A stretch of DNA of 64,000 nucleotides, from assembly GCF_013363995.1 (NCBI RefSeq), contig NZ_JABWGO010000007.1:310001-374000 (forward strand). The letters run 5' to 3'. The DNA comes from Nonomuraea rhodomycinica. Its GTDB lineage: Bacteria; Actinomycetota; Actinomycetes; Streptosporangiales; Streptosporangiaceae. Shown piece by piece: positions 1 through 64,000 of this stretch (positions are counted from its first letter, which is position 1; each line of letters begins with the position of its first letter). A model generated the notes under the pieces. That model did not search any database. It worked only from the letters and a program-made list of their open reading frames with translations, and was not told the origin of the DNA. The position numbers and the translations under genes were made by a program.

Positions 1-252
1 CCCATCAACCTCTTCCTGGCCGTCGGCAAGCGGCTGACGCTGCGCGGCTTCATCGTCGGCGACCACCAGCACCTGGCCGGCGAGTACGCCCGGCTCGCCG
101 CCTCCTGGCTCCGCGAGGGGACCCTGCGCAGCCAGGAGACCGTCGTGGACGGCCTCGACAACGCCGTCGACGCCTTCCTCGGCCTCCTGCGCGGTGCGAA
201 CACCGGCAAGATGCTCATCCGCCTCACCCCCGCGGGGGAGTCCGGCGGGTGA
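1..252 (+). CDS. NADP-dependent MDR-family oxidoreductase (C-terminal part)
   Basis: Only the last 83 residues are in the window; the reading frame is open from base 1 and stops with TGA at 250-252. The sequence reads as the C-terminus of a medium-chain dehydrogenase/reductase of the CurA / leukotriene B4 12-hydroxydehydrogenase type: a helix with GKRLTLRGFIVGD followed by a segment on driving flow through the enzyme, and the typical end GANTGKMLIRL. Such enzymes reduce C=C bonds of enones with NADPH in the cytosol. The start and nucleotide-binding motif are outside the window, so substrate cannot be inferred. Confidence 0.8.
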   Translation, partial: PINLFLAVGKRLTLRGFIVGDHQHLAGEYARLAASWLREGTLRSQETVVDGLDNAVDAFLGLLRGANTGKMLIRLTPAGESGG

Positions 253-265
253 CCGGCCGACCGGG

Positions 266-311
266 CCGGACGGGCGCCTGAACGTCAACCGGACGGGCGC
301 CTGAACGTCAA
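266..311. repeat. 23-bp perfect tandem duplication at a gene end
   Basis: The 23 bases at 266-288 are repeated without mismatch at 289-311. The second copy contains the stop codon (308-310, read on the minus strand) of the glycosidase gene, so the duplication copies the last bases of that gene and its stop. The same unit length recurs at 35869-35914 and 63145-63213. Confidence 0.95.
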
Positions 312-2374
312 GTCGTGTGGCAGACCGTGCCGTTCAGGGTGAAGACCGGCGGCAGGATGTTCGGACCCGTGTACCCGGCCACGAACCCCGCGCTCACGCT
401 CCCCCCGCGCGCCGCGAGCCGGCCGTTGGAGTCGAGGCTGGTGGCCTTGACCGTGCGGCCGTCCTGCTCCCAGGTCGCGCTCCAGCCGCCGTTCATCCGC
501 TGCCACGCCGTCGGCCAGTCGAACGTGAGCGTCCAGCCGTCGATCGGCTCCGGACCGTTGTTGGTGATGTCCACGCCCGCGACGTAGCCGTTGCCCCAGT
601 CGTTGTCGTCGGTGAACCTGACCGTGCACGTGCTCGTGGCCGGGCTGCCGGTGGTGAACGTGAGCGGCGGCGAGGGCGGACCGACCTTGCCCGCCGTGTC
701 GCGGGCCAGCACGTTGAGCGTGTAGCGGGTGCCCGGGGTCAGGTTCGCGACGGTGAACGACGTGCCGGTCGTCTCGCCCAGCTGCTCGTCGGTCGCGCCG
801 TTCTGCCGGTGCAGCTCGTACTTGGCGACGGGATGCCCGCCCGCGGCGGCGGCCGGCCAGGAGACGGTGGCCGTGCGGTCGGTGACGGCGGACACGGTGG
901 GCGCGCCGGGCGCGCCCGGCGCCCCGGTGACCTGGCTCGCCGGGTGCAGCACGAGCGTGGTCAGCGAGTACGGCGGCAGCGTCCGGCTCGTCGCCGTGCC
1001 CGTCTGCGCGGTGGTGAGGCCGGTGCCGCCGTTGACGTACGTGTGGACGGTCGGCGCGGCGGCGGCCGGGGTGTAACCGGTGTACGCGATGGCGACCGTG
1101 CGCGCCGCGTCCGGGTCCTTGTTGACCAGCAGCACGGCCAGGTCGCCATCGGGGCGGCGCGCGGCGTGCGCGGTGACCAGCGGGTCGTCCGTGCCGGCCC
1201 GGACGAACCGGTCGCCGGGCCGGGCGAAGGCGTTCATCATGGTCAGGCCGTGGTACGGCGCGAACGGCGTGTTCAGCGGCGGCTCGCAGGCCGTGCCGTC
1301 GGCCAGGCAGGTGCCGCTCGACAGCAGGCCGAAGTCGCCGTAGTCGGTCTGGCCCGCCACCGTCGAGACCGTGCCGATGCCGTTGTGCACGTTCCACCAC
1401 TGGACCGTGAAGACGCCGCTCTCCAGCAGCCCGCTGTAGGCGTCGGCGAGGAACAGCGCCCCCGGCTGGGTGTTCGGGCCGACGCCCACGTTCGTCTCGG
1501 TCAGGCTGATGCCGATGCGGCCCGCGTCCGCCGGGGCGTACCGGGCGATCTGCTCCCGCGCCAGGTGCACCGCGTCCGTGATCTGCTCCGTCCTGGCCAG
1601 CGACTCGGCGGCGGTGCTGCCGCCCGGGTACCAGTGCAGGTCCACGAAGTCGATCTTCGATCCGGCGACGGTCAGCACGGTCCGGTTCCACGTGGCGGGG
1701 TCACCGCCGGCCACGATCCCGTCCGGCCAGTTGCCCGGCATGGTGAGCACCGCGCCGACCTTGATCGTGGGGTCCACGGCCTTCATCGCGTCGGCGAACG
1801 CCACCACGCCGTTGGCGTAGGCCGTGGGGCTCTTGTCCGGATGGTTGTCGGCCTCCCATTCCGAGCCGTAGTGGCCGTTGCCGTAGTTCTCGTTGCCGAC
1901 GGTCCAGTACGTGGCACCGTACTTCTTGGTGACGTTCGCGTACCGCACCCAGTCGGCCGCCTCCTCCGGGGTGCCGGTGCCGTAGTTGGCGATGATCATG
2001 GGTTGGGCTCCGGTCCGCTGGGCGGCGGCCATGAACGTGTCGAAGTCGGTGCCCGGGGCGACGTAGCCGCCCGGCGCGGTGTGGGTCTTCCAGTGGTAGA
2101 TGTCGCCGTACGAGCCGCCCGGGTACCGGAGCATCCGCACGCCCGCGCTCTTCAGCAGGTCGGACACCGCGGTGGTGCCCAGCTCCTTGTCCCAGATCGC
2201 GTCGTTGATGCCCAGCCCGGTCTCGGGCATGGTGGCGAGGCCGGCGTTGGCGTTCACGGTGATCTTCACCGGCGCGTCGGCCCCGCTCGCCGCGGACGTG
2301 CCCGGACCGGCGAGGACGAGTGCGCCCAGGAGCGCCGCCGAGACGGTGGCGGCGCGGAGTCGGTGAGTCCGCAT
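308..2374 (-). CDS. Secreted GH-A clan glycoside hydrolase with FN3 and CBM2 domains
   Basis: 688 residues. A signal peptide (residues 1-32, MRTHRLR then a hydrophobic stretch and an ASGA cleavage region) precedes a TIM-barrel hydrolase with the GH51-like motifs LRYPGG (82-87), GNENYG with probable acid/base Glu162, and LTETN with probable nucleophile Glu293. A fibronectin type III domain (about 493-580) leads to a C-terminal family 2 carbohydrate-binding module (about 583-688) with the usual terminal Cys pair and surface Trp residues. It probably attacks arabinose- or xylose-containing or cellulosic plant polysaccharides outside the cell; the exact family (GH51-like) is inferred from motifs. 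An in-frame start at 2413 would add 13 residues; I prefer 2374 because the signal peptide begins there, although neither start has a strong ribosome site. Confidence 0.85.
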   Translation of the reverse strand: MRTHRLRAATVSAALLGALVLAGPGTSAASGADAPVKITVNANAGLATMPETGLGINDAIWDKELGTTAVSDLLKSAGVRMLRYPGGSYGDIYHWKTHTAPGGYVAPGTDFDTFMAAAQRTGAQPMIIANYGTGTPEEAADWVRYANVTKKYGATYWTVGNENYGNGHYGSEWEADNHPDKSPTAYANGVVAFADAMKAVDPTIKVGAVLTMPGNWPDGIVAGGDPATWNRTVLTVAGSKIDFVDLHWYPGGSTAAESLARTEQITDAVHLAREQIARYAPADAGRIGISLTETNVGVGPNTQPGALFLADAYSGLLESGVFTVQWWNVHNGIGTVSTVAGQTDYGDFGLLSSGTCLADGTACEPPLNTPFAPYHGLTMMNAFARPGDRFVRAGTDDPLVTAHAARRPDGDLAVLLVNKDPDAARTVAIAYTGYTPAAAAPTVHTYVNGGTGLTTAQTGTATSRTLPPYSLTTLVLHPASQVTGAPGAPGAPTVSAVTDRTATVSWPAAAAGGHPVAKYELHRQNGATDEQLGETTGTSFTVANLTPGTRYTLNVLARDTAGKVGPPSPPLTFTTGSPATSTCTVRFTDDNDWGNGYVAGVDITNNGPEPIDGWTLTFDWPTAWQRMNGGWSATWEQDGRTVKATSLDSNGRLAARGGSVSAGFVAGYTGPNILPPVFTLNGTVCHTT

Positions 2375-2504
2375 GGAGGTCCAATCGACGCGCGGTGATC
2401 GAGGTGGCCTCATGCTGGGTTCGCCCCGGCCCGCTGTAAAGGGTCACCGGGCCCAGGGGCCGGCACGGGCGAGAAGACGCCGGTAGACGCCGGGGACCAG
2501 CGGG

Positions 2505-2529
2505 GCGGGGGTGAAAGTTTCACCCCCGC
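2505..2529 (-). terminator. Hairpin terminator of the two-component operon
   Basis: Perfect inverted repeat: arms GCGGGGGTGAAA (2505-2516) and TTTCACCCCCGC (2518-2529). It lies 5 bases after the response-regulator stop, and probably ends that minus-strand transcript. Confidence 0.65.
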
Positions 2530-2533
2530 GCTC

Positions 2534-3178
2534 TCACTGGCTGCTGAGGTAGGCGAGGACCGCGAGGACGCGGCGGTGGCCGCTGTCCTCCGGTGACAGG
2601 CCGAGCTTGGCGAAGATGCCGCCGATGTGCTTGTGCACGGCGTTCTCGGTGATGACCAGCCCGGCCGCGATCGTGGCGTTGTCCTTCCCCTCGGCCATCA
2701 GGGCGAGCACCTGGCGTTCGCGCGGGGTGAGGCCGGTGATCGGGTCGTGCGCGGGACGGCTGAGGAGTTGCGCGATCACCTCGGCGTCCATGACGGTGCC
2801 GCCGGCGGCGACCCGCCGCAGGGCGTCGACGAACTCGCTGACCCGGCTCACTCGGTCCTTGAGCAGGTAGCCGACGCCGCCGCGGCCGTCGGAGACCAGC
2901 TCGCCGGCGTACTGCTGCTCGACGTACTGGGAGAGGACGAGCACCGGCAGCCCGGGATGCCGGCGGCGAGCGTGGAGAGCGGCGTGGATCCCCTCGTCGC
3001 GGAAGGTCGGCGGCAGCCGTACGTCGACGATGGTGACGTCGGGCCGGTGTTCGTCGACGGCGGCGAGGAAGCCGGGGGCGTCCTCGGTGATCGCGGCGAC
3101 GTCGAAGCCCTTGGCGGTCAGCAGGAGTTCCAGCCCGCTGGACAGCAGGACGTTGTCCTCGGCGATCACGACGCGCAC
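2534..3178 (-). CDS. LuxR/NarL-family response regulator
   Basis: 214 residues. The N-terminal receiver domain shows the acidic pair (Glu7, Asp8), the phospho-acceptor Asp52 in TIVDVRLPP, and the Lys107-type site in LLKDRV. The C-terminal LuxR helix-turn-helix (about 148-205) starts with LTPRERQVLALMAEGKDNATIA. It would be phosphorylated by the sensor kinase encoded just upstream; the two genes overlap by 13 bases, so they are translated together. Target genes are not evident; both flanks (glycosidase and serine hydrolase) are possible. Confidence 0.93.
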   Translation of the reverse strand: MRVVIAEDNVLLSSGLELLLTAKGFDVAAITEDAPGFLAAVDEHRPDVTIVDVRLPPTFRDEGIHAALHARRRHPGLPVLVLSQYVEQQYAGELVSDGRGGVGYLLKDRVSRVSEFVDALRRVAAGGTVMDAEVIAQLLSRPAHDPITGLTPRERQVLALMAEGKDNATIAAGLVITENAVHKHIGGIFAKLGLSPEDSGHRRVLAVLAYLSSQ

Positions 3179-4320
3179 GGCAGGCTCACTGTGATCGTGG
3201 TCGGGCCGCCGGCGGGGCTGTGGACGCGGACGGTGCCGTCGAGCGCCAGGACGCGGTGGCGTATTCCGGCGATGCCGGTGCCCAGCGTCTCGTCGGCGCC
3301 GCCGATCCCGTCGTCGGTGACGGCGATCGACAGCCGGTCACCGGCGCGGGCCACCCGGACGGTGGTCCGGGTGGCCCGGCTGTGCTTGGCGGCGTTGGTG
3401 AGCGCCTCGGCGATCGCGAAGTAGGCCACGGCCTCGACCGCGGCGGGGACCGTGCCGAGGTCGCCGACATCGAGGGTGGTGCTGATCGCCGAACGGGTCC
3501 CCAGGGCGGTCAGCGCCCCGGCGAGGCCGCGGTCGGCGAGGATCGGCGGGTAGATCGTCCGAATCACCGAACGCAGCTCCGCCATGGCCTCCTCGGTGCC
3601 CTCGTGCGCCTCCCGCAGGAGCCTGCTCACCATCTCGGGGTCCTCGCCCAGGGACTCGCGGGCCGCGCCCAGCCGCATCGCGATGGCCACCAGCCGGGCC
3701 TGGGTGCCGTCGTGCAGGTCACGCTCGATCCGGCGGAGTTCGGCGCCGTGCGCGTTGATGGCGCCGGCCCGCGTCTCGGTCAGCGTCTCCACCCGCCGCG
3801 CCAACCGCTCCGCGGCCGAGGGGGACAGCGACGCGACACAGATCCGGGCGTGCAGGCGCGCCAGCGGGGGGACCAGCCAGTAGGTCAGGGCCGCGAGGAC
3901 GAGGATCTGTGCGGTCCCCAGGGTCAGCGCCGTGCCCCACCCGGTCAGCGGGACACCGATGGCGAAGCCGCCCGCGGGGGTGCCGGCGGGCAACGCCCAC
4001 CACAACGGCACCGTGACCGCCGTGGTGACGGCGTTGCCCGCGAGCACCACGGCGACGAGCCCGAACACCAGACTCGTCACGATGAACGCGCACAGCCACC
4101 CGAGGACACGCCAGGCACCGACACCGACCGGACCAGAGCTCGGAGTGAGCAGCAACCGGTCGGCGCGGCCGCGATGCCAGGACGCCCAGGCGCGAGCCAT
4201 CGCGGGGACGACGAGTACGGGCAGCGCGACCAGGGCGACCACGGCCGTGACCAGGCTCCCCAGCAGATAACCCAGACCGCGCCACATCGCCGCGAGCCGG
4301 CTGACCCCATGGTGGTTCAT
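3166..4320 (-). CDS. Membrane sensor histidine kinase (HisKA_3)
   Basis: 384 residues. Four to five hydrophobic segments in the first 155 residues form a membrane sensor module with little outside the bilayer. The HisKA_3 dimerisation helix has ERDLHDGTQARL with phospho-acceptor His203, and the ATPase domain near the end has AEALTNAAKHS (N box) and DDGIGGAD (G1 box). It is the partner of the overlapping response-regulator gene. Small, ligand-poor sensors of this type usually sense membrane state; the signal here is unknown. Confidence 0.92.
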   Translation of the reverse strand: MNHHGVSRLAAMWRGLGYLLGSLVTAVVALVALPVLVVPAMARAWASWHRGRADRLLLTPSSGPVGVGAWRVLGWLCAFIVTSLVFGLVAVVLAGNAVTTAVTVPLWWALPAGTPAGGFAIGVPLTGWGTALTLGTAQILVLAALTYWLVPPLARLHARICVASLSPSAAERLARRVETLTETRAGAINAHGAELRRIERDLHDGTQARLVAIAMRLGAARESLGEDPEMVSRLLREAHEGTEEAMAELRSVIRTIYPPILADRGLAGALTALGTRSAISTTLDVGDLGTVPAAVEAVAYFAIAEALTNAAKHSRATRTTVRVARAGDRLSIAVTDDGIGGADETLGTGIAGIRHRVLALDGTVRVHSPAGGPTTITVSLPCAS

Positions 4321-4433
4321 CCGGACAAGTCTGAGCCATGGCCACCAAGCCTGGCACTACAGCCCACTACCCCTTTTTCCCGCCGGTGAGCTGTATCGCC
4401 CGCCACCCCTCGCCGGACCTAGCGTCGACGCCC

Positions 4434-5663
4434 ATGACCAGTTCACCGATTGCCTCACCGCGGCGGCGCGGCCGATCCGTCCGACGGAACCTGACCGTGG
4501 CCGCCATCGTGGCCGCGACCCTTTCCGCCGGTTGCGTGTCCGGCGCGAGCGCCGCCGGCGGGTCCGACGACCACCTCCGGCTGCGGCGCGACGCCGACGC
4601 GATCGCCGCGCTCGGCGTGACGGGAGTGCAGGCCCGCCTGGTCACCCCCGACGGCCGGAACCTGACCGCCACCAGCGGCGCCGCCGCCCTGACGGCCCGG
4701 CGGCCGGTCCCTCGCGACGGCCACTTCCGGATCGCCAGCATCACCAAGGCGTTCGTCGCCACCGTGGTCCTGCAACTGGCCGGCGAGGGCAGGCTCTCCC
4801 CGGACGACACGGTGGAGCGATGGCTGCCCGGCGTGGTGTCCGGGAACGGCAACGACGGTCGCGCGATCACCATCCGCCACCTGCTCCAGCACACCAGCGG
4901 AATCCACGACGACTACCCCGACTACACCTCCGCCAAGGACTTCCAGCGGCACCGGTACGACGCCCACACACCCGAGCAGACCGTCGCCCGGGCGATGCGC
5001 CACCGCCCGGACTTCCGGCCCGGGACGAGATGGGGTTACTCCAACACCGGCTACGTCCTGCTCGGCATGGTCATCGAGCGGGCCACCGGGCGCCCCTGGC
5101 ACGAGGAGGTGCGGGATCGGATCGCCCGGCCGCTCGGGCTCCGTCACACCTTCTGGCCGGGTGCCTCAGCCAAGCTGCCCCGGCCGCACGCCGCCACCTA
5201 CCAGAGGTTCAAGCCCGGCGGCCCGCTCGTGGACGTCACCGAGCAGGTCGGCTGGGGCACCAACGGAGAGGCCGGGCTGGTCTCCACCACCGCCGATCTC
5301 AACCGGTTCTTCCGCGCCCTGCTCGGCGGCCGGCTCCTGCCACCGGCACAGCTGGCGCTGATGAAGCGCACCATGCCGGTCGGCAAGGAGTTCGAGCAGT
5401 TCATGCCGGGCGCCCGTGACGGGCTGGGGCTCCTCTCCCGCCCGCTGTCCTGCGGCGGGGTGTACTGGGGCCACGAGGGCGGCGATTCCGGCTGGATCAG
5501 CGCCGCCGGCGTCACCGCCGACGGCCGGCGCAGCGTCGCGCTCTCGTTGTCGGGCGTCGTCGCCGACTCCACGGCCGAGGTCCTGCGCGTGGAACGGGCC
5601 GCGAGCAAGCTGATCGACGACGCCCTGTGCGCGACTCCGGACGCCGGTCGCCGGCGGCGTTGA
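4434..5663 (+). CDS. Exported serine hydrolase, beta-lactamase / D-Ala-D-Ala carboxypeptidase fold
   Basis: 409 residues from the ATG at 4434; an upstream in-frame ATG at 4338 would overlap the divergent kinase promoter and is less likely. The N-terminus has an RRN twin-arginine-like motif and a hydrophobic segment (17-40), so export by Sec or Tat is probable. Catalytic motifs of class C-type serine hydrolases are present: SITK (Ser102, Lys105), YSN (Tyr202) and an HEGGDSG segment in place of the KTG box. The family hydrolyses D-amino-acid peptides, esters or beta-lactams; the substrate cannot be decided. The divergent sensor kinase begins only 113 bases away. Confidence 0.85.
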   Translation: MTSSPIASPRRRGRSVRRNLTVAAIVAATLSAGCVSGASAAGGSDDHLRLRRDADAIAALGVTGVQARLVTPDGRNLTATSGAAALTARRPVPRDGHFRIASITKAFVATVVLQLAGEGRLSPDDTVERWLPGVVSGNGNDGRAITIRHLLQHTSGIHDDYPDYTSAKDFQRHRYDAHTPEQTVARAMRHRPDFRPGTRWGYSNTGYVLLGMVIERATGRPWHEEVRDRIARPLGLRHTFWPGASAKLPRPHAATYQRFKPGGPLVDVTEQVGWGTNGEAGLVSTTADLNRFFRALLGGRLLPPAQLALMKRTMPVGKEFEQFMPGARDGLGLLSRPLSCGGVYWGHEGGDSGWISAAGVTADGRRSVALSLSGVVADSTAEVLRVERAASKLIDDALCATPDAGRRRR

Positions 5664-5740
5664 GGTCCGGCGCGTGCGCGGGGGCCCGGCGCCTGCCGTC
5701 GTCTCGCAAGCCGGTTGAAAGCGGTATGACGGACATTGCG

Positions 5741-5768
5741 GTCAGTCACGAGAGGTCAGTCACGAGAG
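5741..5768. repeat. 14-bp perfect tandem direct repeat
   Basis: GTCAGTCACGAGAG occurs at 5741-5754 and again at 5755-5768, immediately upstream of the ribosome site of the next gene. It could be a pair of regulator half-sites in the leader or a slippage product. Confidence 0.8.
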
Positions 5769-5780
5769 AGGAACTCTCCG

Positions 5781-6248
5781 ATGTCGATCGCGCGTCCCCT
5801 GATCGCTCTGTCCGGTCTCGCCGCCACCCTCATCGCCTTCACCCCGGCCGCCCAGGCGGCCACGGCCGCCTCCTGGGGCCCGTACTACGCCCCGGGCCAC
5901 GCGGCGAAGGCCGCCGGAACCCTCACCGCCTCGGGCGAGGACCACGCCGACATCCCGGCCGCCGACGTCGTCAAGATCGCCGGTACGGTCCAGGACTCCA
6001 CCCGTTCCACCGCGACCTGCGGCTGGGCCGTCTTCCGCGTCACGTACCGGGACTCCTCGAACAACCTGCCGTTCATGCACCACAGCTTCCGCGACTGCTC
6101 GTACGGCAGCCCGAAGCGGTTCTCCTTCGACCACCACGACGTCTACCAGGTCGAGCTGAAGGTCTGCGCACAGCCCAAGAGCGCCACCAGGCCCTCCAAC
6201 ACCTGTCTGTACGCGGGCACCTGGAAGGTCCTCTACCTGTCGAAGTAG
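5781..6248 (+). CDS. Small secreted protein of unknown function
   Basis: 155 residues from the ATG at 5781. A clear Sec signal peptide (about 1-27, ending TPAAQA|A) is followed by a soluble, His- and aromatic-rich domain with four Cys (in ATCGW, RDCSY, KVCAQ and NTCLY) that could form two disulfides. I do not recognise a named family; the even spread of beta-type residues suggests a small extracellular beta-sandwich. The gene stands alone between a serine hydrolase and a convergent gene. Confidence 0.75.
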   Translation: MSIARPLIALSGLAATLIAFTPAAQAATAASWGPYYAPGHAAKAAGTLTASGEDHADIPAADVVKIAGTVQDSTRSTATCGWAVFRVTYRDSSNNLPFMHHSFRDCSYGSPKRFSFDHHDVYQVELKVCAQPKSATRPSNTCLYAGTWKVLYLSK

Positions 6249-6260
6249 GACGCCGCCGGA

Positions 6261-6659
6261 TCAGCCCGTCAACGAGTGGACGGCGCGGACCTCCGTCACG
6301 GTGAACTCGTCCACGATGTGCCGGTTCTGCACCAGGAACCCGACCAGGCCCGCCACCGCCTCCACCCCCTGGGCCGCCCGGACCTGCCCGGTCAGGAGGA
6401 AGATCAGCGGAGTGGACGGCTGGTCGAGCGAGAAGTGGTGGCCGTGGCGGTGCACGTCGTGCAGCGCCCTGATCGGGATCGGCCGGGCGGAGGTGAACCA
6501 CACCGCCACCTCCCACACCGGCGAGGTCGCGTCCGCCCCTGCCCCGGCCTGGTAGCACGTCACGCAGCCCTGCGTGGCGTGCCGGCCGTGGGGACAGGTC
6601 CAGCGGTCGGCCTCCGCCTGCGACTGGGGGCGAGCGCCGAAGACGGCCGACTCGGTCAC
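6261..6659 (-). CDS. Hypothetical protein with a Cys/His cluster
   Basis: 132 residues with a GTG start at 6657-6659 and no convincing ribosome site, so the true start is uncertain. Residues 22-35 hold CPHGRHATQGCVTC, a possible zinc-binding cluster (C22, H27, C32, C35). The rest is a compact domain with FTSARPIPIRALHDVHRHGHHF and a strand-rich end. No known family is recognised. It sits downstream of, and on the same strand as, the LtrA-like gene (gap about 100 bases). Confidence 0.6.
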   Translation of the reverse strand: MTESAVFGARPQSQAEADRWTCPHGRHATQGCVTCYQAGAGADATSPVWEVAVWFTSARPIPIRALHDVHRHGHHFSLDQPSTPLIFLLTGQVRAAQGVEAVAGLVGFLVQNRHIVDEFTVTEVRAVHSLTG

Positions 6660-6762
6660 GCGGCGGCGCGCCGGCCGGGCCGGGGATGACGCGGCGTGTT
6701 CGCTGATGAGGACTCCTTCGCGTCGCCGACCGTATGGCCACCATACGCCCGGACAGTCGGGT

Positions 6763-7953
6763 CTACGCGGACCGCGTCACGACGGCGGCGCCGATCAGCA
6801 GGACGCAGACGCCCGCGATCGCCGCCACCACCGCGGCCACGCCGATCGGCGCCGCCGCGAGCGGCAGCAGCTCGACCACGGCCACCCCGCCCAGCAGCAC
6901 GGCGGGACGGACGACCGGCCGGTCCGCGATCGCCGCGTGGACCAGCCACAGCAGGACGAGGAACACGCCGACCGGGACCGCCACGGCGTAGCAGATCACC
7001 AGGGGCGACGCCGCGACATGGTGCCCGGTCTGCTCCACCGCGACCTCCAGGCCGGCGCCCAGAGCCGCCAGAGCCGCGAACACGCCGTAATGACCGTATC
7101 CCCACCGGAACGACCGGTGGCGGCGGTCGCTGAGCCCCTCGCCCGCCGGCGCGAGGAAGTACAGCCACCACAGGGCGAACAGCAGGACCAGGCCCGAGAC
7201 GGCGATGACCACCAGGGAGCCGCCGGCCTTGGTCGACTCCAGCGCCGCCGTGACCCCGCGGGTCACGGCGAGCACGCTCTCGCCCAGCAGGATGATCGTG
7301 AACAGTCCGTAGCGCTCGGCGATGTGGTGCGGGTGCCACGCGGTGGACCGGGTCCGCTCCGCCCACCACGGCACCATGAGCTCCAGAGCTGCCAGAGCGG
7401 CGAAGGACGGCACCCGGGCGGCCGGAGGCAGGGCGTCCGACTCCGCGAGCACCAGCCGGATCACCCAGCCCACCTGCACGGCCGCGATGCCGGTCGCGTA
7501 ACGCAGCGCGGTGCGCCGGCCCGCCGGATCCTCCACGGCGGCCCGCACCCACTGCGCGACCAGGGCGACCCGCATGATGAGGTAGCCGATCGTGACGACG
7601 CGGTAGTCGGCCTCGGCCGCCGCGGCCGGCACGCCGGCGGCCAGGACCAGCACGCCGCCCATCTGCACCATGGTCAGCAGCCGGTAGGCGACGTCATCGG
7701 TGTCGTACGACGAGGCGAACCAGGTGAAGTTCATCCACGCCCACCAGATCGCGAAGAAGACCTGGAGGAACAGGACGAGCCCGGCCGTCACGTGAGCCGC
7801 GGCGACGTCGTGCGCGAGCTGGGCGGTCGCCGCCGCGACCGCCACCACGAACGTGAGGTCGAACAGCAGCTCGAGCTGGCTGGAGACGCGGTGCGGCTCG
7901 TCGACCGCCCGCGCGCTCATCGGGATGCGGAGCCTGGTGCCCGGCGGTCGCAT
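6763..7953 (-). CDS. LtrA-family membrane protein
   Basis: About 396 residues. The opening EPHRVSSQLELLFDLTFVVAVAA and the following dozen hydrophobic segments, including RYGLFTIILLGESVLAV, are diagnostic of the low-temperature-requirement A (LtrA) family of integral membrane proteins. The molecular role is not established in any organism. Start: the ATG at 7953 has GGAGG 13 bases upstream; a GTG at 7965 is an alternative but has the GGAGG too close. Confidence 0.85.
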   Translation of the reverse strand: MRPPGTRLRIPMSARAVDEPHRVSSQLELLFDLTFVVAVAAATAQLAHDVAAAHVTAGLVLFLQVFFAIWWAWMNFTWFASSYDTDDVAYRLLTMVQMGGVLVLAAGVPAAAAEADYRVVTIGYLIMRVALVAQWVRAAVEDPAGRRTALRYATGIAAVQVGWVIRLVLAESDALPPAARVPSFAALAALELMVPWWAERTRSTAWHPHHIAERYGLFTIILLGESVLAVTRGVTAALESTKAGGSLVVIAVSGLVLLFALWWLYFLAPAGEGLSDRRHRSFRWGYGHYGVFAALAALGAGLEVAVEQTGHHVAASPLVICYAVAVPVGVFLVLLWLVHAAIADRPVVRPAVLLGGVAVVELLPLAAAPIGVAAVVAAIAGVCVLLIGAAVVTRSA

Positions 7954-8027
7954 GGGAGATGACACGCCTCCGACGATATTTCGCCGGAGCCGTCACGGGC
8001 ACAGGGCCCCCGGCAACGGCGGCCGCG

Positions 8028-8984
8028 TCAGCCGGATGAGGCGTCGCGGCCGGCGAGGCGGGCCCGCAGCCGGGCGGGGTCGGGCCAGTGCACGCCGTAC
8101 GCCCAGCCGGCCCGCTCGAACCAGCGGATCAGCCGCGCGCTCGGATCGACCTGCCCCCGCAGCACCCCGTGCCGGGCGCAGGTCGGCTCCATGTGGTGCC
8201 AGTTGTGCCAGCCCTCGCCGAGCGTCAGCAGCGCCACCCACCACACGTTCGACGAACGGTCGCGGGTGCGGAACGGGCGGTCGCCGAAGGTGTGGGCGAC
8301 GGAGTTCACCGACCACGTGACGTGGTGGACCACGGCGTAACGGACCAGCCCGCCCCAGAAGAAGGCCGTCCACGCGCCCGCCCACGACCACGACCACAGC
8401 CCGCCCACGACGGCCGGCAGCGCGAACGACAGCGCGGCGACGGCCGGGTAGGCGGCGTCGAACCGGCGCACGTCCGGGTCGGCCAGCAGGTCGGGCACCC
8501 AGTGCCGGGGGCTGGAGCGCCGGCGCGCGGTGTAGAACCAGCCGACGTGGGCGTGTGCCATGCCGCGCAGCAGGGCCCAGCCGTCGTCGCCGTAACGCCA
8601 CGGCGAGTGCGGGTCGCCCTCGCGGTCGGCGTACTTGTGGTGCCGCCGGTGCTCGGCCGTCCACAGCGTGACCGGACCCTCGACCGCCATGCCGCCCGCC
8701 AGCATGAGCGCGACGCGCAGCGGCCGGCGGCAGCGGAAGGCCCGGTGGGTGAACAGCCGGTGGTAGCCGACGGCTATCCCGAAGATGCTGATCAGGTACA
8801 TCACGACCGCGATGACGACGTCGCGCGGGCCGACGCCCCACCCCCACGCGGCGGGCACGGCGAGCGCCAGCAGCAGCACGGGGAGCACGACGAGGACGAC
8901 CAGGTAGACGGTGCGGCGGCCGGTGGTGACCGTCACCGTCTCCGCCGTGCCCGGGCCCGGCTGGGGGATGGCCGACGAGGTCAC
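8028..8984 (-). CDS. Membrane fatty-acid desaturase (acyl-CoA / stearoyl type)
   Basis: 318 residues, GTG start with GGGAGG five bases upstream. Hydrophobic segments at about 27-72 and 183-225 flank the three histidine boxes of the di-iron desaturase family: HRLFTH (75-80), EHRRHH (111-116) and GEGWHNWHH (256-264). The enzyme inserts a cis double bond into acyl chains at the membrane with O2 and electrons from a ferredoxin or cytochrome. It is divergent from the P450/dioxygenase operon with a 241-base shared regulatory region, so it may supply unsaturated substrate for that pathway (inference). Confidence 0.92.
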   Translation of the reverse strand: MTSSAIPQPGPGTAETVTVTTGRRTVYLVVLVVLPVLLLALAVPAAWGWGVGPRDVVIAVVMYLISIFGIAVGYHRLFTHRAFRCRRPLRVALMLAGGMAVEGPVTLWTAEHRRHHKYADREGDPHSPWRYGDDGWALLRGMAHAHVGWFYTARRRSSPRHWVPDLLADPDVRRFDAAYPAVAALSFALPAVVGGLWSWSWAGAWTAFFWGGLVRYAVVHHVTWSVNSVAHTFGDRPFRTRDRSSNVWWVALLTLGEGWHNWHHMEPTCARHGVLRGQVDPSARLIRWFERAGWAYGVHWPDPARLRARLAGRDASSG

Positions 8985-9015
8985 ACTGCCTCCCGTGATC
9001 GGCGAAGGGGACGCC

Positions 9016-9051
9016 GCGGCCCCTCGTTCAGGTGCTGCGGCCCCTCATTCA
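9016..9051. promoter_or_regulatory. Direct repeat with 21-bp period in divergent promoter region
   Basis: GCGGCCCCTCGTTCA at 9016-9030 is repeated as GCGGCCCCTCATTCA at 9037-9051 (14 of 15 identical). The 21-base period equals two helical turns, as expected for two regulator molecules on one DNA face between the desaturase and the P450 operon. Confidence 0.55.
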
Positions 9052-9159
9052 AAGGCCGTGTCCCCGGCCCACGGCAATGGCCGGGAAGTGACGACATCGT
9101 CACCGTGAGGAATCAAAACACTGCGCACCGTAACCCTGAGCCGGCGCCGCGTCCCTGTC

Positions 9160-9165
9160 TAGATT
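9160..9165 (+). promoter_or_regulatory. Possible -10 element of the P450-dioxygenase operon
   Basis: TAGATT at 9160-9165 resembles actinobacterial -10 boxes and would start transcription near 9172, between the upstream GTG and the preferred ATG at 9226. No clear -35 is visible. Confidence 0.3.
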
Positions 9166-9225
9166 GTGGCTACACAACGTGATGATCTCTTTTCGCTCCG
9201 GCTTCAGACGGAAGGGGCCACTGGC

Positions 9226-10533
9226 ATGGGCGCTGCCGGTCCGACGACCACGGGCGGCTATCTCGACCGGTACGACGAGGCGCTGGCCCGCGACCCGGTG
9301 TCCGCGTTCGGCCTCGTGCGGGAGTGGATGCGCACCGACTGGCGCGACCTGTTCGCCGAGCTGCGCGAGCGGCGCCCCGTCTTCGTCACGCCCGCCTTCA
9401 CGGTGGTGACCCGCTTCGCCGACGTGATGGAGGTGCTCTCCCACGAGTCGGTCTTCTCGGTGCGCGCCTTCGGCCCGCGCCTGGACGCCGCGCTGGGCGG
9501 CCCGTTCATGCTGGGCCGTGACGCCACGGCGATGAACTGGCGCGACCGGGGCCTCATGCAGGTCATGCTCGACCAGCGCGACACGGCCCGGGTGCGCGAG
9601 CTGGCCGGGCGCGTCGCCGACGAGGCGCTCGACGCCGCCTGGCCGCACGGCCGCATCGAGGCCGTCCACGCCCTGTTCCGCCACGTCGCGCTGGAGGTCT
9701 GCGCGACGTACTTCGGCCTCCCCGGCCCCGACCGGCAGACCCTGTCGCGGTGGACGCGGGCGATCGTCACCGACGGCTTCGCCAACTTCGCCGGCGACCC
9801 CGACCTCCAGGCCGCGTCGGTGCAGGCGGGCGCCGACATGACGGCGTACCTGCGCGACCGGCTCGCCGAGCTGCGGGCCGCCCGGCGCGCCGGGGAGCAG
9901 CCGCCCGACCACGTGTTCGCCCGGCTCGCGGGCACCGCCCTGCCCGCCGGGATCGGCGTGGACGACGAGCGCGTCGTGGTCAACATGGCCGGGCTGCCGC
10001 TCGGCTTCGTGGAGAGCGCGCCCGGCGCCATGGCCGAGGCGGTCGAGCAGCTCCTGCTGCGTCCCGAGGTGCTGGCGCGGGCCGTCGAGGCGGCCGCCGA
10101 GCCCGATCCCGCCCGCTTCGACGCCCACGTCTGGGAGGCGCTGCGGTTCAACCCGTTCTTCAAGCTGCTTCCCCGGCTGTGCGAGCGCGACCACGTGCTC
10201 GCCGCCGGCACCCCGCGGGCCACGCTCGTCCCCGCGGGCACGTTCGTGCTCGCCGCCCCGGCCTCGGCCATGTTCGACGAGGACGTGGTGGCCGAGCCCG
10301 ACGCGTTCCGCCTCGACCGGCCCGGCCACCACCACCTGTTCTTCGGTCACGGCCACCACGCCTGCCTCGGCGTCCATCCCGCCAGGGTCGTCATCTGCGA
10401 GGTCGTCCGCCGCCTGCTGCTGCGCCCCGGCGTACGCCTGCTCCCGCCGCCGGAAGGGCGGCTCGTCCGCTCGCACGGGATCTTCCCCGACCGGTTCGTC
10501 CTCGGCCTCGGCGGCGAGGGGGAGCGGGCATGA
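9226..10533 (+). CDS. Cytochrome P450, probably a hydroperoxide-processing type
   Basis: 435 residues from ATG 9226, which has GGAAGGGG eight bases upstream; a GTG at 9166 lacks one. The heme loop FFGHGHHACLGVH gives the thiolate ligand Cys380, and EALR (304-307) is the ExxR motif. The I-helix (about 251-270) reads VVNMAGLPLGFVESA: the usual AGxxT with an acid-Thr pair is missing, Pro258-Leu259 standing in its place. This loss is known in P450s that rearrange fatty-acid hydroperoxides without activating O2 (CYP74, prostacyclin synthase, the P450 half of fungal Ppo enzymes). It overlaps the next gene by ATGA, so it is coupled to a cyclooxygenase-like enzyme; a hydroperoxide isomerase role is inferred. 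Confidence 0.9.
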   Translation: MGAAGPTTTGGYLDRYDEALARDPVSAFGLVREWMRTDWRDLFAELRERRPVFVTPAFTVVTRFADVMEVLSHESVFSVRAFGPRLDAALGGPFMLGRDATAMNWRDRGLMQVMLDQRDTARVRELAGRVADEALDAAWPHGRIEAVHALFRHVALEVCATYFGLPGPDRQTLSRWTRAIVTDGFANFAGDPDLQAASVQAGADMTAYLRDRLAELRAARRAGEQPPDHVFARLAGTALPAGIGVDDERVVVNMAGLPLGFVESAPGAMAEAVEQLLLRPEVLARAVEAAAEPDPARFDAHVWEALRFNPFFKLLPRLCERDHVLAAGTPRATLVPAGTFVLAAPASAMFDEDVVAEPDAFRLDRPGHHHLFFGHGHHACLGVHPARVVICEVVRRLLLRPGVRLLPPPEGRLVRSHGIFPDRFVLGLGGEGERA

Positions 10534-12149
10534 CCAGCGCGCGCGGCATCGCGGTCGACGGGGCCGCCAACCGGCTCAGGTTCCTGGCGCTCACCAACGG
10601 CCGGCCGTTCTGGGACCTGGCGCAGGCCGTCCCGCCGCTCCGGCGGCGCCTCAACGCCTCGTTGATCGACCACGCGGTCCGCGAGATGCCCCCGCGGCCC
10701 GAGCCGCTGAGCACGATGGCCGGCTACACCTCCTGGGCGTCGCTCACCGACCGCACCTACAGCGGCAGGCACCTGCCCCCGCACACCGCGACCGGCGACG
10801 GCCGGCCCACTCCCGAGCGGGCCGCCGAGCTGTTCACCCGCGGCGACGCCATGATCCCCTGCCCGCGCTCCACGGTGCTGTTCGCCTACTTCGCCCAGTG
10901 GTTCACCGACGGCTTCCTGCGCGGCGACGTCAACATCCCGCGCGACCCGCGCAAGAACAGCTCCAACCACCACATCGACCTCAACCAGCTCTACGGCCTG
11001 CGCCCGGACGCGACGGCGGCGCTGCGCGCGTTCGACGGCGGGCTGCTCAAGAGCCAGCTCATCGACGGCGGCGAGTTCCCGCCCCACCTGTGCGAGAACG
11101 GCAAGATCAAGCCGGAGTTCGCGCCGCTGAGCGTGATCCGCTTCGACGAGCTCACCGACGCCCAGCGCGACACCCTGTTCGCCACCGGCAGCGACCGGGG
11201 CAACATCCAGATCGGCTTCACCATGCTCACGGTGCTGTTCCTGCGCGAGCACAACAGGGTGGCCCGGCAGCTCGCCGAGGCCCATCCGCGCTGGGACGAC
11301 GAGCGGCTGTTCCAGACCGCCCGCAACATCCTCATCGTGCTGCTCATCAAGCTGGTGGTCGAGGAGTACATCAACCACATCACCCCGTACCACTTCCGCT
11401 TCACCCTCGACCCGCGGCTGACGACGCTGCTGGCCCGCGCGCCCTGGCACCGCGAGAACTGGGCGTCGGTCGAGTTCAACCTGGTCTACCGCTGGCACGG
11501 CCTGATCCCCTCGCGGCTGTCGGTGGGCGGGCGCGAACTGCCGATGGCCGACACGCTCGTGGGCGGCGCGCTGATCCCCGGACCGGGCCTCGGCCGGCTC
11601 TTCGAGGACGCCTCCCGCCAGCGCGCCGGCCGGATCGGCCTGTTCAACACCGACCCGCTGCTGCGGGAGGTGGACGCGGCCAGCATCGCCGACTCCCGGG
11701 CCCTGGACCTGGCGCCCTACAACAGCTACCGCGAGCACTGCCGCTTCCCCCGGGTGCGCCGCTTCGAGCACGTCTCCGGCGACCGGCGGGTCAGCGGCGC
11801 GCTGCGGGAGCTGTATCGCGGCGTGGACGACCTCGACCTGTACGTGGGGCTGTTCGCCGAGGAGCCCGGATCTCCCGACGCCATCCTGCCGCCGCTCCTC
11901 ACGAAGATCATCGCGATCGACGCGTTCTCCCAGGCGCTGACCAACCCGCTGCTGGCGCCGCGGGTGTTCAACGCCGCCACCTTCTCGCCGACCGGCATGC
12001 GGATCATCGCCACCACCAGGACGCTGTCGGACGTGGTGCGCCGCAACGTGCCCGAGGACCCGCGTCCCCGCTTCGTCAGCATGACCCGCGCCGTCGTCCC
12101 CGGCGCCGCCGCCTCCCGCCCCGGCACGACCCGCGGCGCGCGCCGATGA
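10530..12149 (+). CDS. Cyclooxygenase-like heme fatty-acid dioxygenase (animal peroxidase superfamily)
   Basis: 539 residues. Aligned from memory with mammalian COX: VLFAYFAQWFTDGFL matches the distal heme region, LREHNRV and HPRWDDERLFQTAR match almost exactly, and FNLVYRWHGLIP carries the catalytic Tyr320 (COX Tyr385) and proximal His323 (COX His388); ASRQRAGRIG and NPLLAPRVF follow in order. The EGF and membrane-binding parts are absent. Distal Gln123 (COX Gln203) is kept but the distal peroxidase His207 is Asp127, which should weaken peroxidase activity and leave a fatty-acid hydroperoxide as product. ATGA overlaps on both sides join it to the P450 and the lipase-like gene. Oxylipin synthesis is a strong inference; the substrate is unknown. 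Confidence 0.9.
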   Translation: MTSARGIAVDGAANRLRFLALTNGRPFWDLAQAVPPLRRRLNASLIDHAVREMPPRPEPLSTMAGYTSWASLTDRTYSGRHLPPHTATGDGRPTPERAAELFTRGDAMIPCPRSTVLFAYFAQWFTDGFLRGDVNIPRDPRKNSSNHHIDLNQLYGLRPDATAALRAFDGGLLKSQLIDGGEFPPHLCENGKIKPEFAPLSVIRFDELTDAQRDTLFATGSDRGNIQIGFTMLTVLFLREHNRVARQLAEAHPRWDDERLFQTARNILIVLLIKLVVEEYINHITPYHFRFTLDPRLTTLLARAPWHRENWASVEFNLVYRWHGLIPSRLSVGGRELPMADTLVGGALIPGPGLGRLFEDASRQRAGRIGLFNTDPLLREVDAASIADSRALDLAPYNSYREHCRFPRVRRFEHVSGDRRVSGALRELYRGVDDLDLYVGLFAEEPGSPDAILPPLLTKIIAIDAFSQALTNPLLAPRVFNAATFSPTGMRIIATTRTLSDVVRRNVPEDPRPRFVSMTRAVVPGAAASRPGTTRGARR

Positions 12150-14371
12150 CCGCCGACCTCAACGCGTCCGGCGAGCCGCCGCATGGCCCGGGGGCTGACG
12201 CGGCCGGTCAGGGGGGTGACGCGACCGGTCCGGCCGCGGAGTCGTTGCGGGGGGCGGCGCGTGAGCTGGTCGACATCGGGGTCGTGATCCGCGGGGCGGC
12301 CGTCCACGCGACGGCCGCCCTCACCGACGGCGCCCTGCTCCAGGCCCTGCCGCACGCGCCCTCCCCGGGCTGGCGGACCCAGCGGGCGCTGCTGCGCGCG
12401 ATCACCAACGGCAGGGGCCTCGGGTGGGCGCCCGCGGGCAGCCGCTCCGCCTCCGTGGCCGCCGCGCTGGGCGCGCTCGCGGGCGCGGAGAGCCTGGCCG
12501 TACGCGTCCTGGCCACCTCCTTGCGGCTGCGGGTCGAGGCCGTCGCCCTCGACCACCCGGAGCTGACCGGCGACCCCATGCTCAGCCGGCTCATCGAGGC
12601 GGCCGCGGCGGACCGCGACCTGGAGGCCGTCCGCGCCCTGCGCGCGCTGCTCGGCGACCGCGGCGCCGTACGCGTCCTCAGCCAGCTCGCCCCGGTCTTC
12701 GGCGAGGTGCTCGCCCTGCGGGCGCTGCTCGACGAGAACCCGCTCAACGACGCCACCGCCTGGCTGATCGCCACGGGAACGGGCTACGCCACGGCCGACC
12801 CGGTCACCGGCATGAGCAACCGGGCCGTGGCCGTGCTCGACCGGGGCGAGGGGGCCGCGCGCCGGGTCGAGCCGGCCGAGGCCGAGTCCGCGCGGCTGGC
12901 CACGAAGGGATCCCTGCTCGGCTTCCTCGGCAACCTCAGCGTGATCGGCACCACGGGCCGCGTCCTCATCCAGAGCGTCGAGGGCCCCGACGGGGTGGTG
13001 CGCCACGTCGTCCAGGCGCCCGGCATGCGGGCCGGGCGGCCCGACCACGACTCGCCGCAGGACCTGCTCGGCGCCTTCAGCAGCGCCGTCCTGGCCGCGA
13101 GCCCGTACAGCCGCGCCCTGGCCAAGGCCGTCGCCGACTACGGCTTGCCCGAGGGCGCCGAGGTGGCTCTGATCGGGCACAGCGCGGGGGGCGCGGCCGT
13201 CATGAACCTGGCGCAGGACCCCGGGTTCTGCGCCCGCCACACCGTCACCCACGCCATCGCGGTCGGCGCGCCCGTCGACTTCAAGCGGCCCGCCGACCCG
13301 GACACCTGGGTCGCCAGCGTCACCAACCAGCACGACATCGTCCCCACTCTCGACGGCCAGGGCGCCGGCGGCTGCTTCGACCTGCATCCCGACTGGTACG
13401 TGGTGGACTACTCCGACGCCACCCACCTGTTCCCGCTCTGCCACAGCATCGACCGCTACATCGCCAACATCGCCACCGACCTGCCCGAGGCCCGCGACCA
13501 CATCGACGGGCGCCTCGCGCCGTACCGGGGGCCGGTCGTGCGCTCGCAGGTCTACCGGCTGTTCGACCACCCGCCCGAACCCGAGGGGTTCCCCTTCCTG
13601 ACCGTGCCGACCCACGCGGTGCCCGGTCCGGGCGGCCGGGTGGAGCTGCCGATCCGCTGTCACGACGGCGGCGCGCTCACCGCGTACTTCGCCGCGGACC
13701 CGGCGGTGGCGGCGGCCCTCCTGGAGGGCACCGGGCTCGGCCCCGCCGTGCGGGTCGCCGGCCGTGCCCTCGTCGCCGTCCACGCCGCCTGGAACCGGCG
13801 TACCAGCGTGGGCGTCCACCGCGAGCTCCACGTCGGGGTCGTCGTGCCCGGCCCGTGGCGGGCCCGCGGGCCGCTCGGCTGGTACGACCTGGTGCGCGGG
13901 GCCGACCGGCGGCGTTCGGGCGTCTTCCTGGCCGGCTCCGTGGTGGACACCGCCGTCGTCGCCGCCCTGGCGCCGCGGCTGTGGGGCGGCGAGCCGTCGC
14001 TGCTGCCGCTGGAGTTCGGGCTGGCCAGGGGCGTCGCCCGCATCACCGCCGGGGCGGAGGCTCGCGGCGACGGAGAGCGGCTGCTCGTCCTGGGCGGGCG
14101 GCTCGGCCCCGGGCTGCCGGTGAGCGAGCGCGACCTGGTCGGCTACGCGCGGGCGGCGGGCACGACGCTGCGCTCCTGCGTACGGGCCCGCGGCCGGGCG
14201 CTGCTGCACCCCGCGCCCCGGCTCCGGCTCACTGTGGAGCCCGGATCGGCCCACCCGCTGGCCCGCCTGCTGCGCGAGCTGGGTCTCGACGGCGCCCGCC
14301 CGCTGCTCTGCCTGTCGGCCGCCGCCCGCCGGACCCTGCGTGACGCCGCCGTCCCGGTGCCGACCACCTGA
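12146..14371 (+). CDS. Lipase-like alpha/beta hydrolase with an extra C-terminal domain
   Basis: 741 residues; ATG 12146 overlaps the dioxygenase stop (ATGA). After about 250 mainly helical residues comes an alpha/beta-hydrolase with GHSAGG (Ser346), NQHDIVP (Asp397) and LCHSIDRY (His433) as a plausible triad, the spacing of lipases and esterases. Residues about 480-741 form a separate domain (FPFLTVPTH..., CHDGGALTAYFAADP..., VGVHRELHVGVVVPG) that resembles the acetoacetate-decarboxylase-like fold; this is a weak memory-based match. It may release fatty acid for the dioxygenase or hydrolyse or further process the product. No signal peptide is evident, so action is cytosolic or at the inner membrane face. 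Confidence 0.82.
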   Translation: MTADLNASGEPPHGPGADAAGQGGDATGPAAESLRGAARELVDIGVVIRGAAVHATAALTDGALLQALPHAPSPGWRTQRALLRAITNGRGLGWAPAGSRSASVAAALGALAGAESLAVRVLATSLRLRVEAVALDHPELTGDPMLSRLIEAAAADRDLEAVRALRALLGDRGAVRVLSQLAPVFGEVLALRALLDENPLNDATAWLIATGTGYATADPVTGMSNRAVAVLDRGEGAARRVEPAEAESARLATKGSLLGFLGNLSVIGTTGRVLIQSVEGPDGVVRHVVQAPGMRAGRPDHDSPQDLLGAFSSAVLAASPYSRALAKAVADYGLPEGAEVALIGHSAGGAAVMNLAQDPGFCARHTVTHAIAVGAPVDFKRPADPDTWVASVTNQHDIVPTLDGQGAGGCFDLHPDWYVVDYSDATHLFPLCHSIDRYIANIATDLPEARDHIDGRLAPYRGPVVRSQVYRLFDHPPEPEGFPFLTVPTHAVPGPGGRVELPIRCHDGGALTAYFAADPAVAAALLEGTGLGPAVRVAGRALVAVHAAWNRRTSVGVHRELHVGVVVPGPWRARGPLGWYDLVRGADRRRSGVFLAGSVVDTAVVAALAPRLWGGEPSLLPLEFGLARGVARITAGAEARGDGERLLVLGGRLGPGLPVSERDLVGYARAAGTTLRSCVRARGRALLHPAPRLRLTVEPGSAHPLARLLRELGLDGARPLLCLSAAARRTLRDAAVPVPTT

Positions 14372-14448
14372 CCTGGCGGAACGCGGCCGGTGGGCCGCGC
14401 CGGTGCCGCCACCGTCCGCGAGTGCCGACCATCTGATCGGAGGACCAC

Positions 14449-14805
14449 ATGCGCCGTCACCCCGCTCGGCGATCGGCCCGGCGTCCGGCCGACCCGGCGT
14501 CGATCATCGCGCACGCCGTCGTGCTGGAGACCGACGCCCGCGCGCTGGCCGAGTGCGCCGAGCGCCTGCGTGGGATCACCGAGCGGCTGGAGGCGGGCGG
14601 TGTCGCGCCGCGCTGGCTGCGCCAGGCGGTGAACGCCCACCTGGCCGCCTGCGTGACCGCCGCCGCCGACCTCACCACGGCCGCCGCCCACCTGCGCCAC
14701 TACGCCGACAGCGTCCGCTCCGCCGACAGCGTCCGCTCCGCCGACAGCGTCCGCTCCGCCGACAGCGTCCGTCCCGCCGACAGCGTCCGCCCTGCTGGGC
14801 GCTGA
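14449..14805 (+). CDS. Small Ala-rich protein ending in five DSVRxA repeats
   Basis: 118 residues, good ribosome site GGAGG before ATG 14449, last gene of the oxylipin-like operon (77 bases after the lipase). An Arg/Pro-rich start leads to an amphipathic helical region (19-80) and then to five tandem copies of a six-residue unit DSVRSA / DSVRPA, encoded by an 18-bp DNA repeat. The function is unknown; the helical part could bind lipid or membrane. Confidence 0.65.
   Translation: MRRHPARRSARRPADPASIIAHAVVLETDARALAECAERLRGITERLEAGGVAPRWLRQAVNAHLAACVTAAADLTTAAAHLRHYADSVRSADSVRSADSVRSADSVRPADSVRPAGR
14705..14793. repeat. 18-bp tandem repeat inside a coding region
   Basis: Five consecutive units of GCCGACAGCGTCCGCTCC with only one to three changes in the last units (14705-14793). 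The array is in frame and is likely variable in copy number between strains. Confidence 0.85.
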
Positions 14806-14807
14806 CC

Positions 14808-14946
14808 TCACCGGGCCGCCGCGTCCTGCAGGGGGAAGTGGCAGGCCGCCGCGTGCGCCGGCTCGCCGGCCGACGGCGCCAGGGCGGCGCCTCCCGGGCG
14901 CACACGTCCTCGGCCTTCCAGCAGCGGGTCCGGAACCTGGGACTGA
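14808..14946 (-). pseudogene. Remnant of a peptide ABC-transporter ATPase (Dpp/Opp type)
   Basis: Reading the minus strand, one frame gives FRTRCWKAEDVCARE and, after a one-base shift, the next frame gives ALAPSAGEPAHAAACHF and ends at a TGA (14808-14810). Together these are the C-terminal Cys-rich tail (oligo_HPY region) of DppD/DppF/OppD-type ATPases. The rest of the gene is gone. It points to a lost peptide or sugar-type transporter next to the dehydratase and its IclR regulator. Confidence 0.65.
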
Positions 14947-14993
14947 TCATGATCCTTCCGATGGTCTGCCCTGGGTGCCGGGCGGGCCGCGTG

Positions 14994-15923
14994 CTAGGCG
15001 ACGGCTGTCGCGCCGAGGGCGGCCAGGCCGCGGTCGATGATGCGGGCCAGTTGCTCGCGGTGCTCCGGGGTGACCTGGGCCAGCGGCGCCCGCACGGGGC
15101 CGCAGGATCGCCCGCGCAGGTCGAGGCCGGCCTTGACGAGCGACACGGCGTACCCGGGGGTCGTCTGGCGCAGCCGGGCGAGCGGCGCGTAGAACTCGCG
15201 CAGCAGCAGCTCCTGGGTCGCGTCGTCGCCCGTGTCGAACGCCCGGAAGAACGCGGTGGCGACCTCGGGGAGGAAGGCGAGCACCGCCGAGGAGTAGGCG
15301 CGGGCCCCGACGCCGGCGTAGGAGCGGGCGTAGATCTCGGCGGTCGGCAGGCCGTTGAGCAGGGGGAGCCGCCCGCCGGTGGCGGTGTGGATGAGCTGGA
15401 GCAGCTCCATGTCGCCGTGCCCGTCCTTGAGCGCGACGATGTTGTCCACCTCGGCGAGCTCGGCCACCGCCTCGGGGGAGAAGATCGCGGTGCCGCGCTG
15501 GTAGAGGATCACGCCCAGGTCCGTGGCCGCGGCCACCTCCCGGTAGTGCGCCACGAGCCCGGCCGGCGGGCCGACCTGGAGGTACGGCGGGAGAGCGAGC
15601 ACGCCGTCGGCTCCGGCGGCCTCGGCGGCGCGGGTGAACTCCACGGCCGTCCGCGTGCCGCCGCCCACTCCCGCGAGCACGGGCACGGCTCCGGCGACGT
15701 GCTCGACGGCGGTCCTGACCACCGCCTGCTGCTCGCCGGCCGTCAGCGACGCCAGCTCGCCGGTCCCGCAGGCGACGAAGATCGCCCTGGGTTCGGCGGC
15801 GAGCATGTCGTCGAGGTGGGTTCGGAAACGGGCCAGGTCCACGTCCCCGGTCTCCGTGAACGGCGTGACGGGGAAGGCGAGCAAACCGGAGAGCGAGGCG
15901 ACTCGCGACAGGGCGGGGGTCAT
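14994..15923 (-). CDS. 5-dehydro-4-deoxyglucarate dehydratase-like (DapA superfamily)
   Basis: 309 residues from ATG 15923 (AGAGG nine bases upstream); a TTG at 15932 is an alternative. The DapA/NAL-fold signature is present: GLLAFPVTPF at the start, GTGE (phosphate or carboxylate loop), ILYQRGT with the catalytic Tyr, and VALKDGHGD with the Schiff-base Lys. The opening and the GTGE variant fit KdgD, which decarboxylates and dehydrates 5-keto-4-deoxyglucarate to 2-oxoglutarate semialdehyde in glucarate/galactarate breakdown. The divergent IclR regulator supports a sugar-acid role. Confidence 0.85.
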   Translation of the reverse strand: MTPALSRVASLSGLLAFPVTPFTETGDVDLARFRTHLDDMLAAEPRAIFVACGTGELASLTAGEQQAVVRTAVEHVAGAVPVLAGVGGGTRTAVEFTRAAEAAGADGVLALPPYLQVGPPAGLVAHYREVAAATDLGVILYQRGTAIFSPEAVAELAEVDNIVALKDGHGDMELLQLIHTATGGRLPLLNGLPTAEIYARSYAGVGARAYSSAVLAFLPEVATAFFRAFDTGDDATQELLLREFYAPLARLRQTTPGYAVSLVKAGLDLRGRSCGPVRAPLAQVTPEHREQLARIIDRGLAALGATAVA

Positions 15924-15938
15924 CAACGGCAACCTCTT

Positions 15939-15978
15939 GTCTATATATGGAGACGGCGTCTATATTTGTAGCCGAGAC
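15939..15978. promoter_or_regulatory. Operator-like repeats between dehydratase and IclR genes
   Basis: GTCTATAT occurs at 15939-15946 and 15958-15965, each followed by an inverted GAGAC (15950-15954 and 15974-15978). The 19-base period and the imperfect dyad GTCTATATATGGAGAC (15939-15954) look like binding sites for the adjacent IclR protein. Confidence 0.5.
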
Positions 15979-16016
15979 ATTAAGTTGGCGTTTCCGCAGG
16001 CGTCAAGAGGTGGTCG

Positions 16017-16805
16017 ATGACGAAACAGGTTCTGGAGCCTTCCGCCGAGCCCGGCGAAGGAGGAGGTGGTGGCGTCCGCAGCGTCAAGTCGGCCGAGCGG
16101 ACCATCGCGGTGCTCGAATACCTGAGCTCCGCGGCTCAGGCGTGCTCGCTGCGCGAGGTGGTGACCGCCCTCGGCATGCCGCGGGCCAGCGGTTACGCGC
16201 TGCTGACCACACTGGTAAACACCGGCTGGGTCGAGACCGACGGCAACGGCCGCTACCGGATCGGCATCCGCGCCCTGCGCGCGGGGGCCGCGTACGTCGA
16301 GCGGGACGACGTCGTCCAGCGGGCGCAGCCCGTGATGGACGACCTGCACCGCGACCTGGGCGAGACCGTGCACCTGGCGCGACTCGACGGCGCCGAGGTC
16401 GTCTACCTGGCCACCAACATCTCGCGGCACTCCCTCGCCGTGGTCTCCAGGCCCGGCCGGCGCCTGCCGTCGTGGGCGACCGGGCTCGGCAAGGTGATCC
16501 TGGCCGGGCGTCCCTGGGAGGAGGTGGACGCGCTGCTGCCGCCGGTTCTGCAGGCGCGGACCGAGCACACGATCACCGACCGGGCGGCGCTGCGCGCGGA
16601 GCTGGAGGAGATCCGGCGCCGGGGCCACGCCGTGGACGAGCAGGAGTCGACCATCGGCCTGCGCTGCTTCGCCGTCGCCCTCGACTTCGGCCCGGCTCCG
16701 AACGAGGCGCTGAGCTGCTCCATCCCCATCGTCCGGCTCAGCCCCGAGCGGGAGGAGGCGATCGTGGCCGCCCTGCTGCGGGCCCGGGAGCGCATCATCC
16801 GCTGA
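16017..16805 (+). CDS. IclR-family transcriptional regulator
   Basis: 262 residues, ATG 16017 with AGAGG six bases upstream. The N-terminal winged helix (about 20-85: SAERTIAVLEYLSS ... LREVVTALGMPRASGYALLTTLV) and the C-terminal IclR effector domain (about 95-258, with ATGLGKVILAG and a conserved Cys in ALSCSIPI) are typical. It is divergent from the KdgD-like gene and probably controls it in response to a sugar acid or keto acid. Confidence 0.92.
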   Translation: MTKQVLEPSAEPGEGGGGGVRSVKSAERTIAVLEYLSSAAQACSLREVVTALGMPRASGYALLTTLVNTGWVETDGNGRYRIGIRALRAGAAYVERDDVVQRAQPVMDDLHRDLGETVHLARLDGAEVVYLATNISRHSLAVVSRPGRRLPSWATGLGKVILAGRPWEEVDALLPPVLQARTEHTITDRAALRAELEEIRRRGHAVDEQESTIGLRCFAVALDFGPAPNEALSCSIPIVRLSPEREEAIVAALLRARERIIR

Positions 16806-16869
16806 GCGTCGTCAGGACCCTGGAGGTCATCGGGGGTACGCCCGCCGGGCATGGCGGTCCGGGAGCGGG

Positions 16870-17730
16870 TCAGCGCAGGCCGTGCCGGTCCGCCCACGCC
16901 GAGACGGCCGCGGCGATCAGGGCGGGCTGGTCCTCCGGCGTGTGGTGCCCGGCGACGGCGTCGGAGCGCTCGATCTCCAGGGCCGCCATCGTGGCGGCGC
17001 ACCACGCGACCATGTCGTCGCCCACCATCACCCCCGCCCCGGGCGCGAACGTCATCAGCAGCTTGGGCACCTCCGCGCTGGCCGCCAGCCACCGGTCGTA
17101 CGCCTCGACCCTGGCCACGACGTCGGCGGGCTCGCCGCCCAGCGGCATCGAGCGCGCCCACCGCAGGAGCGGCAGCCTGCTCTCGCGCGTCGGGTACGGC
17201 TTGCGGTAGACGTCGAGGTCGCCCTCGGACATCGGCGACGCGGTGCTGCCCGGCAGGCCCTGCTCGATGAAGGCGTTGTCGTCCAGGAGCATGGCCTCGC
17301 CGACGCCCTCGGTCTTGATCGCCCGGAACAGCTCGCGGCCGCCCTCGGGGAACTCTTCCCAGGTCATCGGCTTGACGATGGTCTCGGTGAACGCGATGCC
17401 GCGCACCCGGTCCGGATGGCGGGCGGCCCAGTCGAAGGCCAGGGCGCCGCCCCAGTCGTGTCCGACCAGCACCACGTCGCGCAGGCCGAGCGCGTCGAAC
17501 CAGGCGTCGAGGTAGCGGGCGTGGTCGGCGAAGGTGTAGGCGATGTCGGGTTTGCCGGACTCGCCCATGCCGATGAGGTCGGGGGCCAGCAGCCGCCCGG
17601 GGCCCACGGCCGGCATGACGTTCCGCCACAGGTAGGAGGAGGTGGGGTTGCCGTGCAGGAAGACGACGGGCGTCCCGGCGCCGGACTCCCGGTAGTGGAC
17701 GGTGGAGTCGAGGACGTGCTGAACAGGCAT
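16870..17730 (-). CDS. Haloalkane dehalogenase (LinB/DhaA subfamily)
   Basis: 286 residues from ATG 17730. HGNPTSSYLWRN (halide-binding Asn28), GHDWGG (nucleophile Asp92 and halide-binding Trp93), GIAFTET (acid Glu116) and VAGHHTPED (catalytic His263) reproduce the full subfamily II catalytic set at the expected spacing. The enzyme hydrolyses carbon-halogen bonds to alcohols in the cytosol. It is the last of three same-strand genes with a PNPOx-like protein and an NmrA-like reductase. The natural substrate is unknown; some relatives are poor dehalogenases. Confidence 0.88.
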   Translation of the reverse strand: MPVQHVLDSTVHYRESGAGTPVVFLHGNPTSSYLWRNVMPAVGPGRLLAPDLIGMGESGKPDIAYTFADHARYLDAWFDALGLRDVVLVGHDWGGALAFDWAARHPDRVRGIAFTETIVKPMTWEEFPEGGRELFRAIKTEGVGEAMLLDDNAFIEQGLPGSTASPMSEGDLDVYRKPYPTRESRLPLLRWARSMPLGGEPADVVARVEAYDRWLAASAEVPKLLMTFAPGAGVMVGDDMVAWCAATMAALEIERSDAVAGHHTPEDQPALIAAAVSAWADRHGLR

Positions 17731-17750
17731 GATCGGTTCCTTGTCGGGGT

Positions 17751-18146
17751 TCAGAGGTTGAGCCGGATGACGCGGTCGACCGTGATCTCGATGACCACGC
17801 GGCCGGGCGGGTTCGGCGGCGGCGCCCCGTAGCGGGCGGCGTAACGGCGGGCGCCCTCCTCCACCCGCTCGGGGGCGTCGTGGACGGTGGCGGCGCCTTC
17901 GAGCGTCACCCACCGGAACCCGTCCGCCTGGCAGAGCGCCACGCGCCCGCCCGGCCGGGCGAGGTTCCTGGCCTTGCGGGTGGAGCCGGTGGTCAGGACC
18001 CGCGCCAGGCCGGCGGCGCGATCCCAGGTGAAGCGCACCGCGACCACGTGCGGTGAGCCGTCGGGGCGCAGGGTGGTGAGGGTGGCCAGGCGCGGCTCGG
18101 CGAGGAAACGCTCGGCCGCGGCACTGGGGCGGGCGGTCGCGCTCAT
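17751..18146 (-). CDS. PNPOx-fold / F420- or flavin-binding protein
   Basis: 131 residues. ATG 18146 overlaps the stop of the upstream reductase gene (ATGA), so 18146 is preferred over the longer frame. The opening AERFLAEPRLATLTTLRPDGSPHVVAV and KARNLARPGGRVALCQ are typical of pyridoxamine-phosphate-oxidase-like split-barrel proteins of the actinobacterial F420-dependent group. It likely binds F420, FMN or heme in the cytosol; a redox partnership with the coupled reductase is an inference. Confidence 0.8.
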   Translation of the reverse strand: MSATARPSAAAERFLAEPRLATLTTLRPDGSPHVVAVRFTWDRAAGLARVLTTGSTRKARNLARPGGRVALCQADGFRWVTLEGAATVHDAPERVEEGARRYAARYGAPPPNPPGRVVIEITVDRVIRLNL

Positions 18147-18952
18147 CGGAAGGCGGGCACGTTGCGGGCAGCCCACTCGGCGAAGGTGCGCGGGGCGCGC
18201 CCGAGCACGCGCTCGACGTCGGGGCTGACGGCCCGCTCGGCCGCCGTGGGCGCGCCCAGGATCGCCAGCGTGCCCTCGACGACGGGCTCGGGCATCACCT
18301 GGAGCATCTGCGTCCGCGCCTCCTCGCGGGTCTGCTCGACGAACCGCACCGGCTCGCCGAGCGCCGCGCCGATCGCCGCCGCACGCTCCCGCGGGGTGAC
18401 GGGCGCCGGTCCGGTCAGCTCGTACGTACGGCCGGCGTGCCCGGCCCCGCGCAGCACCGCGGCGGCGACCTCGGCGATGTCGGCCGGGTCGATGACCGGC
18501 AGGCCGACGTCCCCGAAGGGCGCGGCGGCGGTGCGCGTGGTCCGGATGGACTCGGCCCAGGCGAAGGCGTTGGAGGCGAAGCCGCCCGGCCGCAGGATCG
18601 TGAAGTCCGCCCCCGACTCGCGCACGGCCCGCTCGAACAGGGCCGGGTGCCGGTAGACCTCGGGGCGGCTGCCCGCTCCCTGCGAGGACAGCAGCACGAT
18701 CCGCCCGACGCCCGCGGCCTGCTTGAGGATCGCGTGCGGGTCGTCGCCCGCCACGAGCAGGAAGAGCGCCGCGGCGCCGTCCAGGGCGGGTCGCAGGCTC
18801 GCGGGGTCGCCCAGGTCGGCGCTGTGGTGCCGTACTCCGTCGGGGACCTGGGCGGGCCGGCGGGACACGGCCGTGACCTGCTCCCCGGCGGCGGCGAGCG
18901 TGTCGACGAGCGCGCGGCCGACGTTGCCGGTGGCTCCGGTGACGACGATCAT
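18143..18952 (-). CDS. NmrA-like NAD(P)-binding reductase
   Basis: 269 residues from ATG 18952 (GGGAGA four bases upstream). The Rossmann motif VTGATGNVGRALV is at the N-terminus, followed by an atypical short-chain-dehydrogenase/NmrA body without a YxxxK triad, as in NAD(P)H:quinone reductase (QorB)-like and NmrA-like sensors. It begins a coupled operon with the PNPOx-like gene and then the dehalogenase. Two operator-like palindromes lie upstream. Confidence 0.85.
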   Translation of the reverse strand: MIVVTGATGNVGRALVDTLAAAGEQVTAVSRRPAQVPDGVRHHSADLGDPASLRPALDGAAALFLLVAGDDPHAILKQAAGVGRIVLLSSQGAGSRPEVYRHPALFERAVRESGADFTILRPGGFASNAFAWAESIRTTRTAAAPFGDVGLPVIDPADIAEVAAAVLRGAGHAGRTYELTGPAPVTPRERAAAIGAALGEPVRFVEQTREEARTQMLQVMPEPVVEGTLAILGAPTAAERAVSPDVERVLGRAPRTFAEWAARNVPAFR

Positions 18953-18966
18953 GATCTCTCCCAGAA

Positions 18967-18986
18967 AGTTAGTTAGCTGACTGACT
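18967..18986. promoter_or_regulatory. Operator palindrome, site 1
   Basis: AGTTAGTTAGCTGACTGACT is an 8-4-8 dyad (left arm AGTTAGTT, right arm GACTGACT) 14 bases upstream of the NmrA-like start codon. It shares its half-site (AGTCAGTC) with site 2 at 19029-19048. No regulator gene of matching type is adjacent. Confidence 0.6.
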
Positions 18987-19028
18987 GAGAAAGACCTTAG
19001 CGGGTCGCGAGGGCCTCTGTCCACAGCA

Positions 19029-19048
19029 AGTCAGTCGGATGACTAAGT
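19029..19048. promoter_or_regulatory. Operator palindrome, site 2
   Basis: AGTCAGTCGGATGACTAAGT has the same 8-4-8 layout and half-site as site 1; centres are 62 bases apart. It lies between the NmrA-like operon and the divergent AfsR-like gene and could act on either. Confidence 0.55.
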
Positions 19049-19132
19049 CGCCGGCAAAAGATCATCGGCGCGGCCGAACCCTCGGCGCCGGCGCCACCGC
19101 GTTCGTTACGCTCGAAGATCCACGAGCAAGGG

Positions 19133-21910
19133 ATGGACGTCGTGCTGATTCGATTGCTCGGACCCGTCGAGGTGGAGCGCATGGGCCGGCCCCGGCCCGT
19201 GCGGCCCCCGCAGGTCGCGCTCGCCCTGGCCGCGCTCGCCTGGGAGGCCGGCCGGGTCGTGCCGGTCGAGTCGCTCCTCGCCCGCGTGTGGGGCGACCAG
19301 GTCCCGGCCGGCGCGCGGCACACCCTCTACACGGTCATCACCCGCATCCGCCGCGAGATCCTCGGCGACGACGGCGCGGTCGTCCACCGGCTCGGCGGCT
19401 ACCTGCTCGACGTGGACGAGTCCGCGGTGGACGTGTCGAGGTTCCGCGGCCTCGCCGACCAGGCGATGGCCGAGCCGGACCCGGCACCGCTGCTCGGCGA
19501 GGCCCTCGCGCTGTGGCGCGGCGACCCGCTGACCGGGCTGCCCGGCGAGTGGGCCGAACGCGCCCGCAGCCGCCTGCGCGACGAGCGCAAGGAGGCCGCG
19601 CTGCGCTGGGCGCGGCTGATGACCGGCCGCGACGCCGCCGCGGCCGTCGCGGCGCTGTCCCCGCTGGCCGACGAGTACCCGCTGGACGAGCTGCTGGCCG
19701 CCGCGCTCATCGAGGCCCTGCACGCGTGGGGACGGACCGCCGAGGCGCTGGCGCACTTCGCCCGGGTCCGCCGGACGCTGGCCGAGGAGCTGGGCGTCGA
19801 GCCGGGCACGGAGTTGCGCCGCGTGCACCGGACGCTGCTGCTGTCCGGCGACGCGGCCGAGACCGCCGGCGTGGTCCCGGCCCAGTTGCCGGTCGACCTC
19901 CGGTTCTTCGTCGGACGGGCGGCCGAGCTGGAACGACTCGCCGCGGTCGCGACCGGCGACCCGGCGGCGACCGCGGCGATCTGCGCCATCTCGGGACCGC
20001 CGGGGGTGGGCAAGTCGTCCCTCGCGCTGCGCTGGGCGCACCTCCATCGCGACCGCTTCCCCGACGGGCAGCTCTACGCCGATCTCAGCAGGGTGGACGC
20101 CGCCGACGCCGCCATGATCCTGCCCCGCTTCCTCGGCGCGCTGGGCGTCCCGGAGGCCCGGGTGCCGTCGGGCGTCGAGGCCCGGATCGGGCTCTACCGC
20201 AGCATGCTGGCCTCCCGCCGGGTCCTCGTCGTGCTCGACGACGCCCACGGCGCCGAGCAGGTGCGCCCGCTGCTGGCCGCCGCGCCGGGCTGCATGACGC
20301 TGATCACCAGCCGCGCCGAGCTGTCCGGCCTCGCGGTCGCCGAGGGCGCCTCCCTCGTACGGCTCGACGTCCTGCCGGACGACGACGCCCGCCACCTGCT
20401 GGCCGCGCGGCTGGGCGAGCCCCGGCTGGTGGCCGAGCCGGAGGCCACGGAGCAGATCATCCGCCGGTGCGGCCGGCTGCCGCTGGCCCTGGCGATCGTC
20501 GCCGCCCAGCTGGCGGGGCGCGCCGACCAGTCGCTGCCCGAGGTCGCCGCCGACCTCGCCCGGACCGGCGCGGACCTGGAGCCGTTCGCCCACAGCGACC
20601 CGGCGATCGACCTGCGCACCGTGTTCGGGCGGTCGTACCGGGACCTGCCCGAGCCGGCGATCCGGCTGTTCCGCCGCCTCGGCCGCCACCCGGGCCCGCA
20701 CCTGCCGCTCGCCGCGGCGGCGAGCCTGGCCGCCGTGCCGGTGGACCGGGCCAGGGAGCTGGTCGCCCGGCTCGAACGCGCCAACCTGGTCGACGTCCGC
20801 GCGCCCGGCCATCTGCGGCTGCACGACCTGCTGCGCGCGTACGCGTCGGAGCAGGAGCGGGCCGCCGAGAGCCGGGCGGTGCGGCGCGGGGCGACCCGGC
20901 GGCTGCTCGACTACTACCTCCACTCGGCGTGCGCGGCGAGCGAGGTCTGCTACCCGCACCGCGAGAAGCCGGTGCTGGGCCCCCGGGCGCGAGGAGCCGT
21001 GACGGAGCGGTTCACCGGCCAGGCCGACGCCCTGCGCTGGTACGCCGACGAATGCGTGGCGCTGCCCGGGCTGCTGGCGGAGGCGACCGGTGCCGGGCTG
21101 GACCGGCACGCGTACGAGCTGGCGTGGGCGTTCGCCGAGTTCATGCAGCGCCGCGGCCCGTGGGAGCAGATCCTGCGCGTCCAGGCCGTGGCGCTGGAGG
21201 CGGCCGGCCGGGCCGGCGACCCGCTCGCCCAGGCCCGCTGCCACAACAGCATCGCCCGCGCCCACGCCAGGCTGGGCGGCCACAAGGAGGCGGTCGGGCA
21301 CTTCGAGCAGGCGCTCGAACTGCACCGATTACTCGACGAGCCGGCACTGGAGGCGCACGTCCACATGGGCCTGTCGGCCTCGCTGACCGGGGTGCGACCC
21401 GGCGAGGTCCTGGACCACGTGCTGTCCGCGCGGGACCTGTTCCGGCGGGCCGGCGACCTCATCGGCGAGGCCCGTGCGCTGAACAACGCGGGATGGTGGC
21501 GGGCCCAGCACGGCGACCACGAGCGGGCGCTGGCCGACTGCCGCCGGGCGCAGCGCATCCTCGCCGAGCACGGATACGCCCAGGGCGAGGCGCACGCCTG
21601 GGACAGCATCGCCTACATCCTGCAGGCCATGGGCGAGCACGCGCAGGCCGTGGCCTGCTACGAGCGGGCGGTGGAGCTGTTCCGCTGGTGCGACGACCTG
21701 TACCCCGCCGCCGAGACGCTGGTCCGCCTGGGCGAGGCCCACGTGGCGGCGGGCGACACCGCGGCCGCCCTCGACGCCTGGGAGCGGGCGGCCCGATGCT
21801 ACGACGCCGTCGGCGACGCCCGGGCCCGTACGGTGCGCGACCGCGTCGCCGCCCATGGTCAGCGGAGCGCGGCCGTTGAGAAATCATTGAGAAATCGCTC
21901 AGACCTCTGA
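19133..21910 (+). CDS. AfsR/SARP-type regulator: BTAD, NB-ARC ATPase and TPR
   Basis: 925 residues. Order of domains: winged-helix DNA-binding (about 1-95, RLLGPVEVERMG), bacterial transcriptional activation domain (100-240, SRFRGL ... RTLAEELGVEPGTELRRVH), NB-ARC ATPase with P-loop GPPGVGKS (288-295) and VLVVLDDAH, then TPR repeats (about 680-900). Proteins of this design switch on secondary-metabolite clusters. ATG 19133 has its GGG directly adjacent; a GTG at 19142 has better ribosome-site spacing, so the true start may be 9 bases later. Downstream on the same strand, after 106 bases, is the Cys-rich peptide gene, which it probably activates. Confidence 0.9.
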   Translation: MDVVLIRLLGPVEVERMGRPRPVRPPQVALALAALAWEAGRVVPVESLLARVWGDQVPAGARHTLYTVITRIRREILGDDGAVVHRLGGYLLDVDESAVDVSRFRGLADQAMAEPDPAPLLGEALALWRGDPLTGLPGEWAERARSRLRDERKEAALRWARLMTGRDAAAAVAALSPLADEYPLDELLAAALIEALHAWGRTAEALAHFARVRRTLAEELGVEPGTELRRVHRTLLLSGDAAETAGVVPAQLPVDLRFFVGRAAELERLAAVATGDPAATAAICAISGPPGVGKSSLALRWAHLHRDRFPDGQLYADLSRVDAADAAMILPRFLGALGVPEARVPSGVEARIGLYRSMLASRRVLVVLDDAHGAEQVRPLLAAAPGCMTLITSRAELSGLAVAEGASLVRLDVLPDDDARHLLAARLGEPRLVAEPEATEQIIRRCGRLPLALAIVAAQLAGRADQSLPEVAADLARTGADLEPFAHSDPAIDLRTVFGRSYRDLPEPAIRLFRRLGRHPGPHLPLAAAASLAAVPVDRARELVARLERANLVDVRAPGHLRLHDLLRAYASEQERAAESRAVRRGATRRLLDYYLHSACAASEVCYPHREKPVLGPRARGAVTERFTGQADALRWYADECVALPGLLAEATGAGLDRHAYELAWAFAEFMQRRGPWEQILRVQAVALEAAGRAGDPLAQARCHNSIARAHARLGGHKEAVGHFEQALELHRLLDEPALEAHVHMGLSASLTGVRPGEVLDHVLSARDLFRRAGDLIGEARALNNAGWWRAQHGDHERALADCRRAQRILAEHGYAQGEAHAWDSIAYILQAMGEHAQAVACYERAVELFRWCDDLYPAAETLVRLGEAHVAAGDTAAALDAWERAARCYDAVGDARARTVRDRVAAHGQRSAAVEKSLRNRSDL

Positions 21911-22016
21911 CGCAGTCTCTGCGACGAGCGGCGGGACGGCGGCCTCGTGAGGTGAGCCGCCCGTCCCGCCGCGCCGGGCGCGGGAAGCCCGCCCGGCGCG
22001 TCGACAGGGAGGTTCC

Positions 22017-22196
22017 ATGCGTGTCATGAACAGGATGGCCGACCGGCTCCTGGAGCTGTTCGCGCCCCACACCGCGGCTCGGGCGACCGACTGCGACTAC
22101 CAGTGCTGCAGCAAGTCCACCTGGAAGTACTGCTGCTACTACCCGAACGGCACCCACCACTGCGGCGGCTGCGTGTCCACCAGGTCCTGCGCCTGA
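22017..22196 (+). CDS. Cys-rich peptide precursor (59 aa, 8 Cys)
   Basis: Too short for most gene finders, but it has a strong ribosome site (GGGAGG, six bases before ATG 22017) and in-frame stop TGA. Residues 1-25 are a charged, helical leader (MRVMNRMADRLLELFAPHT then AARA) with no Sec-type hydrophobic core. Residues 26-59 form a core with eight Cys in the order C, CC, CC, C, C, C, rich in Tyr/Trp/Gly. An ARA|T site before the core is a plausible cut point for the S26 peptidase encoded downstream. The gene order AfsR-like regulator, this peptide, hairpin, thioredoxin, ABC exporter, peptidase marks it as the product of a disulfide-rich peptide system (inference). Confidence 0.78.
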   Translation: MRVMNRMADRLLELFAPHTAARATDCDYQCCSKSTWKYCCYYPNGTHHCGGCVSTRSCA

Positions 22197-22293
22197 CGAC
22201 ACCTCCGGACGCCCGTCCCCGCGAGACGCGCGGGCCGCGGCCCCCAGGCCGCCCGCGCCCGTCCCCACGGTGACGAGCCCGTCGCGACGACCC

Positions 22294-22334
22294 GTGCCCG
22301 GCGGCGGCCGTCCGCCGCCGGGCACACCTTTTGA
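22294..22334 (+). terminator. Strong hairpin, probable attenuator inside the peptide operon
   Basis: GTGCCCGGCGGCGG (22294-22307), loop CCGT, and the perfect complement (22312-22325), followed by ACCTTTTGAT. It sits between the peptide gene and the maturation/export genes, where partial termination would give more precursor than enzyme, as in many peptide operons. Confidence 0.75.
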
Positions 22335-22356
22335 TCTTTCGACACGGAGGTGTCCT

Positions 22357-22914
22357 GTGCCCTATCTGGTCGCCATCATGGTCCTCGTGGGCCTCCTGTG
22401 CCTGCTGAACCTGCTGCTGACCCTCGGCCTGGTCCGGCGGATCAAGGAGCACACGAAGCTCATCGACGCCCTGTACGAGGTCGTCGGCTCAGGCGGCCTG
22501 TCCGGGGTGAGCGCCGGCGCGGCCGTCGGCGAGACCGTCGGCGACTTCGACGCGACGACCGTGGACGGCGCCCGCGTGACCCGGGACGACCTGCCCGAGG
22601 GCACCGTCGTCGCGTTCCTGTCGCCCGACTGCGCGGGCTGCCGCGAGCAGCTCCCCGAGCTGGCCTCCTGGGCCGCCGCTCAGGACCGCTCCCGCGTGGT
22701 GGCGGTGGTCGACGGCCGGGAGGGCGACGTGGCGCACCTGGTCTCGACGCTGTCCCCCGTGGCGCAGGTGATCGTGGAGGAGTCCACGCCGCCCCAGGTC
22801 GCCGAGGCGTTCAAGCTGCAGGCGTTCCCGACCTTCTACCAGGTGGCCGCGGGCGGCAAGCTGCTCGCGACGGCGCCCAGGATCTCGCGGCTGCCGGCCG
22901 GGTCGCCGGCGTGA
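22357..22914 (+). CDS. Membrane-anchored thioredoxin-like protein (MauD type)
   Basis: 185 residues, GTG 22357 with GGAGG six bases upstream. One N-terminal membrane anchor (3-26) leads to a redoxin domain (about 58-180) with the active site CAGC (Cys92, Cys95) and the cis-Pro in AFPTFY. MauD and TlpA relatives handle disulfides outside the membrane. Its place between a peptide with eight Cys and an exporter argues for disulfide formation or shuffling in that peptide. Stop and next start overlap (GTGA). Confidence 0.85.
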   Translation: MPYLVAIMVLVGLLCLLNLLLTLGLVRRIKEHTKLIDALYEVVGSGGLSGVSAGAAVGETVGDFDATTVDGARVTRDDLPEGTVVAFLSPDCAGCREQLPELASWAAAQDRSRVVAVVDGREGDVAHLVSTLSPVAQVIVEESTPPQVAEAFKLQAFPTFYQVAAGGKLLATAPRISRLPAGSPA

Positions 22915-24899
22915 CCACCCGCCCGCCGGACGCGACGCCGACGCCCCGCGGGCTGGCGGGATGCGCGGCCCGCGCCGCCGGGATGGTGTGGCGGGCCGCG
23001 CCGGCCCACGTCCTCGGGTACATGGCGACCACGCTCGTGGGAGCCGTCACCCCGGTCGCCCTGGCCTGGCTGACCAAGGCCGTGCTGGACGGCCTGGCGC
23101 ACGGCCGGGCCACCGCGCTGCTCGGCCTCGCCGTGACGATCGCCGTCGTGACGACGGTCGCCGCGGCGGCCGCGCACGCCACGGAGTACCTGCGCGCCGA
23201 GGTGGACCGCCGGGCGGCGCTGCGCGCCAAGGACGAGCTGTTCGCCGCGGTGACCCGCTTCACCGGACTGGCCCCGTTCGAGAGCCCCGCCTTCCTGGAC
23301 CGGCTGCGCCTGGCCCAGCAGAGCGCCGGCAACCCGGGCAGGCTGGTCGACACCGCCACCTCCACGGCGCGCAGCGCGGTGACCGTCGCCGGGTTCGTCG
23401 GCTCCCTGGTGGTGATCAGCCCCACGTTCACCGTCCTGGTCCTGCTGTCGGCCGTGCCGGCGCTGCTCATCGAGCTGCGGATGTCGCGGCAGCGGGTCGC
23501 GATGCTGTGGCGGATCGGGCCGGCAGAGCGCCGTGAGATGTTCTACGCGCAGCTCATGTCCACCGCGGACGCCGCCAAGGAGATCCGCCTGTTCGGCCTC
23601 GGCGACTTCCTCCGCCTGCGCATGCTGGCCGAGCTGCGGACCGCCAACGCCGCCCGCCGCCGGATGGGCCGGCGGGAGTTCGCCGTGCAGGCGAGCCTGT
23701 CGGCGCTCTCGGCGGGCCTGGTCGGCGCGGGCCTGGTCTGGACGATCCTCGCGGCCGGCCGCGGCGAGCTCGGCGTGGGGGACGTGGCGATGTTCGTGGC
23801 GGCCGCCGCCGGTGTCCAGGCGGCGCTGAACGTCATGGTGTCGGCCGGGGTGATGGCCTACGAGCAGCTGCTGACGTTCCACCATCACGTCGCCGTCGTG
23901 TCCGCCGGCCGCGACCTGCCCGCACCGCGCGACCCCGGGTCGCTGCCCGCGTTGCGCCGGGGCATCGAGCTGCGCGACGTGTGGTTCCGCTACAGCGACG
24001 ACCATCCGTGGGTGCTGCGCGGCGTCGACCTGTTCATCCCGCACGGCCGCACGGTCGCGCTCGTCGGCCGCAACGGCGCCGGCAAGAGCACGCTGGTCAA
24101 GCTGCTGTGCCGGTTCTACGAGCCGACGCGCGGAGCGATCCTCTGGGACGGCGTGGACATCCGCGACGTGCCGCCGGAGACGCTGCGCTCCCGCATCGGC
24201 GCGGTCTTCCAGGACTTCGTGGCGTACGAGCTGACGGCCGCCGACAACATCGCGGTGGGCGACCTGAGCGCCGTCCGGGACCGGGCGCGGATCGAGCGGG
24301 CGGCGCGGGAGGCGGGGGTCCACGACGCCGTCGCGGCCCTGCCACGCGGCTACGAGACGCTGCTGAGCCGCGAGTTCGACCCGGACCAGGAGGCGGATTC
24401 GGACGCGGACCCTGAGGCGGGCCTGGACGTGGACCCGGACCTGGACTTGGACGTGGATCCGGACCTGGGCCCGGACGTGGATGGGACCCCCGCCCCCGGC
24501 TCGGGCTCCGGGCGGGGGCCGGCCTCGGACGGGCCCGGCCCGGGCGTGCTGCTGTCGGGCGGGCAGTGGCAGCGGCTGGCGCTCGCGCGGGCGTTCCTGC
24601 GGTGCGACCAGGACCTGATGATCCTCGACGAGCCCAGCGCCGGCCTGGACCCCGAGGCCGAGCACGAGATCCACACCCGGCTCGCGCGGCTGCGGTCCGG
24701 CCGGACCAGCGTGGTGATCTCCCACCGGCTCGGCGCGGTCCGTGAGGCCGACCGGATCGTGGTGCTGACCGACGGCCGCGTCACCGAGGAGGGCACGCAC
24801 GCCTCGCTGCTGGCGGACGACGGCACGTACGCCCGGCTGTTCACCCGGCAGGCCGCCGGCTACCGCGACGACGTCCAGCCGACGGGGGCGGCGCGGTGA
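22911..24899 (+). CDS. ABC exporter (fused membrane and ATPase) with acidic insertion
   Basis: 662 residues, GTG start overlapping the thioredoxin stop. Residues 25-330 hold six membrane segments; the nucleotide-binding domain has Walker A GRNGAGKS (386-393), Q-loop Gln434, signature LSGGQ (548-552) and Walker B LMILDEP (569-575). Between Q-loop helices and signature lies an insertion of about 60 residues (488-546) made of Asp/Glu-Pro-Leu repeats and a Gly/Pro/Ser tail, which normal exporters lack. There is no N-terminal C39 peptidase; the coupled S26 gene may supply the cleavage. Probable role: export of the Cys-rich peptide. Confidence 0.88.
   Translation: MTTRPPDATPTPRGLAGCAARAAGMVWRAAPAHVLGYMATTLVGAVTPVALAWLTKAVLDGLAHGRATALLGLAVTIAVVTTVAAAAAHATEYLRAEVDRRAALRAKDELFAAVTRFTGLAPFESPAFLDRLRLAQQSAGNPGRLVDTATSTARSAVTVAGFVGSLVVISPTFTVLVLLSAVPALLIELRMSRQRVAMLWRIGPAERREMFYAQLMSTADAAKEIRLFGLGDFLRLRMLAELRTANAARRRMGRREFAVQASLSALSAGLVGAGLVWTILAAGRGELGVGDVAMFVAAAAGVQAALNVMVSAGVMAYEQLLTFHHHVAVVSAGRDLPAPRDPGSLPALRRGIELRDVWFRYSDDHPWVLRGVDLFIPHGRTVALVGRNGAGKSTLVKLLCRFYEPTRGAILWDGVDIRDVPPETLRSRIGAVFQDFVAYELTAADNIAVGDLSAVRDRARIERAAREAGVHDAVAALPRGYETLLSREFDPDQEADSDADPEAGLDVDPDLDLDVDPDLGPDVDGTPAPGSGSGRGPASDGPGPGVLLSGGQWQRLALARAFLRCDQDLMILDEPSAGLDPEAEHEIHTRLARLRSGRTSVVISHRLGAVREADRIVVLTDGRVTEEGTHASLLADDGTYARLFTRQAAGYRDDVQPTGAAR
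24381..24537. repeat. Low-complexity GAC/GTG/CCG repeat encoding an acidic insert
   Basis: Imperfect repeats of a short unit (GACGTGGACCCGGACCTG and variants) followed by a GGC/CCC-rich tail, all in frame inside the ABC transporter gene. The unit structure suggests expansion by slippage. Confidence 0.7.
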
Positions 24900-25378
24900 C
24901 CGGGGTCGTCGTGGTGGTGGCGCTCGCGTGTGCCGTCGTCGCGCTGGCCGCCGTGTGGGTGCGGCGGCGGTACGTGGTGGTGACCGTTCACGGGGAGAGC
25001 ATGCTGCCGACGTACCGGCCGGGGGAGCGGCTGGTGGTGCGGCGCGTGTCGGCCCGCTCGCTGCGCGACGGGCAGGTCGTGGTCCTCGCCGGTCTCGGCC
25101 ACCGGCCGCCCGCGGACGGGCAGCCGGGGGAGCGGGCGGGGGACGAGCCGGACATGAGCCCGCGCTGGATCGTCAAGCGGGTCGCGGCGGTGCCGGGCGA
25201 CCCGATCCCGCGGGACACGGTGCCGGCGCTGCGGACGGCGCCGGGTACGCGGGTGCCCGACGGGCATCTGGTGGTGCTGGGGGACAATCCAGAGAGGTCC
25301 CACGACTCCCGCCATGCCGGATATATGACGACGGACCGGCTGCTCGGCGTGGTGCTCCGCAAGGTCGGCCAGCCATGA
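24896..25378 (+). CDS. S26-family signal-peptidase-like protease
   Basis: 160 residues, GTG overlapping the exporter stop. One N-terminal anchor (3-21) precedes a short catalytic domain with GESMLPT (nucleophile Ser35), WIVKRVAAVPGD (general base Lys94) and GDNPERSHDSR near the end, so all S26 boxes are present. At 160 residues it is shorter than housekeeping LepB. As last gene of the coupled operon it probably cuts the Cys-rich precursor during or after export, perhaps after ARA. Confidence 0.87.
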   Translation: MTGVVVVVALACAVVALAAVWVRRRYVVVTVHGESMLPTYRPGERLVVRRVSARSLRDGQVVVLAGLGHRPPADGQPGERAGDEPDMSPRWIVKRVAAVPGDPIPRDTVPALRTAPGTRVPDGHLVVLGDNPERSHDSRHAGYMTTDRLLGVVLRKVGQP

Positions 25379-25505
25379 CCCGCGCCTCGTGACCGCGACC
25401 TGCGGAGTCGAGCCGCGCCCGCCAGAACTTGATCGCGACAGGGGGACGCCCCGACGGCCGCGCTGATACCTTTCCTGCAGTGTTGACGCGTTCTGGGGGG
25501 CCAGA

Positions 25506-26879
25506 GTGAACCAACCGCTGATGGACGACGATCCGCGGCGGCTGGGCCCGTACGACATCACGGCCCGCCTCGGCGAGGGCGGCCAGGGCGTCGTCTACCT
25601 GGGACGGACGGCGACCGGCGAGCAGGTCGCCGTCAAGCTCCTCCACCACGGCCTGCTCGGCGACCCCGAGGCGAGGAACAGGTTCCTGCGCGAGGTGGAG
25701 ATCGCCCGGCGCGTGGCCCGCTTCTCCACCGCGCCCGTGCTGCACGCCGACCTCGCGGGCCGGCGGCCGTACATCGTCAGCGAGTACGTGCCCGGGCCCT
25801 CGCTGCGCGAGCTGGTCGCCGCGGAGGGGCCGCGCCGCGGCGCCGCGCTGGAACGCCTGGCGATCAGCACCGCCACCGCGCTGGCGGCCATCCACCGCGC
25901 GGGGGTCCTGCACCGGGATTTCAAGCCCGCCAACATCCTGATGGGGCCGGAAGGTCCCGTGGTGATCGACTTCGGCATCGCGCGCGCCCTGGACGCGCCG
26001 GGCGTGTCCTCGACCGGATCGACGATGGGGACGCCGTCCTACCTCGCGCCGGAGCAGCTCGGCGGCGAGGCGGTGACGGAGGCGGCCGACGTCTTCGCGT
26101 GGGGCGTGACCATGGTGTTCGCCGCCTCGGGGCGGCCCGCGTTCGGCGCGGACTCCACCCCGGCGGTGATCAACCGCATCCTCAACAAGGAGCCGACGCT
26201 CACCGGGCTGGACGGGACGCTGCTCGCCCTCGTCACCGCCGCCCTGTCCAAGGACCCGGCCCGGCGGCCCAGCGCGGAGGAGCTGGCGGCGGGGCTGACC
26301 TCCCACCCCGGGCGCCCCCTTGGACGATCGGGGCCGCTTCCCGGACACTCCGGAACGCCTGCGAGCCCCGAGAGCTCGGGGGCACCTGCCCGGGAGCCCG
26401 TGGGTTCGCCGGCTGTCCGGGGACGCCGCCGCCGTACGGTCGCCGTGACGATCGCCGGCAGCGTGGCGGCCGCGGCGCTCCTCGTCACGGTCGGGGTGCT
26501 GATCAACGGCGGCGTCGACGACCCGGTCGGCTCGTCACCCGCGGTGGGGGACACGACGTCTCAGCCCGCGTCGCGGCCGACCACGGCAGCCGCCACGGCG
26601 GCGTCCCCCATGGCGGCCACGAAGACGCAACACCGGACGCCACCCCCGGCTCCCAAGCAGACAACCCACCTCAGGACCCCGGCCCCGACCGCCAAGCCCG
26701 CCCGTACGGGCCATGCCGTGATCACGCCGCTCGACGACGAACCGCGGCGCGACACGACCGCCGACCCCACCTCCGGAACCGTCCCGGACCGGCAGCCCGA
26801 GACGACCGCCGCCCCACCTCCGTGGATGCAGCAGCCCACCATGGAGAACCCGTTCACGTGCATCCCGCAGATGTGCTGA
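25506..26879 (+). CDS. Transmembrane Ser/Thr protein kinase (Hanks type)
   Basis: 457 residues, GTG 25506 behind a GGGGGG ribosome site. The kinase domain (15-265) has GEGGQGVVY (glycine loop), VAVK (Lys44), LHRDFKPAN (Asp138), DFG (155-157) and an activation segment with GTPSYLAPE. A single membrane helix (311-333) separates it from a Pro/Thr-rich outer tail of about 120 residues with Cys near the end (FTCIPQMC) and no PASTA repeats. Probably a surface-sensing kinase. It follows the peptide operon on the same strand after 127 bases. Confidence 0.92.
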   Translation: MNQPLMDDDPRRLGPYDITARLGEGGQGVVYLGRTATGEQVAVKLLHHGLLGDPEARNRFLREVEIARRVARFSTAPVLHADLAGRRPYIVSEYVPGPSLRELVAAEGPRRGAALERLAISTATALAAIHRAGVLHRDFKPANILMGPEGPVVIDFGIARALDAPGVSSTGSTMGTPSYLAPEQLGGEAVTEAADVFAWGVTMVFAASGRPAFGADSTPAVINRILNKEPTLTGLDGTLLALVTAALSKDPARRPSAEELAAGLTSHPGRPLGRSGPLPGHSGTPASPESSGAPAREPVGSPAVRGRRRRTVAVTIAGSVAAAALLVTVGVLINGGVDDPVGSSPAVGDTTSQPASRPTTAAATAASPMAATKTQHRTPPPAPKQTTHLRTPAPTAKPARTGHAVITPLDDEPRRDTTADPTSGTVPDRQPETTAAPPPWMQQPTMENPFTCIPQMC

Positions 26880-27064
26880 CCCGCCGCGGCTGAGTCCCCG
26901 CCGGCGGCGCGCCCGATGGCGAGAACCCGTTGGAAGTTGTCGATCCAGCCCATGGGGCGCCGGGGGTGAACCGCTCTAACGTTGCGCTGCGCGAACGGCT
27001 CGCGCCGCGAAACGCGACAGAGCGGAAACGCCCGCCCCTACCTCAGAACGGAACCCGACCTCCC

Positions 27065-27484
27065 ATGTCCATCGTCATGCCGATCGTCATCGGCCTGATC
27101 GCCGTCACGCTCGTCTCCCTGATCCCCGAGCCGCAGCGCCGCCTCGTCAACGCCGTCCTGGTCGCCGGCGCGGGCGCCGCCTACCTCAGCGGAGGCGGTC
27201 TCGGGTACGCGGAGTTCATCCTGCCGATCGTGATGACCTACGTCGCCTACCGCGGGCTCGACAGCTGGACATGGATCGGCATCGGCTGGCTCCTCCACAC
27301 CACCTGGGACGTGCTGCACCACCTCGTCGACAGCCCCCTCCTGCCCTTCGCCCCGCTCTCCTCCTTCGGCTGCGCCATCTGCGACCCGGTGATCGCCCTG
27401 TGGTGCTTCGCCGGCGGACCGTCGGTGCTCGGCTGGGCCCGCGACCGCCTGTCCCGCAGGGCCCAGGACGCCGGGCAGACCTGA
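27065..27484 (+). CDS. DUF6010-family membrane protein
   Basis: 139 residues from ATG 27065. Four hydrophobic segments and the family signatures SLIPEPQRR, NAVLVAGAGAAYLSGGGLG, GWLLHTTWDVLHH and SFGCAICDPVIALW identify an actinobacterial DUF6010 protein of unknown role. The 185 bases upstream hold no gene. An in-frame ATG at 26930 is possible but adds only unstructured residues. Confidence 0.75.
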   Translation: MSIVMPIVIGLIAVTLVSLIPEPQRRLVNAVLVAGAGAAYLSGGGLGYAEFILPIVMTYVAYRGLDSWTWIGIGWLLHTTWDVLHHLVDSPLLPFAPLSSFGCAICDPVIALWCFAGGPSVLGWARDRLSRRAQDAGQT

Positions 27485-27513
27485 CCACCCCGCCCGCCCG
27501 CCGCGTCCAGGCC

Positions 27514-27909
27514 TCAACCACCGACCGTCCACCCCTGACTGTGGGCTTTGATCAGCTCTCGGACGAGGCCGCGGGCGTGGGGATCGCGTCCGGCGACCGC
27601 TCGCAGGGCGTCGGTCGCTCCTTCCACCCGCTCGACGATCGCCGCGATGACCTCGATGGGCTGCCGCCTCGGCAAGCCGGGATGGTCGGCGATGACCGCC
27701 AACAACACGTCGGTCGCGGCCACGGCCGCCGGATAGAGCGTCCCCGCGTGATCGTTTCCTACGGCCGACCGAATGCCGTACCCCTCGTCCCGGTCACTGC
27801 GGGCACCGCGGGCGCTGTCGATCAGCTCGTCGAAGGCCCCCACGACGTCCTCAGGCCGGTACCAGCTCGGCCCTGGGACCGCCGCCCAGTCCACAGCCTG
27901 TGGATCCAT
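27514..27909 (-). CDS. Hypothetical actinobacterial protein
   Basis: 131 residues. The opening WAAVPGPSWYRPEDVVGAFDELI and the helical, evenly spaced body (about five helices with VAATDVLLAVIADHPGLPR) recall a family of small HEAT-like proteins common in actinobacteria, sometimes beside toxin genes. No catalytic motif is seen. It converges on the DUF6010 gene. Confidence 0.6.
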   Translation of the reverse strand: MDPQAVDWAAVPGPSWYRPEDVVGAFDELIDSARGARSDRDEGYGIRSAVGNDHAGTLYPAAVAATDVLLAVIADHPGLPRRQPIEVIAAIVERVEGATDALRAVAGRDPHARGLVRELIKAHSQGWTVGG

Positions 27910-28077
27910 GCGGCCAGCGTAGAGCTCTCATTGACGGTGTCCGCCTGAACAGGCATGATCGTTACTTGGTCATTCATCCAGAGGATCCGAGGGACCTGGC
28001 CCTGTGACGGTCCGGCAACCTCCCCGGCGGGCGAGCCGCGGGAAAGGTGCCAATGCCAGGAACGATGAGGAGAGTTG

Positions 28078-28707
28078 ATGAGCGTGCGGCTTGACGTTCC
28101 TGTCCTTGCCGGTGAACTGGTGCGGTTGGAGCCGTTGGCGATGCGGCACGTCCCGGATCTCGCGCAGGCGGCCGAGGAGGATCGGTCCTCCTACGACTTC
28201 ACGCTGGTGCCTCGCGCCAGTGAGGTCCCGGACTACGTGGCGGCCCAACTCGCCCGCGGCGGGCTGACACCGTTCGCGCAGGTTCGGGTGGCCGACGGCA
28301 CGACGGTGGGATGCACCGGCCTGTGGGATCCGCGCGGGTGGCCGGACCGGCCGGGCCTGCGGGCGATCGAGATCGGGTTCACCTGGCTGGCCGCCTCGGC
28401 GCAGGGCGGCGGGATCAACGCCGAGGCGAAGCTGTTGCTGCTCTCGTACGCGTTCGACGTGCTCGGCGTCGCCCGCGTCGATCTGAAGACCGACGCCCGC
28501 AACCACCGCTGCCGCCGGGCCCTGGAGCGACTCGGCATTCCCTTCGAGGGCGTGCTGCGCGCCTGGTCCATGTCGTGGGCGCCGGGCGAGGAGGGTCGGG
28601 TCCGTGACTCGGCCATGTTCGCGGTGGTCGCCACGGAATGGCCCGCCGTCAGATCGGTGCTGGAAGCCCGGCTCGCTGCCGTGAGCTCCCGTGCGTCGGC
28701 CCGCTGA
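28078..28707 (+). CDS. GNAT-family N-acetyltransferase (RimJ/RimL type)
   Basis: 209 residues; ATG 28078 with GAGGAGA five bases upstream (a TTG at 28075 is in frame). The order GELVRLEPLAMRHVPDL, IEIGFTWL, acetyl-CoA loop region QGGGINAEAKLLLLSYAF and VDLKTDARNHRCRRALERLG is the RimJ/RimL pattern. Probably acetylates a protein N-terminus or a small amine such as an antibiotic. Confidence 0.9.
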   Translation: MSVRLDVPVLAGELVRLEPLAMRHVPDLAQAAEEDRSSYDFTLVPRASEVPDYVAAQLARGGLTPFAQVRVADGTTVGCTGLWDPRGWPDRPGLRAIEIGFTWLAASAQGGGINAEAKLLLLSYAFDVLGVARVDLKTDARNHRCRRALERLGIPFEGVLRAWSMSWAPGEEGRVRDSAMFAVVATEWPAVRSVLEARLAAVSSRASAR

Positions 28708-28865
28708 GGAGCCGCCTTTCCGATCGTTTCACGCCCGGGACGCTGCGATCGCCCGGACGGAGGCGCGGGATCCCGGCACGGCCGGTCCACGATCCACAGC
28801 CGGGCGGCCAGCCGGGCGACGTGCTCCCGGCTGGCCTGCGCTCGTCGCGGGTGTCGGCCGCGAGC

Positions 28866-30332
28866 TCAGCCGGAGAAGGCGGCGCTGTGCACGTCCACCG
28901 GGTTGGCGGCGTCGCCGGTGGCGACGCCGTACACGGCCGTGAAGCCCGAGCCGGTCGAGACCAGGCCGGTGTAGTCCCCGACCAGGCGTCCCACGCTCGT
29001 CGCCGGAACCTTCCGCGCGTCGAACGGCCCCTCGATGTGCTGCTCGCGCCACGCCCCGGACTGCGTGCAGTCCTTGGCGCAGGTCACGGCCCATACGTCG
29101 GTGGGCAGGGTGGCGGGGTCGGGCGTGTTGTTGCGGAAGTCGTAGTACGTGACCGCCACGGTCCCCGTCCGGGACACGGCGACGACCGGTACGGCGGCGG
29201 AGCCGGTGGGCGTCCGGTCCACGCGGACCGGGCTGGACCACTTCTTCCCGCCGTCGGTCGAGCGGGAGTAGGCCACGTGGAAGGTGCCGTCGGTGTCCTG
29301 GCTCTGCCAGACCGCGTTCACCACCTGGGTGCCCGGCTGGGCGGCCAGCAGCGGCAGGGAGGCGTTACGCACTGGGTCGCCCGAGTTGTCGGGGTCCGGG
29401 ATGCGGGGGCCCACCGCGAGCGGGGCCGGAACGTTCAGTGTCGGCGCCGACCAGGTCCGGCCGCCGTCGGTGGAGCGGATGACCTGGGTGGCGCCCTCGG
29501 TGTCCGTCTCGTGGTGCATGCCGATCAGCAGTGTCCCGTCGGGGAGCGCCACGAGCTGGGTGCCGATGACGCCGCTGTTGGTGGGTACGTCGTACACCTT
29601 GCTCGTGGTCCAGGTGCGTCCGTCGTCGGTCGACTTCGCCAGATAGATGGGCTGTACCCAGTTCTCTTCCGTGTCGGTCGACTGGTTGTCGATGCGGTCC
29701 CACACCGCGTAGATCACGCCCGGGTGGTAGGGGTCCGCGGTCACCGTGGGGCGGTCGTTGAAGAAGCGCGGGTTGTCGTCCCGCTGCAGGGTGACCGGCG
29801 CGTCCCAGGTCCAGCCGCCGTCGGCGGACCGGGACACCAGAATGGCGGTCACCTCGCCGGTGCGGGACAGCGAGAACGACGCGGCCACCGCGGTACCGGT
29901 CGGTGCGACGGTGATCCAGTTGTCGGTCGTGACGTCGTAGTCCCCGCCGTTGGCCGCCGTGCCGCCGTTGCAGCGGGAGAAGGCGGGCAGGTTCTCGGAC
30001 CTCTGCCAGGTCCGGCCGTAGTCCTCCGACACGGCGGTGACCGCGCCGTTGCTGCCGTACCGGTTCCAGCGGTCCTGCTGGAACACCGTGACGAGGTGCC
30101 ACGGGCGGTTCGGGTCCCGCGCGAGCGCGGGCAGGACCTCGGTGTTGGGGTTGAGTGTGTAGCCGTCGGCGGGGGGAAGCCCGCAGCCCGCGGGCAGGGG
30201 GCTGAAGCCCGAGACCGGCCGTACGACGGCGGGTGTGGGAGATGCGGCATCATCCGCGAATGCGGGCTGCGCGACGGCGGAAGCCAGCAGGATGGCCGCC
30301 ACGGCTAACGATGCCCTGGAGCGTCGGATCAC
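28866..30332 (-). CDS. Secreted sialidase-like BNR beta-propeller protein
   Basis: 488 residues with a Sec signal peptide (1-26, ending AFA|DD). Five Asp-box motifs (SEDYGRTW, SADGGWTW, STDDGRTW, STDGGRTW, STDGGKKW) define a sialidase-type propeller. The usual sialidase arginine triad and FRIP motif are not obvious, so it could be a glycan-binding or exo-glycosidase relative rather than a true neuraminidase. It faces outward to a divergent small gene 236 bases away. Confidence 0.82.
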   Translation of the reverse strand: MIRRSRASLAVAAILLASAVAQPAFADDAASPTPAVVRPVSGFSPLPAGCGLPPADGYTLNPNTEVLPALARDPNRPWHLVTVFQQDRWNRYGSNGAVTAVSEDYGRTWQRSENLPAFSRCNGGTAANGGDYDVTTDNWITVAPTGTAVAASFSLSRTGEVTAILVSRSADGGWTWDAPVTLQRDDNPRFFNDRPTVTADPYHPGVIYAVWDRIDNQSTDTEENWVQPIYLAKSTDDGRTWTTSKVYDVPTNSGVIGTQLVALPDGTLLIGMHHETDTEGATQVIRSTDGGRTWSAPTLNVPAPLAVGPRIPDPDNSGDPVRNASLPLLAAQPGTQVVNAVWQSQDTDGTFHVAYSRSTDGGKKWSSPVRVDRTPTGSAAVPVVAVSRTGTVAVTYYDFRNNTPDPATLPTDVWAVTCAKDCTQSGAWREQHIEGPFDARKVPATSVGRLVGDYTGLVSTGSGFTAVYGVATGDAANPVDVHSAAFSG

Positions 30333-30568
30333 GAGCTTTCCTCATCTTTGATGGAGGGCGCGTCACCGCCTCGCCGGGGCGCGGGGCGTACCCGGCGAGC
30401 CAGGCAAACGATCAACGGCAGGCTACTCCAACAAGATCCGTTTCACCGGGCCATCGCCTCAGGCCGTCGAACCGCTTCACCGCCCCCGCCCCCAGGGCCG
30501 AGTTCGGCTCGAGAAGATCGGCGGGAGGCGTTCTGGACCGGGCTCGGCGACTCGGCCACGATGAGGGC

Positions 30569-31213
30569 ATGACGAAGAGCGGATCAGCGCGGCCGCCGCG
30601 GACGGCAGGCGGGGGAGGAGGCCCGCGTCTGGACTGGACGGCAGTGAGCGCTCTGGCGGGTGCGGTCGCCGCCGTGGTCGCGCTGATCGCCTACCTGGCG
30701 CCACCGGTCCCGCGTCCACAGCCCCAGCCCGGGCCTCTGCCCGACACGGTGGTGCCCACTCCGGCCCCGGAGTCACCGTCGCCCGATCCGGTCACCACCC
30801 GGCATGCACGACCCACCCCGACCCGCACTCCGACCCGGACTCCGTCGCCCGAGCCCAGCACGCCGCCGCCACCACCAAGCCCCACGCGAGCGGTTCCGGT
30901 CTCCGCCACACCGCTGCCGCCCATCCGGCCCGGCGGCTGCGACGAGGCGGCAGCGGCGCTGACCGCGTACCGCCGGAACGCCGGGACCGTCCGCAGCAGC
31001 CAGGCAGCCGCGGCTCAGCAGGCGTACCAAGACCTGATGGGCGCGGGCCTCGCCGCTCAAGGAGTGGTCGGGGCGAAGATCGGCCGGCTGGCCCGCGAGT
31101 TCCAGGAGCTGAGCTTCCGCCTGACCGGCATGATCCTCGACGACCCCAACGAGGTGATCGCGGACATCAACACGGACGCCGCGGAGCTCAACCGGTTGTG
31201 CGCGCCCGCCTGA
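30569..31213 (+). CDS. Membrane-anchored Pro/Thr-rich surface protein
   Basis: 214 residues from ATG 30569. One membrane helix (about 24-45) is followed by a long Pro/Thr/Arg-rich spacer (46-120) and a folded helical C-terminal domain with a Cys pair (GGCDEAAAAL and LNRLCAPA) that could close by a disulfide. This design places the small domain beyond the peptidoglycan. No family is recognised. It converges on the DUF6461 gene with 12 bases between stops. Confidence 0.7.
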   Translation: MTKSGSARPPRTAGGGGGPRLDWTAVSALAGAVAAVVALIAYLAPPVPRPQPQPGPLPDTVVPTPAPESPSPDPVTTRHARPTPTRTPTRTPSPEPSTPPPPPSPTRAVPVSATPLPPIRPGGCDEAAAALTAYRRNAGTVRSSQAAAAQQAYQDLMGAGLAAQGVVGAKIGRLAREFQELSFRLTGMILDDPNEVIADINTDAAELNRLCAPA

Positions 31214-31225
31214 CCTGACGACCCC

Positions 31226-31771
31226 TCACAGCGATCCGATCAGGGCCGGACGGGCGAAACGGGCGGAAGACAGGTGAACGCCCGTAGCGCGTTCGGCGAG
31301 GGCCAGAGCGCTGGAGACGGGGTCGTCGAGGAAGCCGAGCTGGTCGCCGTCGACGTCCATGCCGAGGTCCTCGACGTCCGTCTGGAGCCGGTCAGGGTCG
31401 GTCCCTTTCCGGAGGGAATAGGCGTACAGGCTGAACGTGGTGATCCGCCGGCCGTCGGCGCAGTACGTGAAGCCGTCGTTCTTGATGTTCATGTACATCG
31501 CGGCCGCGGAGGTGCCCACGGACAGCAGATCGACCCTGTCGTAGACGGTTCTCGCCCAGCCGTACTCGATCAGGACGGTTCCGCCGCCGGCCGCGTAGGC
31601 CGCGACGCCCTCCCCCGACTCGCTCGGGGAGCCTGGGGTGACGTCGATCCGCCGCAACGCTTCCTGCGGGGACAGGTCCCGTACGAAGCAGGCACAGAGC
31701 CAGGTCTCGCCGGTGCCGTCGGTGAACTCCTCGCAGAGCCATGCGTAGGTCGCCGCCGTCGCGCCGCTCAT
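31226..31771 (-). CDS. DUF6461-family protein
   Basis: 181 residues, ATG 31771 with GGAAGGGGCAGGG just upstream; the frame continues further 5' but that part belongs to the neighbouring pseudogene region. YAWLCEEFTD..., ALRRIDVTPGS and the end LAERATGVHLSSARF fit the actinobacterial DUF6461 family. Such proteins are frequent near toxin/immunity-type genes; function unknown. Confidence 0.7.
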   Translation of the reverse strand: MSGATAATYAWLCEEFTDGTGETWLCACFVRDLSPQEALRRIDVTPGSPSESGEGVAAYAAGGGTVLIEYGWARTVYDRVDLLSVGTSAAAMYMNIKNDGFTYCADGRRITTFSLYAYSLRKGTDPDRLQTDVEDLGMDVDGDQLGFLDDPVSSALALAERATGVHLSSARFARPALIGSL

Positions 31772-31865
31772 CCCTGCCCCTTCCGTGGAAGCCGTATCGC
31801 GATGATCATGGCGGAGGCGGCTGACAACTCGGCGCCGTGTCCTCCGTCCACGATGAGGACGGGGC

Positions 31866-32774
31866 CGTTCAGAGCAGCGCCAGCAGGGAACGGGCGTTCG
31901 CGCCGCCCTGGCGGTCGCCGGTCTCCTCGAAGATCTCCAGCGCCGCCCGGGCCAGCTCCCGCGAGCGTACGGCCGCGCCCTCCGCCCGGCTGACCCTCGC
32001 CAGAACCAGCAGGGCTTGTGCGTCGAGCAGCCGGTCGCCGAGCCGTACGGCGATGCCCCTGGCCCGCTCCGCAGCGGCACGCGCGTCCGGCTTCGCCCCC
32101 TGTGCCAGGTGCACCGCCGAAAGCTCCAGCAGCGTGTCGGCCTGCCGGTGCCGGTCCCCGAGCTCGGCCAGGCGACCCACGGCGGCCAGCAGCCGGTCGG
32201 CGGCCTCGTCCAGCCGGCCCGCGCGGCGCAACATGACGCCGAGCCCTTGCTCGGCGTCGGCGGCGTCGCGCTGGTGCGTCCTGCCCGGCCCGCAGGGGGT
32301 TCCGCGCGGCGGCGGGTGGAGAGGTCCCGCCCTCCGTCCCGGAGGTGCCCTTGGCCGCCGGATCCCGGACGCCGGCCGGGGGTCCCTGTCCCCGTGACGC
32401 GAGCGCCGCCACCCCGGCCGCCGCGACGACCACGACGGCCGCCCCGGCCACCCACTTCCGCGCCCGCTGAGGCTCCGGCCGCGTCCACCCGCCGCCGGGT
32501 CCGTCCCCTCGTCCACGACGCCCGCTGGTTGCGCCGGAGGGATCGCGGGGGACGGGAGCCGGCGTGGCTGTGTCAGGCCGACTCGTTCGGCGCTCCCGCC
32601 CGCCTCGCTCTCGCTCTCACTCTCGGGAGCGGCGGGCAACGGGATGGACGCGCTGAAATGGCCCGGGATGTCCTGGGCGGTCGGGCGGTCGGCGGGCTTC
32701 TTGAGCAGGGCCGCGGAGACCAGGATCGTCAGGTTGGCCTGCGGCCGTGGGGGCTTCCACCGCCCGCTCAACAC
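31866..32774 (-). pseudogene. Broken Ser/Thr kinase with TPR domain
   Basis: On the minus strand, 32774-32650 encodes the end of a kinase domain (ILVSAALLKKPADRPTAQD). A second frame (about 32500-32290) encodes a membrane helix (WVAGAAVVVVAAAGVAALA), and a return to the first frame (about 32290-31866) encodes TPR helices (LGVMLRRAGRLDEAADRLL ... LARAALEIFEETGDRQGGA). Two frameshifts and loss of the kinase N-terminus make it a pseudogene unless sequencing errors explain the shifts. Similar intact kinase-TM-TPR proteins occur in actinomycetes. Confidence 0.7.
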
Positions 32775-32850
32775 GCCCTCAACAGAGGCTCAACGTCCGC
32801 CTGCCTACCTTTCTCACACCGCGACAGACACAACGAGGAAGGACAGCAGG

Positions 32851-33213
32851 ATGAAGATGGCAGCGAAGCTGGGGAGCGCGGTTGCGGCGAGCGCGTTCAC
32901 GCTCGTTCTGGCGGGCACGTCGCCGAGCGCGGCCATGGCCGCCCCCGCCACCACGACCGCCATGACCGCGGCCGTTCCCGCCGCCGCCCAGGCCGTCACG
33001 GCCGGGCCCCGCCCCAGCGTCAGGTGGCTGTGTGGCAAGCGGATCGTCAAGAGGCTGGTCCCGGCCTGCACGCACGGCAAGTGGGAACTGCCGACCGTCA
33101 AGAAGATGCGGTGCCTGTCAGGGCACGGACCCTACGTGGGCTGGACCGGCCCGGCGAAGCTCTCGTGGTGGCTGCACAAGTGCTTCGAGACCGAAGAGTG
33201 GACCAAGTGGTGA
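32851..33213 (+). CDS. Small secreted basic protein with four Cys
   Basis: 120 residues, ATG 32851 with GAGGAAGGA upstream. A Sec signal peptide (1-30, SPSAAMA|AP) and an Ala/Thr linker precede a basic, Trp-rich domain (55-120) with four Cys (61, 73, 88, 111), enough for two disulfides. No family is recognised; size, charge and disulfides resemble secreted antimicrobial or adhesion peptides, which is only an inference. Confidence 0.72.
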   Translation: MKMAAKLGSAVAASAFTLVLAGTSPSAAMAAPATTTAMTAAVPAAAQAVTAGPRPSVRWLCGKRIVKRLVPACTHGKWELPTVKKMRCLSGHGPYVGWTGPAKLSWWLHKCFETEEWTKW

Positions 33214-33289
33214 TCACCCCTTGCCACCTACGGAACGGCCCGGTGCCGGCAGTCGCCACTCGTCGTTGCCGGCTGCTTCGATGGGAACC

Positions 33290-33856
33290 ATGGTGATCAA
33301 GCGTCTGACGTCGGCTGTGGCCGCGTTCGTGGTGGTGTCAGCCCTTGGCGGGTGCTCCGGGCCGGCCGAGGGCCCGTCGGTCAAGGACCCGTTGCTCAAG
33401 GACCCGGCGCGATGGCCGCTGGCCGGACTGGAGGCGCTCACCGTGCGTACCGGTCAACGTGAACTGCCCGAGCAGGCGGAGCGGACGCTGGCGCAGATCA
33501 GGGTCGGCTCCGTCGACCTGACCGCCTGGATCAACTCCTCGGGCCTGTGCGGTCTGACCGGTCCGGGCTGGAGCATCTACGCCGACCTGACGAGGTCCGA
33601 TGCCGGTGACCCCGCACGGGAAGACGGGTTCTCCGGACCGGAGGAACCGGAGGTGGGCAGTTCCAACGAGGGCAAGGTCGGCCTGTTCTGCACCCCCACC
33701 AGGATGCTGATCAGGGTCGAGGGGGAGACCTCGAAGCCTTCCGTCTCCGGTCACGCGGTCGCGCAGGTCTTCAACGGAGGACTCAACGTCGTCGTCGGCA
33801 CGCGGGAGGCGCAGCGGGAGTCACTGCCGGGCGCGACGGTGACTCCCGGCCGCTGA
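33290..33856 (+). CDS. Lipoprotein of unknown function
   Basis: 188 residues from ATG 33290 (an ATG at 33281 is also possible). The signal VVVSALGGC is a good lipobox, so the protein is anchored to the outer membrane face. The mature part is a single domain of about 165 residues with two Cys (SGLCGLTG and GLFCTPTR). No family is recognised. It follows the four-Cys secreted protein by 76 bases. Confidence 0.75.
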   Translation: MVIKRLTSAVAAFVVVSALGGCSGPAEGPSVKDPLLKDPARWPLAGLEALTVRTGQRELPEQAERTLAQIRVGSVDLTAWINSSGLCGLTGPGWSIYADLTRSDAGDPAREDGFSGPEEPEVGSSNEGKVGLFCTPTRMLIRVEGETSKPSVSGHAVAQVFNGGLNVVVGTREAQRESLPGATVTPGR

Positions 33857-33882
33857 CCGCCTCGACTTGAAGCCCCGAGGGG

Positions 33883-33907
33883 CGGGCCACCGCATTACGC
33901 GATGGCC
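33883..33907. terminator. Hairpin between convergent genes
   Basis: GGGCCA (33883-33888) and TGGCCC (33902-33907) form a stem over the CehA/McbA stop codon region, between convergent genes. It may end both transcripts; there is no T run. Confidence 0.35.
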
Positions 33908-35877
33908 CGGCCTTCGCGCAACCTGGCCCGGTACACCTGGCGAGCCTGATCGTGCAGCTCCCGGTGGGCGGCGCGCTGCGCGGCCGAGGCGAACGTGCCG
34001 TCCGCGTCCAGCAGCGGCTCCAGGAGGTCCAGCCAGCGCAGGCACCACTCGACGTCGGCCCGCCTGGCCACGTGATCTCCGATGTAGACCGGGCTGGTGT
34101 GCGCGTAGGCGCCCCCCGGGTGCATCGACCGGGGATGCGGCCCGCCTCCCGCCACGGCCACCACGTACGTCGGTTCGCGCACGGTGAGCTCGGCGGTGAG
34201 CAGGCCGGGCCCGCCCTCCGCGATCACGCCGTCGGCGGTCCTGAGCTGGAGCCACTCGACCTCGGGGCCGACGGTGCGCGCGGTGATCGTGACGGTGTCG
34301 CCCTCGGCCGGCCGCATCGTGTCGCCCGGCCGGTGACCATCGACGTCGAGCTCCAGCCAGGGGCCCGTGGTGGCGAACGTCCGGCCGCGCCGTACGGCTT
34401 CGGCGAAGGAGGCCGCGGTCAGCGGCCCGTCGACCCAGGCGTACACCCGCTCCCAGCCGGGCGGGCTCGACGCGGTGCCGCGCCGTGAGATGGACAGGAC
34501 CGCGTCGGTGCCGGCGGTCACCGCGAGCCGGTTGCCCGCCCCGATGAGCCGGCGATAGACCACAGCGGTCGCCTGGATGGAGGAGTGGTTGAGCACGTCC
34601 AGGCTGTCGATCAGGCCGAGCGCCGCGTCCACCACGATCTCCCTGGCCGAGCAGTTGCGTCCGGCGGCGACGGCCCTGTCCGGCGGGTCGGTGTCGCTCA
34701 GATCGGTGTGGAACGGGTGGCCGTAGCCGGTGACCGCGCCGAGGCCGCGCAGTTCGGCCAGCGGAGCGCTGTTGGGATGCGTGTCCGGGCTGTCACCGAA
34801 GCCGCTGTGGAAGCGCGTGGGCATGCCGGTGAGGCCGAAGGCGGAGAAGTGTCCGAGCAGGTCATTGCGGTACTCCACGCCGAACCTGGCGACGTGGCTC
34901 TCGTCCGACCACGGCAGGTCCCGGCCGACCCACTCCTCCAGCAGCTCCCGGTCGTAGACCCGCTCACCGGCCACGTTGCCCGCGACCAGGTTCAGCACGT
35001 GCAGGTCCTCGCCGATCTGCGCGGCGGCGGCCCGCTCGGGAGTCGCCGGTTCGTCGCCCATCCAGTTGAGGTGGACGTGCAGGTCGCCGCCGTACCAGCC
35101 GCGGGCGGCCGCGTCGTAGAGGCGTTCCGGCGTCAGCTCGACGGTCAGCTCCTCACCCGGCGCGGGCTCCACGTCCACCGTGGCCGAGCCGTACTCCATG
35201 CCGCGCGTCACGGACACCGTGAGTCGCTCCGCGGGAACGTCGAGCTCCAGGTCGTCGCCGTGGAAGTACGGTCGCAGCCGGGCGTCCAGAGCGCGGACGG
35301 CACCCCGCGGATACCATCCCTGCCCGTCCCCGCTGGTGACGCTCCACCTGCACGGGAACCCGGCACGCAGCCGCACCCGGGCCGCGCGGGCCCGCCGGGT
35401 CAGCGCGCCGAGGTCGATCGGCTCTCCGGCGACCACCGTGCTGGCGCTGGTGATCGCCACCAGCTTGGCGCCTCCGGGTGGGACGACGTGCGCGACGCCG
35501 TCGACCGTCACGGTGACCTCCTCCGGCATCCCGGAGTCCAGCAGCAGCGTGGTCGAAAGCGGCGTTTCGTCGAGTACGGCCAGCGTCCTGGCCTCCAACC
35601 GGCAGCCTTCGGGAGTGAGGCGCAGAGCCGCCAGGTTGTCCAGGACATCGCCACCCAGCGCGTCCCGTACCACGCGGTCCAGGTCGAGCTCGCCCATCCG
35701 CGCGTCCATGTCGCGGCGCGCCCCGCCGAGCTGGCGGAAGCAGGCGCTCCAGTAGTCGTGACCGTTCATGAGGTATGCGCTCGTGCGCACCTCCCCGACG
35801 TAGGGGATCAGCTTCTCGCCCCACGTCACCCCGTGGCGGTCGAGCAGCCGGCGGTAGTCGTCCACGGAACCCTCCAT
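33895..35877 (-). CDS. CehA/McbA-family PHP-type metallohydrolase
   Basis: 660 residues. The C-terminal PHP-like domain (about 270-600) has GDLHVHLNWMGD, GYGHPFHTD, LDVLNHSS and TAGTDA, the metal-site motifs of the CehA/McbA group, several members of which cleave carbamate or phosphoester bonds. The N-terminal half holds beta-rich domains with YFHGDDLELDVPAERLTVSVTRGMEYG. It is the last gene of an operon with MFS and TPR genes; its start lies in a duplicated 23-bp segment that also contains the stop of the TPR gene. Confidence 0.85.
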   Translation of the reverse strand: MEGSVDDYRRLLDRHGVTWGEKLIPYVGEVRTSAYLMNGHDYWSACFRQLGGARRDMDARMGELDLDRVVRDALGGDVLDNLAALRLTPEGCRLEARTLAVLDETPLSTTLLLDSGMPEEVTVTVDGVAHVVPPGGAKLVAITSASTVVAGEPIDLGALTRRARAARVRLRAGFPCRWSVTSGDGQGWYPRGAVRALDARLRPYFHGDDLELDVPAERLTVSVTRGMEYGSATVDVEPAPGEELTVELTPERLYDAAARGWYGGDLHVHLNWMGDEPATPERAAAAQIGEDLHVLNLVAGNVAGERVYDRELLEEWVGRDLPWSDESHVARFGVEYRNDLLGHFSAFGLTGMPTRFHSGFGDSPDTHPNSAPLAELRGLGAVTGYGHPFHTDLSDTDPPDRAVAAGRNCSAREIVVDAALGLIDSLDVLNHSSIQATAVVYRRLIGAGNRLAVTAGTDAVLSISRRGTASSPPGWERVYAWVDGPLTAASFAEAVRRGRTFATTGPWLELDVDGHRPGDTMRPAEGDTVTITARTVGPEVEWLQLRTADGVIAEGGPGLLTAELTVREPTYVVAVAGGGPHPRSMHPGGAYAHTSPVYIGDHVARRADVEWCLRWLDLLEPLLDADGTFASAAQRAAHRELHDQARQVYRARLREGRAIA

Positions 35878-35914
35878 CAGAGCGCGGAAAGACCCTCCAT
35901 CAGAGCGCGGAAAG
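35869..35914. repeat. 23-bp perfect tandem duplication over a stop/start junction
   Basis: The 23 bases at 35869-35891 are repeated exactly at 35892-35914. Read on the minus strand each copy contains CTCTGATGGAGGG: TGA stop, overlapping ATG and a GGAGG. The upstream copy ends the TPR gene, the downstream copy starts the CehA/McbA gene, so the junction itself was doubled. Confidence 0.95.
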
Positions 35915-37645
35915 CAGGGAGCGGATGTCCTCGTCCTCCGGATCCAGCCGCGCCGCGCGCTCCAGATCCGAGCGCGCGCTCTCCTTCTCGCCCAGGTCCC
36001 GCAGGGCCACGGCCCGGTTGAACAGGAAGGCGGGGCTCTCCTCCAGCTGGATGGCGCGCGTCAGGTCCGCGACCGCTCCGTCCAGGTCGCCCGTCTCGTA
36101 CGCCAGGACTGCCCGGCTGGCCCACGTGGTCGCCGCCTCCGGATCCAGGTCCAGCGAGGTGCGGAACGCCGTCCGCGCCGCGTCGTGACGCCCCAGCGCG
36201 GCCTCCGCCTGCCCCAGGGCCGCCAGCAGGTACGCGTTGCGCGGCTCCAGCTCCAGGCCGCGGAGCGCGTCCGCCCTGGCCTTGGCGTGCTCGCCGAGAG
36301 CCGCCCAGATCCCGGACCGGTTCACGTAGGCCGGCACGAACTCGGGGTCGAGTTCCAGCACGTAGGACTGGTCGGCCAGCGCTCCCTGGAGGTCGCCGCG
36401 CGCGAACCGGATCTCGGCCCGGTTGTAGTACGGCTCGGGCATCGGCAGGCCGACCTCCATGGCGGTCTCGTAGTCGGCGACCGCCTCGTCGTGCCGTCCA
36501 AGCTGGTGCAGCGCGTTCCCCCGATCGATGTAGTAGTCGGGATAGCCCGGGTCGGCGGCGATGGCGGCGTCGAGGTCGGGCAGCGCCTGCTCGGGCTCGC
36601 CCGCCATGGCCAGCAGCGTCGCGCGGTTTGCCCGCAACACCAGCCGGTGGATCGGGTGCTCGCCCTCGGCCAGGTCGCGCTCGGCCAGGTCGATGGCCTG
36701 CTCCACCAGGTCACGGGCGGCGCCGTGCCGCCCCCGCCGTACCTGCACCAGCGCCGCGCCGTTGAGGTCGAAGCTGAGGTGGAAGGCGCGCTCGCGCCGG
36801 TCGGGCAGCAGCGAGGTGATGGTGATCGCCTCGTTGATCCATGCCATCGCCTCCTCCGGGTCGCGCCGCGCCGGATCGTGATGGCGGACCAGGAGCATCG
36901 CCGTCAGGTAGGCGGACGTGGCGCGTTCCTTCGGCCCGACGCCGCGCCGCCGCGCCTCGTCGAGCAGCTTGCGGGCGTCGTCCTCGCGGTCGATGGAGGA
37001 GCAGGCCAGGGCCACGCCGTACGCGATCCGCCACCAGTCGTCGGGGCCGGCCAGCGCGAGGGCGCGCTCGCCGAGATCGGCCGCGGCGTGGTGGAAGCCG
37101 GCCATGAGGCAGTGGCCCATCGCCTCCCACAGCGCCTTGGCCGCCAGCTCGGGATCGCTGCCCCGTTCCCGGTGGTGGGCGAGCTCGCCGAAGCGCGGCC
37201 GGATCAGCCCTGACGCTTCGAGCTCGGACGCCCGCGAATCGTGCTCCTCCGAGGTCAGCTCGGGCTCCGGAGCCTCGCCGGAGTCGATGACGTCCAGCGC
37301 GAGGCGACGCCGGACGACCTCCAGGAACTCGTGGTCGGTGGGGTCCGCCTGGGCCAGGTTGGCGACCGTGAGCCTGATGGGCAGGAGCGGGCGCAGGTAC
37401 TCCACCAGCCCGTTGGCCAGGCGCAGCGTGTGGCGGGGGCCGGGGATCAGGATGCGTTCGGACCTGGCCAGCTGGTCGGCGACCGACGTGCGCCGTACCG
37501 GGATGTCGAGGTCCGGCGCGACCGCCCGCAGCTCCAGGTCGTGGAGCTCCGGAGCGGCCACCATGGGCACGGTCGCGTGCGCGAGCGCGGCGGCGATCGT
37601 GAACGGGCCGTGGCGCCTGTGCGCGTCGACGGTGAGTTCTAACAC
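35900..37645 (-). CDS. TPR-repeat protein
   Basis: 581 residues, GTG 37645 preceded by CAGGAG and overlapping the MFS gene by 7 bases. About 150 residues of an unrecognised N-terminal domain (LELTVDAHRRHGPFTIAAALAHATVPMV) are followed by at least ten TPR units (about 170-575; for example NRATLLAMAGEPEQALPDLDAAIAADPG). A long antisense-free frame runs on into the MFS gene in another frame, but the GTG is the real start. Likely a scaffold or regulator partner for the transporter and hydrolase of the operon. Confidence 0.85.
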   Translation of the reverse strand: MLELTVDAHRRHGPFTIAAALAHATVPMVAAPELHDLELRAVAPDLDIPVRRTSVADQLARSERILIPGPRHTLRLANGLVEYLRPLLPIRLTVANLAQADPTDHEFLEVVRRRLALDVIDSGEAPEPELTSEEHDSRASELEASGLIRPRFGELAHHRERGSDPELAAKALWEAMGHCLMAGFHHAAADLGERALALAGPDDWWRIAYGVALACSSIDREDDARKLLDEARRRGVGPKERATSAYLTAMLLVRHHDPARRDPEEAMAWINEAITITSLLPDRRERAFHLSFDLNGAALVQVRRGRHGAARDLVEQAIDLAERDLAEGEHPIHRLVLRANRATLLAMAGEPEQALPDLDAAIAADPGYPDYYIDRGNALHQLGRHDEAVADYETAMEVGLPMPEPYYNRAEIRFARGDLQGALADQSYVLELDPEFVPAYVNRSGIWAALGEHAKARADALRGLELEPRNAYLLAALGQAEAALGRHDAARTAFRTSLDLDPEAATTWASRAVLAYETGDLDGAVADLTRAIQLEESPAFLFNRAVALRDLGEKESARSDLERAARLDPEDEDIRSLLSAL

Positions 37646-38898
37646 GATTTCTCCTGGAGAGTGCGGGACGGGACCCCGCGCAGCGTGCGGAGGGGTGAGG
37701 CGAGCATGACCGCGGTCGGGAGGGCGAACGTCAGCGCGCCGAGCGCCAGCGTCGCCCACAGACCGATCCAGGTGGTGAGCAGGCCGAACAGGACGGCGAA
37801 GAGCGGCTTGGAGCCCAGGGCGAGCCAGCGGGAGGTCGCGTTCATCCGGCCCATCAGCTCGGGCGGGCAGATCAGCTGGCGGAAGCTCCGGTTGGCGGCG
37901 ACGTAGGTCATCTGGACGGCGATGGCCAGGCAGTGCCCGACCGTGACCAGCACGTATCCGGCCGTGCCCGGACCGGCCAGCAGCGTGGGCACGAGGTCGA
38001 GGGCGTACCCGACGACGCCGAACAGCATGAGCCTCGGCAGTCCCCACCGCTGGGTGAGACGCCGGGTGAGCAGCCCGCCGACGATGCCGCCGGCGGCGCT
38101 GACGGCCATGCAGATCCCCGTCTGCGCGGCCGTCCAGTGCAGCTCGTCGTAGACGTAGACGATCCACAGCGACCACACGCCTCCGATCGCCGCGGAGACC
38201 AGCGCGTTGGCGAGGACCACCGGCCGCATCAGCGGGTCGCCGAACACGTAGCGCAGACCCTCCAGGATCTCGGTGCGGAGCCTGGCCCCGGCCGGCCGGG
38301 GAGCGGGCGCCGGCTCCTCGGCTCTGACCAGCGCCAAGGTCGTCGCGCTGACCAGGTAGGAGACCGCGTCCACCGTGACGGCCCGCGCCGCCCCGATCGC
38401 TGTGATCAACGCGCCGGCGCCGCTCTGCCCGGCGACGGTGGCGAACGACATCGACACGCTGAGCTTGCCGTGCCCCTCGACGAGTTGCTCGCCGCGCAGC
38501 AACGTGGGCAGGTAGCTCTGGTACGCGGTGTCGAACACGACCGAGAGCAGGGCCGCGACCACGGCCACCGCGTACAGCTGGACGAAGCCGAGCCCGTCCA
38601 GCAGGGCGGCCAGCGGGACCGAGCCGAGCACGACGGCCTGGCACACGTTGCACCAGATCATCAAAGGGCGGCGGCGATGCCGGTCGACCAGGGCGCCTAC
38701 GGGCAACGAGGCCACGAGATGGGGCAGGAAGCCGCAGGCCGTCAGCAGGCTGATCTGCAGGGGCGAGGCGCCCAGCACGGTCAAGGCGGCGAACGGCAAC
38801 GCCACCGCCGTCAGCTCGGTGCCCGTCATGCTGACCGACTGGCCCGCCCATAGCAGCATGAAGTCGCGATTACGCCAGAGGGAACTGGCTCGGGACAT
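37639..38898 (-). CDS. MFS transporter
   Basis: 419 residues from ATG 38898 (GGAGAAGGG upstream). Twelve membrane segments and the MFS_3-type motifs (LLWAGQSVSMTGTELTAVALPFAAL, SLPVGALVDRHRRRPLM) mark a major facilitator of the drug/macrolide efflux group. First gene of the MFS-TPR-CehA operon; divergent from a TPR protein gene 60 bases away. Confidence 0.9.
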   Translation of the reverse strand: MSRASSLWRNRDFMLLWAGQSVSMTGTELTAVALPFAALTVLGASPLQISLLTACGFLPHLVASLPVGALVDRHRRRPLMIWCNVCQAVVLGSVPLAALLDGLGFVQLYAVAVVAALLSVVFDTAYQSYLPTLLRGEQLVEGHGKLSVSMSFATVAGQSGAGALITAIGAARAVTVDAVSYLVSATTLALVRAEEPAPAPRPAGARLRTEILEGLRYVFGDPLMRPVVLANALVSAAIGGVWSLWIVYVYDELHWTAAQTGICMAVSAAGGIVGGLLTRRLTQRWGLPRLMLFGVVGYALDLVPTLLAGPGTAGYVLVTVGHCLAIAVQMTYVAANRSFRQLICPPELMGRMNATSRWLALGSKPLFAVLFGLLTTWIGLWATLALGALTFALPTAVMLASPLRTLRGVPSRTLQEKSC

Positions 38899-38958
38899 CA
38901 GCCGCCCTTCTCCTGTCCGGATCATTTAGTTTAGGGATTATCTCCGGCAGGGGATAGA

Positions 38959-39990
38959 ATGTCCATGGTGCCACCGACTCGTACATATGTGGACCGCGGA
39001 ATCGAGCACAGGAAAGCAGGAGAATTCCGTTTCGCGGAAATGGCATTGACAACGGCTCTCACCTTGTATAAAGAGGCGCGTGATCCCCGTGGAGAAGCCG
39101 ACGCGCTGGTGGAGTTGTCGCAGGTGCAATACGCGATGGGCGCCTCATCCGCGGCGGCGGCACATCTGAGCCGGGCGATAGCGCTGTACCGCTCACTGGG
39201 CGATCGTCTCGGTGAGGCACGGGCACTCGACAGCCTGGGCACGGTCCGCCATCTCACCGGGGACTGCGCCGGCGCACTGGAGTCCTTCGCCGCCGCCCGT
39301 GCGCTCTTCGAGCGTGAACGAGACCGGCCCGGCATGGCCCGGGCGGCCAAGAACCTGGGCTTCGCCCACTACCTGAGCGGCGACTTCCCGCCCGCGCAGG
39401 AACATCTCGGCGCCGCGCTCGTGCTCTTCACCGAACTCGGCGACCGGCTCGGCACCGCCAACGCCCTCAAGAACCTGGGTGTCGTGCAGCAGCTCACCGG
39501 AGACCTCGACGGCGCCTACGGGACGCTGACCGAGGCGCTGTCCGTCTACCGTGAGCTGGGGAGCAGGATGGGCTCGGTGAACGCGCTCACGTGCCTGACC
39601 GTCGTCCAGTACCGCACCGGCGACCTCGTGGCCGCCCGGTCAAGCGCCCAGGAGGCGATGGAGGTGGCGCGGGAGCTGCCCTACCCGGTGGGCGAGGCCG
39701 ACGCGCTGCGCGAGCTGGGCTTCGTGGCGTACCTCGATGGCGACCCCGAGGGCGGCGTCAAGCTGCTGGAGCAGGCGCTTGAGCTGTTCGAGGCGACGGG
39801 GGACCGGCTGGGGCAGATCGAGGCGCTCAACCGGCTCGGCACGGTGCTGCTCGACGGCAGGAACGCGCCGGAGGCGGCCCTCGCCGCCTTTCGCGCGGCA
39901 CACGAACTGGCCCAGGCGGCCGGCAGCAAGCATGAGGGGGCACGTGCGGCCGAAGGCATCACCCGCTGCCAGAAAATATCCGGATCTTGA
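38959..39990 (+). CDS. TPR-repeat protein, possible peptide-binding regulator
   Basis: 343 residues; ATG 38959 (or 38965) after GGGAT. Almost the whole chain is TPR-like: eight or more 40-residue units with the frame LGDRLGEARALDSLGTVRHLTGDCAGALE. There is no DNA-binding domain. The gene begins with AT-richer DNA than its neighbours. A 27-residue ORF follows at once, so it may be a Rap-like sensor with its own peptide (inference). Confidence 0.85.
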   Translation: MSMVPPTRTYVDRGIEHRKAGEFRFAEMALTTALTLYKEARDPRGEADALVELSQVQYAMGASSAAAAHLSRAIALYRSLGDRLGEARALDSLGTVRHLTGDCAGALESFAAARALFERERDRPGMARAAKNLGFAHYLSGDFPPAQEHLGAALVLFTELGDRLGTANALKNLGVVQQLTGDLDGAYGTLTEALSVYRELGSRMGSVNALTCLTVVQYRTGDLVAARSSAQEAMEVARELPYPVGEADALRELGFVAYLDGDPEGGVKLLEQALELFEATGDRLGQIEALNRLGTVLLDGRNAPEAALAAFRAAHELAQAAGSKHEGARAAEGITRCQKISGS

Positions 39991-40067
39991 CAGATATGAA
40001 GATCTAACGGATTCTCGTGAAGGCGATCGCCGATGCATTCATGCCGACGAGAAAGGCCGACTTCGCA

Positions 40068-40151
40068 ATGAAGAGAATCGTCATCCATTTACCCGGAACG
40101 GTCCGGCTCACCGGCGCCGCCACCCCGAAGCACGCCGACCCCACCAGGTAG
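40068..40151 (+). CDS. Short peptide ORF downstream of the TPR gene
   Basis: 27 residues: MKRIVIHLPGTVRLTG then AATPKHADPTR. It starts at ATG 40068, 77 bases after the TPR stop, with GAAAGG 11 bases upstream; an in-frame ATG at 40041 is an alternative. A basic start with a modest hydrophobic stretch and a C-terminal polar tail is what a signalling pro-peptide could look like, but the evidence is position and composition only. Confidence 0.4.
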   Translation: MKRIVIHLPGTVRLTGAATPKHADPTR

Positions 40152-40224
40152 TCGGCTGACAATGGCGGGCGCCGGCCACCGGCCGCCGCCCGCTTCATTT
40201 GTGTGCTCCTGCCAGGATGGCCGA

Positions 40225-40533
40225 GTGTCCTACGAGACCGATGATCTGCCTGGCAGCTGGTACCACCTCAGGGATCCAGAGCGAGCTCGGATGCTGGGAA
40301 GTGAGCTGGCGCATGAGTGCGGCAGCAATGAGCATCCCCTGGCGGGACAGCGAGTCGAGGCCGTAGCTCGCTGCGAAGCGTGTGATGACGTGCTGTTCAA
40401 GTTGCTTGATCGGCAGAGCTGGGCGATCGTTCATCTCACCTGGCGTAGGGAGACGAATCCGTCCTGGCCGTCATGTGACGTGATGGAGGACTGGTCGGAG
40501 GTGCTTGAGAAGCTGGCCGATCGCGGCCACTGA
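40225..40533 (+). CDS. Small hypothetical protein with two Cys pairs
   Basis: 102 residues from GTG 40225 (AGGATGG five bases upstream). Contains YHLRDPERARMLGSELAHECG and ARCEACDDVLF, a possible metal-binding CxxC, then a strand-rich WAIVHLTWRRETNPSWPSCDV. The C-terminal WAIVHLTW pattern resembles small phage- or island-encoded proteins. GC content is lower than the average of the window. Confidence 0.6.
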   Translation: MSYETDDLPGSWYHLRDPERARMLGSELAHECGSNEHPLAGQRVEAVARCEACDDVLFKLLDRQSWAIVHLTWRRETNPSWPSCDVMEDWSEVLEKLADRGH

Positions 40534-40535
40534 CA

Positions 40536-40585
40536 AGCAGCCGGCAAGCTGCCGGCCCCTGCGGCCGGCAAGATCATTGCACGTA
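40536..40585. terminator. GC-rich hairpins between convergent genes
   Basis: GCCGGCAAGCTGCCGGC and a following CCTGCGGCCGGC form overlapping stems between the stops of two convergent small genes. Confidence 0.35.
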
Positions 40586-40603
40586 TGTCGCACAGCCTCG
40601 CTG

Positions 40604-40879
40604 TCACCGACCACGCTTGGCGCGCTCTTGGGATCGGCGCAGCCGGCGTCGGTACTGGCCGAGGCGGGAGCGCCGTGCCCTGTCCAGGAACCGTGCCTGA
40701 GGGTCGGACGCCCACTCGTACAGCTCGAGCTCGAACGGATCGGCGTCAGATGCGATCAGCCTGGCCAATGCATCGCGGTCGCGCTCGATCGAATAGCCAT
40801 CCGACCTGCCCTCCCGCCATAAGTGCCCGCTGACATCCGTCGCGTCCATCGCTTCAGAGTAGCCGTCTTCCTCGATCAT
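40604..40879 (-). CDS. Small hypothetical protein
   Basis: 91 residues from an internal ATG at 40879; the frame is open further upstream but the composition becomes unlike coding sequence. DALARLIASDADPFELELYEWASDPQ and a very basic end (RRSRLGQYRRRLRRSQERAKRGR) suggest a nucleic-acid-binding tail. No family recognised; it may belong to the edge of the neighbouring mobile element. Confidence 0.4.
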   Translation of the reverse strand: MIEEDGYSEAMDATDVSGHLWREGRSDGYSIERDRDALARLIASDADPFELELYEWASDPQARFLDRARRSRLGQYRRRLRRSQERAKRGR

Positions 40880-40955
40880 CGCCGGCCAGGCGGTCGCCAG
40901 ATCGGGTTCCCGTGCCGAACGCCGGGCATGCCGTGGACGTGATGCTCCGTGTGAA

Positions 40956-40977
40956 GACCCCGAGACGTCTCGGGGTC
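40956..40977. terminator. Perfect 22-bp palindrome next to the tRNA-like repeat
   Basis: GACCCCGAGACGTCTCGGGGTC (arms of 11 at 40956-40966 and 40967-40977) immediately precedes the partial tRNA-Lys copy; it may be a terminator or part of the attachment region. Confidence 0.5.
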
Positions 40978-40991
40978 CTCCGTCGTATCGG

Positions 40992-41023
40992 GGGGCTCGA
41001 ACTTGGAACCTACGGAGCAAAAG
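40992..41023. repeat. Partial copy of tRNA-Lys 3' end (attachment-site relic)
   Basis: 28 of 32 bases match 45542-45573, the T-arm to anticodon part of the tRNA-Lys gene: GGGGCTCGAAC, GGAACCTACGGA and AAAAG are shared in order. Such duplication of a tRNA 3' end marks integration of an AICE or phage; the element would span about 41.0-45.6 kb. Confidence 0.75.
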
Positions 41024-41581
41024 ATCCAGTTCAAGCCGTTCCAGATCGTTCAGTGCAGGTCAGAAGCCGTGCGCGGTCTACCCGCAACGGCTCCGCATGA
41101 CCTCGTATTGCATCCCGACCCGCAACCCTGACGGCGCCTCGCTGCTCTCAGACGAGTTTGCGATCATGAGTAGATTGCCCAACATGTCGGACTCCTCGTT
41201 TCGCTCGATGCGCATGGCGCGCCTCGTCCGTCCTCCCGGCACTCCCGGCATCCGGGAACGGGCCGAGTCCAACGGCCGCAGGATCGGCGGGAGCGGCATG
41301 ATCTCCTTTCACGTTCGCGAGGCCTATTTCACCCGCGAATCGCGAGGTGGTCGAGGTCGCCCGCGTCTTTGCACAAGACTCGGGAGTCGGCCCGGAGGTT
41401 CTCCACCGCCTTGGTGCCGAAGAGCCGGACATCCGGCTCGTCGTCGATGAAGAGGTCGCCGGACCTCAGAGAGCGCGTGCTGTCGCGAGGGTGTCCACGT
41501 CGTTCGCCATAGGACGATCTTGGACACCCTCGTTCTCGTCTCCGCAGGCACCCCTTGGACCACACCGCCAGGAGGAAACCA
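41024..41581. other. Non-coding stretch with a possible regulator remnant
   Basis: No intact gene is visible. On the minus strand about 41329-41500 encodes SGDLFIDDEPDVRLFGTKAVENLRADSRVL, which faintly recalls the C-terminus of DUF5753/Scr1-type XRE regulators usual in such islands. The rest looks like decayed DNA. Confidence 0.3.
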
Positions 41582-42007
41582 GTGCCATGCCCGCAACCGC
41601 TCAGCCCCGAGGAGAAGCTCGCCGACGCGAAGAAGCTGTTGGGCCTCCCGCGTATCGTCGTGATCTGCGGCTCCACCCGTTTCATGACCGAGATGACCGA
41701 GGCCGATCTGCGGGAGACCAGAGCCGGAAAGATCGTCGTCAAGCCGGGTTGCGACATGAAGTCGCCGCACGAACTTTGGTCCGATCCTGTCGAGGCCGAG
41801 GCGCTGAAGGTTCGACTCGACGATCTGCACCGGGCGAAGATCCGGCTCGCTGATGAGGTGCTCGTGGTCGGCGACTACATCGGAGACAGCACCCGAGCCG
41901 AAATCGCCTACGCCCGGTCGCTGGGCAAACCCGTGCGGTTCACGCACCCCGAAGTCGACCCCGACGCCTGACCACCAACCCCACACCCTCCGCAGGCACC
42001 CCTTGGA
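41540..42007. repeat. 20-bp direct repeats flanking a cargo gene
   Basis: CTCCGCAGGCACCCCTTGGA occurs at 41540-41559 and again at 41988-42007 with no mismatch. The 430 bases between them contain one intact small gene with its own ribosome site. Confidence 0.8.
41582..41971 (+). CDS. Nucleoside 2-deoxyribosyltransferase-like island protein
   Basis: 129 residues, GTG 41582 with a perfect GGAGG seven bases upstream. IVVICGSTRFMTEMTEADLRE, DDLHRAKIRLADEVLVVGDYIGDSTRAEIAYARSLGKPVRF is the pattern of short CGSTRF proteins related to nucleoside deoxyribosyltransferases, often in phages and integrative elements. It lies between exact 20-bp repeats, within the tRNA-Lys element. Confidence 0.7.
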   Translation: MPCPQPLSPEEKLADAKKLLGLPRIVVICGSTRFMTEMTEADLRETRAGKIVVKPGCDMKSPHELWSDPVEAEALKVRLDDLHRAKIRLADEVLVVGDYIGDSTRAEIAYARSLGKPVRFTHPEVDPDA

Positions 42008-42254
42008 ATGTGGAGAGTTCCACGTCATCCGGTGGTCCAGGGCTGAGGAACGAAGCCCTGGACCACCGATCGCCTCCAACTGTCTACGGCGACCGGCCAT
42101 GCCGTGGCGATCGTTGGCTGCATCTGTGCGGCGGCGTGGCAACCCCGCCCGGTGCGTTCGGTCGGTACGGCGGGGGCGGTGTGCGCTGCCCGGCCCGGTG
42201 TCCCGAGGGCCGGGGTACGGCGATGCGCCGCGCCGCCGCATGACCGGCACGCCT

Positions 42255-42797
42255 ACGGCGAACGCCTCCACCGGTGCCCATGCGCGAAGGACTGCTCGAA
42301 GGCCAAGCGCACCTCCGGCCGGCGGCACGTGTGCCTGACCGCGTGCCGTACGGACTGCGCCAAGCATCATGGCGAGTGCCCGAAATTCTGCCCGCCGGAC
42401 TGCGGCAAGCACACGATCGCCCTTCCGCCCCCGCTGATCGCTCTTCTCAAGCTGCACCGGGAAGCGCAGCAGGCCGAACGTGAAGCCGCGGGGGAGAGGT
42501 GGCAGGACTGGGATCTCGTCTGGTGCATGCCGGACGGAAGCCCCATCGACGCGGGCGACGACTGGGACGAATGGAAAGGAGACCCTCAAGGAAGCCGACA
42601 TCGACAAGGACGCTCGCGTTCACGATGCCCGCCACACTGCTGCGACCCTGCTCCTTGAACAGGGTGTGGACATCCGTGTGGTTCAAGCCGTACTCGGCCA
42701 CTCCCAGCTGACCACGACGAAGCGCTACACCCACATCACGGAAACGCTCGCCACGGAGGCGGCGACACGCATTGGTCGTGCGCTCTGGGAGATCTGA
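42255..42797 (+). pseudogene. Tyrosine integrase remnant, frameshifted
   Basis: The first frame encodes AYGERLHRCPCAKDCSKAK ... [19 protein letters not shown] ... [19 protein letters not shown], and after a shift near 42575 a second frame encodes [43 protein letters not shown], ending at TGA 42795-42797. This is the catalytic half of a pSAM2-type integrase (HxxR HDAR, LGHSQ, Tyr). The N-terminal arm-binding part is missing. It is distinct from the second integrase relic at 44943. Confidence 0.75.
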
Positions 42798-43197
42798 TTG
42801 CAACCCATATTGCAACCCTGGGCGGATTTCCCGATCGCCAAGAGGGGAGTCCGCGGGGACGTTCGCTGAGTTCCGCCCTCGTTCATCCTCTTGGCTGTAC
42901 TCGTGGTTGTACGGTCAAAGCACGCTCAGCTTGGGAAGTCTTTCAAGATCATGGCGTCTGAGCAGGGGGAACGCTGATCTGGTCATACGCTGGTCGAGTG
43001 GCCCTGAGTTCCCGTGACTCCCCGCTGACCGCTGTAGGAACGGGCACGTAACGGGCACGGCGGAGGACATGCATCACTGAGGCCAGTGGGCATGGGTGAC
43101 GCGCGGGACCTCTCGTCCGAGAGAAGCATGATTGATCTACGCGGCTTCGGGAACTTGATTCGCCAACTCTTCGTTTTCATGTAAATCGACGCGGAGG
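42798..43197. other. Intergenic stretch after the integrase relic
   Basis: No gene is supported. It opens with TTGCAACCC repeated 11 bases apart, as often seen after pSAM2-type integrases where attP lies. The rest is moderately AT-rich DNA. Confidence 0.4.
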
Positions 43198-43662
43198 ATG
43201 AATTGGGGAACTAGCTTGGACTGGGGCAAGGGATGGCCTTTTTTGGTGTTCCTGGCTATGTGGCTGGTGGCGGCTTGGGATCTTCCCCGCTTGCCTCATC
43301 TATGGCGTACCGGCATTCTCCGATCTCGATGGATGCCGGATATGAACGTATTGCGAATGGATGTTCGCCCACGGAGCTTCCTCCCTCACGTGCTGTCGTG
43401 CAACTGTTTTACAGGAGGCCTGTTAGTTCTGGTGGCGGGAGTTGCCTTCAAGATCGCATGGATGGAGGCGACTGGGTGGATCGTATTCGCTCTCACCCTG
43501 CCTGCGGCACTACTGCATGCGAGCGTGAACGCTTTCAATCGACCTCGCCTTCTAGTGCCTCCCTTATTGAGAGGTGAGAGAGGCTGGGTCGCTGAACTGC
43601 GCGATCGAGGTCGAGGTGAGGGAGCCGAGCGGGCATCGATGGAGGACCTCTTAGACAGCTAG
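43198..43662 (+). CDS. Low-GC membrane protein (cargo)
   Basis: 154 residues, ATG 43198 directly preceded by GGAGG (very short spacing). Three to four hydrophobic segments (WPFLVFLAMWLVAAWDL, GGLLVLVAGVAFKIAW, GWIVFALTLPAALLHASV). GC content is near 55 %, far below the surroundings, so it was acquired. Followed after 15 bases by a PH/GRAM-like gene; the pair probably acts together at the membrane. Family not recognised. Confidence 0.65.
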   Translation: MNWGTSLDWGKGWPFLVFLAMWLVAAWDLPRLPHLWRTGILRSRWMPDMNVLRMDVRPRSFLPHVLSCNCFTGGLLVLVAGVAFKIAWMEATGWIVFALTLPAALLHASVNAFNRPRLLVPPLLRGERGWVAELRDRGRGEGAERASMEDLLDS

Positions 43663-43677
43663 GAGAAGCGACCCGTC

Positions 43678-44025
43678 ATGGATGAACGGGAACTATTCGA
43701 GGTGTTCCAGGGTACGGATATTATCGTTACGCCCGGCGAGGTATTGCTTCGCAAAGGCGGCGCAAACCTGTGGCGTGGACGAGAGGCTGTGGGTGGTCGT
43801 CTCTGGTTGACCAGTAAATGGCTGGTATTCCGTTCGCACTCTATGAACTTTCAGGCGGGCGTCTGGGCGTGGCCCCTGGAGGAGATCCTCTCGACGGCAC
43901 CAGTCAACACACTCGTCATCGTGCCGAATGGCATGGAAATTGCGTTACGGAGCGATGAACGAATTAAGTTCGTCGTGCACCGCCGTCGGGAATGGATGAG
44001 TGCAATCGCGAAGGCGAAAGAATGA
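43678..44025 (+). CDS. PH/GRAM-like small protein (cargo)
   Basis: 115 residues, ATG 43678 with GGAGAAG upstream. GEVLLRKGGANLWRGREAVGGRLWLTSKWLVFRSH and IALRSDERIKFVVHRRREWMSAI follow the beta-barrel plus C-terminal helix pattern of GRAM/PH-like domains, which bind membranes. Low GC; forms an apparent two-gene unit with the membrane protein upstream. Confidence 0.65.
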   Translation: MDERELFEVFQGTDIIVTPGEVLLRKGGANLWRGREAVGGRLWLTSKWLVFRSHSMNFQAGVWAWPLEEILSTAPVNTLVIVPNGMEIALRSDERIKFVVHRRREWMSAIAKAKE

Positions 44026-44031
44026 TGCCCT

Positions 44032-44820
44032 TTGCATGTCGTGGCTGAGCGGCACCGCTGCCAGTTCCGGGGCTCAGTACGTTGGAACACCGGTCATCCG
44101 GGCACCTGGGGCGCGGACTGTGCGGCGGCGTGGCCGCTTGACCCAGCCACCGGCGAAGTGCTGCCCACCTGGGACCAGGCTCTAGACCGGCTCGACGCCG
44201 ACCCGGACGCCGAACCCCTGCACGTGGTCCGCTTCGGCCAGCAGCACAACATCCAAGGCGTGCTCGCCGGCACACCGGCGGCCGGCAAGTGGCTGGGCTA
44301 CCTCACCAAGTACCTGACCAAGAGCCTGGCCGACCCCCTCGAAGCCACCGCCGACAACCCGGCCCGGCGCGAGCACGCCGCCCGCCTCATCGAGGCCCTG
44401 CGCACCGAGCCGTGCTCACCCACCTGCGCCAACTGGCTGCACTAGGGCATCCAGCCCAAGAACGCCAAACCCGGAATGGCTCCGGGCCGCTGCCATGGCA
44501 AGGCCCACAAGCCCGACCACCTCGGCTACGCCGGACGCCGTGTCCTGGTCTCCCGCAAGTGGTCCAACAAGACCCTCGCCGACCACAAGCAGGACCGCCG
44601 CACCTGGGTCCTGGAAGCCCTCGGCCAGACGAGCGAGGCGACCGACCCGCACCGCTGCGTCTGGAACCCCGTCCCGGCGGGAGACGCCAACGTGCCACCC
44701 CTCGCGATGCGTCTCCTCCGCTCAGTCGCCGACCGTCAACGCTGGCGAACCCACATGGCACAACTCCAAGCCCAAACAGACGGACAAGATCCTTCGGCAA
44801 TCGCGGGGAGGGCGGCATGA
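44032..44820 (+). pseudogene. AICE replication initiator (RepSA-like), nonsense-broken
   Basis: One frame reads TGEVLPTWDQALDRLDADPDAEPLHVVRFGQQ ... LGYLTKYLTKSLADP ... CSPTCANWLH, then TAG (44443-44445), then continues in the same frame GIQPKNAKPG ... LGYAGRRVLVSRKWSNKTLADHKQD to a TGA at 44818. Intact relatives have a Tyr at the stop position. The N-terminus is also missing. Such proteins start rolling-circle replication of excised AICEs. Confidence 0.82.
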
Positions 44821-44942
44821 CGAGGCTCCTGCTCACGCCCGTCGAAGCCGCTCGGGCGCTCGGCGTAGGCCGGACCAAGATCTACGAGATCATGGCCTCG
44901 GGTGCTTTGGCCTCGGTCAAGATCGGCCGTGCGCGCCCATAG
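44817..44942 (+). pseudogene. Truncated excisionase (Xis)
   Basis: 41 codons; ATG overlaps the Rep stop (ATGA). LLLTPVEAARALGVGRTKIYEIMASG is the helix-turn-helix of AlpA/MerR-like excisionases. The chain stops after IGRARP; a deletion has fused its middle to the integrase fragment that follows. Confidence 0.75.
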
Positions 44943-45418
44943 ATTTCGGCAACGGCCACCTCATGGTCCGGCAGACGCTCCAGAGGGCGGACGGGAGCCT
45001 GCTGCTCGTCGATCCCAAGACTGACCGCTCCCGTCGTACCGTCCCCGTCCCGGAGCCGACGCTCGCGGCGCTCCGCAAGCACAGGCGTGCCCAAGCCGCC
45101 GAACAACTGGCGGCGGGGGAGCGGTGGAAGGATCACGGGCTGGTCTTCTCGACGTCGATCGGCACCCCGCTGGAACCCGGGAATCTCAGCACGCGCTGGC
45201 GCACGGCAAGGGCCGAGGCCGGCCTCGACTGGTTGCGGCTGCACGATCTCCGCCACGCCTGCGCGTCCTACCTCCTGGCCTGCGGCGCCTCGCCGTGAAC
45301 GGTTATGAAGACGCTCGGCCACAGTCAGATCGCCTTGACCATGAACGCGTACGCCCATGTGCTCCCCGACATCAGACGAGCGGCCGTCGACGCGGTCGCG
45401 AAGCGGCTCTTTGGATGA
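44943..45418 (+). pseudogene. Tyrosine integrase, C-terminal half with nonsense codon
   Basis: The frame encodes DPKTDRSRRTVPVPEPTLAAL, LDWLRLHDLRHACASYLLACGASP, then TGA (45296-45298) where Arg (CGA) is expected, and goes on in frame with TVMKTLGHSQIALTMNAYAHVLPD to a final TGA at 45416-45418. These are the HDLRH, LGHSQ and catalytic Tyr motifs. It lies 113 bases from the tRNA-Lys gene, the normal place for an AICE integrase. Confidence 0.82.
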
Positions 45419-45433
45419 GCCTCAAAACCACGA

Positions 45434-45467
45434 AGGGCCGGACTCCCAGAAAATGGGTTCCGGCCCT
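45434..45467. terminator. Hairpin terminator after the integrase relic
   Basis: AGGGCCGGA (45434-45442) pairs with TCCGGCCCT (45459-45467), with an inner CCCA/TGGG stem, followed by a CTTGG stretch. Confidence 0.6.
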
Positions 45468-45531
45468 CTTGGCTGTAAAAGCTGGCTGTACGACCTCGCC
45501 AGACAAGATCGAGGAGAGGCGTTTGAGCTGG

Positions 45532-45604
45532 TAGGGCGCCCGGGGCTCGAACCCGGAACCTACGGATTAAAAGTCCGCAGCTCTGCCAATTGAGCTAACG
45601 CCCC
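45532..45604 (-). tRNA. tRNA-Lys (anticodon UUU)
   Basis: 73 bases on the minus strand: acceptor GGGGCGT pairing with GCGCCCT, D-arm GCTC/GAGC, anticodon loop CTTTTAA (UUU, Lys) on a GCGGA/TCCGT stem, T-arm CCGGG/CCCGG. CCA is not encoded. Its 3' half is copied at 40992-41023. Confidence 0.95.
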
Positions 45605-45889
45605 ATGCACAGCAAGGGTACAGAGACTACCGTCCGGTACGCGACGCCGTTCTCGCCTCATCACAGTAGCGGATCGGCGCCCCGCCCCGGGTCGGGCGGA
45701 GGCTTGCGGGAAGCCGCGCCCCGGTTACGGTCGCCGCGGGCGGGGCAGGTCGCGCGGGCGGGCCATCAAGTGGATCACGACTGAGACATCAAGATCAAGA
45801 GGATTGATATGTCCTAGTTGGTCCTGGTTTACTCGGTGTTCACATTCTTCACAAAGTTCTCGTGCGTCGCAGTCGAGAGGCAGGGCTGA
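45605..45889. other. Intergenic region upstream of the WXG100-like genes
   Basis: No gene seen. The last 100 bases before 45890 are AT-richer (for example GGTTTACTCGGTGTTCACATTCTTCAC) and probably carry the promoter of the following pair. Confidence 0.4.
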
Positions 45890-46276
45890 ATGGTCGATGT
45901 CAAGACGGAAGCACTGAAGACAGCAGCACGCGACTTCGTCGAGACGCTCCTTCCCATCGCCGAGGACGTCAAGGTCCTCGCCGAGGGCACCACCTTGTCC
46001 CCCTACCAGTGGGGGGCGATCGGAGCGCTCACCGTGGCCCGTGATTACGGTCCCGCCCGCGAGTACCAGGTCAAACAGGCCGGCGACTTCGTCGACTGCC
46101 TCAACGGCACGTTCGCGGGGCTGCTCAGCGTGGTCGTGCACTACCGCAAGGTCGATCTGGACGCCGCCGAGGCGGCCGGCCAGATCGACAAAGTCACCGA
46201 CCTGCGGTCGCGGCTGCGGCAGGACGACGCCGACCTCGCGGAGGCGCGGAAGAAGAACCAGGGGCTCACCGACTAG
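45890..46276 (+). CDS. Hypothetical helical protein paired with a WXG100-like gene
   Basis: 128 residues, ATG 45890 after GAGAGGCAGGG. Mainly helical (TEALKTAARDFVETLLPIAEDVKVLAEG ... YQVKQAGDFVDCLNGTFAGLL ... coiled-coil end). It precedes, by 11 bases, a gene for a WXG-containing protein, a layout usual for substrates and partners of type VII secretion in actinobacteria. No membrane segment. Confidence 0.7.
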   Translation: MVDVKTEALKTAARDFVETLLPIAEDVKVLAEGTTLSPYQWGAIGALTVARDYGPAREYQVKQAGDFVDCLNGTFAGLLSVVVHYRKVDLDAAEAAGQIDKVTDLRSRLRQDDADLAEARKKNQGLTD

Positions 46277-46287
46277 GGAGTTGATCC

Positions 46288-47178
46288 ATGGCTGGCGACG
46301 AAGTGTTCACCACCGCCCTCTACGAGGTCGGTGGCCTCGCGGTGATGAAGACCCTGGGCAAGATCGGTCCGTCCTGGGCGAGCACCATGGCCCGTATCGA
46401 CCTGGCCGGGAAGCTGGCTCGGCCCGCGGCGGGTGCGGCGGCCATCTGGATCATGGCTCAGCCGTGGGACGACGAGCAGATCACCAAGGTGTGGAACGAC
46501 TGGCGTACCGTCAACCTCAAGCTCATGCACCTGCGGACCAGGGAGTGGGACGGCAAGCTCCAGGCGATCAAGGACGCCTGGCCGGAGGGGGAGGACCGCA
46601 AGGCCTTCGACGAGTTCGCCGCCGTCGTCTACCAGGAGATCCAGCAGTTCGAGACGGCCGCCATGCAGATGGCGGCCGCCGTGCAGAACGCCCAGTCGGA
46701 CATTCACAAGATCGTGAACAACGCCGGCATCATGGTGGACGTCCTGCTGGGCCTGATCATCCTGTCGGAGCTGTTCCAGCTGGTCGGCAAGCAGATCTCC
46801 CAGGCGGGGGCAAGCCTGGCCGCGCGTGCCTCCGCCATGGTCGCCGGAAACCCGGCCACTCTCGCGGTCAAGGTGGCCATGACCAAGGCGGCGCACCAGA
46901 TGGTCACGACGGGGGCCAGGATGCAGAGCACCGCCACGGCCACCAAGGACACCCACGCGATGCTGCTCATGGGTACGACCGTCAACGCGGTGACCGGCAT
47001 CATGGCCGCCCTGATCTTCAGCCTCGGGAACCTCTCGGCGCTGCACAGCGCGGACAACCAGTTCCCGAGGCCGCAGGCCAACCTCGACAGCAACGGCAAC
47101 GACGGCAAGATGGACTTCGACGACATCAGGCGGCGCAGCGTGCAGAAGTCCGGAAGCGAGGGCTGGTCTTACATCTGA
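46288..47178 (+). CDS. WXG100-like helical protein, putative type VII substrate
   Basis: 296 residues, ATG 46288 with AGGGAG upstream. A helix-turn-helix pair with AWPEGEDRKAFDEFAAVV (a W-x-G-like turn) inside 70-150 is followed by two hydrophobic helices (148-185, 220-250) and a short tail with DSNGNDGKMDFDDI, an EF-hand-like loop. Probably a membrane-interacting type VII (ESX-like) protein; the secretion machine itself is outside the window. Confidence 0.65.
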   Translation: MAGDEVFTTALYEVGGLAVMKTLGKIGPSWASTMARIDLAGKLARPAAGAAAIWIMAQPWDDEQITKVWNDWRTVNLKLMHLRTREWDGKLQAIKDAWPEGEDRKAFDEFAAVVYQEIQQFETAAMQMAAAVQNAQSDIHKIVNNAGIMVDVLLGLIILSELFQLVGKQISQAGASLAARASAMVAGNPATLAVKVAMTKAAHQMVTTGARMQSTATATKDTHAMLLMGTTVNAVTGIMAALIFSLGNLSALHSADNQFPRPQANLDSNGNDGKMDFDDIRRRSVQKSGSEGWSYI

Positions 47179-47197
47179 CCCTCCGAAGCCGGCGTCC

Positions 47198-47271
47198 GAG
47201 CCCGCGAACCTGCAGCTGAGCCCGCGAAGCCGACCCGCGAGCCTCAGAAGCCGTCCCGCGAGCCTCAGAGG
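47198..47271. repeat. 21-bp tandem repeats between convergent gene ends
   Basis: Units starting GAG(CCCGCGAAG / CCTCAGAAG) at 47198, 47218, 47239 and 47260 follow each other with about 20-21 bases each; the last unit carries the stop codon of the YbaB-like gene (minus strand, 47265-47267). Units two and three are nearly identical. Confidence 0.8.
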
Positions 47272-47711
47272 CGGTACTTGGCGCGCAGCTCCTGCAGGCT
47301 GCGCAACGCCTCCGCCACCCCGGGGTCGGATGCCACGCCCATCCCCGGTTCCAGGCGCGGCATCCGCCCCTGCATCGCCTCGTTGAAGACCTCCACCCGG
47401 TCGGTGAGCGGCTCCACGATGTCGCTCATCCGCCGGGCGGCGTCCTCGGCGGCCCGCGTGAACGCGTCCATGATGGCCTCGCTCAGCTCCTCCGAGTCGA
47501 GGCGCATGGCCCGCGGGTCGATCTTCACGCCGAGCAGCGCGCCTCCCGGCGCCACCTCCACCCGTACGTTGCCGTTCGCCGCCTCTCCTTGTCCGCGCAG
47601 TTCGGCGAGCTGCTCCTGCATCCGCTCGAACTGCGAGGCCAGCCTGCCGAAGTCGGTCAGTAACCGGTCCATGTTCGCGTCGCCGGTGTGTCCGCCGCCG
47701 GGCATCGTCAA
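47265..47711 (-). CDS. YbaB/EbfC-family nucleoid protein
   Basis: 148 residues; TTG 47711 with GGAGGAG six bases upstream is preferred over ATG 47705. The coiled-coil FGRLASQFERMQEQLAELRGQ and NVRVEVAPGGALLGVKIDPRAM match the YbaB/EbfC fold (DNA-binding, nucleoid-associated). A C-terminal extension of about 45 residues is typical of copies that accompany WXG100-like genes. Confidence 0.85.
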   Translation of the reverse strand: MTMPGGGHTGDANMDRLLTDFGRLASQFERMQEQLAELRGQGEAANGNVRVEVAPGGALLGVKIDPRAMRLDSEELSEAIMDAFTRAAEDAARRMSDIVEPLTDRVEVFNEAMQGRMPRLEPGMGVASDPGVAEALRSLQELRAKYRL

Positions 47712-47755
47712 CGTGATCTCCTCCGTCCGGATGGAAGATCACCATAACCGCGTGC

Positions 47756-48910
47756 TCACCGGAACGCGTCGAGCCCCGTGAGGGCCTTGCCCAGCGTCAG
47801 CAGGTGCACCTCCTGCGTGCCCTCGTACGTGAGCACGCTCTCCAGGTTGTTCATGTGCCGGATGACCGGATACTCCAGGGTGATCCCGTTGCCGCCCAGG
47901 ACCGAGCGCGCCTCCCGGGCGATGTCCAGGGCCGCGCGCACGTTCGCCAGCTTGCCGAAGCTGACCTGCTTCGGCTCCAGACGCCCGGCGTCCTTGAGCT
48001 CGCCCAGGTGGAAGGCGGTCAGCGACGCCTGCGCCATGCCCACGTACATCCACGCGAGCTTCTCCTGCGTGAGCTGGAACGACGCGATCGGCTTGCCGAA
48101 CTGCACGCGCGTCTTCGCGTACTCCACCGCGGCCTCCAGGCACGCGCGCGCCGCTCCCACCACTCCCCACAGGATGCCGAAGCGCGCCTCCGACAGGCAC
48201 GACAGCGGGCCCTTCAGACCCGTCACCCCGGGCAGTACGGCCGAGCCCGGCAGGCGGACGTCGTCGAAGTACAGAGAGGACGTCACCGAGGCCCTCAGGG
48301 ACAGCTTGCGGTGGATCTCAGGGGCGGAGAAGCCCGGCGTGGAGGTCGGCACGACGAAGCCGCGGATGCCCTCGTCGGTCTGCGCCCACACGACGGCGAC
48401 GTCCGCGACCGAGCCGTTGGTGATCCACATCTTGGAGCCGTTGAGGATCCAGTCGGACCCGTCGCGCTTGGCGTAGGTGCGCATGCCGGCCGGGTCGGAG
48501 CCGTGGTCGGGCTCGGTCAGGCCGAAGCAGCCGATCGCCTCGCCGGCCGCCATCCGCGGCAGCCACTCCTCCTTCTGCTCGTCGGAGCCGTAGCGCCAGA
48601 TCGGGAACATGGCCAGCGAGCCCTGCACCGACACGAACGAGCGCAGCCCCGAGTCGCCGGCCTCCAGCTCGCGGCAGGCCACGCCGTACGACACGGCGTC
48701 GGTGCCGGCGCAGCCGTACCCCTCCAGGTGCATGCCGAGCAGCCCGAGCGAGCCCAGCTCGGGGGCCAGCTCGCGGGCCGGGAACACGCCCTCCTCGAAC
48801 CAGTCGGCCACGTGCGGCAGGACGCGGTCGGACACGAACGCGGCCACCGTGTCGCGGATCAGCCGCTGATCACCGTTGAGCCGGTCGTCCACGCGCAGCA
48901 GGTCGTCCAT
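47756..48910 (-). CDS. Glutaryl-CoA dehydrogenase-like acyl-CoA dehydrogenase
   Basis: 384 residues from ATG 48910 (GGAGAGGA upstream). [17 protein letters not shown] and KMWITNGS are FAD-binding signatures, and [12 protein letters not shown] holds the catalytic Glu. The GSDPAGM variant and an Arg-containing [10 protein letters not shown] segment point to the glutaryl-CoA subgroup, which oxidises and decarboxylates glutaryl-CoA to crotonyl-CoA in Lys/Trp breakdown. It stands alone. Confidence 0.9.
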
Positions 48911-49014
48911 CGCGATCCTCTCCCCGCACAAGCGCCTACACGTAAGGGGCTACCAGGGTTTCTACAGGGTGATTCCCGATGTGCCAAAGAGGGCCGCGGG
49001 GGCACTCTTGAGAC

Positions 49015-49320
49015 ATGAACGACAACATCAAGCAGTTGCGCAGGACTCACGACGGCAGGATCATCGCGGGCGTCTGCTCGGGCGTCGGGGAGTACCTCGG
49101 CGTCGACGCCAACCTGGTCCGCATCGCGCTCGCGGTGGCGACGCTCTTCGGCGGGGTGGGGGTCGGCCTGTACGCGATCGGCTGGCTGCTCATGCCGGAG
49201 CAGGGCAGGGACACCTCGATCGTCCAGGACATGCTGGCCAAGCAGCAGGCCAAGTCCACCTGGCAGACCGGCACCGACAGGCCCGCCTCCTGGGACGACG
49301 AGCAGAAGCCCCAGCAGTGA
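49015..49320 (+). CDS. PspC-domain membrane protein
   Basis: 101 residues. LRRTHDGRIIAGVCSGVGEYLGVDANLVRIALAVATLFGGVGVGLYAIGWLLMPE is a complete PspC domain with one membrane helix. Family members respond to envelope stress. The ribosome site is weak. Confidence 0.92.
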   Translation: MNDNIKQLRRTHDGRIIAGVCSGVGEYLGVDANLVRIALAVATLFGGVGVGLYAIGWLLMPEQGRDTSIVQDMLAKQQAKSTWQTGTDRPASWDDEQKPQQ

Positions 49321-50613
49321 TCAGGTGGGCGCCGAGGCGCGGACCCGGCGGGGGCCGTCAGTCCGGGACTCGGTCCAGAGCATGGCCAGCGCGGCCGCGC
49401 ACGTCACGCCCATGACGCCGGACAGCGCCACCACGAGCTCCGGGCCGAGTCTCTCGGCGGCCAGGCCGCCCACGAGGATCCCGGCGCCCTGTGCGGCCAT
49501 CAGCCCCGACTGCGCCAGCCCGAACGCCTGCCCGCGCCGCTCGGCGGGCACCCGCTGCACGAACGCGGCGTTGGCCGCGAGCTGGTAGGCCCCGCCCACC
49601 CCCGACAGGACCCAGGCCGCCAGCACCACGACCAGCGGCGGCCGCAGCGCGCTGACCGCCAGCGGCAGGCAGCTCAGCACCGCCATCCAGCCCATCAGCC
49701 GCAACCGCCGCGACGGCGAGACGAACCTGCTGAACAGGAACGCCCCCAGCACCGTGCCCGTCGGCATCGCCGCCATCAGCAGCCCGGTGACCACCGGGGC
49801 GGGCAGCGTGTCGGTGGCCAGAGTCGCCGCGTACGGCGCGGCCAGCCCCTCCGGCAGCACGTAGAACCCGCACAGCCAGGCGAACATCACCAGCGTGCGC
49901 AGCCCCTTGTCGCCGAAGACCAGCCGCGCGCCCTCCCTCGTCATCGCCCACATGGACGGCCGCTGGCCCTCGGGCGCCGCCGACGGCCGCCGCCGCACCC
50001 CCGAGACCAGGATCAGCGCCGAGCCGAGGAACGTGGCCGCGTCGAGCGCCAGCGCGCGGTACGGGCCCAGCGTGGCGATCACCGCGCCGCCCGCGGCGAA
50101 GCCGAGCATCTGGACCGCCTGGTTCGTCATGTTCTGCAGCGCCGTGCCGACGACGTACCGGTCGCCCTCCAGCACCTCCGGCAGCAACGCCGCCCGCGCG
50201 GCCGAGAACGGCGCGCCGAGCAGCACCACCAGGAACACCAGGGCGCACAGCACCGGGAACGGCATGCCCGGCAGCGCCATGACGGCCACCAGGACCGCGC
50301 GCACCAGGTCGCAGGCCAGCATGACGCCCCGGCGGGCGAACCGGTCGGCCAGCCCGGCCAGCAGCGGGCCGCCGGCGATCGACGGCAGGTAGGTCAGCGC
50401 GTAGACGGCGGCGGTGGCGAGCGGCGAGCCGGTGCGGTCGTAGACGAGGACGGCGAGGGCCACCTGGGCGAGCTGGTCGCCGAGGAGGGACAGGCCCTGG
50501 CCGTACCAGAGGGCCCGGAACTCGCCGATGGCGAGGACCTCGCCGTAGGTGGCTTGGTGATCTTCAGCACGGCGATGCCGTCCCGGCAGCCGTCGCGTCC
50601 GCATGGCCCCCAT
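49321..50613 (-). CDS. MFS transporter
   Basis: 430 residues; ATG 50613 has GGAG five bases upstream. Twelve membrane segments, with WYGQGLSLLGDQLAQVALAVLVYDRTG and LAGLADRFARRGVMLACD typical of MFS_3 exporters. The stop touches the stop of the convergent PspC gene. Substrate unknown, probably drug or siderophore efflux. Confidence 0.9.
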   Translation of the reverse strand: MGAMRTRRLPGRHRRAEDHQATYGEVLAIGEFRALWYGQGLSLLGDQLAQVALAVLVYDRTGSPLATAAVYALTYLPSIAGGPLLAGLADRFARRGVMLACDLVRAVLVAVMALPGMPFPVLCALVFLVVLLGAPFSAARAALLPEVLEGDRYVVGTALQNMTNQAVQMLGFAAGGAVIATLGPYRALALDAATFLGSALILVSGVRRRPSAAPEGQRPSMWAMTREGARLVFGDKGLRTLVMFAWLCGFYVLPEGLAAPYAATLATDTLPAPVVTGLLMAAMPTGTVLGAFLFSRFVSPSRRLRLMGWMAVLSCLPLAVSALRPPLVVVLAAWVLSGVGGAYQLAANAAFVQRVPAERRGQAFGLAQSGLMAAQGAGILVGGLAAERLGPELVVALSGVMGVTCAAALAMLWTESRTDGPRRVRASAPT

Positions 50614-50714
50614 TGGACTCCGCTGTGCCTGACTCTGAGTATTCAGTACGTCACCTAAGGTGCCTGATCAGGCCACGTACCGCAAGCAGAAGAGGGCAAC
50701 CGGCGCCCTCGGGG

Positions 50715-51065
50715 TCACCAGCCCAGTTCGTGCAGGCGCGCGTCGTCGATGCCGAAGTGGTGCCCCACCTCGTGCACCACCGTGATCCGCACCTCCCGTA
50801 CGACCTGCTCCTCGGTGTCGCAGACCCGGCAGATCGCATTGCGGTAGATCTCGATGCGGTCGGGAAGAACCGCTGAGTACCAGTCGCCACGTTCGGTAAG
50901 GGGAATTCCGGTGTACAGGCCCAGAAGGTTGGGTTCGGGCGGATCGTCCACCACCGTGACGACGACGTTGCTCATGACGCGGGTCAGCTCGGGAGGGATC
51001 GTGTCCAGCGCCTCGGAGACGAGCTCCTCGAACTTCTCCCGCGTAACCTCGATCACAGATGCCAT
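50715..51065 (-). CDS. Zincin-like metallopeptidase
   Basis: 116 residues. VVHEVGHHFGIDD supplies the HExxHxxxxxD zinc site (His98, Glu99, His102, Asp108). IPPELTRVMSNVVVTVVDDPP and GLYTGIPLTERG are the other signatures of the actinobacterial metallopeptidase family with minimal zincin fold (DUF1025-like). Substrate unknown; cytosolic. Divergent from the phosphoesterase gene (33 bases). Confidence 0.9.
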   Translation of the reverse strand: MASVIEVTREKFEELVSEALDTIPPELTRVMSNVVVTVVDDPPEPNLLGLYTGIPLTERGDWYSAVLPDRIEIYRNAICRVCDTEEQVVREVRITVVHEVGHHFGIDDARLHELGW

Positions 51066-51098
51066 TCTGCCGCGCGAGGCGGGTAGGCACGTAACCGT

Positions 51099-52658
51099 AT
51101 GAACGTCGCTCGCATCCTCCGGACCGTCCTCACGTCCAGAGCGTCGCGGATCGCGGCCGTGCTCGTCGTCGCGGCCGTCGGCGCCTGGCTCGGCATCTTC
51201 CTCAGCGGCACCGTACGGGCCCAGGTGGGCCCCGTGGAGACCGGGATGTCGCTGCGCCCGGCCTGGCGCGGCGAGACCGTCGTCGACGCGAGCCCGCTGG
51301 GCACGCTCGCCTTCCACACCCACGACGCGCCGCTGCGGCTGCGCATCACCCTGGAGAACATCGACCAGGAGCGCGCCAAGGCCCTCATCGAGGACCCGCG
51401 CCTGGCCGACCGGCTGCCCGGCATCATCGAGCGCGACCTGCTCGACGGCGTGCGCGCCCTGGTGATCCGCTCGCTGCTGTGCGCGGGGGCGGGCGCGCTG
51501 GTGGCGGGGGTGCTGGTGTTCAGGCGGCCCAAGGTCGCGCTGCTCGGCCTGCTGGCCGCCTCGGTGGGGCTGGCCGGCACGGGGGCGCTGGCGGCGTACA
51601 CGTTCCGGCCGAACTCGCTGGTCGAGCCGCGCTACTCCGGGCTGATCGCCGCCGCGCCGTCGCTGGTGGGCAGCGCGGAGTCGATCGTGACGAAGTTCGA
51701 GTCGTACCGGTCGCAGCTCACCAAGCTCGTGACGAACGTCTCGAAGCTGTACGACACGGTCTCGACGCTGCCGCTGTACGACGGTGACCCGCGCTCGATC
51801 CGGGTGCTCCACGTCTCGGACATCCACCTCAACCCGATCGCGTGGAACGTGATCCGGTCCCTGAAGGACCAGTTCGCCGTGGACATGATCATCGACACGG
51901 GCGACATCTCCGACCACGGCACCAAGCCCGAGAACAAGTTCGTGGAGGAGATCGGCCGGCTCGGCGTCCCGTACGTCTACATCCGCGGCAACCACGACTC
52001 CATGACCACCCAGAAGGCCGTCGCGAAGCAGAAGAACGCCGTCGTTTTGGACGACAGGTCGCAGAGCGTGGGCGGCCTGACCATCTACGGCCTGGGCGAC
52101 CCGCGCTTCACCCCGGACAAGTCGGTGGCGGTCGACTCCGACCCCGCCAAGCTGGAGCAATGGGGGCGCGACCACCTCGCCAAGGTGGGCAAGCCGGACC
52201 TGGTGGCGGTCCACGACGGCATCATCGGCCGCGGCTTCTCCGGCGCCACGCCCATGGTCCTCGCCGGGCACGCGCACGCCCGGTCGACCACCATGCTGCC
52301 CACGGGCACGCGCGTCCTCGTCCAGGGCTCCACCGGCGGCGCCGGCCTGCGCGCCCTCGAACACGCCGAGCCGACGCCCGTGCAGGCGTCCGTCCTGTAC
52401 TTCGACCGGGAGACGAAACGCCTGCGGGCCTGGGACGACATCACCCTCGGCGGGCTGGGGGAGCAATCGGTGTACATCCAGCGTCACGTGGAGGAGAACC
52501 CGGGACGTATGATTTCCCCAGCGCCGACGAACGCCCCGACGCCATCGGGAACCGTGAGCGGCACGCGAACGCCGGCCGCCGGCCCGCCACTTTGGCATCA
52601 GGGGCAATCGTCCCCTATGCTTCAGAGGTCTCCGACGGAAGGCGACAGGGAAACCTGA
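51099..52658 (+). CDS. Membrane-anchored metallophosphoesterase
   Basis: 519 residues. Two or three membrane segments (about 17-38, 125-170) come before a calcineurin-like phosphoesterase domain (about 230-450) with HVSDIHLNP, IDTGDISDHG, IRGNHDS, AVHDG and LAGHAHA, that is the complete di-metal site. The tail is Pro/Thr-rich. It ends one base before the tRNA-Glu gene. Confidence 0.9.
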   Translation: MNVARILRTVLTSRASRIAAVLVVAAVGAWLGIFLSGTVRAQVGPVETGMSLRPAWRGETVVDASPLGTLAFHTHDAPLRLRITLENIDQERAKALIEDPRLADRLPGIIERDLLDGVRALVIRSLLCAGAGALVAGVLVFRRPKVALLGLLAASVGLAGTGALAAYTFRPNSLVEPRYSGLIAAAPSLVGSAESIVTKFESYRSQLTKLVTNVSKLYDTVSTLPLYDGDPRSIRVLHVSDIHLNPIAWNVIRSLKDQFAVDMIIDTGDISDHGTKPENKFVEEIGRLGVPYVYIRGNHDSMTTQKAVAKQKNAVVLDDRSQSVGGLTIYGLGDPRFTPDKSVAVDSDPAKLEQWGRDHLAKVGKPDLVAVHDGIIGRGFSGATPMVLAGHAHARSTTMLPTGTRVLVQGSTGGAGLRALEHAEPTPVQASVLYFDRETKRLRAWDDITLGGLGEQSVYIQRHVEENPGRMISPAPTNAPTPSGTVSGTRTPAAGPPLWHQGQSSPMLQRSPTEGDRET

Positions 52659-52731
52659 GCCCCCATCGTCTAGCGGCCTAGGACACCGCCCTTTCAAGGC
52701 GGCGGCACGGGTTCGAATCCCGTTGGGGGCA
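52659..52731 (+). tRNA. tRNA-Glu (anticodon UUC)
   Basis: 73 bases: acceptor GCCCCCA/TGGGGGC, anticodon loop CTTTCAA (UUC, Glu) on an ACCGCC-type stem, T-arm with GGTTCGAATCC. Starts directly after the phosphoesterase stop codon. Confidence 0.95.
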
Positions 52732-52831
52732 CCGCGAAGCGCCTGGCGCTACCGGGAAAACGGCAGGTCGAAGACCTCCGAAGAACTGGTAAGCTAAGCG
52801 AGTCGCAAGGCAAGAACAGCAAGACAAGCAA

Positions 52832-52906
52832 GGTCCTGTAGAGCAGTTTGGAGTGCTCGCCACCCTGTCAAGGTGGAGGTCGCGGGTTCAAGTCCCGTCA
52901 GGACCG
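52832..52906 (+). tRNA. tRNA-Asp (anticodon GUC)
   Basis: 75 bases: acceptor GGTCCTG/CAGGACC, anticodon loop CTGTCAA (GUC, Asp) with CCACC/GGTGG stem, T-arm GCGGG TTCAAGT CCCGT. Second gene of the Glu-Asp-Phe cluster. Confidence 0.95.
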
Positions 52907-52911
52907 CTCTG

Positions 52912-52985
52912 GGTCAGGTAGCTCAGTTGGTACGAGCGTCCGCCTGAAAAGCGGAAGGTCGGCAGTTCGACCCTGCCCCTGACCA
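52912..52985 (+). tRNA. tRNA-Phe (anticodon GAA)
   Basis: 74 bases: acceptor GGTCAGG/CCTGACC, anticodon loop CTGAAAA (GAA, Phe) with CCGC/GCGG stem, T-arm GGCAG TTCGACC CTGCC. A T-run (CCTTTTTTG) follows. Its 3' part is copied at 56426-56470. Confidence 0.95.
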
Positions 52986-53004
52986 CCTTTTTTGATTAGC
53001 ACGA

Positions 53005-53036
53005 ATGCCCCGCTCATGATCACATGGACGGGGCAT
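53005..53036. terminator. Hairpin after the tRNA cluster
   Basis: ATGCCCCG (53005-53012) pairs with CGGGGCAT (53029-53036) and is followed by ATTTGTG; likely the terminator of the tRNA operon and, on the other strand, of the integrase relic. Confidence 0.5.
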
Positions 53037-53345
53037 ATTTGTGTTCGCGTGTCCAACTGGGTGACCACGGTTCCGGAGCGAGCGGGAAGATCTCGTCCAT
53101 GACCGTCGCGCCTTGCTGCATGACGGGTCGGCTCTGCTTGCGGTGCACCATCTCGGTCATGAGGGTGTCCGTATGGCCGACCAGCCGTGCGATGTGCTCG
53201 ATCGGGACGTCATGAGCTGAGAGCAGCGATACGCAGCTCCCGGGGTGTCCATTCCGCCATCTCGTTGTCGGTGCCGAACACCCGACTCTCGCTGACATGC
53301 CGACGTACCGTACGAAACGGTTCCGTTGCAGGTCCCCCTGCGTCC
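53020..53345 (-). pseudogene. Tyrosine integrase C-terminal remnant at tRNA-Phe
   Basis: One minus-strand frame encodes RRHVSESRVFGTDNEMAEWT and a shift near 53225 leads to LLSAHDVPIEHIARLVGHTDTLMTEMVHRKQSRPV ending with VMDEIFP. This is the end of a phage-type integrase (LVGHTDT box and the region of the active Tyr, here within MVHRK as His in place of Tyr). Its position beside tRNA-Phe marks the edge of the island. Confidence 0.7.
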
Positions 53346-53659
53346 TGTGCCGAAGCAGGCTTGAGCCGGATGGTCCGCAGCGTGAAGAGACGCTGTCTGC
53401 CGCTCGTTGTGGGCGCAGTGACGCATGGTCCGAATGCGTGTCAAGACGCTGAGGATGTTGCCGAGTCGCTCTTTTATGCGTCCTTGAGCGCTCTTGTCAC
53501 GCTCCAATGCTGGCGTTTGGATCGAGGGGTGACCGCGGTCCACAGGCGGCGGATTTTCAGACATATCCCCTGTATTGCTGCCCGTCCTGCCCAGCCCGGT
53601 CCTGTCTGGGCGCCCCGGTCATCGGCCTGCGCTGTCCTCCGGGGAAAGGAGTCGCCACC
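53327..53659. promoter_or_regulatory. Island leader A (homologous to leader B at 55203)
   Basis: Two blocks of this gene-free leader match the leader of the next island gene: TGCAGGTCC...CCGCAGCGTG (53327-53385 against 55203-55263) and GCGGATTTT...CTGCCC (53548-53586 against 55291-55326). About 130 bases lie between the blocks here, but only 30 in leader B. Confidence 0.6.
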
Positions 53660-55084
53660 TTGACCATGCTGGCCTACACCCTCATCACCGACCCGGCGCC
53701 CCTGGCTGCGTCAGGGGCCGGGCGGCAGTCCGAGTCCACAGGGACGGTGTACTTGCTCGTCACCAACATCGGGCAGCAGGCGGCGTTCTGGTCCACGATC
53801 AGTGTGGAGCTGCCCGTTGGCAACGGCGCCGGCGACCTCACCCCGAACTTCAGCACGATCAAGCCCAAGGGTGAGTGCAGCACGCGGTCGGGCACCCGGT
53901 CGTCGGTGAAGGTCCAACCGGGACCACAGGGCTCCAACGCCTTCCAGGCCACCGCCCCTGGCGGCAGAGCGCGGTTCGACCCCGGCGACTACATGGTGCT
54001 GACGCTGGAGGACGTCACCGTCGCCCCCACCGCCGGGCTAGCCGTGCTGAAGGTGGCCGAGGCCGCCAGCCGAACCAAGACCGGACGCCTGAGCAGCGGC
54101 TTCGCGGCGGTGGCGCTGCTGAAGACCGCTCCGAAGGAGCTCCCCGTGCCGCGCGACTTCCGTCCGGACAAGGCCATGGTGGACGCCGGCGAAGAGCTCA
54201 CCCTGCGCTGGGAAGGGACTGCCGACTTCGGCTACGAGATCTTGTACCCGGGCGCGCCACAGCCCGTCCCCGTCTCCGGAGGTAGCTGGTCACCGCCCGA
54301 CGCCCCGAAGCGGGCCACCACCTACATCCTCATCGCCACCGACCCCAACACTCAGCGGCAGCATTTCCTCACCGCGACCGTTCAGGTGCGCAACCCCATC
54401 CTGGAAGCTCTCACCGCCATCAAGGGCGTCACCACCCCGTGGGTACAGGGGGCGACCGAGGGGGACGGAGCCTTCACCTTCTCCAAGGGCGCGATGCATG
54501 TGCGGCGCGAATCCGGCGCCCAGGAAGGCGGGGCCCTGTACGCCGGCGGCGTCAGAACCGAGCACGTGAGTGGGCCTGATGACGCCGACGGAGACATCAC
54601 CTTCCTCCCGGGCGAGGTGAAGGTCTGGCGCAATCGCGGCTCCTATGACCGGGGCGCCCTGTACGCCGGCGAGGCCAACCTCAGCGGCATCGCCACCCGG
54701 TACGTGAAGGGGCTTGATGACAGCGACGGAATGATCACCTTTCTCCGGGGCGTGGTGCAAGTCGTGAGCGCATTCAACTCCCGGGACCGGGGCATCCTGT
54801 ACGCCGGCGGCATCAGAACCGAGTACGTGAGCGGGGCCAATGACGTCGACGGAGACATCACCTTCATCCCGGGCGGGGTGAAAGTCTGGACCGCGCGCGG
54901 CTCCGGTTTCCCGGGCAACCTGTACGCCAGCATGGCTGAACTCTGGTGCATCTACACCGAATGGGTGGGAGGAAGAAGCAACGACAACGGACGGATCACT
55001 TTCCCTGAGGAAGGGATACAGGTCAGCCGGGGAAACGGAGCATATGGAGTCGTGTCCGCCTCCGAGTACCGCCACTACCAATAG
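53660..55084 (+). CDS. Island protein with Ig-like middle and five DGDITF repeats
   Basis: 474 residues from TTG 53660 (AAAGGAG eight bases upstream; ATG 53666 also possible). No signal peptide. Residues 1-165 are beta-rich and unrecognised; 165-270 look like an Ig-like domain (PVPRDFRPDKAMVDAGEELTLRWEG). Residues about 285-465 are five tandem units of 41 or 46 residues with the frame TxYVxGxDDxDGxITFxxGxVxV and an RGxLYAG end, lengths alternating. The repeats may form a beta-prism or solenoid; function unknown. It lies between tRNA-Phe and its partial copy, so it is island cargo. Confidence 0.75.
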   Translation: MTMLAYTLITDPAPLAASGAGRQSESTGTVYLLVTNIGQQAAFWSTISVELPVGNGAGDLTPNFSTIKPKGECSTRSGTRSSVKVQPGPQGSNAFQATAPGGRARFDPGDYMVLTLEDVTVAPTAGLAVLKVAEAASRTKTGRLSSGFAAVALLKTAPKELPVPRDFRPDKAMVDAGEELTLRWEGTADFGYEILYPGAPQPVPVSGGSWSPPDAPKRATTYILIATDPNTQRQHFLTATVQVRNPILEALTAIKGVTTPWVQGATEGDGAFTFSKGAMHVRRESGAQEGGALYAGGVRTEHVSGPDDADGDITFLPGEVKVWRNRGSYDRGALYAGEANLSGIATRYVKGLDDSDGMITFLRGVVQVVSAFNSRDRGILYAGGIRTEYVSGANDVDGDITFIPGGVKVWTARGSGFPGNLYASMAELWCIYTEWVGGRSNDNGRITFPEEGIQVSRGNGAYGVVSASEYRHYQ

Positions 55085-55525
55085 TGACGTGTACGCCGGC
55101 TCCGTACGCGCGAAGGGGCTTGGGAGCGGGACGGCCCTCGCCTTCAATCATTGAACGAGTTGTAACGGGCGATCCGACCTCAATGCCTTGATCGCATCAG
55201 CGCTGCAGGTCCACCCTCGCGTTCCCGGTGCCGCAGCAAGCTTGCCCGCGGATGCTCCGCAGCGTGCCGAGACACAGTGTGGTACAAGCAGCGGATTTCG
55301 GATGTGTCACCCGTATCGCTGCCCAGCGCCGTCCTCCAAGAAAATGAGTCGCTATGTCATTGGTTGGACACTCCTTGCCATCCTCGATCGGACTGGGCAT
55401 GATCATGTCGGTCGTTGGCCGTACGGGAGAACGACTCCTGCCGTTCGCGGAGGCTGGGGGCTGACTTCATCTGCACCGTCGGATGCAGGGACGTGCTTCA
55501 GATGATTTCCTGACAGGAGAAAAAC
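55085..55525. promoter_or_regulatory. Island leader B and intergenic region
   Basis: No gene is supported. Bases 55203-55326 are the homologue of leader A, so the two island genes appear to have inherited one regulatory segment by duplication. A good ribosome site (CAGGAGAAAAAC) ends the region. Confidence 0.55.
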
Positions 55526-56176
55526 ATGGCGGAGTCGAGCGACAACCAGAGACATGTCACCGTCGCGCTGAAGACCGTGTACTGCCATAATGCCCAAGGC
55601 GTTATGGACGTCGACTTGTTCTACGTCGCGGGCGGAGCGGCCACCGGCCCTCTGTCCGGCTCCAAGAGCATGACGGTCCTGACCGGCCTGGTCGAGATCA
55701 ACAGCCGTCAGGCAAAGCTTCTCGCTGGTGATGATTGTGTGATCTTCGACGGTAACGTACATGTCGATGACTTCGTCGAATTCGGCCTTCAATTTCGGAG
55801 CTCGAACGCCGATGTCGATGAGGGCGATTTCGATGACAAGTACCCGGCGTCGGTTTCGGCGCTCACCGCAGACGTCGGAGCTGGAGCCGGCTCCGCGAAC
55901 GCTTCCGTCAAGGGCGCGGTCGCGGGAGCGATCCTTGCCGCCACGCCGCTGGCTCTTGCCCGGGTTCAGGCTCGGGCGAGCATCTACGAGGACGACGTCC
56001 TCGGGACGGTGCAGAAGAGAGTGAATGTAGTCGATTACCCGGATGGGCGCAGCGGGCCGTTCAAGTGGAAGTTCGCGGATAAGTACCCGATCACCCTTGC
56101 AGACACAGGGGAACTCGGGTGGAGCGAGTGGGACTACGAGATCGAATACACCATCGATGTGGGTCCCGCGCGGTGA
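55526..56176 (+). CDS. Island hypothetical protein
   Basis: 216 residues, ATG 55526 with AGGAG seven bases upstream. Beta-rich: HVTVALKTVYCHNAQGVMDVDLFYVAGG, MTVLTGLVEINSRQ, DDCVIFDGNVHVDDFVEFGLQFRS, then a Gly/Ala segment (120-155) and a Tyr/Trp-rich end. The order of strands with acidic loops resembles C2-like sandwiches. No family recognised. It shares leader sequence with the repeat protein upstream, so the two may be expressed together. Confidence 0.7.
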   Translation: MAESSDNQRHVTVALKTVYCHNAQGVMDVDLFYVAGGAATGPLSGSKSMTVLTGLVEINSRQAKLLAGDDCVIFDGNVHVDDFVEFGLQFRSSNADVDEGDFDDKYPASVSALTADVGAGAGSANASVKGAVAGAILAATPLALARVQARASIYEDDVLGTVQKRVNVVDYPDGRSGPFKWKFADKYPITLADTGELGWSEWDYEIEYTIDVGPAR

Positions 56177-56425
56177 CCTGAGTTTCGGACAGCTTCGACG
56201 TGTTCGCCATGACCGCGTGCCAGACATCGGCATCGGTTGAGCCGCCTGGCCCGCGCCGTGCGCGGCCGGCGGCAAGGCCCTCCTCCATCGGGCCTTGCCG
56301 CCGGGTGTCCGTGGCTCAGGTGACAGCAGCGCTGACAGCGACGTCCCCACACGCCGACGCATCCGCAGCACCGTCCACACACGCCTGACCACGGGCTCGA
56401 TCACCCGAGCAGGGTGATGGCTTCA
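56177..56425. other. Intergenic region at the island edge
   Basis: No gene is supported. It contains a short stem (ATCACCC / GGGTGAT at 56400-56417) directly before the tRNA-Phe copy. Confidence 0.4.
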
Positions 56426-56470
56426 CCTGAGAAGCGGAAGGTCGGCAGTTCGGCGCTGCCCCTGACCACC
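56426..56470. repeat. Partial copy of tRNA-Phe 3' part (attachment-site relic)
   Basis: 42 of 45 bases are identical to 52943-52987, from anticodon loop to just beyond the acceptor end. The homology runs on weakly into the following hairpin region (CTTGAA, then CCGCTCCGGGGCG and TTTTCGTGTTC against 53029-53050). This defines a 3.5-kb island inserted at tRNA-Phe. Confidence 0.85.
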
Positions 56471-56520
56471 TTCTTGAACAGCCGAGATGCCCGAAGGGAT
56501 TACCGCTCCGGGGCGTTTTC

Positions 56521-56700
56521 GTGTTCTGTGACAGCAACGTCGCGGTGGAGCATCCGCTGGACCATGGCATGAGTCCCGCTCATCTCGCCGTTGAAATGGA
56601 TGACGCTGAGGGGCTTCAAGGGCTCCTCGATGAAGGTGTCGGCGCTCATGAAGAGCACCATGGAATCACGCTGCGTCACCACGCGATGTTTCGTGCCGCC
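56521..56700 (+). pseudogene. Ankyrin-repeat protein fragment
   Basis: The frame gives MSPAHLAVEMDDAEGLQGLLDEGVGAHEEHHGITLRHHAM, one and a half ankyrin repeats as in short actinobacterial ankyrin proteins. The frame then runs into unrelated sequence. It lies just outside the tRNA-Phe copy. Confidence 0.5.
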
Positions 56701-56869
56701 TGCGGCCCCAAAGTCGCCAAGCTGATCGCTTCCGCTCTGGTAGGACCGCCGGCGATCTCGGCCTTCTATCGACTGCGTCTGCTCAGGTCAGGAGGACAGT
56801 GGGTGCCGGCCGACCGCCCTCCTGGCTCGAACGCGCGCTGGCCGGGCGCGTCCCCCGGCCGGGATCGGT

Positions 56870-57385
56870 TCAGCTCCAGAGGAATGACTGGTTGTAGTCG
56901 CCGTGGCACCTCCACGTCTGGATCGGGGTGCCGTTGTGCGGGCGTTCCGTGGTGTGCAGCCTGACTCGCGCGTCGAGACACTTGTTGTTCATCCGGCTGC
57001 GGATGGTGCGGTAGCCGGACTTGCTGTACTTGGAACCGCCCAGGTACCACTGCTGGTTCGAGTTTCCGCTGCACTTCCACATCTGCATGACGGCCGCGTT
57101 CTTGCCGTTGAAGTCCTTGATGTCGAGGCACTTGCCGTTGAGCGTGCTGCGGATGCTGCCGTCGCCGCCCATGGTCCAGAGCTGGTTGGCGTTGTGGTTG
57201 CACTTCCACAGCTGGACTGTGGCCGCGTTCTTGCCGTTGAAGTCCTTGACGTCCAGGCAGAGGTCGTAGTTGGCCAGCTTGAGCCGCTTGCCGGCGGACG
57301 CCTCGGCCGGCGTGGCCATGAGCGCGGCCCCCGAAGCGACCACGGCGAGCACCGTGCCGAACTTCACCAGCAGGTTTCTTGTCAT
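56870..57385 (-). CDS. Secreted ricin-type beta-trefoil lectin
   Basis: 171 residues with a signal peptide (1-30, TPAEASA). Three beta-trefoil units repeat the motif CLDVKDFNGKNAATVQLWKCNHNANQLW, CLDIKDFNGKNAAVMQMWKC...NQQW and CLDARV...IQTWRCHGDYNQ (QxW boxes). Binds galactose- or xylose-type sugars outside the cell. There is no catalytic domain, so it is a stand-alone lectin. Confidence 0.9.
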   Translation of the reverse strand: MTRNLLVKFGTVLAVVASGAALMATPAEASAGKRLKLANYDLCLDVKDFNGKNAATVQLWKCNHNANQLWTMGGDGSIRSTLNGKCLDIKDFNGKNAAVMQMWKCSGNSNQQWYLGGSKYSKSGYRTIRSRMNNKCLDARVRLHTTERPHNGTPIQTWRCHGDYNQSFLWS

Positions 57386-57571
57386 CTTCGTCCCCGTCTC
57401 TTCAGCGAGTGATGATCACTCCCTGCGTGAGATGCGGCGCGTTAAGCATTGGTTCACGGGAGATTGCGGAGCTCGTTCAGGCCGGACGGTCCACGCCTGT
57501 CCCGTCAAGGGCGGCCCTGTCACATCCGTCGCGTTTCGCGGGTCTACCGTTCGTACCTGCGAGAGAGGAAC

Positions 57572-58468
57572 GTGACCACAGTGGACGAACGGGACTGGCT
57601 GACCAGGCGTTTCGAGGAGGAACGGCCGCATCTGCGCGCGGTGGCCTACCGGATGCTCGGCTCGGTGAGCGAGGCCGAGGACGCCGTGCAGGACGCCTGG
57701 CTGCGGCTCGACCGCGCCGACACCCGTGACGTCGACAACCTCGGGGCGTGGCTGACCACCGTGGTGGCGCGGGTGTGCCTGAACGTGCTGCGCTCGCGCG
57801 AGCACCGGCGCGAGGACCCGCTCGACGTGCGCGTCCCCGATCCGATCATCGGCCCGGAGGAGGGCGCCGATCCGGAGCACGAGGCGGTGCTGTCCGACTC
57901 GGTCGGGCTGGCGATGCTCGTGGTGCTGGAGACGCTGACGCCGGCCGAGCGGCTCGCGTTCGTGCTGCACGACATGTTCGCAGTGCCGTTCGAGGAGATC
58001 GCTCCGATGATCGACCGGTCGCCGGCCGCGGCGAGGCAGCTCGCGAGCCGGGCGCGCCGCCGGGTGCGCGGCCAGGCACCCTCTCCCGACCCCGATCTCG
58101 GGCGGCAGCGCGACGTGGTGAACGCGTTCCTGGCCGCCGCCCGCGACGGCGACTTCGACGGGCTCGTGGCCGCGCTGCACCCGGACGTCGTGCTGCGCTC
58201 GGACGGCGGCACCACGCGTGGCCGCCACACGGTGCTGATCTCCGGCGCGCGGGCGGTGGCCGCGCAGGCGGTCACGTTCGGACGGCTCTCGCCGTTCGCG
58301 CGGCCGGTGCTGATCAACGGGTCGGCCGGTGTGGTCGTCGCGGCGGAGGGGCGGCGGCCGGTGTCCGTGATGGCGTTCACGGTCGCGGGCGGCCGGATCG
58401 TCGCCATCGACGTGCTGTCCGACCCCGAGCGGCTGAACGGGCTCGATCTCACGGCGCTGGAGGATTGA
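57572..58468 (+). CDS. SigJ-type ECF sigma factor
   Basis: 298 residues, GTG 57572 with GAGAGAGGAAC upstream. Region 2 (FEEERPHLRAVAYRMLGSVSEAEDAVQDAWLR), region 4 (VLETLTPAERLAFVLHDMFAVPFEEIAPMIDRSPAAARQLASRARRRV) and a C-terminal SnoaL-like domain (RQRDVVNAFLAAARDGDFDGLVAALHPDVVL) are the SigJ (ECF41) pattern, in which the C-terminal domain controls activity. ECF41 genes usually neighbour an oxidoreductase-type target; the NmrA-like gene 112 bases downstream is a fair candidate. Confidence 0.93.
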   Translation: MTTVDERDWLTRRFEEERPHLRAVAYRMLGSVSEAEDAVQDAWLRLDRADTRDVDNLGAWLTTVVARVCLNVLRSREHRREDPLDVRVPDPIIGPEEGADPEHEAVLSDSVGLAMLVVLETLTPAERLAFVLHDMFAVPFEEIAPMIDRSPAAARQLASRARRRVRGQAPSPDPDLGRQRDVVNAFLAAARDGDFDGLVAALHPDVVLRSDGGTTRGRHTVLISGARAVAAQAVTFGRLSPFARPVLINGSAGVVVAAEGRRPVSVMAFTVAGGRIVAIDVLSDPERLNGLDLTALED

Positions 58469-58490
58469 GCCGCGGTACGCGCATCCGTGG

Positions 58491-58544
58491 TTGACAGGTT
58501 AGTGAACACTCACTCATGCTGGGCTGGTTAGTTAGTACTCACTA
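58491..58544 (+). promoter_or_regulatory. Promoter with two operator palindromes
   Basis: TTGACA (58491-58496) is a consensus -35; CATGCT at 58515-58520 is a possible -10 (18-base spacer). Palindrome 1, GTTAGTGAACACTCAC (58498-58513), fills the spacer; palindrome 2, TAGTTAGTACTCACTA (58529-58544), follows with centres 31 bases apart. This is the layout of a TetR-type repressor site controlling the next gene. Confidence 0.6.
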
Positions 58545-58580
58545 TCCGAGCTGTCCGGGCCGACCTGGCTGAGGTGCGTC

Positions 58581-59219
58581 ATGAGAATCACTGTGTTCGG
58601 CGCCTCCGGGCGCACGGGGTGGCGAGTGGTCGGGCAGGCGCTGGAAGCCGGCCACGAGGTGACGGCCGTGGTCAGGGACCCCGCCGCCCTGGAGCGCCAC
58701 GGCCTCCGCGGCCCCCGCCTCACCGTGGTCCGGGCGGACGTCATGGACCCCGCGGCGATCGGGCCGGCCGTCGCGGGACGCGACGCGGTGGTGTCGGCCA
58801 TCGGCCCGCGCGGGCGGGGCCCCACCACCGTGTGCGCCGACGCCACGGCCTCGATCATCGAGGCGATGACCGCCGAAGAGGTGCGCCGGCTCGTCGTGGT
58901 CAGCGCCAGCGGCTTCGTCCGGGAGGGCGACGGGCCGCTCACCCGCCTGGTGGCCAAGCCGATCCTCAACCGCGTGCTCAGGCACGCCTTCGCCGACATG
59001 CGGCACATGGAGGAGCTCGTACGGGCGAGCGGGCTCGACTGGACGATCGTCCGCCCGCCGCAGCTCACCGAGGGGCCGCGTACCGGCGCCTACCGCAGCG
59101 CCGTCGACCGGAACGTGCGCGGCGGCGTGCGGGTGTCACGCGCCGACCTGGCCGACTGCGTGCTGCGGTGCCTGGACGAGCGCGGGCCCCTCCACGCGGC
59201 CCTGGCGATCGGCGACTGA
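58581..59219 (+). CDS. NmrA/SDR-like NAD(P)-binding protein
   Basis: 212 residues. Rossmann motif FGASGRTGWRVVGQALEAGH at the N-terminus, VVSAIGPRGRG and LVVVSASGF in the centre, then YRSAVDRNVRGGVRVSRADLADCVL. This is the NAD(P)H-binding biliverdin-reductase-B-like (NmrA) group of flavin or quinone reductases. The operator palindromes upstream predict repression by an unlinked regulator. Confidence 0.88.
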   Translation: MRITVFGASGRTGWRVVGQALEAGHEVTAVVRDPAALERHGLRGPRLTVVRADVMDPAAIGPAVAGRDAVVSAIGPRGRGPTTVCADATASIIEAMTAEEVRRLVVVSASGFVREGDGPLTRLVAKPILNRVLRHAFADMRHMEELVRASGLDWTIVRPPQLTEGPRTGAYRSAVDRNVRGGVRVSRADLADCVLRCLDERGPLHAALAIGD

Positions 59220-59228
59220 CCTCGCGCG

Positions 59229-60116
59229 TCAGAACGCGGGCGAGCCCAGGTCGCGGACCACGGCGGCCAGGGCGCGGATGACGTCGTCCTCCGCCTCGCC
59301 GCGCCACACCAGGCCGAAGCTGAAGCGCTCCATGCCGGTGAGGGGCAGCCACAGCACGTCGGGCCGGGCCCAGTAGCGGGCGCTGTGAGCGGGGAAGACG
59401 TTGACGATCTCGCCGGTGCTGACGAGGGTGAGGATGTCGTCGGCGGACGTGACGAGCGGGCCGCGTTCGATGGGACGTCCGCCCGGGGTGTGGGAGGGGA
59501 CGAAGGACGACTCCCAGTAGTCGGGGACCGACGTCGTGCCGGAGTGCTGGAAGTCGGCGATGCTCTCGACCGTGACGGACGGCCGCGCGGCGAGCGGGTG
59601 GTCGAGGGCCACGGCCAGCACCCGCTCGTCGGTGAAGAGGACCGGCCCCATGACGAGGTCCGGCTCCGCGATGGGCAGCCAGGTGACGAGGACGTCCACC
59701 TCGCCCCTGCGCAGCCCGCCGAAGGGGTCCACGAAGGGGGCGTGCCGGAAGCGCAGCTCCCACCCCGGGTGGCGGGCGCGGAAGGCGTCCCAGTACGGGC
59801 GCAGGTCGTGGCCGTTGCCGTTCATCGCGCCGATCCGGAGGGTGGCCGTGACGCCGCCGGCGGCGGCCCGCGCCCGCCGCATCGTGTCGCGCAGGGCGAG
59901 GCGGATCGGCTGGAGCTCGTCGCGGAGCTGCCGGCCGAGGGGGGTCAGCCGCACGGTGCGGCTGTTCCGCTCGAAGAGCAGGCCGCCGAGGTCGCGCTCC
60001 TGCTTCTTGATCGCCTGGCTGATCCGGGCGGGGGTGAGGCGCATCCGCTCGGCCGTGCGTCCGAAGTGCAGCTCCTCCGCCAGGGTCAGGAAGATCTCGA
60101 TGTCGCGCAGCTCCAT
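59229..60116 (-). CDS. LysR-family transcriptional regulator
   Basis: 295 residues. The N-terminal winged helix (RDIEIFLTLAEELHFGRTAERMRLTPARISQAIKKQERDLGGLLFERNSR) and the periplasmic-binding-type effector domain are complete. It is divergent from the FAD monooxygenase gene with 123 bases between, so it very likely regulates that gene and itself. Confidence 0.93.
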   Translation of the reverse strand: MELRDIEIFLTLAEELHFGRTAERMRLTPARISQAIKKQERDLGGLLFERNSRTVRLTPLGRQLRDELQPIRLALRDTMRRARAAAGGVTATLRIGAMNGNGHDLRPYWDAFRARHPGWELRFRHAPFVDPFGGLRRGEVDVLVTWLPIAEPDLVMGPVLFTDERVLAVALDHPLAARPSVTVESIADFQHSGTTSVPDYWESSFVPSHTPGGRPIERGPLVTSADDILTLVSTGEIVNVFPAHSARYWARPDVLWLPLTGMERFSFGLVWRGEAEDDVIRALAAVVRDLGSPAF

Positions 60117-60239
60117 GATCCCTCTGGATCGTTAACTCCGGATTGACGCACCGTTGCGGGACTCGTCGTTGTTCCAGCCAGGCACCCTAGCCGATGCTGG
60201 GGGCCTTGTCGGAATCCTCCCTGTTCGTAGGAGTGGAAC

Positions 60240-61283
60240 GTGAAGGTCCTCATCTCCGGTGCCAGTGTCGCCGGGCCCGCCCTGGCGTACTGGCTGCACC
60301 GCCACGGGTTCGAGGTGACGGTGGTGGAGCGCGCCCCGGCGCTGCGCGACAGCGGGTACGCGGTGGACTTCCGCGGCGCCGCGTTCGACGTGCTGGACGG
60401 GATGGGCGTCCTGGAGGAGGTGCGCGGGCACGAGACCATGATGCGCGGCACCGATCTCGTGGACGACGAGGGGCGCAAGATCGGGGAGCTGCCGGTCGAG
60501 GCGTTCGCCGGCGACCTGGAGGTGCCGAAGCGTGAGCTGACCGCGATCCTGCACCGGCTCACCGCGGGGGGCGTCCGCTACGTGTTCGGCGACTCCATCA
60601 GCCGGATCACGCAGGACGGCTCGGGCGCGCGGGTGGAGTTCGAGCGCGGCGAGCCCGCCGTCTTCGACCTCGTCGTCGGGGCCGACGGCGTGTACTCCAC
60701 GGTGCGGCGGCTGGCGTTCGGCCCGCACGAGCGGTTCGTCCGCCACCTCGGCATGTCCGGAGCCGGCTTCACCACGGCCAACCACCTGGCCCTCGACCAC
60801 AGGGGAGTGCTCCAGACCGCCCCGGGCAGGGCCGTCTACCTGTTCAGCGCGGCCGACCCCGCCCGGATGACGGTCAGCATGTCCTTCGGCACCGACTCGG
60901 CGCGGCTCGACCTCATGGAGCGCGACCGCCAGGAAGAGATCGTGCGCGAGCGCATGGCGGGGGCGGGCTGGGTGGTGCCGCGCCTGGTGGAGGACATGGC
61001 CTCCGCCTCCGACTTCCTGTTCTCCTCGGCGTGCCAGGTGGAGATGGAGCGCTGGTCGGACGGCCGCGTCGTGCTGGTCGGCGACGCCGGGTACTGCGCC
61101 GCGCCGACCTCGGGCATGGGCACCTCGCAGGCCCTCATCGGCGCGCACACGCTGGCCCGGCACCTGGCCGCCTCGGCCGGCGACCACGCCGCCGCGTTCC
61201 TGGCGTACGAGGAGGAGCTGCGGCCGTACGTGGCGGAGAACCAGAAGCACGGCCGCGAGGCCGTCGCCATGTTCGGCGGGTGA
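60240..61283 (+). CDS. FAD-dependent aromatic-type monooxygenase
   Basis: 347 residues, GTG 60240 with AGGAG seven bases upstream. Dinucleotide fold ISGASVAGPALAYWLHRHG, the DG-motif region VVGADGVYSTVRR, and the FAD ribityl motif VVLVGDAGYCAAPTSGMG are those of group A flavin monooxygenases (PHBH fold), close to TetX-like and polyketide-tailoring hydroxylases. Substrate unknown; could detoxify an aromatic antibiotic. Control by the divergent LysR gene is likely. Confidence 0.92.
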   Translation: MKVLISGASVAGPALAYWLHRHGFEVTVVERAPALRDSGYAVDFRGAAFDVLDGMGVLEEVRGHETMMRGTDLVDDEGRKIGELPVEAFAGDLEVPKRELTAILHRLTAGGVRYVFGDSISRITQDGSGARVEFERGEPAVFDLVVGADGVYSTVRRLAFGPHERFVRHLGMSGAGFTTANHLALDHRGVLQTAPGRAVYLFSAADPARMTVSMSFGTDSARLDLMERDRQEEIVRERMAGAGWVVPRLVEDMASASDFLFSSACQVEMERWSDGRVVLVGDAGYCAAPTSGMGTSQALIGAHTLARHLAASAGDHAAAFLAYEEELRPYVAENQKHGREAVAMFGG

Positions 61284-61391
61284 CCCGGGAGGCCGGCGGG
61301 ACCCTTTTTCTCCGGCCCTTTTCTCCGGTCGTCGGGAATCCAGGGGAAAACCGGGCTGGGAAACGGGATGGGGCTGTGGTTTCCTTGCCGC

Positions 61392-62585
61392 GTGCGTGGT
61401 GATCTTCTGGATCTCGTTCTGCTCGCCATGGCGATCGGATTCGGCGTCTCGGGTTACCGGCAGGGATTCGTCCTCGGGGTGATGAGTTTCGTCGGTTTCG
61501 TCGGCGGGTGCGTGTTCGGCGTGTACGTCGCGCCGCCCGTCGCCGCGGCGCTGGTCGACGGGGACGTCATGGAGACCCTGGTCGCGGTCGTGGTCGTGCT
61601 GGTCGCGGCCATCCTGGGCCAGCTCGTCTGCTCCACGCTGGGCGCCGTGGCGCGCTCCTATGTGCGGGAACAACAGCGGGCCAGGCTGCTGGACGCGGTG
61701 GGCGGCACAATGGCCGGAGTCCTGTCGGTGCTCGTCATTTCCTGGATGGTGGGCAGCCTGCTGGTCTCCAGCACATTCACACTGGTCGTGGAGCAGATTC
61801 GCGGCTCGCTGTTATTGTCGGCCGTCGACCACGCGATGCCCGACGGCGTGCGCGCGTGGCAGAAACCGTTCAAGAAATTCATCGACCGGTCGGAATTCCC
61901 GCCCGTGCTCGACGCCATCAGGGGCGACGCCACCGTCGACGTGCGCGCGCCCGACCCGGCGGTGCTGAACGCCGCCGGGCTCCAGCAGGCGCGTCCGGGC
62001 ATCGTGCAGGTGCGGGGCACCGCGCGCTCCTGCAACAAGCAGATCGAGGGCACCGGATTCGTGTTCGCGCCCGACCACGTCATGACCAACGCGCACGTCG
62101 TCGCGGGCGTGGACACCGCGCTCCAGATCATCGACCACACCGGGCAGTCGCGCCCGGCCACGGTGGTGCGCTTCAACCCGCGACGCGACGTCGCGGTCCT
62201 CTACGTGCCGAACGCCGGCCTGCCACCGCTCGCCTTCCACGGCGAGGCCGCCAAGGGCGACGACGCCATCGTGGCCGGCTATCCCCAGGGGCAGGGGTAC
62301 GCGCCGAGCCCCGCCCGGATCGCCGCCCGGCAGAAGACCCCCATCCCCGACATCTACCGCGAGGCCGACGTGACGCGGGACGTCTACCTGATCCGCGGCT
62401 CGGTCCGGCCGGGCAACTCCGGAGGGCCGCTGCTCACCCCCGGCGGCCAGGTGCTGGGCGTCGTCTTCGCCGCCGTGACCGGCAAGGCGGAGACGGCGTA
62501 CGCGCTGACCGCCTCGGAGGTGTCCGCCGAGGCCCGCCTGGCCGCCACCGCCACCGCGCCCGCCGGCACCCGCGGGTGCGACTAG
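61392..62585 (+). CDS. MarP-type membrane serine protease (CvpA + trypsin fold)
   Basis: 397 residues from GTG 61392. Four N-terminal membrane helices form a CvpA-like domain (LDLVLLAMAIGFGVSGYRQGFVLGVMSF), then an outer chymotrypsin-like domain with TNAHVVAG (His235), RRDVAVLY (Asp266) and GNSGGPL (Ser343), plus a redox-type Cys in ARSCNKQ. This is the design of mycobacterial MarP, which protects against acid and oxidative stress by cleaving cell-wall hydrolases. The family is conserved across actinobacteria. Confidence 0.92.
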   Translation: MRGDLLDLVLLAMAIGFGVSGYRQGFVLGVMSFVGFVGGCVFGVYVAPPVAAALVDGDVMETLVAVVVVLVAAILGQLVCSTLGAVARSYVREQQRARLLDAVGGTMAGVLSVLVISWMVGSLLVSSTFTLVVEQIRGSLLLSAVDHAMPDGVRAWQKPFKKFIDRSEFPPVLDAIRGDATVDVRAPDPAVLNAAGLQQARPGIVQVRGTARSCNKQIEGTGFVFAPDHVMTNAHVVAGVDTALQIIDHTGQSRPATVVRFNPRRDVAVLYVPNAGLPPLAFHGEAAKGDDAIVAGYPQGQGYAPSPARIAARQKTPIPDIYREADVTRDVYLIRGSVRPGNSGGPLLTPGGQVLGVVFAAVTGKAETAYALTASEVSAEARLAATATAPAGTRGCD

Positions 62586-62741
62586 CTCGGCCCGGCTGCA
62601 CCATCCGGTGTAGCGCGTACCCCGAACGGTGCGTCCCCGGATGACGGCCGACGGAGGACGCGGAGCGGCCGCGGCGCGCCCTAACGTTGCGCCGGCGAGC
62701 TCCGAACCGGGATCGCCCTACGCACTCACGGAGGAACCACC

Positions 62742-63170
62742 ATGACGAGAACATCCATCGCCGCGGTCACCGGGCTGCTCCTGACGGCGGGGCTGCTGGG
62801 ATCGGGAACCGTCACCGCGTCGGCCGCCGACAGGGCGGCGCAGGCTCCCGCCTCCGCCGCGGCCACGGTGGCCGCGCCGAAGCCGCCGAAGGGCGCCAGG
62901 GCGGTGGTCCAGGTCAGCCCCAACCCGACGACCAGGCGCGGCCAGGAGATCACGATCACCGGCGACTGCGGGGGAGGCGAGAAGCTGAAGGCCGTGATCG
63001 GCGGGCTCACGCAGCGACCGATCCTGACGAACATCCGCATCATCGACGACAACCCGAAGGGATTCGTGGCGAAGGCCACCCTCTCCCGCGAGATCGGCAA
63101 CGGGGTCGGCCCCATCATGGTGGACTGCGGCGGCGAGGCGGGCGTGACCCTCCTGGTCACCCACGTCTGA
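62742..63170 (+). CDS. Secreted protein with Ig-like domain
   Basis: 142 residues, ATG 62742 with GGAGGAACC upstream. Signal peptide 1-28 (TVTASA|AD), an Ala/Pro linker, then one domain (about 55-142, VVQVSPNPTTRRGQEITITGDCGGGEKLKAVIGG ... VDCGGEAGVTLLV) with two Cys that probably form a disulfide; it resembles small bacterial Ig-like domains of actinobacterial secreted proteins. Function unknown. The last codons and stop are repeated downstream (63145-63213). Confidence 0.8.
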   Translation: MTRTSIAAVTGLLLTAGLLGSGTVTASAADRAAQAPASAAATVAAPKPPKGARAVVQVSPNPTTRRGQEITITGDCGGGEKLKAVIGGLTQRPILTNIRIIDDNPKGFVAKATLSREIGNGVGPIMVDCGGEAGVTLLVTHV

Positions 63171-63213
63171 CCCTCCTGGTCGCCGACGTCTGACCCTCAT
63201 GGTCACCTACGTC
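63145..63213. repeat. 23-bp tandem repeat (three units) over a stop codon
   Basis: Units at 63145-63167, 63168-63190 and 63191-63213 share TGACCCTC-TGGTC-CC-ACGTC with two to three differences each; a fourth partial copy follows. The first unit lies in the coding end of the secreted protein, and its stop TGA begins the second unit. Confidence 0.9.
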
Positions 63214-63250
63214 TGACTCCCCTGGGACCCACGCGGAAAGGTTCATCCGG

Positions 63251-64000
63251 TTGGCCGTGATCCCCCCACCGCGACAGGCCGCGGTCACCGTCCCGCGGCA
63301 GCCGGCCCTGGTCCGTCACGCGGCCAGGCTCGGCGACGCCGCGCTCGCCGCGCTCACCGTGGTCGGCGTCTTCACCGGCGTCATGGCCGCCGAGGTCCGC
63401 GGGGCGCCGTGGGACGGCCTGGTGCCGCTCGTGCTGTTCCTCGGGACGCTGATGTTCGTGCGGCGACGCCTGCCCATGACGGTCCTCCTGCTGTCCATCG
63501 CCGCGATCTTCGTCTACCGCACCGGCAGCTCCTTCCAGGGCGGCTGGATCTGGCCAGCGTCGGCCGCGTACTTCAGCGCCGCCACGACCAGGCACGTGCG
63601 GTGGGTGGCGCTCATCGGCGTCGCCCAGCTCGGCTGGGCGGCCGTCGATTTCTGGCCGATCCTCGACCGGAACGTCGCCCGCTTCGTCGCCCACATCGCC
63701 GGGGAGGGGCTGCTGCTGGTGCTTCTCATCGCCGGGGGTCTCGCCTACGGGAGCGTCGCGCGCTGGCGGGAGCGGCTGCGGGACAGCGACGTCCGAGCCC
63801 GCGACGCCGAGGAGCGGCTGCGGGTCTCCCGCGAGGTGCACGACATCGTCGCCCACACCCTGGCGGTCGTCGGCGTCCAGCTCAACGTCGCCGCCGACAC
63901 GCTGGAGGAGGCCCCCGACGAGGCCGCCGCCGCGCTGCGGGTGGCCCAGAACGTCCGCAACCGCGCGATGGCCGACCTCGCCTCGCTCATCGGCGTCCTG
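63251..64000 (+). CDS. Sensor histidine kinase, HisKA_3 (N-terminal part)
   Basis: 250 codons to the window end; TTG 63251 has GGAAAGG nine bases upstream. Four or five membrane helices (about 25-165) form the sensor; then a short coiled-coil and REVHDIVAHTLAVVGVQL, the HisKA_3 box with the phospho-acceptor His. The ATPase domain and the partner regulator lie beyond the window. Confidence 0.9.
   Translation, partial: MAVIPPPRQAAVTVPRQPALVRHAARLGDAALAALTVVGVFTGVMAAEVRGAPWDGLVPLVLFLGTLMFVRRRLPMTVLLLSIAAIFVYRTGSSFQGGWIWPASAAYFSAATTRHVRWVALIGVAQLGWAAVDFWPILDRNVARFVAHIAGEGLLLVLLIAGGLAYGSVARWRERLRDSDVRARDAEERLRVSREVHDIVAHTLAVVGVQLNVAADTLEEAPDEAAAALRVAQNVRNRAMADLASLIGVL

Follow-up and report, generated by a model that had tools for sequence, protein, structure and literature searches.

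The window, by which we mean the whole stretch of 64,000 nucleotides of Nonomuraea rhodomycinica DNA that was analysed, carries three genes in series on the plus strand. These encode a cytochrome P450 of 435 aa (9226..10533), a putative COX-like haem fatty-acid dioxygenase (DOX) of 539 aa (10530..12149) and a lipase-like protein of 741 aa (12146..14371), and both junctions are ATGA overlaps. A fatty acid desaturase of 318 aa is encoded divergently from this operon on the minus strand (8028..8984; PF00487, E 2e-21). Gene coordinates and strands agree with this arrangement as given in the preliminary description, as does its statement that the COX-like and P450 parts are not fused, since they form two ORFs joined by an ATGA overlap. 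Behind the lipase-like gene lies a small ORF of 118 aa (14449..14805, plus strand), which has a weak likeness to T7SS_signal, below the cut-off of that family, and is kept in the same place in many of the relatives' loci. The GC3 pattern backs the P450 and desaturase genes; the same crude caller missed the dioxygenase and lipase-like genes, which were fixed by Pfam and COX-2 matches (dioxygenase) and by conservation in relatives. A P450 start at GTG 9166 (455 aa) was rejected in favour of ATG 9226, because the matching stretch of one relative (L050) contains a stop and because 9166 is overlapped by the dyad TTGTG-N4-CACAA. This dyad lies between the desaturase and P450 genes (9164..9177, no strand assigned) and is a candidate operator. 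By sequence match counts it occurs once in exact form in 64 kb, against 0.03 expected, and precedes the P450 gene in 11 of the best 80 named loci among 341 DOX relatives, and it falls within the conserved intergenic alignment A5.

The COX-like protein provides the only An_peroxidase match in the 9.6 Mb genome (PF03098, E 6e-47). It aligns over its full length to COX-2 (E 2e-65) with 224 bits, as against 57 for lactoperoxidase and 54 for alpha-dioxygenase, which sets aside the latter two assignments and supports the placement within the COX/DOX group that had been suggested earlier. The 49 DOX rows were chosen by hand from a larger set, and one relative from the class survey (L040, two stops inside its DOX) was left out of alignment A1. 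COX residues Tyr385, Tyr348, His388, Arg120 and Gln203 are retained in 49/49 rows, and the distal haem His207 of the COX peroxidase site is replaced by Asp, again in 49/49 rows (Asp127 in the window, 10908..10910, plus strand). R80, found in all 49 rows, aligns with the channel-mouth residue that we take to carry the COX number Arg120. Catalytic Tyr320 (COX Tyr385) and proximal His323 (COX His388) belong to a YRWH motif (11487..11498, plus strand; 49/49 rows), which Nostoc 10S-DOX presumably also has. An excerpt of PMC8097960 gives YRWH as the 8-/10-DOX form and YRFH as the 9-DOX form. The Nostoc enzyme has Asp at the His207 place together with F143-t-d-s-F, and 10S-DOX motifs include a terminal IGxDAFxQA and a central YIxxITPy (excerpt of PMC13049297, with its Table 2). 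In the window DOX, FAQWFTDGF fits F-T-D-[SG]-F, and IIAIDAFSQA (G to A) and EYINHITPY match the other two motifs. A cyanobacterial protein close to the published landmarks of Nostoc shares 46% identity with the window DOX, a distance that would allow a different regiochemistry. The nearest functional model of the enzyme is the cyanobacterial 10S-DOX and not COX itself.

The desaturase is of the acyl-CoA (stearoyl-CoA) type, and its PDB sequence matches are all acyl-CoA desaturases (E 3e-31). The lipase-like protein had no sequence match in Pfam, NCBIfam or PDB, and its predicted hydrolase function rests on a structural model of middling confidence (pLDDT 79.9). From N- to C-terminus, this model shows a helical part, an alpha/beta-hydrolase domain (about 235-462) and an acetoacetate-decarboxylase fold (about 490-741). 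In structure comparison, residues 238-462 match lipases and alpha/beta-hydrolases at Z 7.4-9.3, and the triad Ser346/Asp397/His433 is invariant in 36/36 aligned rows, with Ser346 as the nucleophile of GHSAGG (13181..13183, plus strand). Decarboxylase activity of the C-terminal fold was put aside because no alignment column has Lys in at least 30% of the rows.

The P450 (PF00067, E 3e-7) contains ExxR and the Cys pocket FGHGHHACLG, in which H378 and the haem ligand C380 (10363..10365, plus strand) are invariant in alignment A3, forming the HxC also seen in fungal DOX-CYP fusions. CYP74 enzymes have an enlarged, non-canonical Cys loop; the window P450 has no such insert in alignment A3, and its FxxGxHxCxG is canonical. 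The predicted structure (pLDDT 91) ranks among ordinary bacterial P450s, the acyl-ACP-bound P450BioI (Z 41, rmsd 2.3, 366 aligned) being tied with others. CYP74, PGIS and thromboxane synthase were absent from the best 50 rows of both Foldseek and VIA-align, an absence that does not exclude CYP74 kinship. By this fold ranking the modelled P450 would be classed as bacterial-type and not CYP74-like. The next most similar of the 25 P450 matches in the Nonomuraea genome has 32% identity to it (E 7e-16), and among 394 genomes drawn evenly from the class only four P450s were found with E < 1e-180, all of them beside a DOX. A ferredoxin gene was not seen among the recurring neighbour genes, which proves little about the redox partner. 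The P450 is probably dedicated to the DOX and self-sufficient. According to an excerpt of PMC9579011, the His two positions before the Cys is essential for the PpoA isomerase.

We propose that the locus is likely to encode an oxylipin pathway in which two haem enzymes act in succession and the substrate is supplied by the locus itself. The desaturase would put a double bond, probably delta-9 from its family, into acyl chains, and the lipase-like hydrolase, judging from its fold and triad, would free the acyl chain from membrane lipid. The Tyr320 radical of the DOX would take an allylic hydrogen, and addition of O2 would give a hydroperoxide. By analogy with 10S-DOX, the 10-hydroperoxide of oleate or a similar monoene would be the likeliest product, a regiochemistry that we rate at about even. 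Because Asp replaces the distal His, the DOX is expected to have little peroxidase activity and to let the hydroperoxide go unchanged. The dedicated P450 would then convert it by rearrangement into a diol or epoxy alcohol, with no need of a redox partner. We think this rearrangement reasonably probable, as the P450 occupies the place taken by a catalase-related lyase beside other bacterial DOXs. That the product serves as a signal or modifies the membrane is a guess. The preliminary description had likewise read the genes as a possible oxylipin locus, a reading that is supported in part: the gene set, the COX/DOX membership and the linkage of desaturase and lipase hold up, and the P450 partnership proves to be conserved.

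Other actinomycetes were searched for this gene order, as the preliminary description had proposed, and it does recur in them. Among the best 80 named of 341 DOX relatives, which lean towards close relatives, the P450 lies directly upstream of the DOX in 72/80 loci, the desaturase is present in 68/80 and divergent upstream in 61/80, the exact window order is found in 46/80, and P450, DOX, lipase-like gene and desaturase are all nearby in 62/80. Some contigs end early; 3 kb are available on both sides in 70 of the 80 loci, and 58 of these 70 have all four genes. The four-gene grouping is more than chance. The DOX and P450 trees agree in their major clades (49 DOX and 29 P450 chosen rows) and the distances of 25 pairs correlate strongly (Mantel r 0.94; 0/2000 permutations as high), a congruence that may be plain co-inheritance. 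It is possible, if somewhat unlikely, that the pathway consists of the DOX and P450 only, with the desaturase and lipase as neighbours for membrane upkeep. This would fit the Streptomyces loci, where the lipase gene runs the other way and the desaturase gene is found at a different place within the stretch, and the rhizobial and cyanobacterial DOX/P450 pairs, whose searched stretches contain neither gene. However, despite such rearrangement all four genes still share one stretch in the 62 loci counted above.

The I-helix of the P450 reads GFVESAPG (10003..10026, plus strand; alignment A3) where P450s usually have [AG]Gx[DE]T; a Thr in this motif is kept by 13/13 other aligned P450s of the same genome. 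In 85 motif rows of P450 relatives, among them the window P450 and at least two duplicated records (L032/L064, L033/L071), with L056 left out, the Thr site is Asn in 41 and Ser in 34, and GxxxNxxQ is present in 18. Table 3 of PMC13049297 gives GxxxNxxQ for the P450 of fungal diol synthases. NxxQ marks the I-helix of LDS and EAS; the window motif has neither NxxQ nor TxxQ. A Streptomyces P450 reads QQNATQ, against ESAPG in that of the window. The E-S of the window P450 might still provide the acid-alcohol pair of ordinary O2 activation, and the cyanobacterial and rhizobial partner P450s retain E-T. Together with a fold among ordinary bacterial P450s, including P450BioI, this would suit a monooxygenase of the conventional kind, dependent on ferredoxin and reductase, which would further hydroxylate the hydroxy or hydroperoxy fatty acid made by the DOX. 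We regard such an enzyme as unlikely, given the rows with Asn and with GxxxNxxQ and the replacement of the P450 by catalase-family proteins in other loci.

A rearranging P450, which we prefer, is also to be viewed against the partners of other DOXs. P450s of the window type stand beside a DOX in two cyanobacteria (L144, L145; 43-44% identity) and on three rhizobial plasmids (L123, L126, L128; 35-39% identity), and the DOX-P450 partnership is conserved across three phyla. With a search profile built from two sequences only, a catalase-family gene was found to adjoin the DOX in 5/17 cyanobacterial loci, in Paracoccus (L125) and in Methylobacterium (L127); a P450 does so in 2/17 cyanobacterial loci, and the two never occur together. 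The DOXs of Frankia, Solirubrobacter, a Verrucomicrobia MAG and 15/17 cyanobacterial loci have no P450 neighbour. Pfam scans covered 20 chosen neighbours: 16 of P450-less DOXs, three of DOX-less P450s and one of the second DOX of Thermomonospora. They revealed no consistent replacement for P450 or catalase beside the P450-less DOXs (Frankia, Solirubrobacter, some cyanobacteria, some class members). DOX-less relatives of the P450 lie near a DyP-type peroxidase in 3/3 scanned cases, out of four found (L184 left out), which implies that COX-like enzymes are not the only partners open to the P450. The catalase-family genes that take the place of the P450 have a Nostoc relative that is a 10S-hydroperoxide lyase (excerpt of PMC13049297). 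The P450 might therefore be a lyase too, splitting the hydroperoxide into a short volatile and an oxo-acid, with no diol or epoxy alcohol formed. No sequence feature examined tells lyase from isomerase, but GxxxNxxQ in 18/85 rows points to isomerases, and we hold the lyase route to be doubtful. A peroxidase-type role of the COX-like protein on a non-lipid substrate, for example in secondary metabolism with the P450 as tailoring enzyme, is improbable: Pfam assigns only An_peroxidase and the genome is rich in P450s (25 matches), but 49/49 rows lack the distal His and yet retain COX Arg120 and Tyr385, desaturase and lipase recur with the DOX, and no PKS or NRPS occurs among the scanned neighbours.

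The proposed oxylipin pathway resembles several known systems. The linoleate 10S-DOX and catalase-related 10S-hydroperoxide lyase of Nostoc punctiforme are likewise an unfused bacterial COX-like dioxygenase and a separate haem enzyme, and the window DOX resembles the former in its motifs and in having Asp at the position of the distal His (excerpt of PMC13049297). Here, however, the second enzyme is a P450, a desaturase and lipase are linked, and the activity is a predicted one. Fungal linoleate diol synthases and psi-producing oxygenases (DOX-CYP fusions) also combine a COX-like dioxygenase with a P450 bearing HxCxG, and their GxxxNxxQ is shared by some bacterial P450 relatives but the window P450 lacks NxxQ. 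In contrast to these fusions, the genes here are separate with the P450 first, and the fungal enzymes keep the distal His where the window DOX has Asp. Animal COX with thromboxane or prostacyclin synthase has the COX family, Tyr385, His388 and Arg120 in common with the window DOX, and the action of those P450s on a peroxide without reductant is the principle proposed here; unlike animal COX, the window DOX has lost the distal His, and there is no evidence of cyclisation. The oleate-diol synthase PA2077/PA2078 of Pseudomonas aeruginosa is likewise a bacterial two-enzyme pathway (excerpt of PMC4496055), but is related to di-haem cytochrome c peroxidases, whereas the window enzymes are related to COX and P450.

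In the open-licence papers searched, we found no description of an actinomycete COX-like/P450 locus. Going by sequence, the locus resembles the fungal fatty-acid-signal enzymes in a bacterial, unfused form. The P450 partners of the fungal dioxygenases are supposed to go back to a P450 from bacteria that was at some time fused to a peroxidase-COX relative, none being named in the excerpt of the 2026 review concerned (PMC13049297). The locus is a concrete and widespread candidate for this supposed pairing, and the idea becomes testable by phylogeny and assay. We offer only tentatively the idea that an old, mobile bacterial module of COX-like dioxygenase and hydroperoxide-rearranging P450 gave rise to the fungal DOX-CYP fusions by transfer and gene fusion, its second haem enzyme being exchangeable (P450 or catalase-related) and the P450 family being paired with DyP-type peroxidases as well. 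If active, the locus would provide bacterial enzymes with which to study the hand-over of a peroxide from a COX-like dioxygenase to a P450, and would mean that COX-type oxylipins are produced by actinomycetes living in soil alongside fungi that use oxylipins.

The preliminary description had proposed a P450, cyclooxygenase (COX)-like haem dioxygenase (DOX) and lipase-like operon joined by ATGA junctions, with a divergent desaturase, and this arrangement was read from the gene coordinates. The P450 (9226-10533, + strand) shares an ATGA overlap with the DOX gene (10530-12149, +), which overlaps in the same way with the gene for the 741 aa lipase-like protein (12146-14371, +), and the desaturase (8028-8984) diverges from this + strand operon. 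GTG at 9166 is a less likely P450 start than 9226. The dyad TTGTG-N4-CACAA at 9164-9177, a candidate operator, has no other match in the window, where 0.03 would be expected. In 11 of the 80 named loci, the best 80 of 341 DOX relatives, it closely precedes the P450 gene. A small ORF (14449-14805, +) follows the lipase-like gene and is conserved behind it; its product bears a weak, below cut-off likeness to a T7SS signal domain, the N-terminal part of the lipase is also long and helical, and a link to secretion is possible. Elsewhere in the window, a haloalkane dehalogenase (16870-17913) scored above the NCBIfam cut-off (419 bits vs 241), and GC falls to 0.63-0.65 at 40001-44000 and 52001-56000, where few good ORFs were called; close by are tRNA-Lys at 45529-45604 and a cluster of tRNA-Glu/Asp/Phe at 52659-52987, and these stretches are a possible integrated element.

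A search for the same gene order in other actinomycetes had been proposed, and the exact window order was found in 46 of the best 80 named (of 341) loci. Within this set the P450 was directly upstream of DOX in 72. The stretch included the desaturase in 68 cases, 61 of them with that gene upstream and divergent, and the lipase in 67, of which 53 had it downstream on the same strand; all four genes were present in 62. Genera carrying the set include Nonomuraea, Streptosporangium, Actinomadura, Actinospica and Streptomyces; in several Streptomyces loci the lipase is inverted and the desaturase moved. The DOX and P450 trees have their major clades in common and their distances correlate (Mantel r 0.94, 25 pairs), which may be plain co-inheritance and is also consistent with what a working pair would show. 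Thermomonospora echinospora has two dioxygenase copies; upstream of the second (L097 9694-11548, local coordinates, the same place as L034) the P450 match covers only 92 aa, as if that partner were decaying. One class member's COX-like gene is interrupted by stops (L040 8946-10631), and in a Solirubrobacteraceae MAG a large BTAD/AAA regulator gene follows the dioxygenase gene and overlaps its end (L106 11560-15003).

The window DOX, the sole An_peroxidase match in its genome, aligned with COX-2 over its whole length (E 2e-65, 224 bits), and far more weakly with peroxinectin (89 bits), lactoperoxidase (57) and alpha-dioxygenase (54). The dioxygenases of N. montanisoli and N. roseoviolacea share 97% and 95% identity with it, which points to a Nonomuraea as the probable host. 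Among 394 genomes evenly sampled from the class, 49 gave some match; near full-length matches (E 2e-112 or better) occurred in only 12 genomes, at 13 places, and all the rest scored at most 62.5 bits. Since 224 bits stands against ≤62.5, mammalian COX-2 appears nearer to the window DOX than the class's other haem peroxidases, a rough comparison between two different search programs. All 49 aligned family members hold Arg, Gln, Tyr, Tyr and His at COX Arg120, Gln203, Tyr348, Tyr385 and His388, and all 49 carry Asp at the distal His207, so that the window DOX lacks the distal His of COX. According to the review PMC13049297, Nostoc 10S-DOX, which takes oleate and linoleate, reads F143-t-d-s-F at this site, and its terminal motif is IGxDAFxQA; the window reads FTDGF and IIAIDAFSQA. 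One cyanobacterial protein, with landmarks at most two residues away from those published, shares 46% identity with the window DOX. Because of these matched motifs, this relative and the absent distal His, we class the window protein as a putative bacterial 10S-DOX-type enzyme, not a COX.

The modelled P450 has a bacterial-type fold (pLDDT 91), with P450BioI bound to acyl-ACP among many tied top structural matches, and by sequence it belongs to a separate family. Its own genome gave 25 matches, the next P450 being 32% identical (E 7e-16), whereas identity reaches 35-44%, along nearly the full length, with the DOX-adjacent P450s from cyanobacteria (L144, L145) and from rhizobial plasmids (L123, L126, L128). 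A P450 match of at least E 1e-50 was present in eight of the 394 class genomes. Those with E below 1e-180 number four and are exactly the ones beside DOX; the remaining four (33-38% identical) lack a neighbouring DOX. A DyP-type peroxidase (PF21105/PF20628) is a near neighbour in all three scanned of these four (L182 6009-8660, L183 7538-10913, L185 4533-8510), the two genes overlapping in L183; we note this as a second peroxidase-P450 pairing. The I-helix deviates from the [AG]Gx[DE]T typical of P450s, the Thr site in 85 rows being Asn (41), Ser (34), Thr (9) or unread (one). GxxxNxxQ, the spacing of the fungal 5,8-LDS motif printed as GMxxN887QxQ in PMC13049297, occurs in 18 of the 85, and PMC8097960 gives NxxQ a role in isomerase activity; for the window P450 this hint is indirect, since it reads GFVESAPG.

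The best argument that the P450 acts on the hydroperoxide is that it occupies the place taken elsewhere by a catalase-related enzyme; in Nostoc this partner is a lyase for the hydroperoxide that DOX makes (PMC13049297). Cyanobacterial DOX was present in 11 of 242 genomes of a class sample and 9 of 63 of one family; among the 17 distinct loci pooled from both, a P450 adjoins in 2, a catalase-family gene in 5 and neither in 10, with both beside DOX in none. Of 13 matching plasmid records six were examined: three have a P450, two have a catalase-family gene, and Acaryochloris L124 has neither. Mapped on the DOX tree, the three-state partner label needs 9 changes and catalase alone 4, and we therefore conclude that partners were exchanged or lost more than once.

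The lipase-like protein gave no sequence-family match. Its model (pLDDT 79.9) has a helical N-terminal part, an alpha/beta-hydrolase middle and an acetoacetate-decarboxylase-fold C-terminal part. In this predicted structure the middle matches LipA (Z 9.3, rmsd 4.1, 183 aligned) and other lipases, phospholipase A1 and hydrolases (Z 7-9), and the C-terminal part matches its fold at Z 18-21 (rmsd 2.7-3.0, 208-215 aligned). All 36 aligned rows share Ser346, Asp397 and His433. The C-terminal part, missing from three of the 36, lacks a conserved Lys.

That a bacterial DOX can work with a separate haem enzyme is a known idea, and as far as the searched papers go DOX with P450 is known only as fungal fusions; that literature yielded no description of a bacterial DOX and P450 encoded by separate genes and accompanied by genes for substrate supply. 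Homology, residues, gene linkage and cross-phylum pairing are shown here, and the pathway's substrate, regiochemistry, product and role, as well as its independence of a redox partner, are inferred. The desaturase, lipase, DOX and P450 would most likely act in that order, and the end product would be a C18 (or C16) diol, epoxy alcohol or cleavage product.

What the first reader, a model, noticed from the sequence alone, without database searches (positions are those of the whole stretch)
10530..12149. COX-like protein with Asp in place of the distal peroxidase His
The AQWFTD segment aligns with AQHFTH of mammalian COX, so Gln203 is kept but His207 is Asp127, while the radical Tyr320 and proximal His323 remain. 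This predicts oxygenase activity with weak peroxidase activity, which would leave a hydroperoxide for the coupled P450.
Basis: partly seen in the sequence, partly recalled or inferred. Interest (0 to 1): 0.72.

Follow-up and report, generated by a model that had tools for sequence, protein, structure and literature searches.

The report
Bacterial COX-like dioxygenase with distal aspartate
A soil actinomycete carries a relative of the cyclooxygenase enzymes in which a key peroxidase histidine is always an aspartate; it belongs to a bacterial fatty-acid dioxygenase family and is tightly linked to a P450 gene, which suggests a compact bacterial route to oxidised lipids.

Summary
Window 10530-12149 encodes a 539-aa peroxidase/cyclooxygenase-superfamily protein (Pfam E 6e-47; model matches COX-2 at Z 41, 29% identity). 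Asp127 lies in the column of COX His207, with Gln123, Tyr320 and His323 kept. This is a family hallmark: Asp is invariant in all 68 relatives fetched from genomes and in plasmid-borne ones, and no conserved His replaces it. It is also on record: the characterised Nostoc punctiforme 10S-dioxygenase has the same FTDxF motif and matches the window's substrate-site motifs. So "oxygenase that releases a hydroperoxide" is supported by homology. "Weak peroxidase" is unproven: the family keeps the peroxidase-type distal Arg (Arg223) that COX lost, Asp plus Arg is the working pair of DyP peroxidases, and some haem-peroxide chemistry is needed to make the Tyr radical. The P450 link is strong genetically: 60/68 loci have it upstream, mostly overlapping or 1-3 nt apart, usually with a desaturase and a hydrolase/ADC-like protein. 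Rhizobia have the same pair; Paracoccus, Methylobacterium and Ruegeria have a catalase-related protein instead. New variant of a known kind.

The parts
10530..12149 (+). COX-like haem dioxygenase, 539 aa, bacterial 10S-DOX type
   Evidence: Pfam PF03098 E 5.7e-47; COX-2 E 2e-65; AlphaFold model pLDDT 82, VIA-align Z 41.0, 2.3 A over 481 residues to human COX-2
10896..10898 (+). Gln123 codon (COX Gln203)
   Evidence: alignment
10908..10910 (+). Asp127 codon at the column of the distal His207 of COX
   Evidence: alignment; invariant in 68/68 genome loci and in plasmid-borne relatives
11196..11198 (+). Arg223 codon at the column of COX Val291 / catalytic Arg of peroxidases; 63 of 67 Arg, 4 Thr
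11487..11489 (+). Tyr320 codon (COX radical Tyr385), invariant
11496..11498 (+). His323 codon (proximal haem ligand, COX His388), invariant
9166..10533 (+). divergent cytochrome P450 (GTG 9166; ATG 9226 is an alternative start); stop overlaps the COX-like start by 4 nt (ATGA)
   Evidence: Pfam p450 E 2.8e-7; Cys, ExxR Glu and Arg invariant in 61 sequences; I-helix E283-S284 where homologues have Glu-Asn or Glu-Thr
12146..14371 (+). 741-aa protein: alpha/beta-hydrolase-like part with GHSAGG (Ser346) plus C-terminal acetoacetate-decarboxylase-like domain; start overlaps the COX-like stop by 4 nt
   Evidence: sub-threshold Lipase_3 hits in the window protein, just over cut-off in one homologue; C-terminal fold matches ADC, Foldseek E 5.7e-11; conserved downstream in most loci
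8028..8984 (-). divergently transcribed fatty-acid desaturase
   Evidence: Pfam FA_desaturase E 2e-21; beside the P450 in 57 of 68 loci

Best explanation
The protein is a bacterial haem fatty-acid dioxygenase of the Nostoc 10S-DOX type. A peroxide activates the haem, the ferryl haem oxidises Tyr320 to a radical, Tyr320 takes an allylic hydrogen from an unsaturated fatty acid (probably oleate-like), and O2 adds to give a hydroperoxide, which is released. The neighbouring P450, probably made from the same transcript, then rearranges, cleaves or otherwise uses that hydroperoxide. The adjacent desaturase would supply the double bond, and the hydrolase/ADC-like protein would free or finish the lipid. 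At the distal haem site Asp127, probably with Arg223 and Gln123, takes over enough of His207's acid-base role to allow activation, while sustained reduction of the product hydroperoxide is probably poor. Shown here: sequence, columns, fold, conservation and gene order. Inferred: substrate, product, the role of Asp127/Arg223 and the P450 reaction.
For: Radical Tyr and proximal His invariant. Substrate-site motifs equal those printed for Nostoc 10S-DOX: FTDxF, YIxxITP and IxxDAFxQA (PMC13049297 Table 2; window residues 125-129, 280-286, 461-469). COX Arg120 and Ser530 are both Ala; 10S-DOX also has Ala for Ser530. Distal Arg retained. P450 upstream in 60/68 loci; 52 of 57 with a definable start lie -4 to +17 nt from it. 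Rhizobial plasmids carry an orthologous P450 (39%) directly upstream of the COX-like gene. Three other genera carry a catalase-related protein there, the arrangement known for Nostoc's hydroperoxide lyase.
Against: No activity data for any actinobacterial member. COX-like genes in Frankia, Solirubrobacter, Verrucomicrobia and the Betaproteobacterium have no P450 or catalase-related neighbour that I could detect, so a partner is not obligatory. The P450 keeps the I-helix acid (Glu) and, in the window, a Ser at the alcohol position, so an ordinary O2-using monooxygenase is not excluded.
Confidence: 0.62

Rival explanations
1. Competent peroxidase by a different route: Asp127 deprotonates the peroxide and Arg223 assists heterolysis, as the Asp/Arg pair does in dye-decolorizing peroxidases, so the enzyme reduces its hydroperoxide or H2O2 well and the P450 acts on the alcohol.
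For: Asp127 invariant and Arg223 in 63/67; Arg aligns with the catalytic Arg of peroxidases; distal Asp deprotonates H2O2 in KpDyP (PMC6153280).
Against: Four members have Thr, and distant relatives Asn or His, at the Arg site, so Arg is not strictly required; the Nostoc relative with the same Asp yields a hydroperoxide (PMC13049297).
Confidence: 0.2
2. The oxygenase and P450 act on an unrelated, non-fatty-acid substrate of a specialised-metabolite pathway; the P450 is a normal O2/NADPH monooxygenase.
For: The P450's nearest solved relatives are ordinary bacterial P450s; the I-helix Glu is kept and the next residue is Ser/Thr in part of the family.
Against: Desaturase and lipase-like neighbours conserved as a set; substrate-site motifs of a fatty-acid dioxygenase.
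Confidence: 0.15
3. A true bacterial cyclooxygenase that makes a prostaglandin-like endoperoxide which the P450 isomerises, as prostacyclin or thromboxane synthase does.
For: Overall closeness to COX-2 in sequence and fold and a P450 partner.
Against: Arg120, Val523, Gly526 and Ser530 are replaced (A49, T458, I461, A465) and the motifs are those of 10S-DOX; arachidonate is not expected in actinomycetes (general knowledge).
Confidence: 0.03

Closest known systems
Nostoc punctiforme linoleate 10S-dioxygenase (10S-DOX, UniProt B2J5P4), as described in PMC13049297
   Same: About the same length (542 vs 539 aa), Asp at the distal His column (FTDSF vs FTDGF), central motif YIxxITP and terminal motif IxxDAFxQA, radical Tyr; works in tandem with a separately encoded hydroperoxide-using haem protein.
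   Different: Partner here is a P450, not a catalase-related lyase; the COX Tyr504 position is Tyr here but Phe in 10S-DOX; product position unknown. The full 10S-DOX sequence was not at hand; only the printed motifs were compared.
Animal cyclooxygenases (PGHS-1/2)
   Same: Fold (Z 41), Gln203, Tyr348, Tyr385, Trp387, His388.
   Different: Asp for His207, Arg for Val291, Ala for Arg120 and Ser530.
Fungal dioxygenase-P450 fusions (linoleate diol, allene oxide and epoxy alcohol synthases)
   Same: COX-like dioxygenase coupled to a P450.
   Different: Two separate, abutting genes here instead of one fused protein; fungal dioxygenases keep the distal His.
Dye-decolorizing peroxidases
   Same: Distal Asp and Arg as the predicted peroxide-handling pair (a works-like comparison only).
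   Different: Unrelated fold; no Tyr-radical oxygenase chemistry (general knowledge).

Membership tests
Peroxidase-cyclooxygenase superfamily (PF03098) | Pfam model above cut-off | tested here: met
   160.9 bits against 25
Peroxidase-cyclooxygenase superfamily (PF03098) | Proximal haem-ligand His | tested here: met
   His323 = COX His388, invariant
Peroxidase-cyclooxygenase superfamily (PF03098) | Distal catalytic His (typical, but absent in the recognised member 10S-DOX) | tested here: not met
   Asp127 in every member seen; F143tdsF in 10S-DOX
Bacterial 10S-dioxygenase (Nostoc type) | F-T-D-x-F at the distal helix | tested here: met
   F125-T-D-G-F129 against F143tdsF
Bacterial 10S-dioxygenase (Nostoc type) | Central and terminal substrate-site motifs | tested here: met
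   Y280-I-x-x-I-T-P and I461-x-x-D-A-F-x-Q-A against Table 2
Bacterial 10S-dioxygenase (Nostoc type) | Forms a 10S-hydroperoxide | not testable with these tools
   needs an enzyme assay
Bacterial 10S-dioxygenase (Nostoc type) | Adjacent catalase-related hydroperoxide lyase (of the Nostoc enzyme; may not define the family) | tested here: not met
   P450 in that place in the window; catalase-related partner in Paracoccus, Methylobacterium and Ruegeria
Cyclooxygenase (prostaglandin H synthase) | Arg120 and Ser530 substrate-channel residues | tested here: not met
   Ala49 and Ala465
Cyclooxygenase (prostaglandin H synthase) | Tyr385 radical residue and His388 | tested here: met
   Tyr320, His323
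Fungal DOX-P450 fusion (LDS family) | Dioxygenase and P450 fused in one chain | tested here: not met
   Separate genes overlapping by 4 nt
Hydroperoxide-using (self-sufficient) P450 | Altered I-helix acid-alcohol pair | tested here: inconclusive
   Glu invariant; next residue Ser in 35 and Asn in 26 of 61, Thr in rhizobia

The most novel reading that the evidence does not exclude
The bacterial COX-like clade has swapped the distal His for an Asp that works with the retained peroxidase Arg, giving a DyP-like Asp/Arg peroxide site inside a cyclooxygenase fold, and the actinobacterial members form a dedicated desaturase - dioxygenase - P450 - hydrolase pathway to an undescribed oxylipin.
Probability: 0.3. 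Interest if true: 0.68.

Novelty: new variant of a known kind. Interest (0 to 1): 0.48.

Why it matters
In COX the distal His is regarded as the residue that makes peroxide activation possible, yet a whole bacterial clade, including a characterised dioxygenase, does without it. The clade makes it directly testable what minimal distal chemistry a Tyr-radical dioxygenase needs. The cassette also looks like the bacterial, unfused counterpart of COX plus prostacyclin/thromboxane synthase and of fungal dioxygenase-P450 fusions, and points to an oxylipin pathway in dozens of actinomycete species. My literature search found no description of it (open-access papers only).

Tried and rejected
A replacement distal His: rejected by alignment. 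A one-off mutation or sequencing error: rejected by invariance. A P450 that plainly lacks the acid-alcohol pair: first suspected, but the Glu is invariant and the second residue varies Ser/Asn/Thr, so not claimed. Asp as an adaptation to the P450: rejected, since Asp is equally present where no P450 adjoins. A single origin of the P450 pairing: not shown; the tree places the rhizobial pairs with a catalase-paired Paracoccus protein, though on long branches. Decarboxylase activity for the ADC-like domain: unlikely, as no conserved Lys column exists. A first count of P450-COX spacing that allowed distant start codons was replaced by a stricter one. The original Nostoc 10S-DOX paper and the COX distal-His mutant papers were not held, so their peroxidase numbers are not cited.

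Full report
What was checked. The ORF at 10530-12149 (+) encodes 539 residues with one Pfam domain, An_peroxidase, E 5.7e-47. The window lies in a 9.6 Mb Nonomuraea-type genome in which this is the only PF03098 protein. The best solved relatives are COX-2 chains, E 2e-65.

The column. AQWFTD aligns without gaps to AQHFTH of COX-2: Gln123 = Gln203, Asp127 = His207; Tyr320 = Tyr385; Trp322 = Trp387; His323 = His388. The AlphaFold model (mean pLDDT 82, pTM 0.87) matches human COX-2 with Z 41.0, rmsd 2.3 A over 481 residues, well above alpha-dioxygenases (Z about 28) and myeloperoxidase (Z 25.5), which supports the register of the helix. Coordinates were not exposed, so distances could not be measured.

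Family-wide hallmark. All 68 loci found in the genome collection read AQWFTD, from Streptosporangiaceae and Thermomonosporaceae to Frankia, Solirubrobacter, and Verrucomicrobia, Acidobacteria and Betaproteobacteria MAGs. Relatives found independently on plasmids (Acaryochloris, Paracoccus, Rhizobium, Sinorhizobium, Methylobacterium, Ruegeria; 34-45% identical) and in two more actinobacterial loci also have Asp. In contrast, other superfamily members met in these searches keep the His: GQFLNHD in L017 and IQFQVHD in L020. His is therefore probably ancestral and Asp derived in the bacterial COX-like clade (inference).

No substitute His. Invariant His residues of the broad set (147, 241, 283, 323) are all His in COX as well; His81 is conserved only in part of the clade. 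The finding's stated refuter was tested by alignment and did not occur.

Arg223. The family has Arg at the position of COX Val291 in 63 of 67 members (Thr in 4), 14 residues before the L/F-REHN motif, as in the L017 peroxidase and L020. The superfamily review lists a catalytic Arg in an R-x-x-E motif on the distal side (PMC4420034). Thus the clade lacks the His that COX kept and retains the Arg that COX lost. In KpDyP the distal Asp is responsible for deprotonating H2O2, next to an Arg (PMC6153280). That the same pair does this here is inference.

Known relative. Oliw (PMC13049297) describes the Nostoc punctiforme 10S-DOX: 542 residues, about 31% identical to COX, F143-t-d-s-F in place of F205-t-h-q-F, a terminal motif with I483GxDA487FxQ490A and a central motif Y305IxxIT310P. 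The window protein has F125-T-D-G-F129, Y280-I-N-H-I-T285-P and I461-A-I-D464-A465-F-S-Q468-A. The Nostoc enzyme oxidises oleate and linoleate to 10S-hydroperoxides, and a separate catalase-related lyase uses the linoleate product. [quoted passage not shown] So the Asp is not new to science; what is new is its invariance across this large bacterial clade and the P450 cassette, and it does not by itself settle the peroxidase question.

Gene neighbourhood. The P450 stop and COX-like start overlap in ATGA (10530-10533), as do the COX-like stop and the next start (12146-12149). The P450 is upstream in 60 of 68 loci, the desaturase beside it in 57 and the hydrolase/ADC-like gene in 55, several absences being contig ends. 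Of 57 loci with a definable start, 52 have P450-COX spacing between -4 and +17 nt. Rhizobial plasmids carry a P450 39% identical to the window's directly upstream of their COX-like gene, overlapping it in S. medicae. Paracoccus, Methylobacterium and Ruegeria instead have a catalase-related protein next to it. The recurrent choice between two kinds of haem protein that elsewhere consume fatty-acid hydroperoxides is the strongest indirect evidence that the COX-like enzyme releases one. A tree separates rhizobial from actinobacterial P450-paired proteins, with long branches.

The P450. Cys, ExxR and haem-loop signatures are intact in all 61 sequences; the I-helix Glu283 is invariant and the next residue is Ser (35) or Asn (26), and Thr in rhizobia. 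An Asn near the iron occurs in plant allene oxide synthase, prostacyclin synthase and fungal diol synthases (PMC13049297), but Ser and Thr are compatible with O2 activation, so peroxide use is plausible, not shown.

Third gene and desaturase. The 741-aa product has a conserved GHSAGG with Ser346, Asp397 and His433 invariant in 24 homologues, weak lipase hits, and a C-terminal domain with the acetoacetate decarboxylase fold but no conserved Lys; in Acrocarpospora and some Streptosporangium the hydrolase part stands alone. The genome has six FA_desaturase genes, so unsaturated fatty acids should be available.

Verdict. Observation confirmed; interpretation partly supported; new variant of a known kind.

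Noticed in passing
12146-14371 (+), residues about 485-741: C-terminal acetoacetate-decarboxylase-like domain fused to a hydrolase; no conserved Lys for Schiff-base chemistry in 24 homologues, so probably a non-decarboxylating relative.
   Followed up: partly
L108, L111 (Sinorhizobium medicae and Rhizobium gallicum plasmids): The same P450 / COX-like gene pair on plasmids of nodule bacteria, 39-42% identical to the window's; a possible oxylipin locus in plant symbionts.
   Followed up: partly
L110, L112, L113 (Paracoccus yeei, Methylobacterium currus, Ruegeria plasmids): COX-like gene next to a catalase-related protein, the arrangement reported for Nostoc.
   Followed up: partly
L090, L091, L092, L096 (Solirubrobacter and relatives): COX-like genes with Thr instead of Arg at the Val291 site and no evident P450 or catalase-related neighbour.
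   Followed up: no
window 6763-7965 (-): LtrA-family membrane protein next to the desaturase; found there only in the two closest Nonomuraea loci.
   Followed up: no

Follow-up and report, generated by a model that had tools for sequence, protein, structure and literature searches.

A candidate cassette for disulfide-rich peptides in Nonomuraea rhodomycinica and other actinomycetes

What is made by a locus in which a small eight-Cys peptide is encoded beside a thioredoxin, an ABC exporter and an S26 peptidase? Such a locus occupies positions 19133-25378 of the + strand in a 64-kb window of Nonomuraea rhodomycinica, the window being the whole stretch of DNA analysed here. The preferred reading, at a probability of about 0.76, is a self-contained pathway with dedicated redox enzymes for a ribosomally made, secreted peptide (T24-A59) modified by disulfides only. 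No chemistry or activity has been measured. The features are as follows.

19133..21910, + strand: AfsR-like SARP (BTAD, NB-ARC, TPR); Pfam BTAD 2e-25, NB-ARC 1e-9 and TPR; orthologue beside precursor
22006..22012, + strand: ribosome-binding site AGGGAGG, read from the sequence, 4 nt 5' of the ATG at 22017
22017..22196, + strand: precursor gene, 59 codons; position and leader conserved in relatives
22017..22085, + strand: precursor leader, residues 1-23, MRVMNRMADRLLELFAPHTAARA; invariant residues, pN/pS 0.32, not Sec-like
22086..22196, + strand: precursor core, residues 24-59 plus stop codon, TDCDYQCCSKSTWKYCCYYPNGTHHCGGCVSTRSCA, 8 Cys; pN/pS 0.99, Cys fixed
22294..22325, + strand: 14-bp hairpin between the precursor and thioredoxin genes; stem in 13 clade members, with covariation
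22357..22914, + strand: MauD/TlpA-like thioredoxin with N-terminal TM helix and CAGC site; NCBIfam, AF2, Foldseek
22911..24899, + strand: ABC exporter, fused TMD-NBD, no C39 peptidase domain; Pfam ABC_tran 1e-27
24896..25378, + strand: S26 peptidase, single TM; Pfam Peptidase_S26 4e-18 and motifs

This gene set and its order were observed directly. A first-pass annotation had named the same parts in sequence, from AfsR-like activator to coupled thioredoxin, exporter and peptidase, and all were recovered where it had placed them; its Cys order for the 59-residue peptide, C-CC-CC-C-C-C, was also correct. The 4-bp overlaps (GTGA) at successive junctions of the thioredoxin, ABC and S26 genes make translational coupling of these three probable. 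The activator is indeed AfsR-like (NCBIfam AfsR, 9e-128), but its 427.7 bits fall far under the cut-off of 1430. An orthologue at 67-94% identity adjoins the precursor in 14 same-genus loci, and the SARP is likely the pathway activator. Pfam and NCBIfam scans of annotated genes over about 15-30 kb, which did not include all window ORFs, detected none of the enzymes that define lanthipeptides, sactipeptides, lasso peptides or LAPs (LanB/C/M/KC/L, radical SAM, asparagine-synthetase-like cyclase, YcaO). Within that range the earlier statement that lanthipeptide, lasso and sactipeptide enzymes are lacking was borne out.

Neighbouring genes were considered and rejected as cassette parts. The AfsK-like Ser/Thr kinase at 25506-26879, which has the C-terminus FTCIPQMC, lies next to the cassette in just the two closest genomes (L031, duplicated by L154, and L032). 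It matches LanL/LanKC through its kinase domain only, far under cut-off. The NmrA gene at 18146-19024 was dropped on like grounds. A role in anti-phage defence was also set aside, with no PADLOC match for precursor, thioredoxin or S26.

Conservation of the cassette was observed in 80 named loci selected by exporter alignment alone. These contain a thioredoxin in 75/80, an S26 peptidase in 72/80, a leader-type precursor in 61/80, a MauE-like protein in 55/80 and a SARP in 32/80; the leader profile found no precursor in 19/80. They come from Streptomyces, Nonomuraea, Actinomadura, Microbispora, Nocardia, Nocardiopsis, Micromonospora, Catellatospora, Lentzea, Amycolatopsis, Salinispora and others. 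The order SARP-precursor-thioredoxin-ABC-S26 is preserved in the window clade. In a sample of the class, the thioredoxin was found at E < 1e-20 in 26/395 genomes, with eight copies in the window genome.

The precursor gene is genuine. Close homologues lie at the same position in about 12 other same-genus genomes, remote homologues occur across actinomycetes, and a leader-profile search of reversed-ORF decoys gave 0 hits, so a chance ORF is ruled out by conserved leader and position. The leader motif DRLL...P...AxA is conserved, and D9, R10, P17, A21, A23 and C40 are invariant among 27 diverse precursor relatives. Leader and core are under different selection in the window clade, as judged by pN/pS: the leader is constrained, and the core evolves close to neutrality or diversifies. 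Core pN/pS is 1.17 outside Cys, which are kept, and 1.69 between the window and its relative L032.

No Pfam or NCBIfam model matches the precursor above its curated cut-off; Pfam CYYR1 (E 0.0097) falls below its cut-off and was rejected as the family. The first-pass annotation had held that its proposal would fall if the small ORF were not conserved in homologous loci or if a known RiPP profile matched it, and neither occurred. The AF2 precursor model (mean pLDDT 66.6) predicts three short strands in the core, which reaches pLDDT of only about 80. A fold search with this model gave nothing significant, and VIA produced no match at Z 3 or above. Methionine aminopeptidase matches, at E about 0.5, were the only candidates for solved relatives and were discarded.

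AxA closes the leader in 110/116 precursors. Cleavage is predicted after A21-R22-A23, which would give a 36-residue mature peptide from Thr24 rather than the product of about 34 residues from Thr25/Asp26 that had been proposed earlier. This site is inferred, and its assignment to S26 has no basis beyond the AxA motif and the linkage of the genes. With four disulfides, the predicted T24-A59 product has a calculated monoisotopic mass of 4021.46 ([M+H]+ 4022.47). The leader has no Sec-type hydrophobic core: its best 10-residue hydropathy is 0.88 (family median 1.0), whereas a control signal peptide reaches 2.69, and the longest uncharged run has a median of 7 in the leader family against 18 for the signal-peptide control. 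The S26 protein scores above the NCBIfam signal peptidase I cut-off. Its motifs GESMLPTY, IVKRVAAVPGD and GDNPERSHDSR (pattern GDNxxxSxDSR) were observed directly and meet the SMxPT and KR criteria of type I signal peptidases; it is likely the leader peptidase. Pfam detected no Peptidase_C39 on the exporter, and matches to NCBIfam MsbA-like and peptide-export families were under cut-off. Just before LSGGQ, the exporter ATPase domain has a 60-residue Asp/Pro-rich insert (DVDPDLDLDVDPDL..., window 24378-24482) built of 12/24-bp tandem repeats; relatives have 14-30 residues there.

The number of core Cys is even in 115/116 non-redundant precursors, at 4, 6, 8, 10 or 12 and never 7 or 9. After clustering of cores at 40% identity, 26/27 clusters are even. 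This counts L189 as even, since its apparent odd number came from a start codon set too late and was corrected by eye. Kinship among precursors limits the strength of these statistics, and a background drawn from ORFs having 4 or more Cys is skewed towards 4 and was left out of the comparison. Even numbers point to disulfides because no parity would be expected from free thiols, bound metal or thioethers; the chemistry itself is inferred. One pair, C30-C58, is suggested by the loss of both Cys together in Sphaerisporangium L173 and in a shortened L043 copy. No other pairs are proposed because the precursor model has low pLDDT, and co-loss is the only basis. L043 has two precursors (8442, 7977), of which the upstream one stops early at TAG, lacks C30 and the last Cys, and lies beside a partial thioredoxin copy.

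The 8 Cys in 36 residues and the CC pairs would also suit a metal-binding core, metallothionein-like or a metallophore, in a cassette for metal export or uptake. That explanation is very improbable given strict Cys evenness with changing spacing, a diversifying core, a linked disulfide oxidoreductase, and the absence, from the scanned neighbours, of any metal regulator or uptake receptor. The disulfide-only reading is supported by the even Cys numbers, by a thioredoxin with invariant CxxC and cis-Pro, and by the lack of other RiPP enzymes among scanned neighbours, and the earlier disulfide-peptide interpretation is upheld on these grounds. Redox proteins are not always needed. For a branch with 4 Cys (L048, L176, L191; CWW...CC...YC), neither a thioredoxin nor a MauE was detected in the vicinity, also when thresholds were relaxed. 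This would agree with simpler peptides not requiring a helper, though the branch represents one lineage only and a thioredoxin is present at two further loci of 4-Cys type (L134, L208).

The thioredoxin can be assigned at family level only, with NCBIfam MauD nearest (2e-4) and ResA next (3e-4), both under cut-off. Its AF2 model (pLDDT 87.6) shows a long N-terminal helix followed by a domain of TlpA/ResA-like fold, and Foldseek returned ResA/TlpA-type proteins at E about 1e-8. Fold, CxxC, cis-Pro and membrane anchor meet the criteria of MauD/TlpA oxidoreductases, and the CxxC and cis-Pro are invariant in 17 aligned thioredoxins. In L093 and L094 there are two thioredoxins each, one with CGPT in place of CxxC; by this motif the latter is probably redox-inactive.

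A link to MauE was observed directly in relatives. Distant loci have a MauE gene (PF07291, 4e-21 and 2e-23) between precursor and thioredoxin, and in six window-clade members MauE lies beside the SARP and divergent from it. A tblastn search of the whole 64-kb window with two cassette MauE queries found none. The claim that the locus is sufficient to make a disulfide peptide was therefore slightly too strong, as the wider family usually has MauE and this locus does not. An orphan MauE lies between rpe and mpaB in the window genome (G000; L224 around 9948-10466, G000:C11) and in G022, G028 and G001. At the same site G014 has a complete precursor-MauE-thioredoxin-ABC-S26 cassette. The simplest history, reconstructed from gene order, would be loss of the remaining cassette with MauE kept, and this suggests that the orphan may serve the window cassette in trans. 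A rule of one MauE per locus fails in the window clade, and supply in trans is harder to reconcile with G046.

Alternatively, the thioredoxin could be a reductase that holds the precursor unfolded and reduced for export, with disulfides forming unaided later. CxxC alone does not reveal redox direction, and substrates of ABC export must often be unfolded. Many RiPP exporters, however, carry folded products. MauE, the partner linked in 55/80 loci, has also been speculated to act in disulfide formation (PMC7794033). A reductase is considered quite unlikely, and a role of the thioredoxin in disulfide formation is preferred, its redox direction being inferred.

Charge patterns bear on the side of the membrane at which the peptide would be folded. 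Mean K/R around the membrane segment of the thioredoxin is 0.02 before and 3.2 after, with 120/120 proteins biased; for S26 it is 0.22 before and 2.7 after (83/87 biased). The MauE loop with the CxC has 5.4 K/R on average against 0.6 and 0.06 in the opposite-side loops. The housekeeping signal peptidase of the same genome, and also a ResA-like protein, have the usual opposite pattern. By the positive-inside rule these patterns would put the catalytic parts of thioredoxin, MauE and S26 in the cytosol. Such an arrangement would be unusual, and the membrane side is inferred only, from a sequence rule and no measurement. MauE (CxC) and an inverted, anchored MauD-like thioredoxin would then oxidise the peptide at the cytosolic face, an inverted S26 would cut the leader inside, and the ABC protein would export the peptide already folded, with its four disulfides; a single orphan MauE would serve many cassettes in trans in several species. 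This cytosolic-face pathway is offered tentatively, at somewhat short of even odds. A conventional route, in which the precursor leaves the cell reduced and is then oxidised and cut by a thioredoxin and an S26 peptidase that act outside, is a serious competitor without being probable. It agrees with the extracytoplasmic ResA/TlpA/SdbA-type proteins that are the closest solved thioredoxin folds, and with the normally extracellular action of type I signal peptidases; the charge bias of all three proteins, opposite to that of the housekeeping signal peptidase and the ResA-like protein, argues against it.

Although its sequence varies, the hairpin stem remains strong in 13 members of the clade, with covariation of 0.132 against 0.048 in shuffles (0/500 shuffles as high). 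A uniform T-run is missing, which leaves both partial termination and mRNA processing possible; the hairpin probably sets the stoichiometry of precursor to machinery. In the proposed pathway, the SARP would turn the operon on, and the hairpin 3' of the precursor gene would hold precursor transcripts above machinery transcripts. The 23-residue amphipathic leader would take the precursor to a membrane complex, where the anchored thioredoxin (CAGC) would form or proof-read four disulfides and be recharged by a MauE-type membrane protein, acting in trans in the window species. S26 would cleave after the AxA and the ABC exporter would release the 36-residue peptide. The enzyme roles and the order of these steps are inferred.

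The product is probably antagonistic, an inference from core diversification and from the two or three precursor genes often present at a locus. Genomes contain up to 8 paralogous cassettes with unrelated cores. A second cassette of the window genome (L045, G000:C55:448000-464000) has S26, SARP, precursor and thioredoxin, and no exporter was found within 16 kb. A signal (pheromone) or developmental peptide is an unlikely product but cannot be dismissed, as AfsR-like regulators control development as well as secondary metabolism in streptomycetes; the paralogous cassettes with unrelated cores resemble antagonism instead, core pN/pS is near or above 1, and no receptor gene is linked. Biological activity thus remains inferred. 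A disulfide-only pathway would represent a large, chemically unexplored, genetically encoded peptide family in antibiotic-producing actinomycetes, with cores of 4 to 12 Cys. Its minimal modular machinery could be used to make disulfide-rich peptides to order. If the inferred topology is true, intracellular disulfide formation by a MauE/MauD pair becomes directly testable, and MauE, widespread without a firm function, gains a natural substrate.

Among known systems, the closest are three mauE-containing candidate RiPP families in Streptomyces reported by decRiPPter in 2020, one also with mauD, with precursors of at least 8 Cys (PMC7794033). Cys-rich precursor, transporter, peptidase, regulator and MauE homologue are shared, as is MauD in one case. 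The window precursor meets the criterion of at least 8 Cys, and the window does not meet that of a linked mauE. The decRiPPter paper names S. viridosporus, another strain of which carries a window-type cassette (L185) with a 6-Cys precursor, against at least 8 there. Those families are bioinformatic candidates only, and neither a leader motif nor parity, gene order or distribution is given for them (PMC7794033). Nothing else relevant was found in the literature, a weak negative as subscription journals were thinly covered. Calling the class undescribed, as the first-pass annotation did, was therefore partly too strong: no Pfam or NCBIfam model matches above cut-off and the family is uncharacterised in the literature searched, yet its kind was partly anticipated by decRiPPter.

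The mau operon for methylamine dehydrogenase maturation shares a homologous MauE (PF07291) and an anchored thioredoxin; its substrate is an enzyme subunit, whereas that of the cassette is a short leader-bearing peptide, and no methylamine dehydrogenase gene was found among scanned neighbouring genes. Laterosporulin (defensin-like, class IId) is a small Cys-rich beta-sheet peptide, as the window peptide is predicted to be, although its Foldseek match (26-28% identity, E 2.7) is not significant and it is leaderless according to its PDB title, whereas the window system has a leader, redox pair, exporter and S26. Double-glycine/C39 bacteriocins share a leader and a dedicated ABC exporter, but the window exporter has no C39, and the leader has no GG, ends in ARA and has an AxA site with a separate S26. 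SodX, the S26 peptidase of Ni-SOD maturation, is likewise a small enzyme for one short leader. NCBIfam sod_Ni_protease matches the window S26 at 3e-10 (40.3 against a cut-off of 63.25 bits), and the window substrate is a Cys-rich peptide. The cassette follows RiPP-like logic, with disulfides apparently the only modification.
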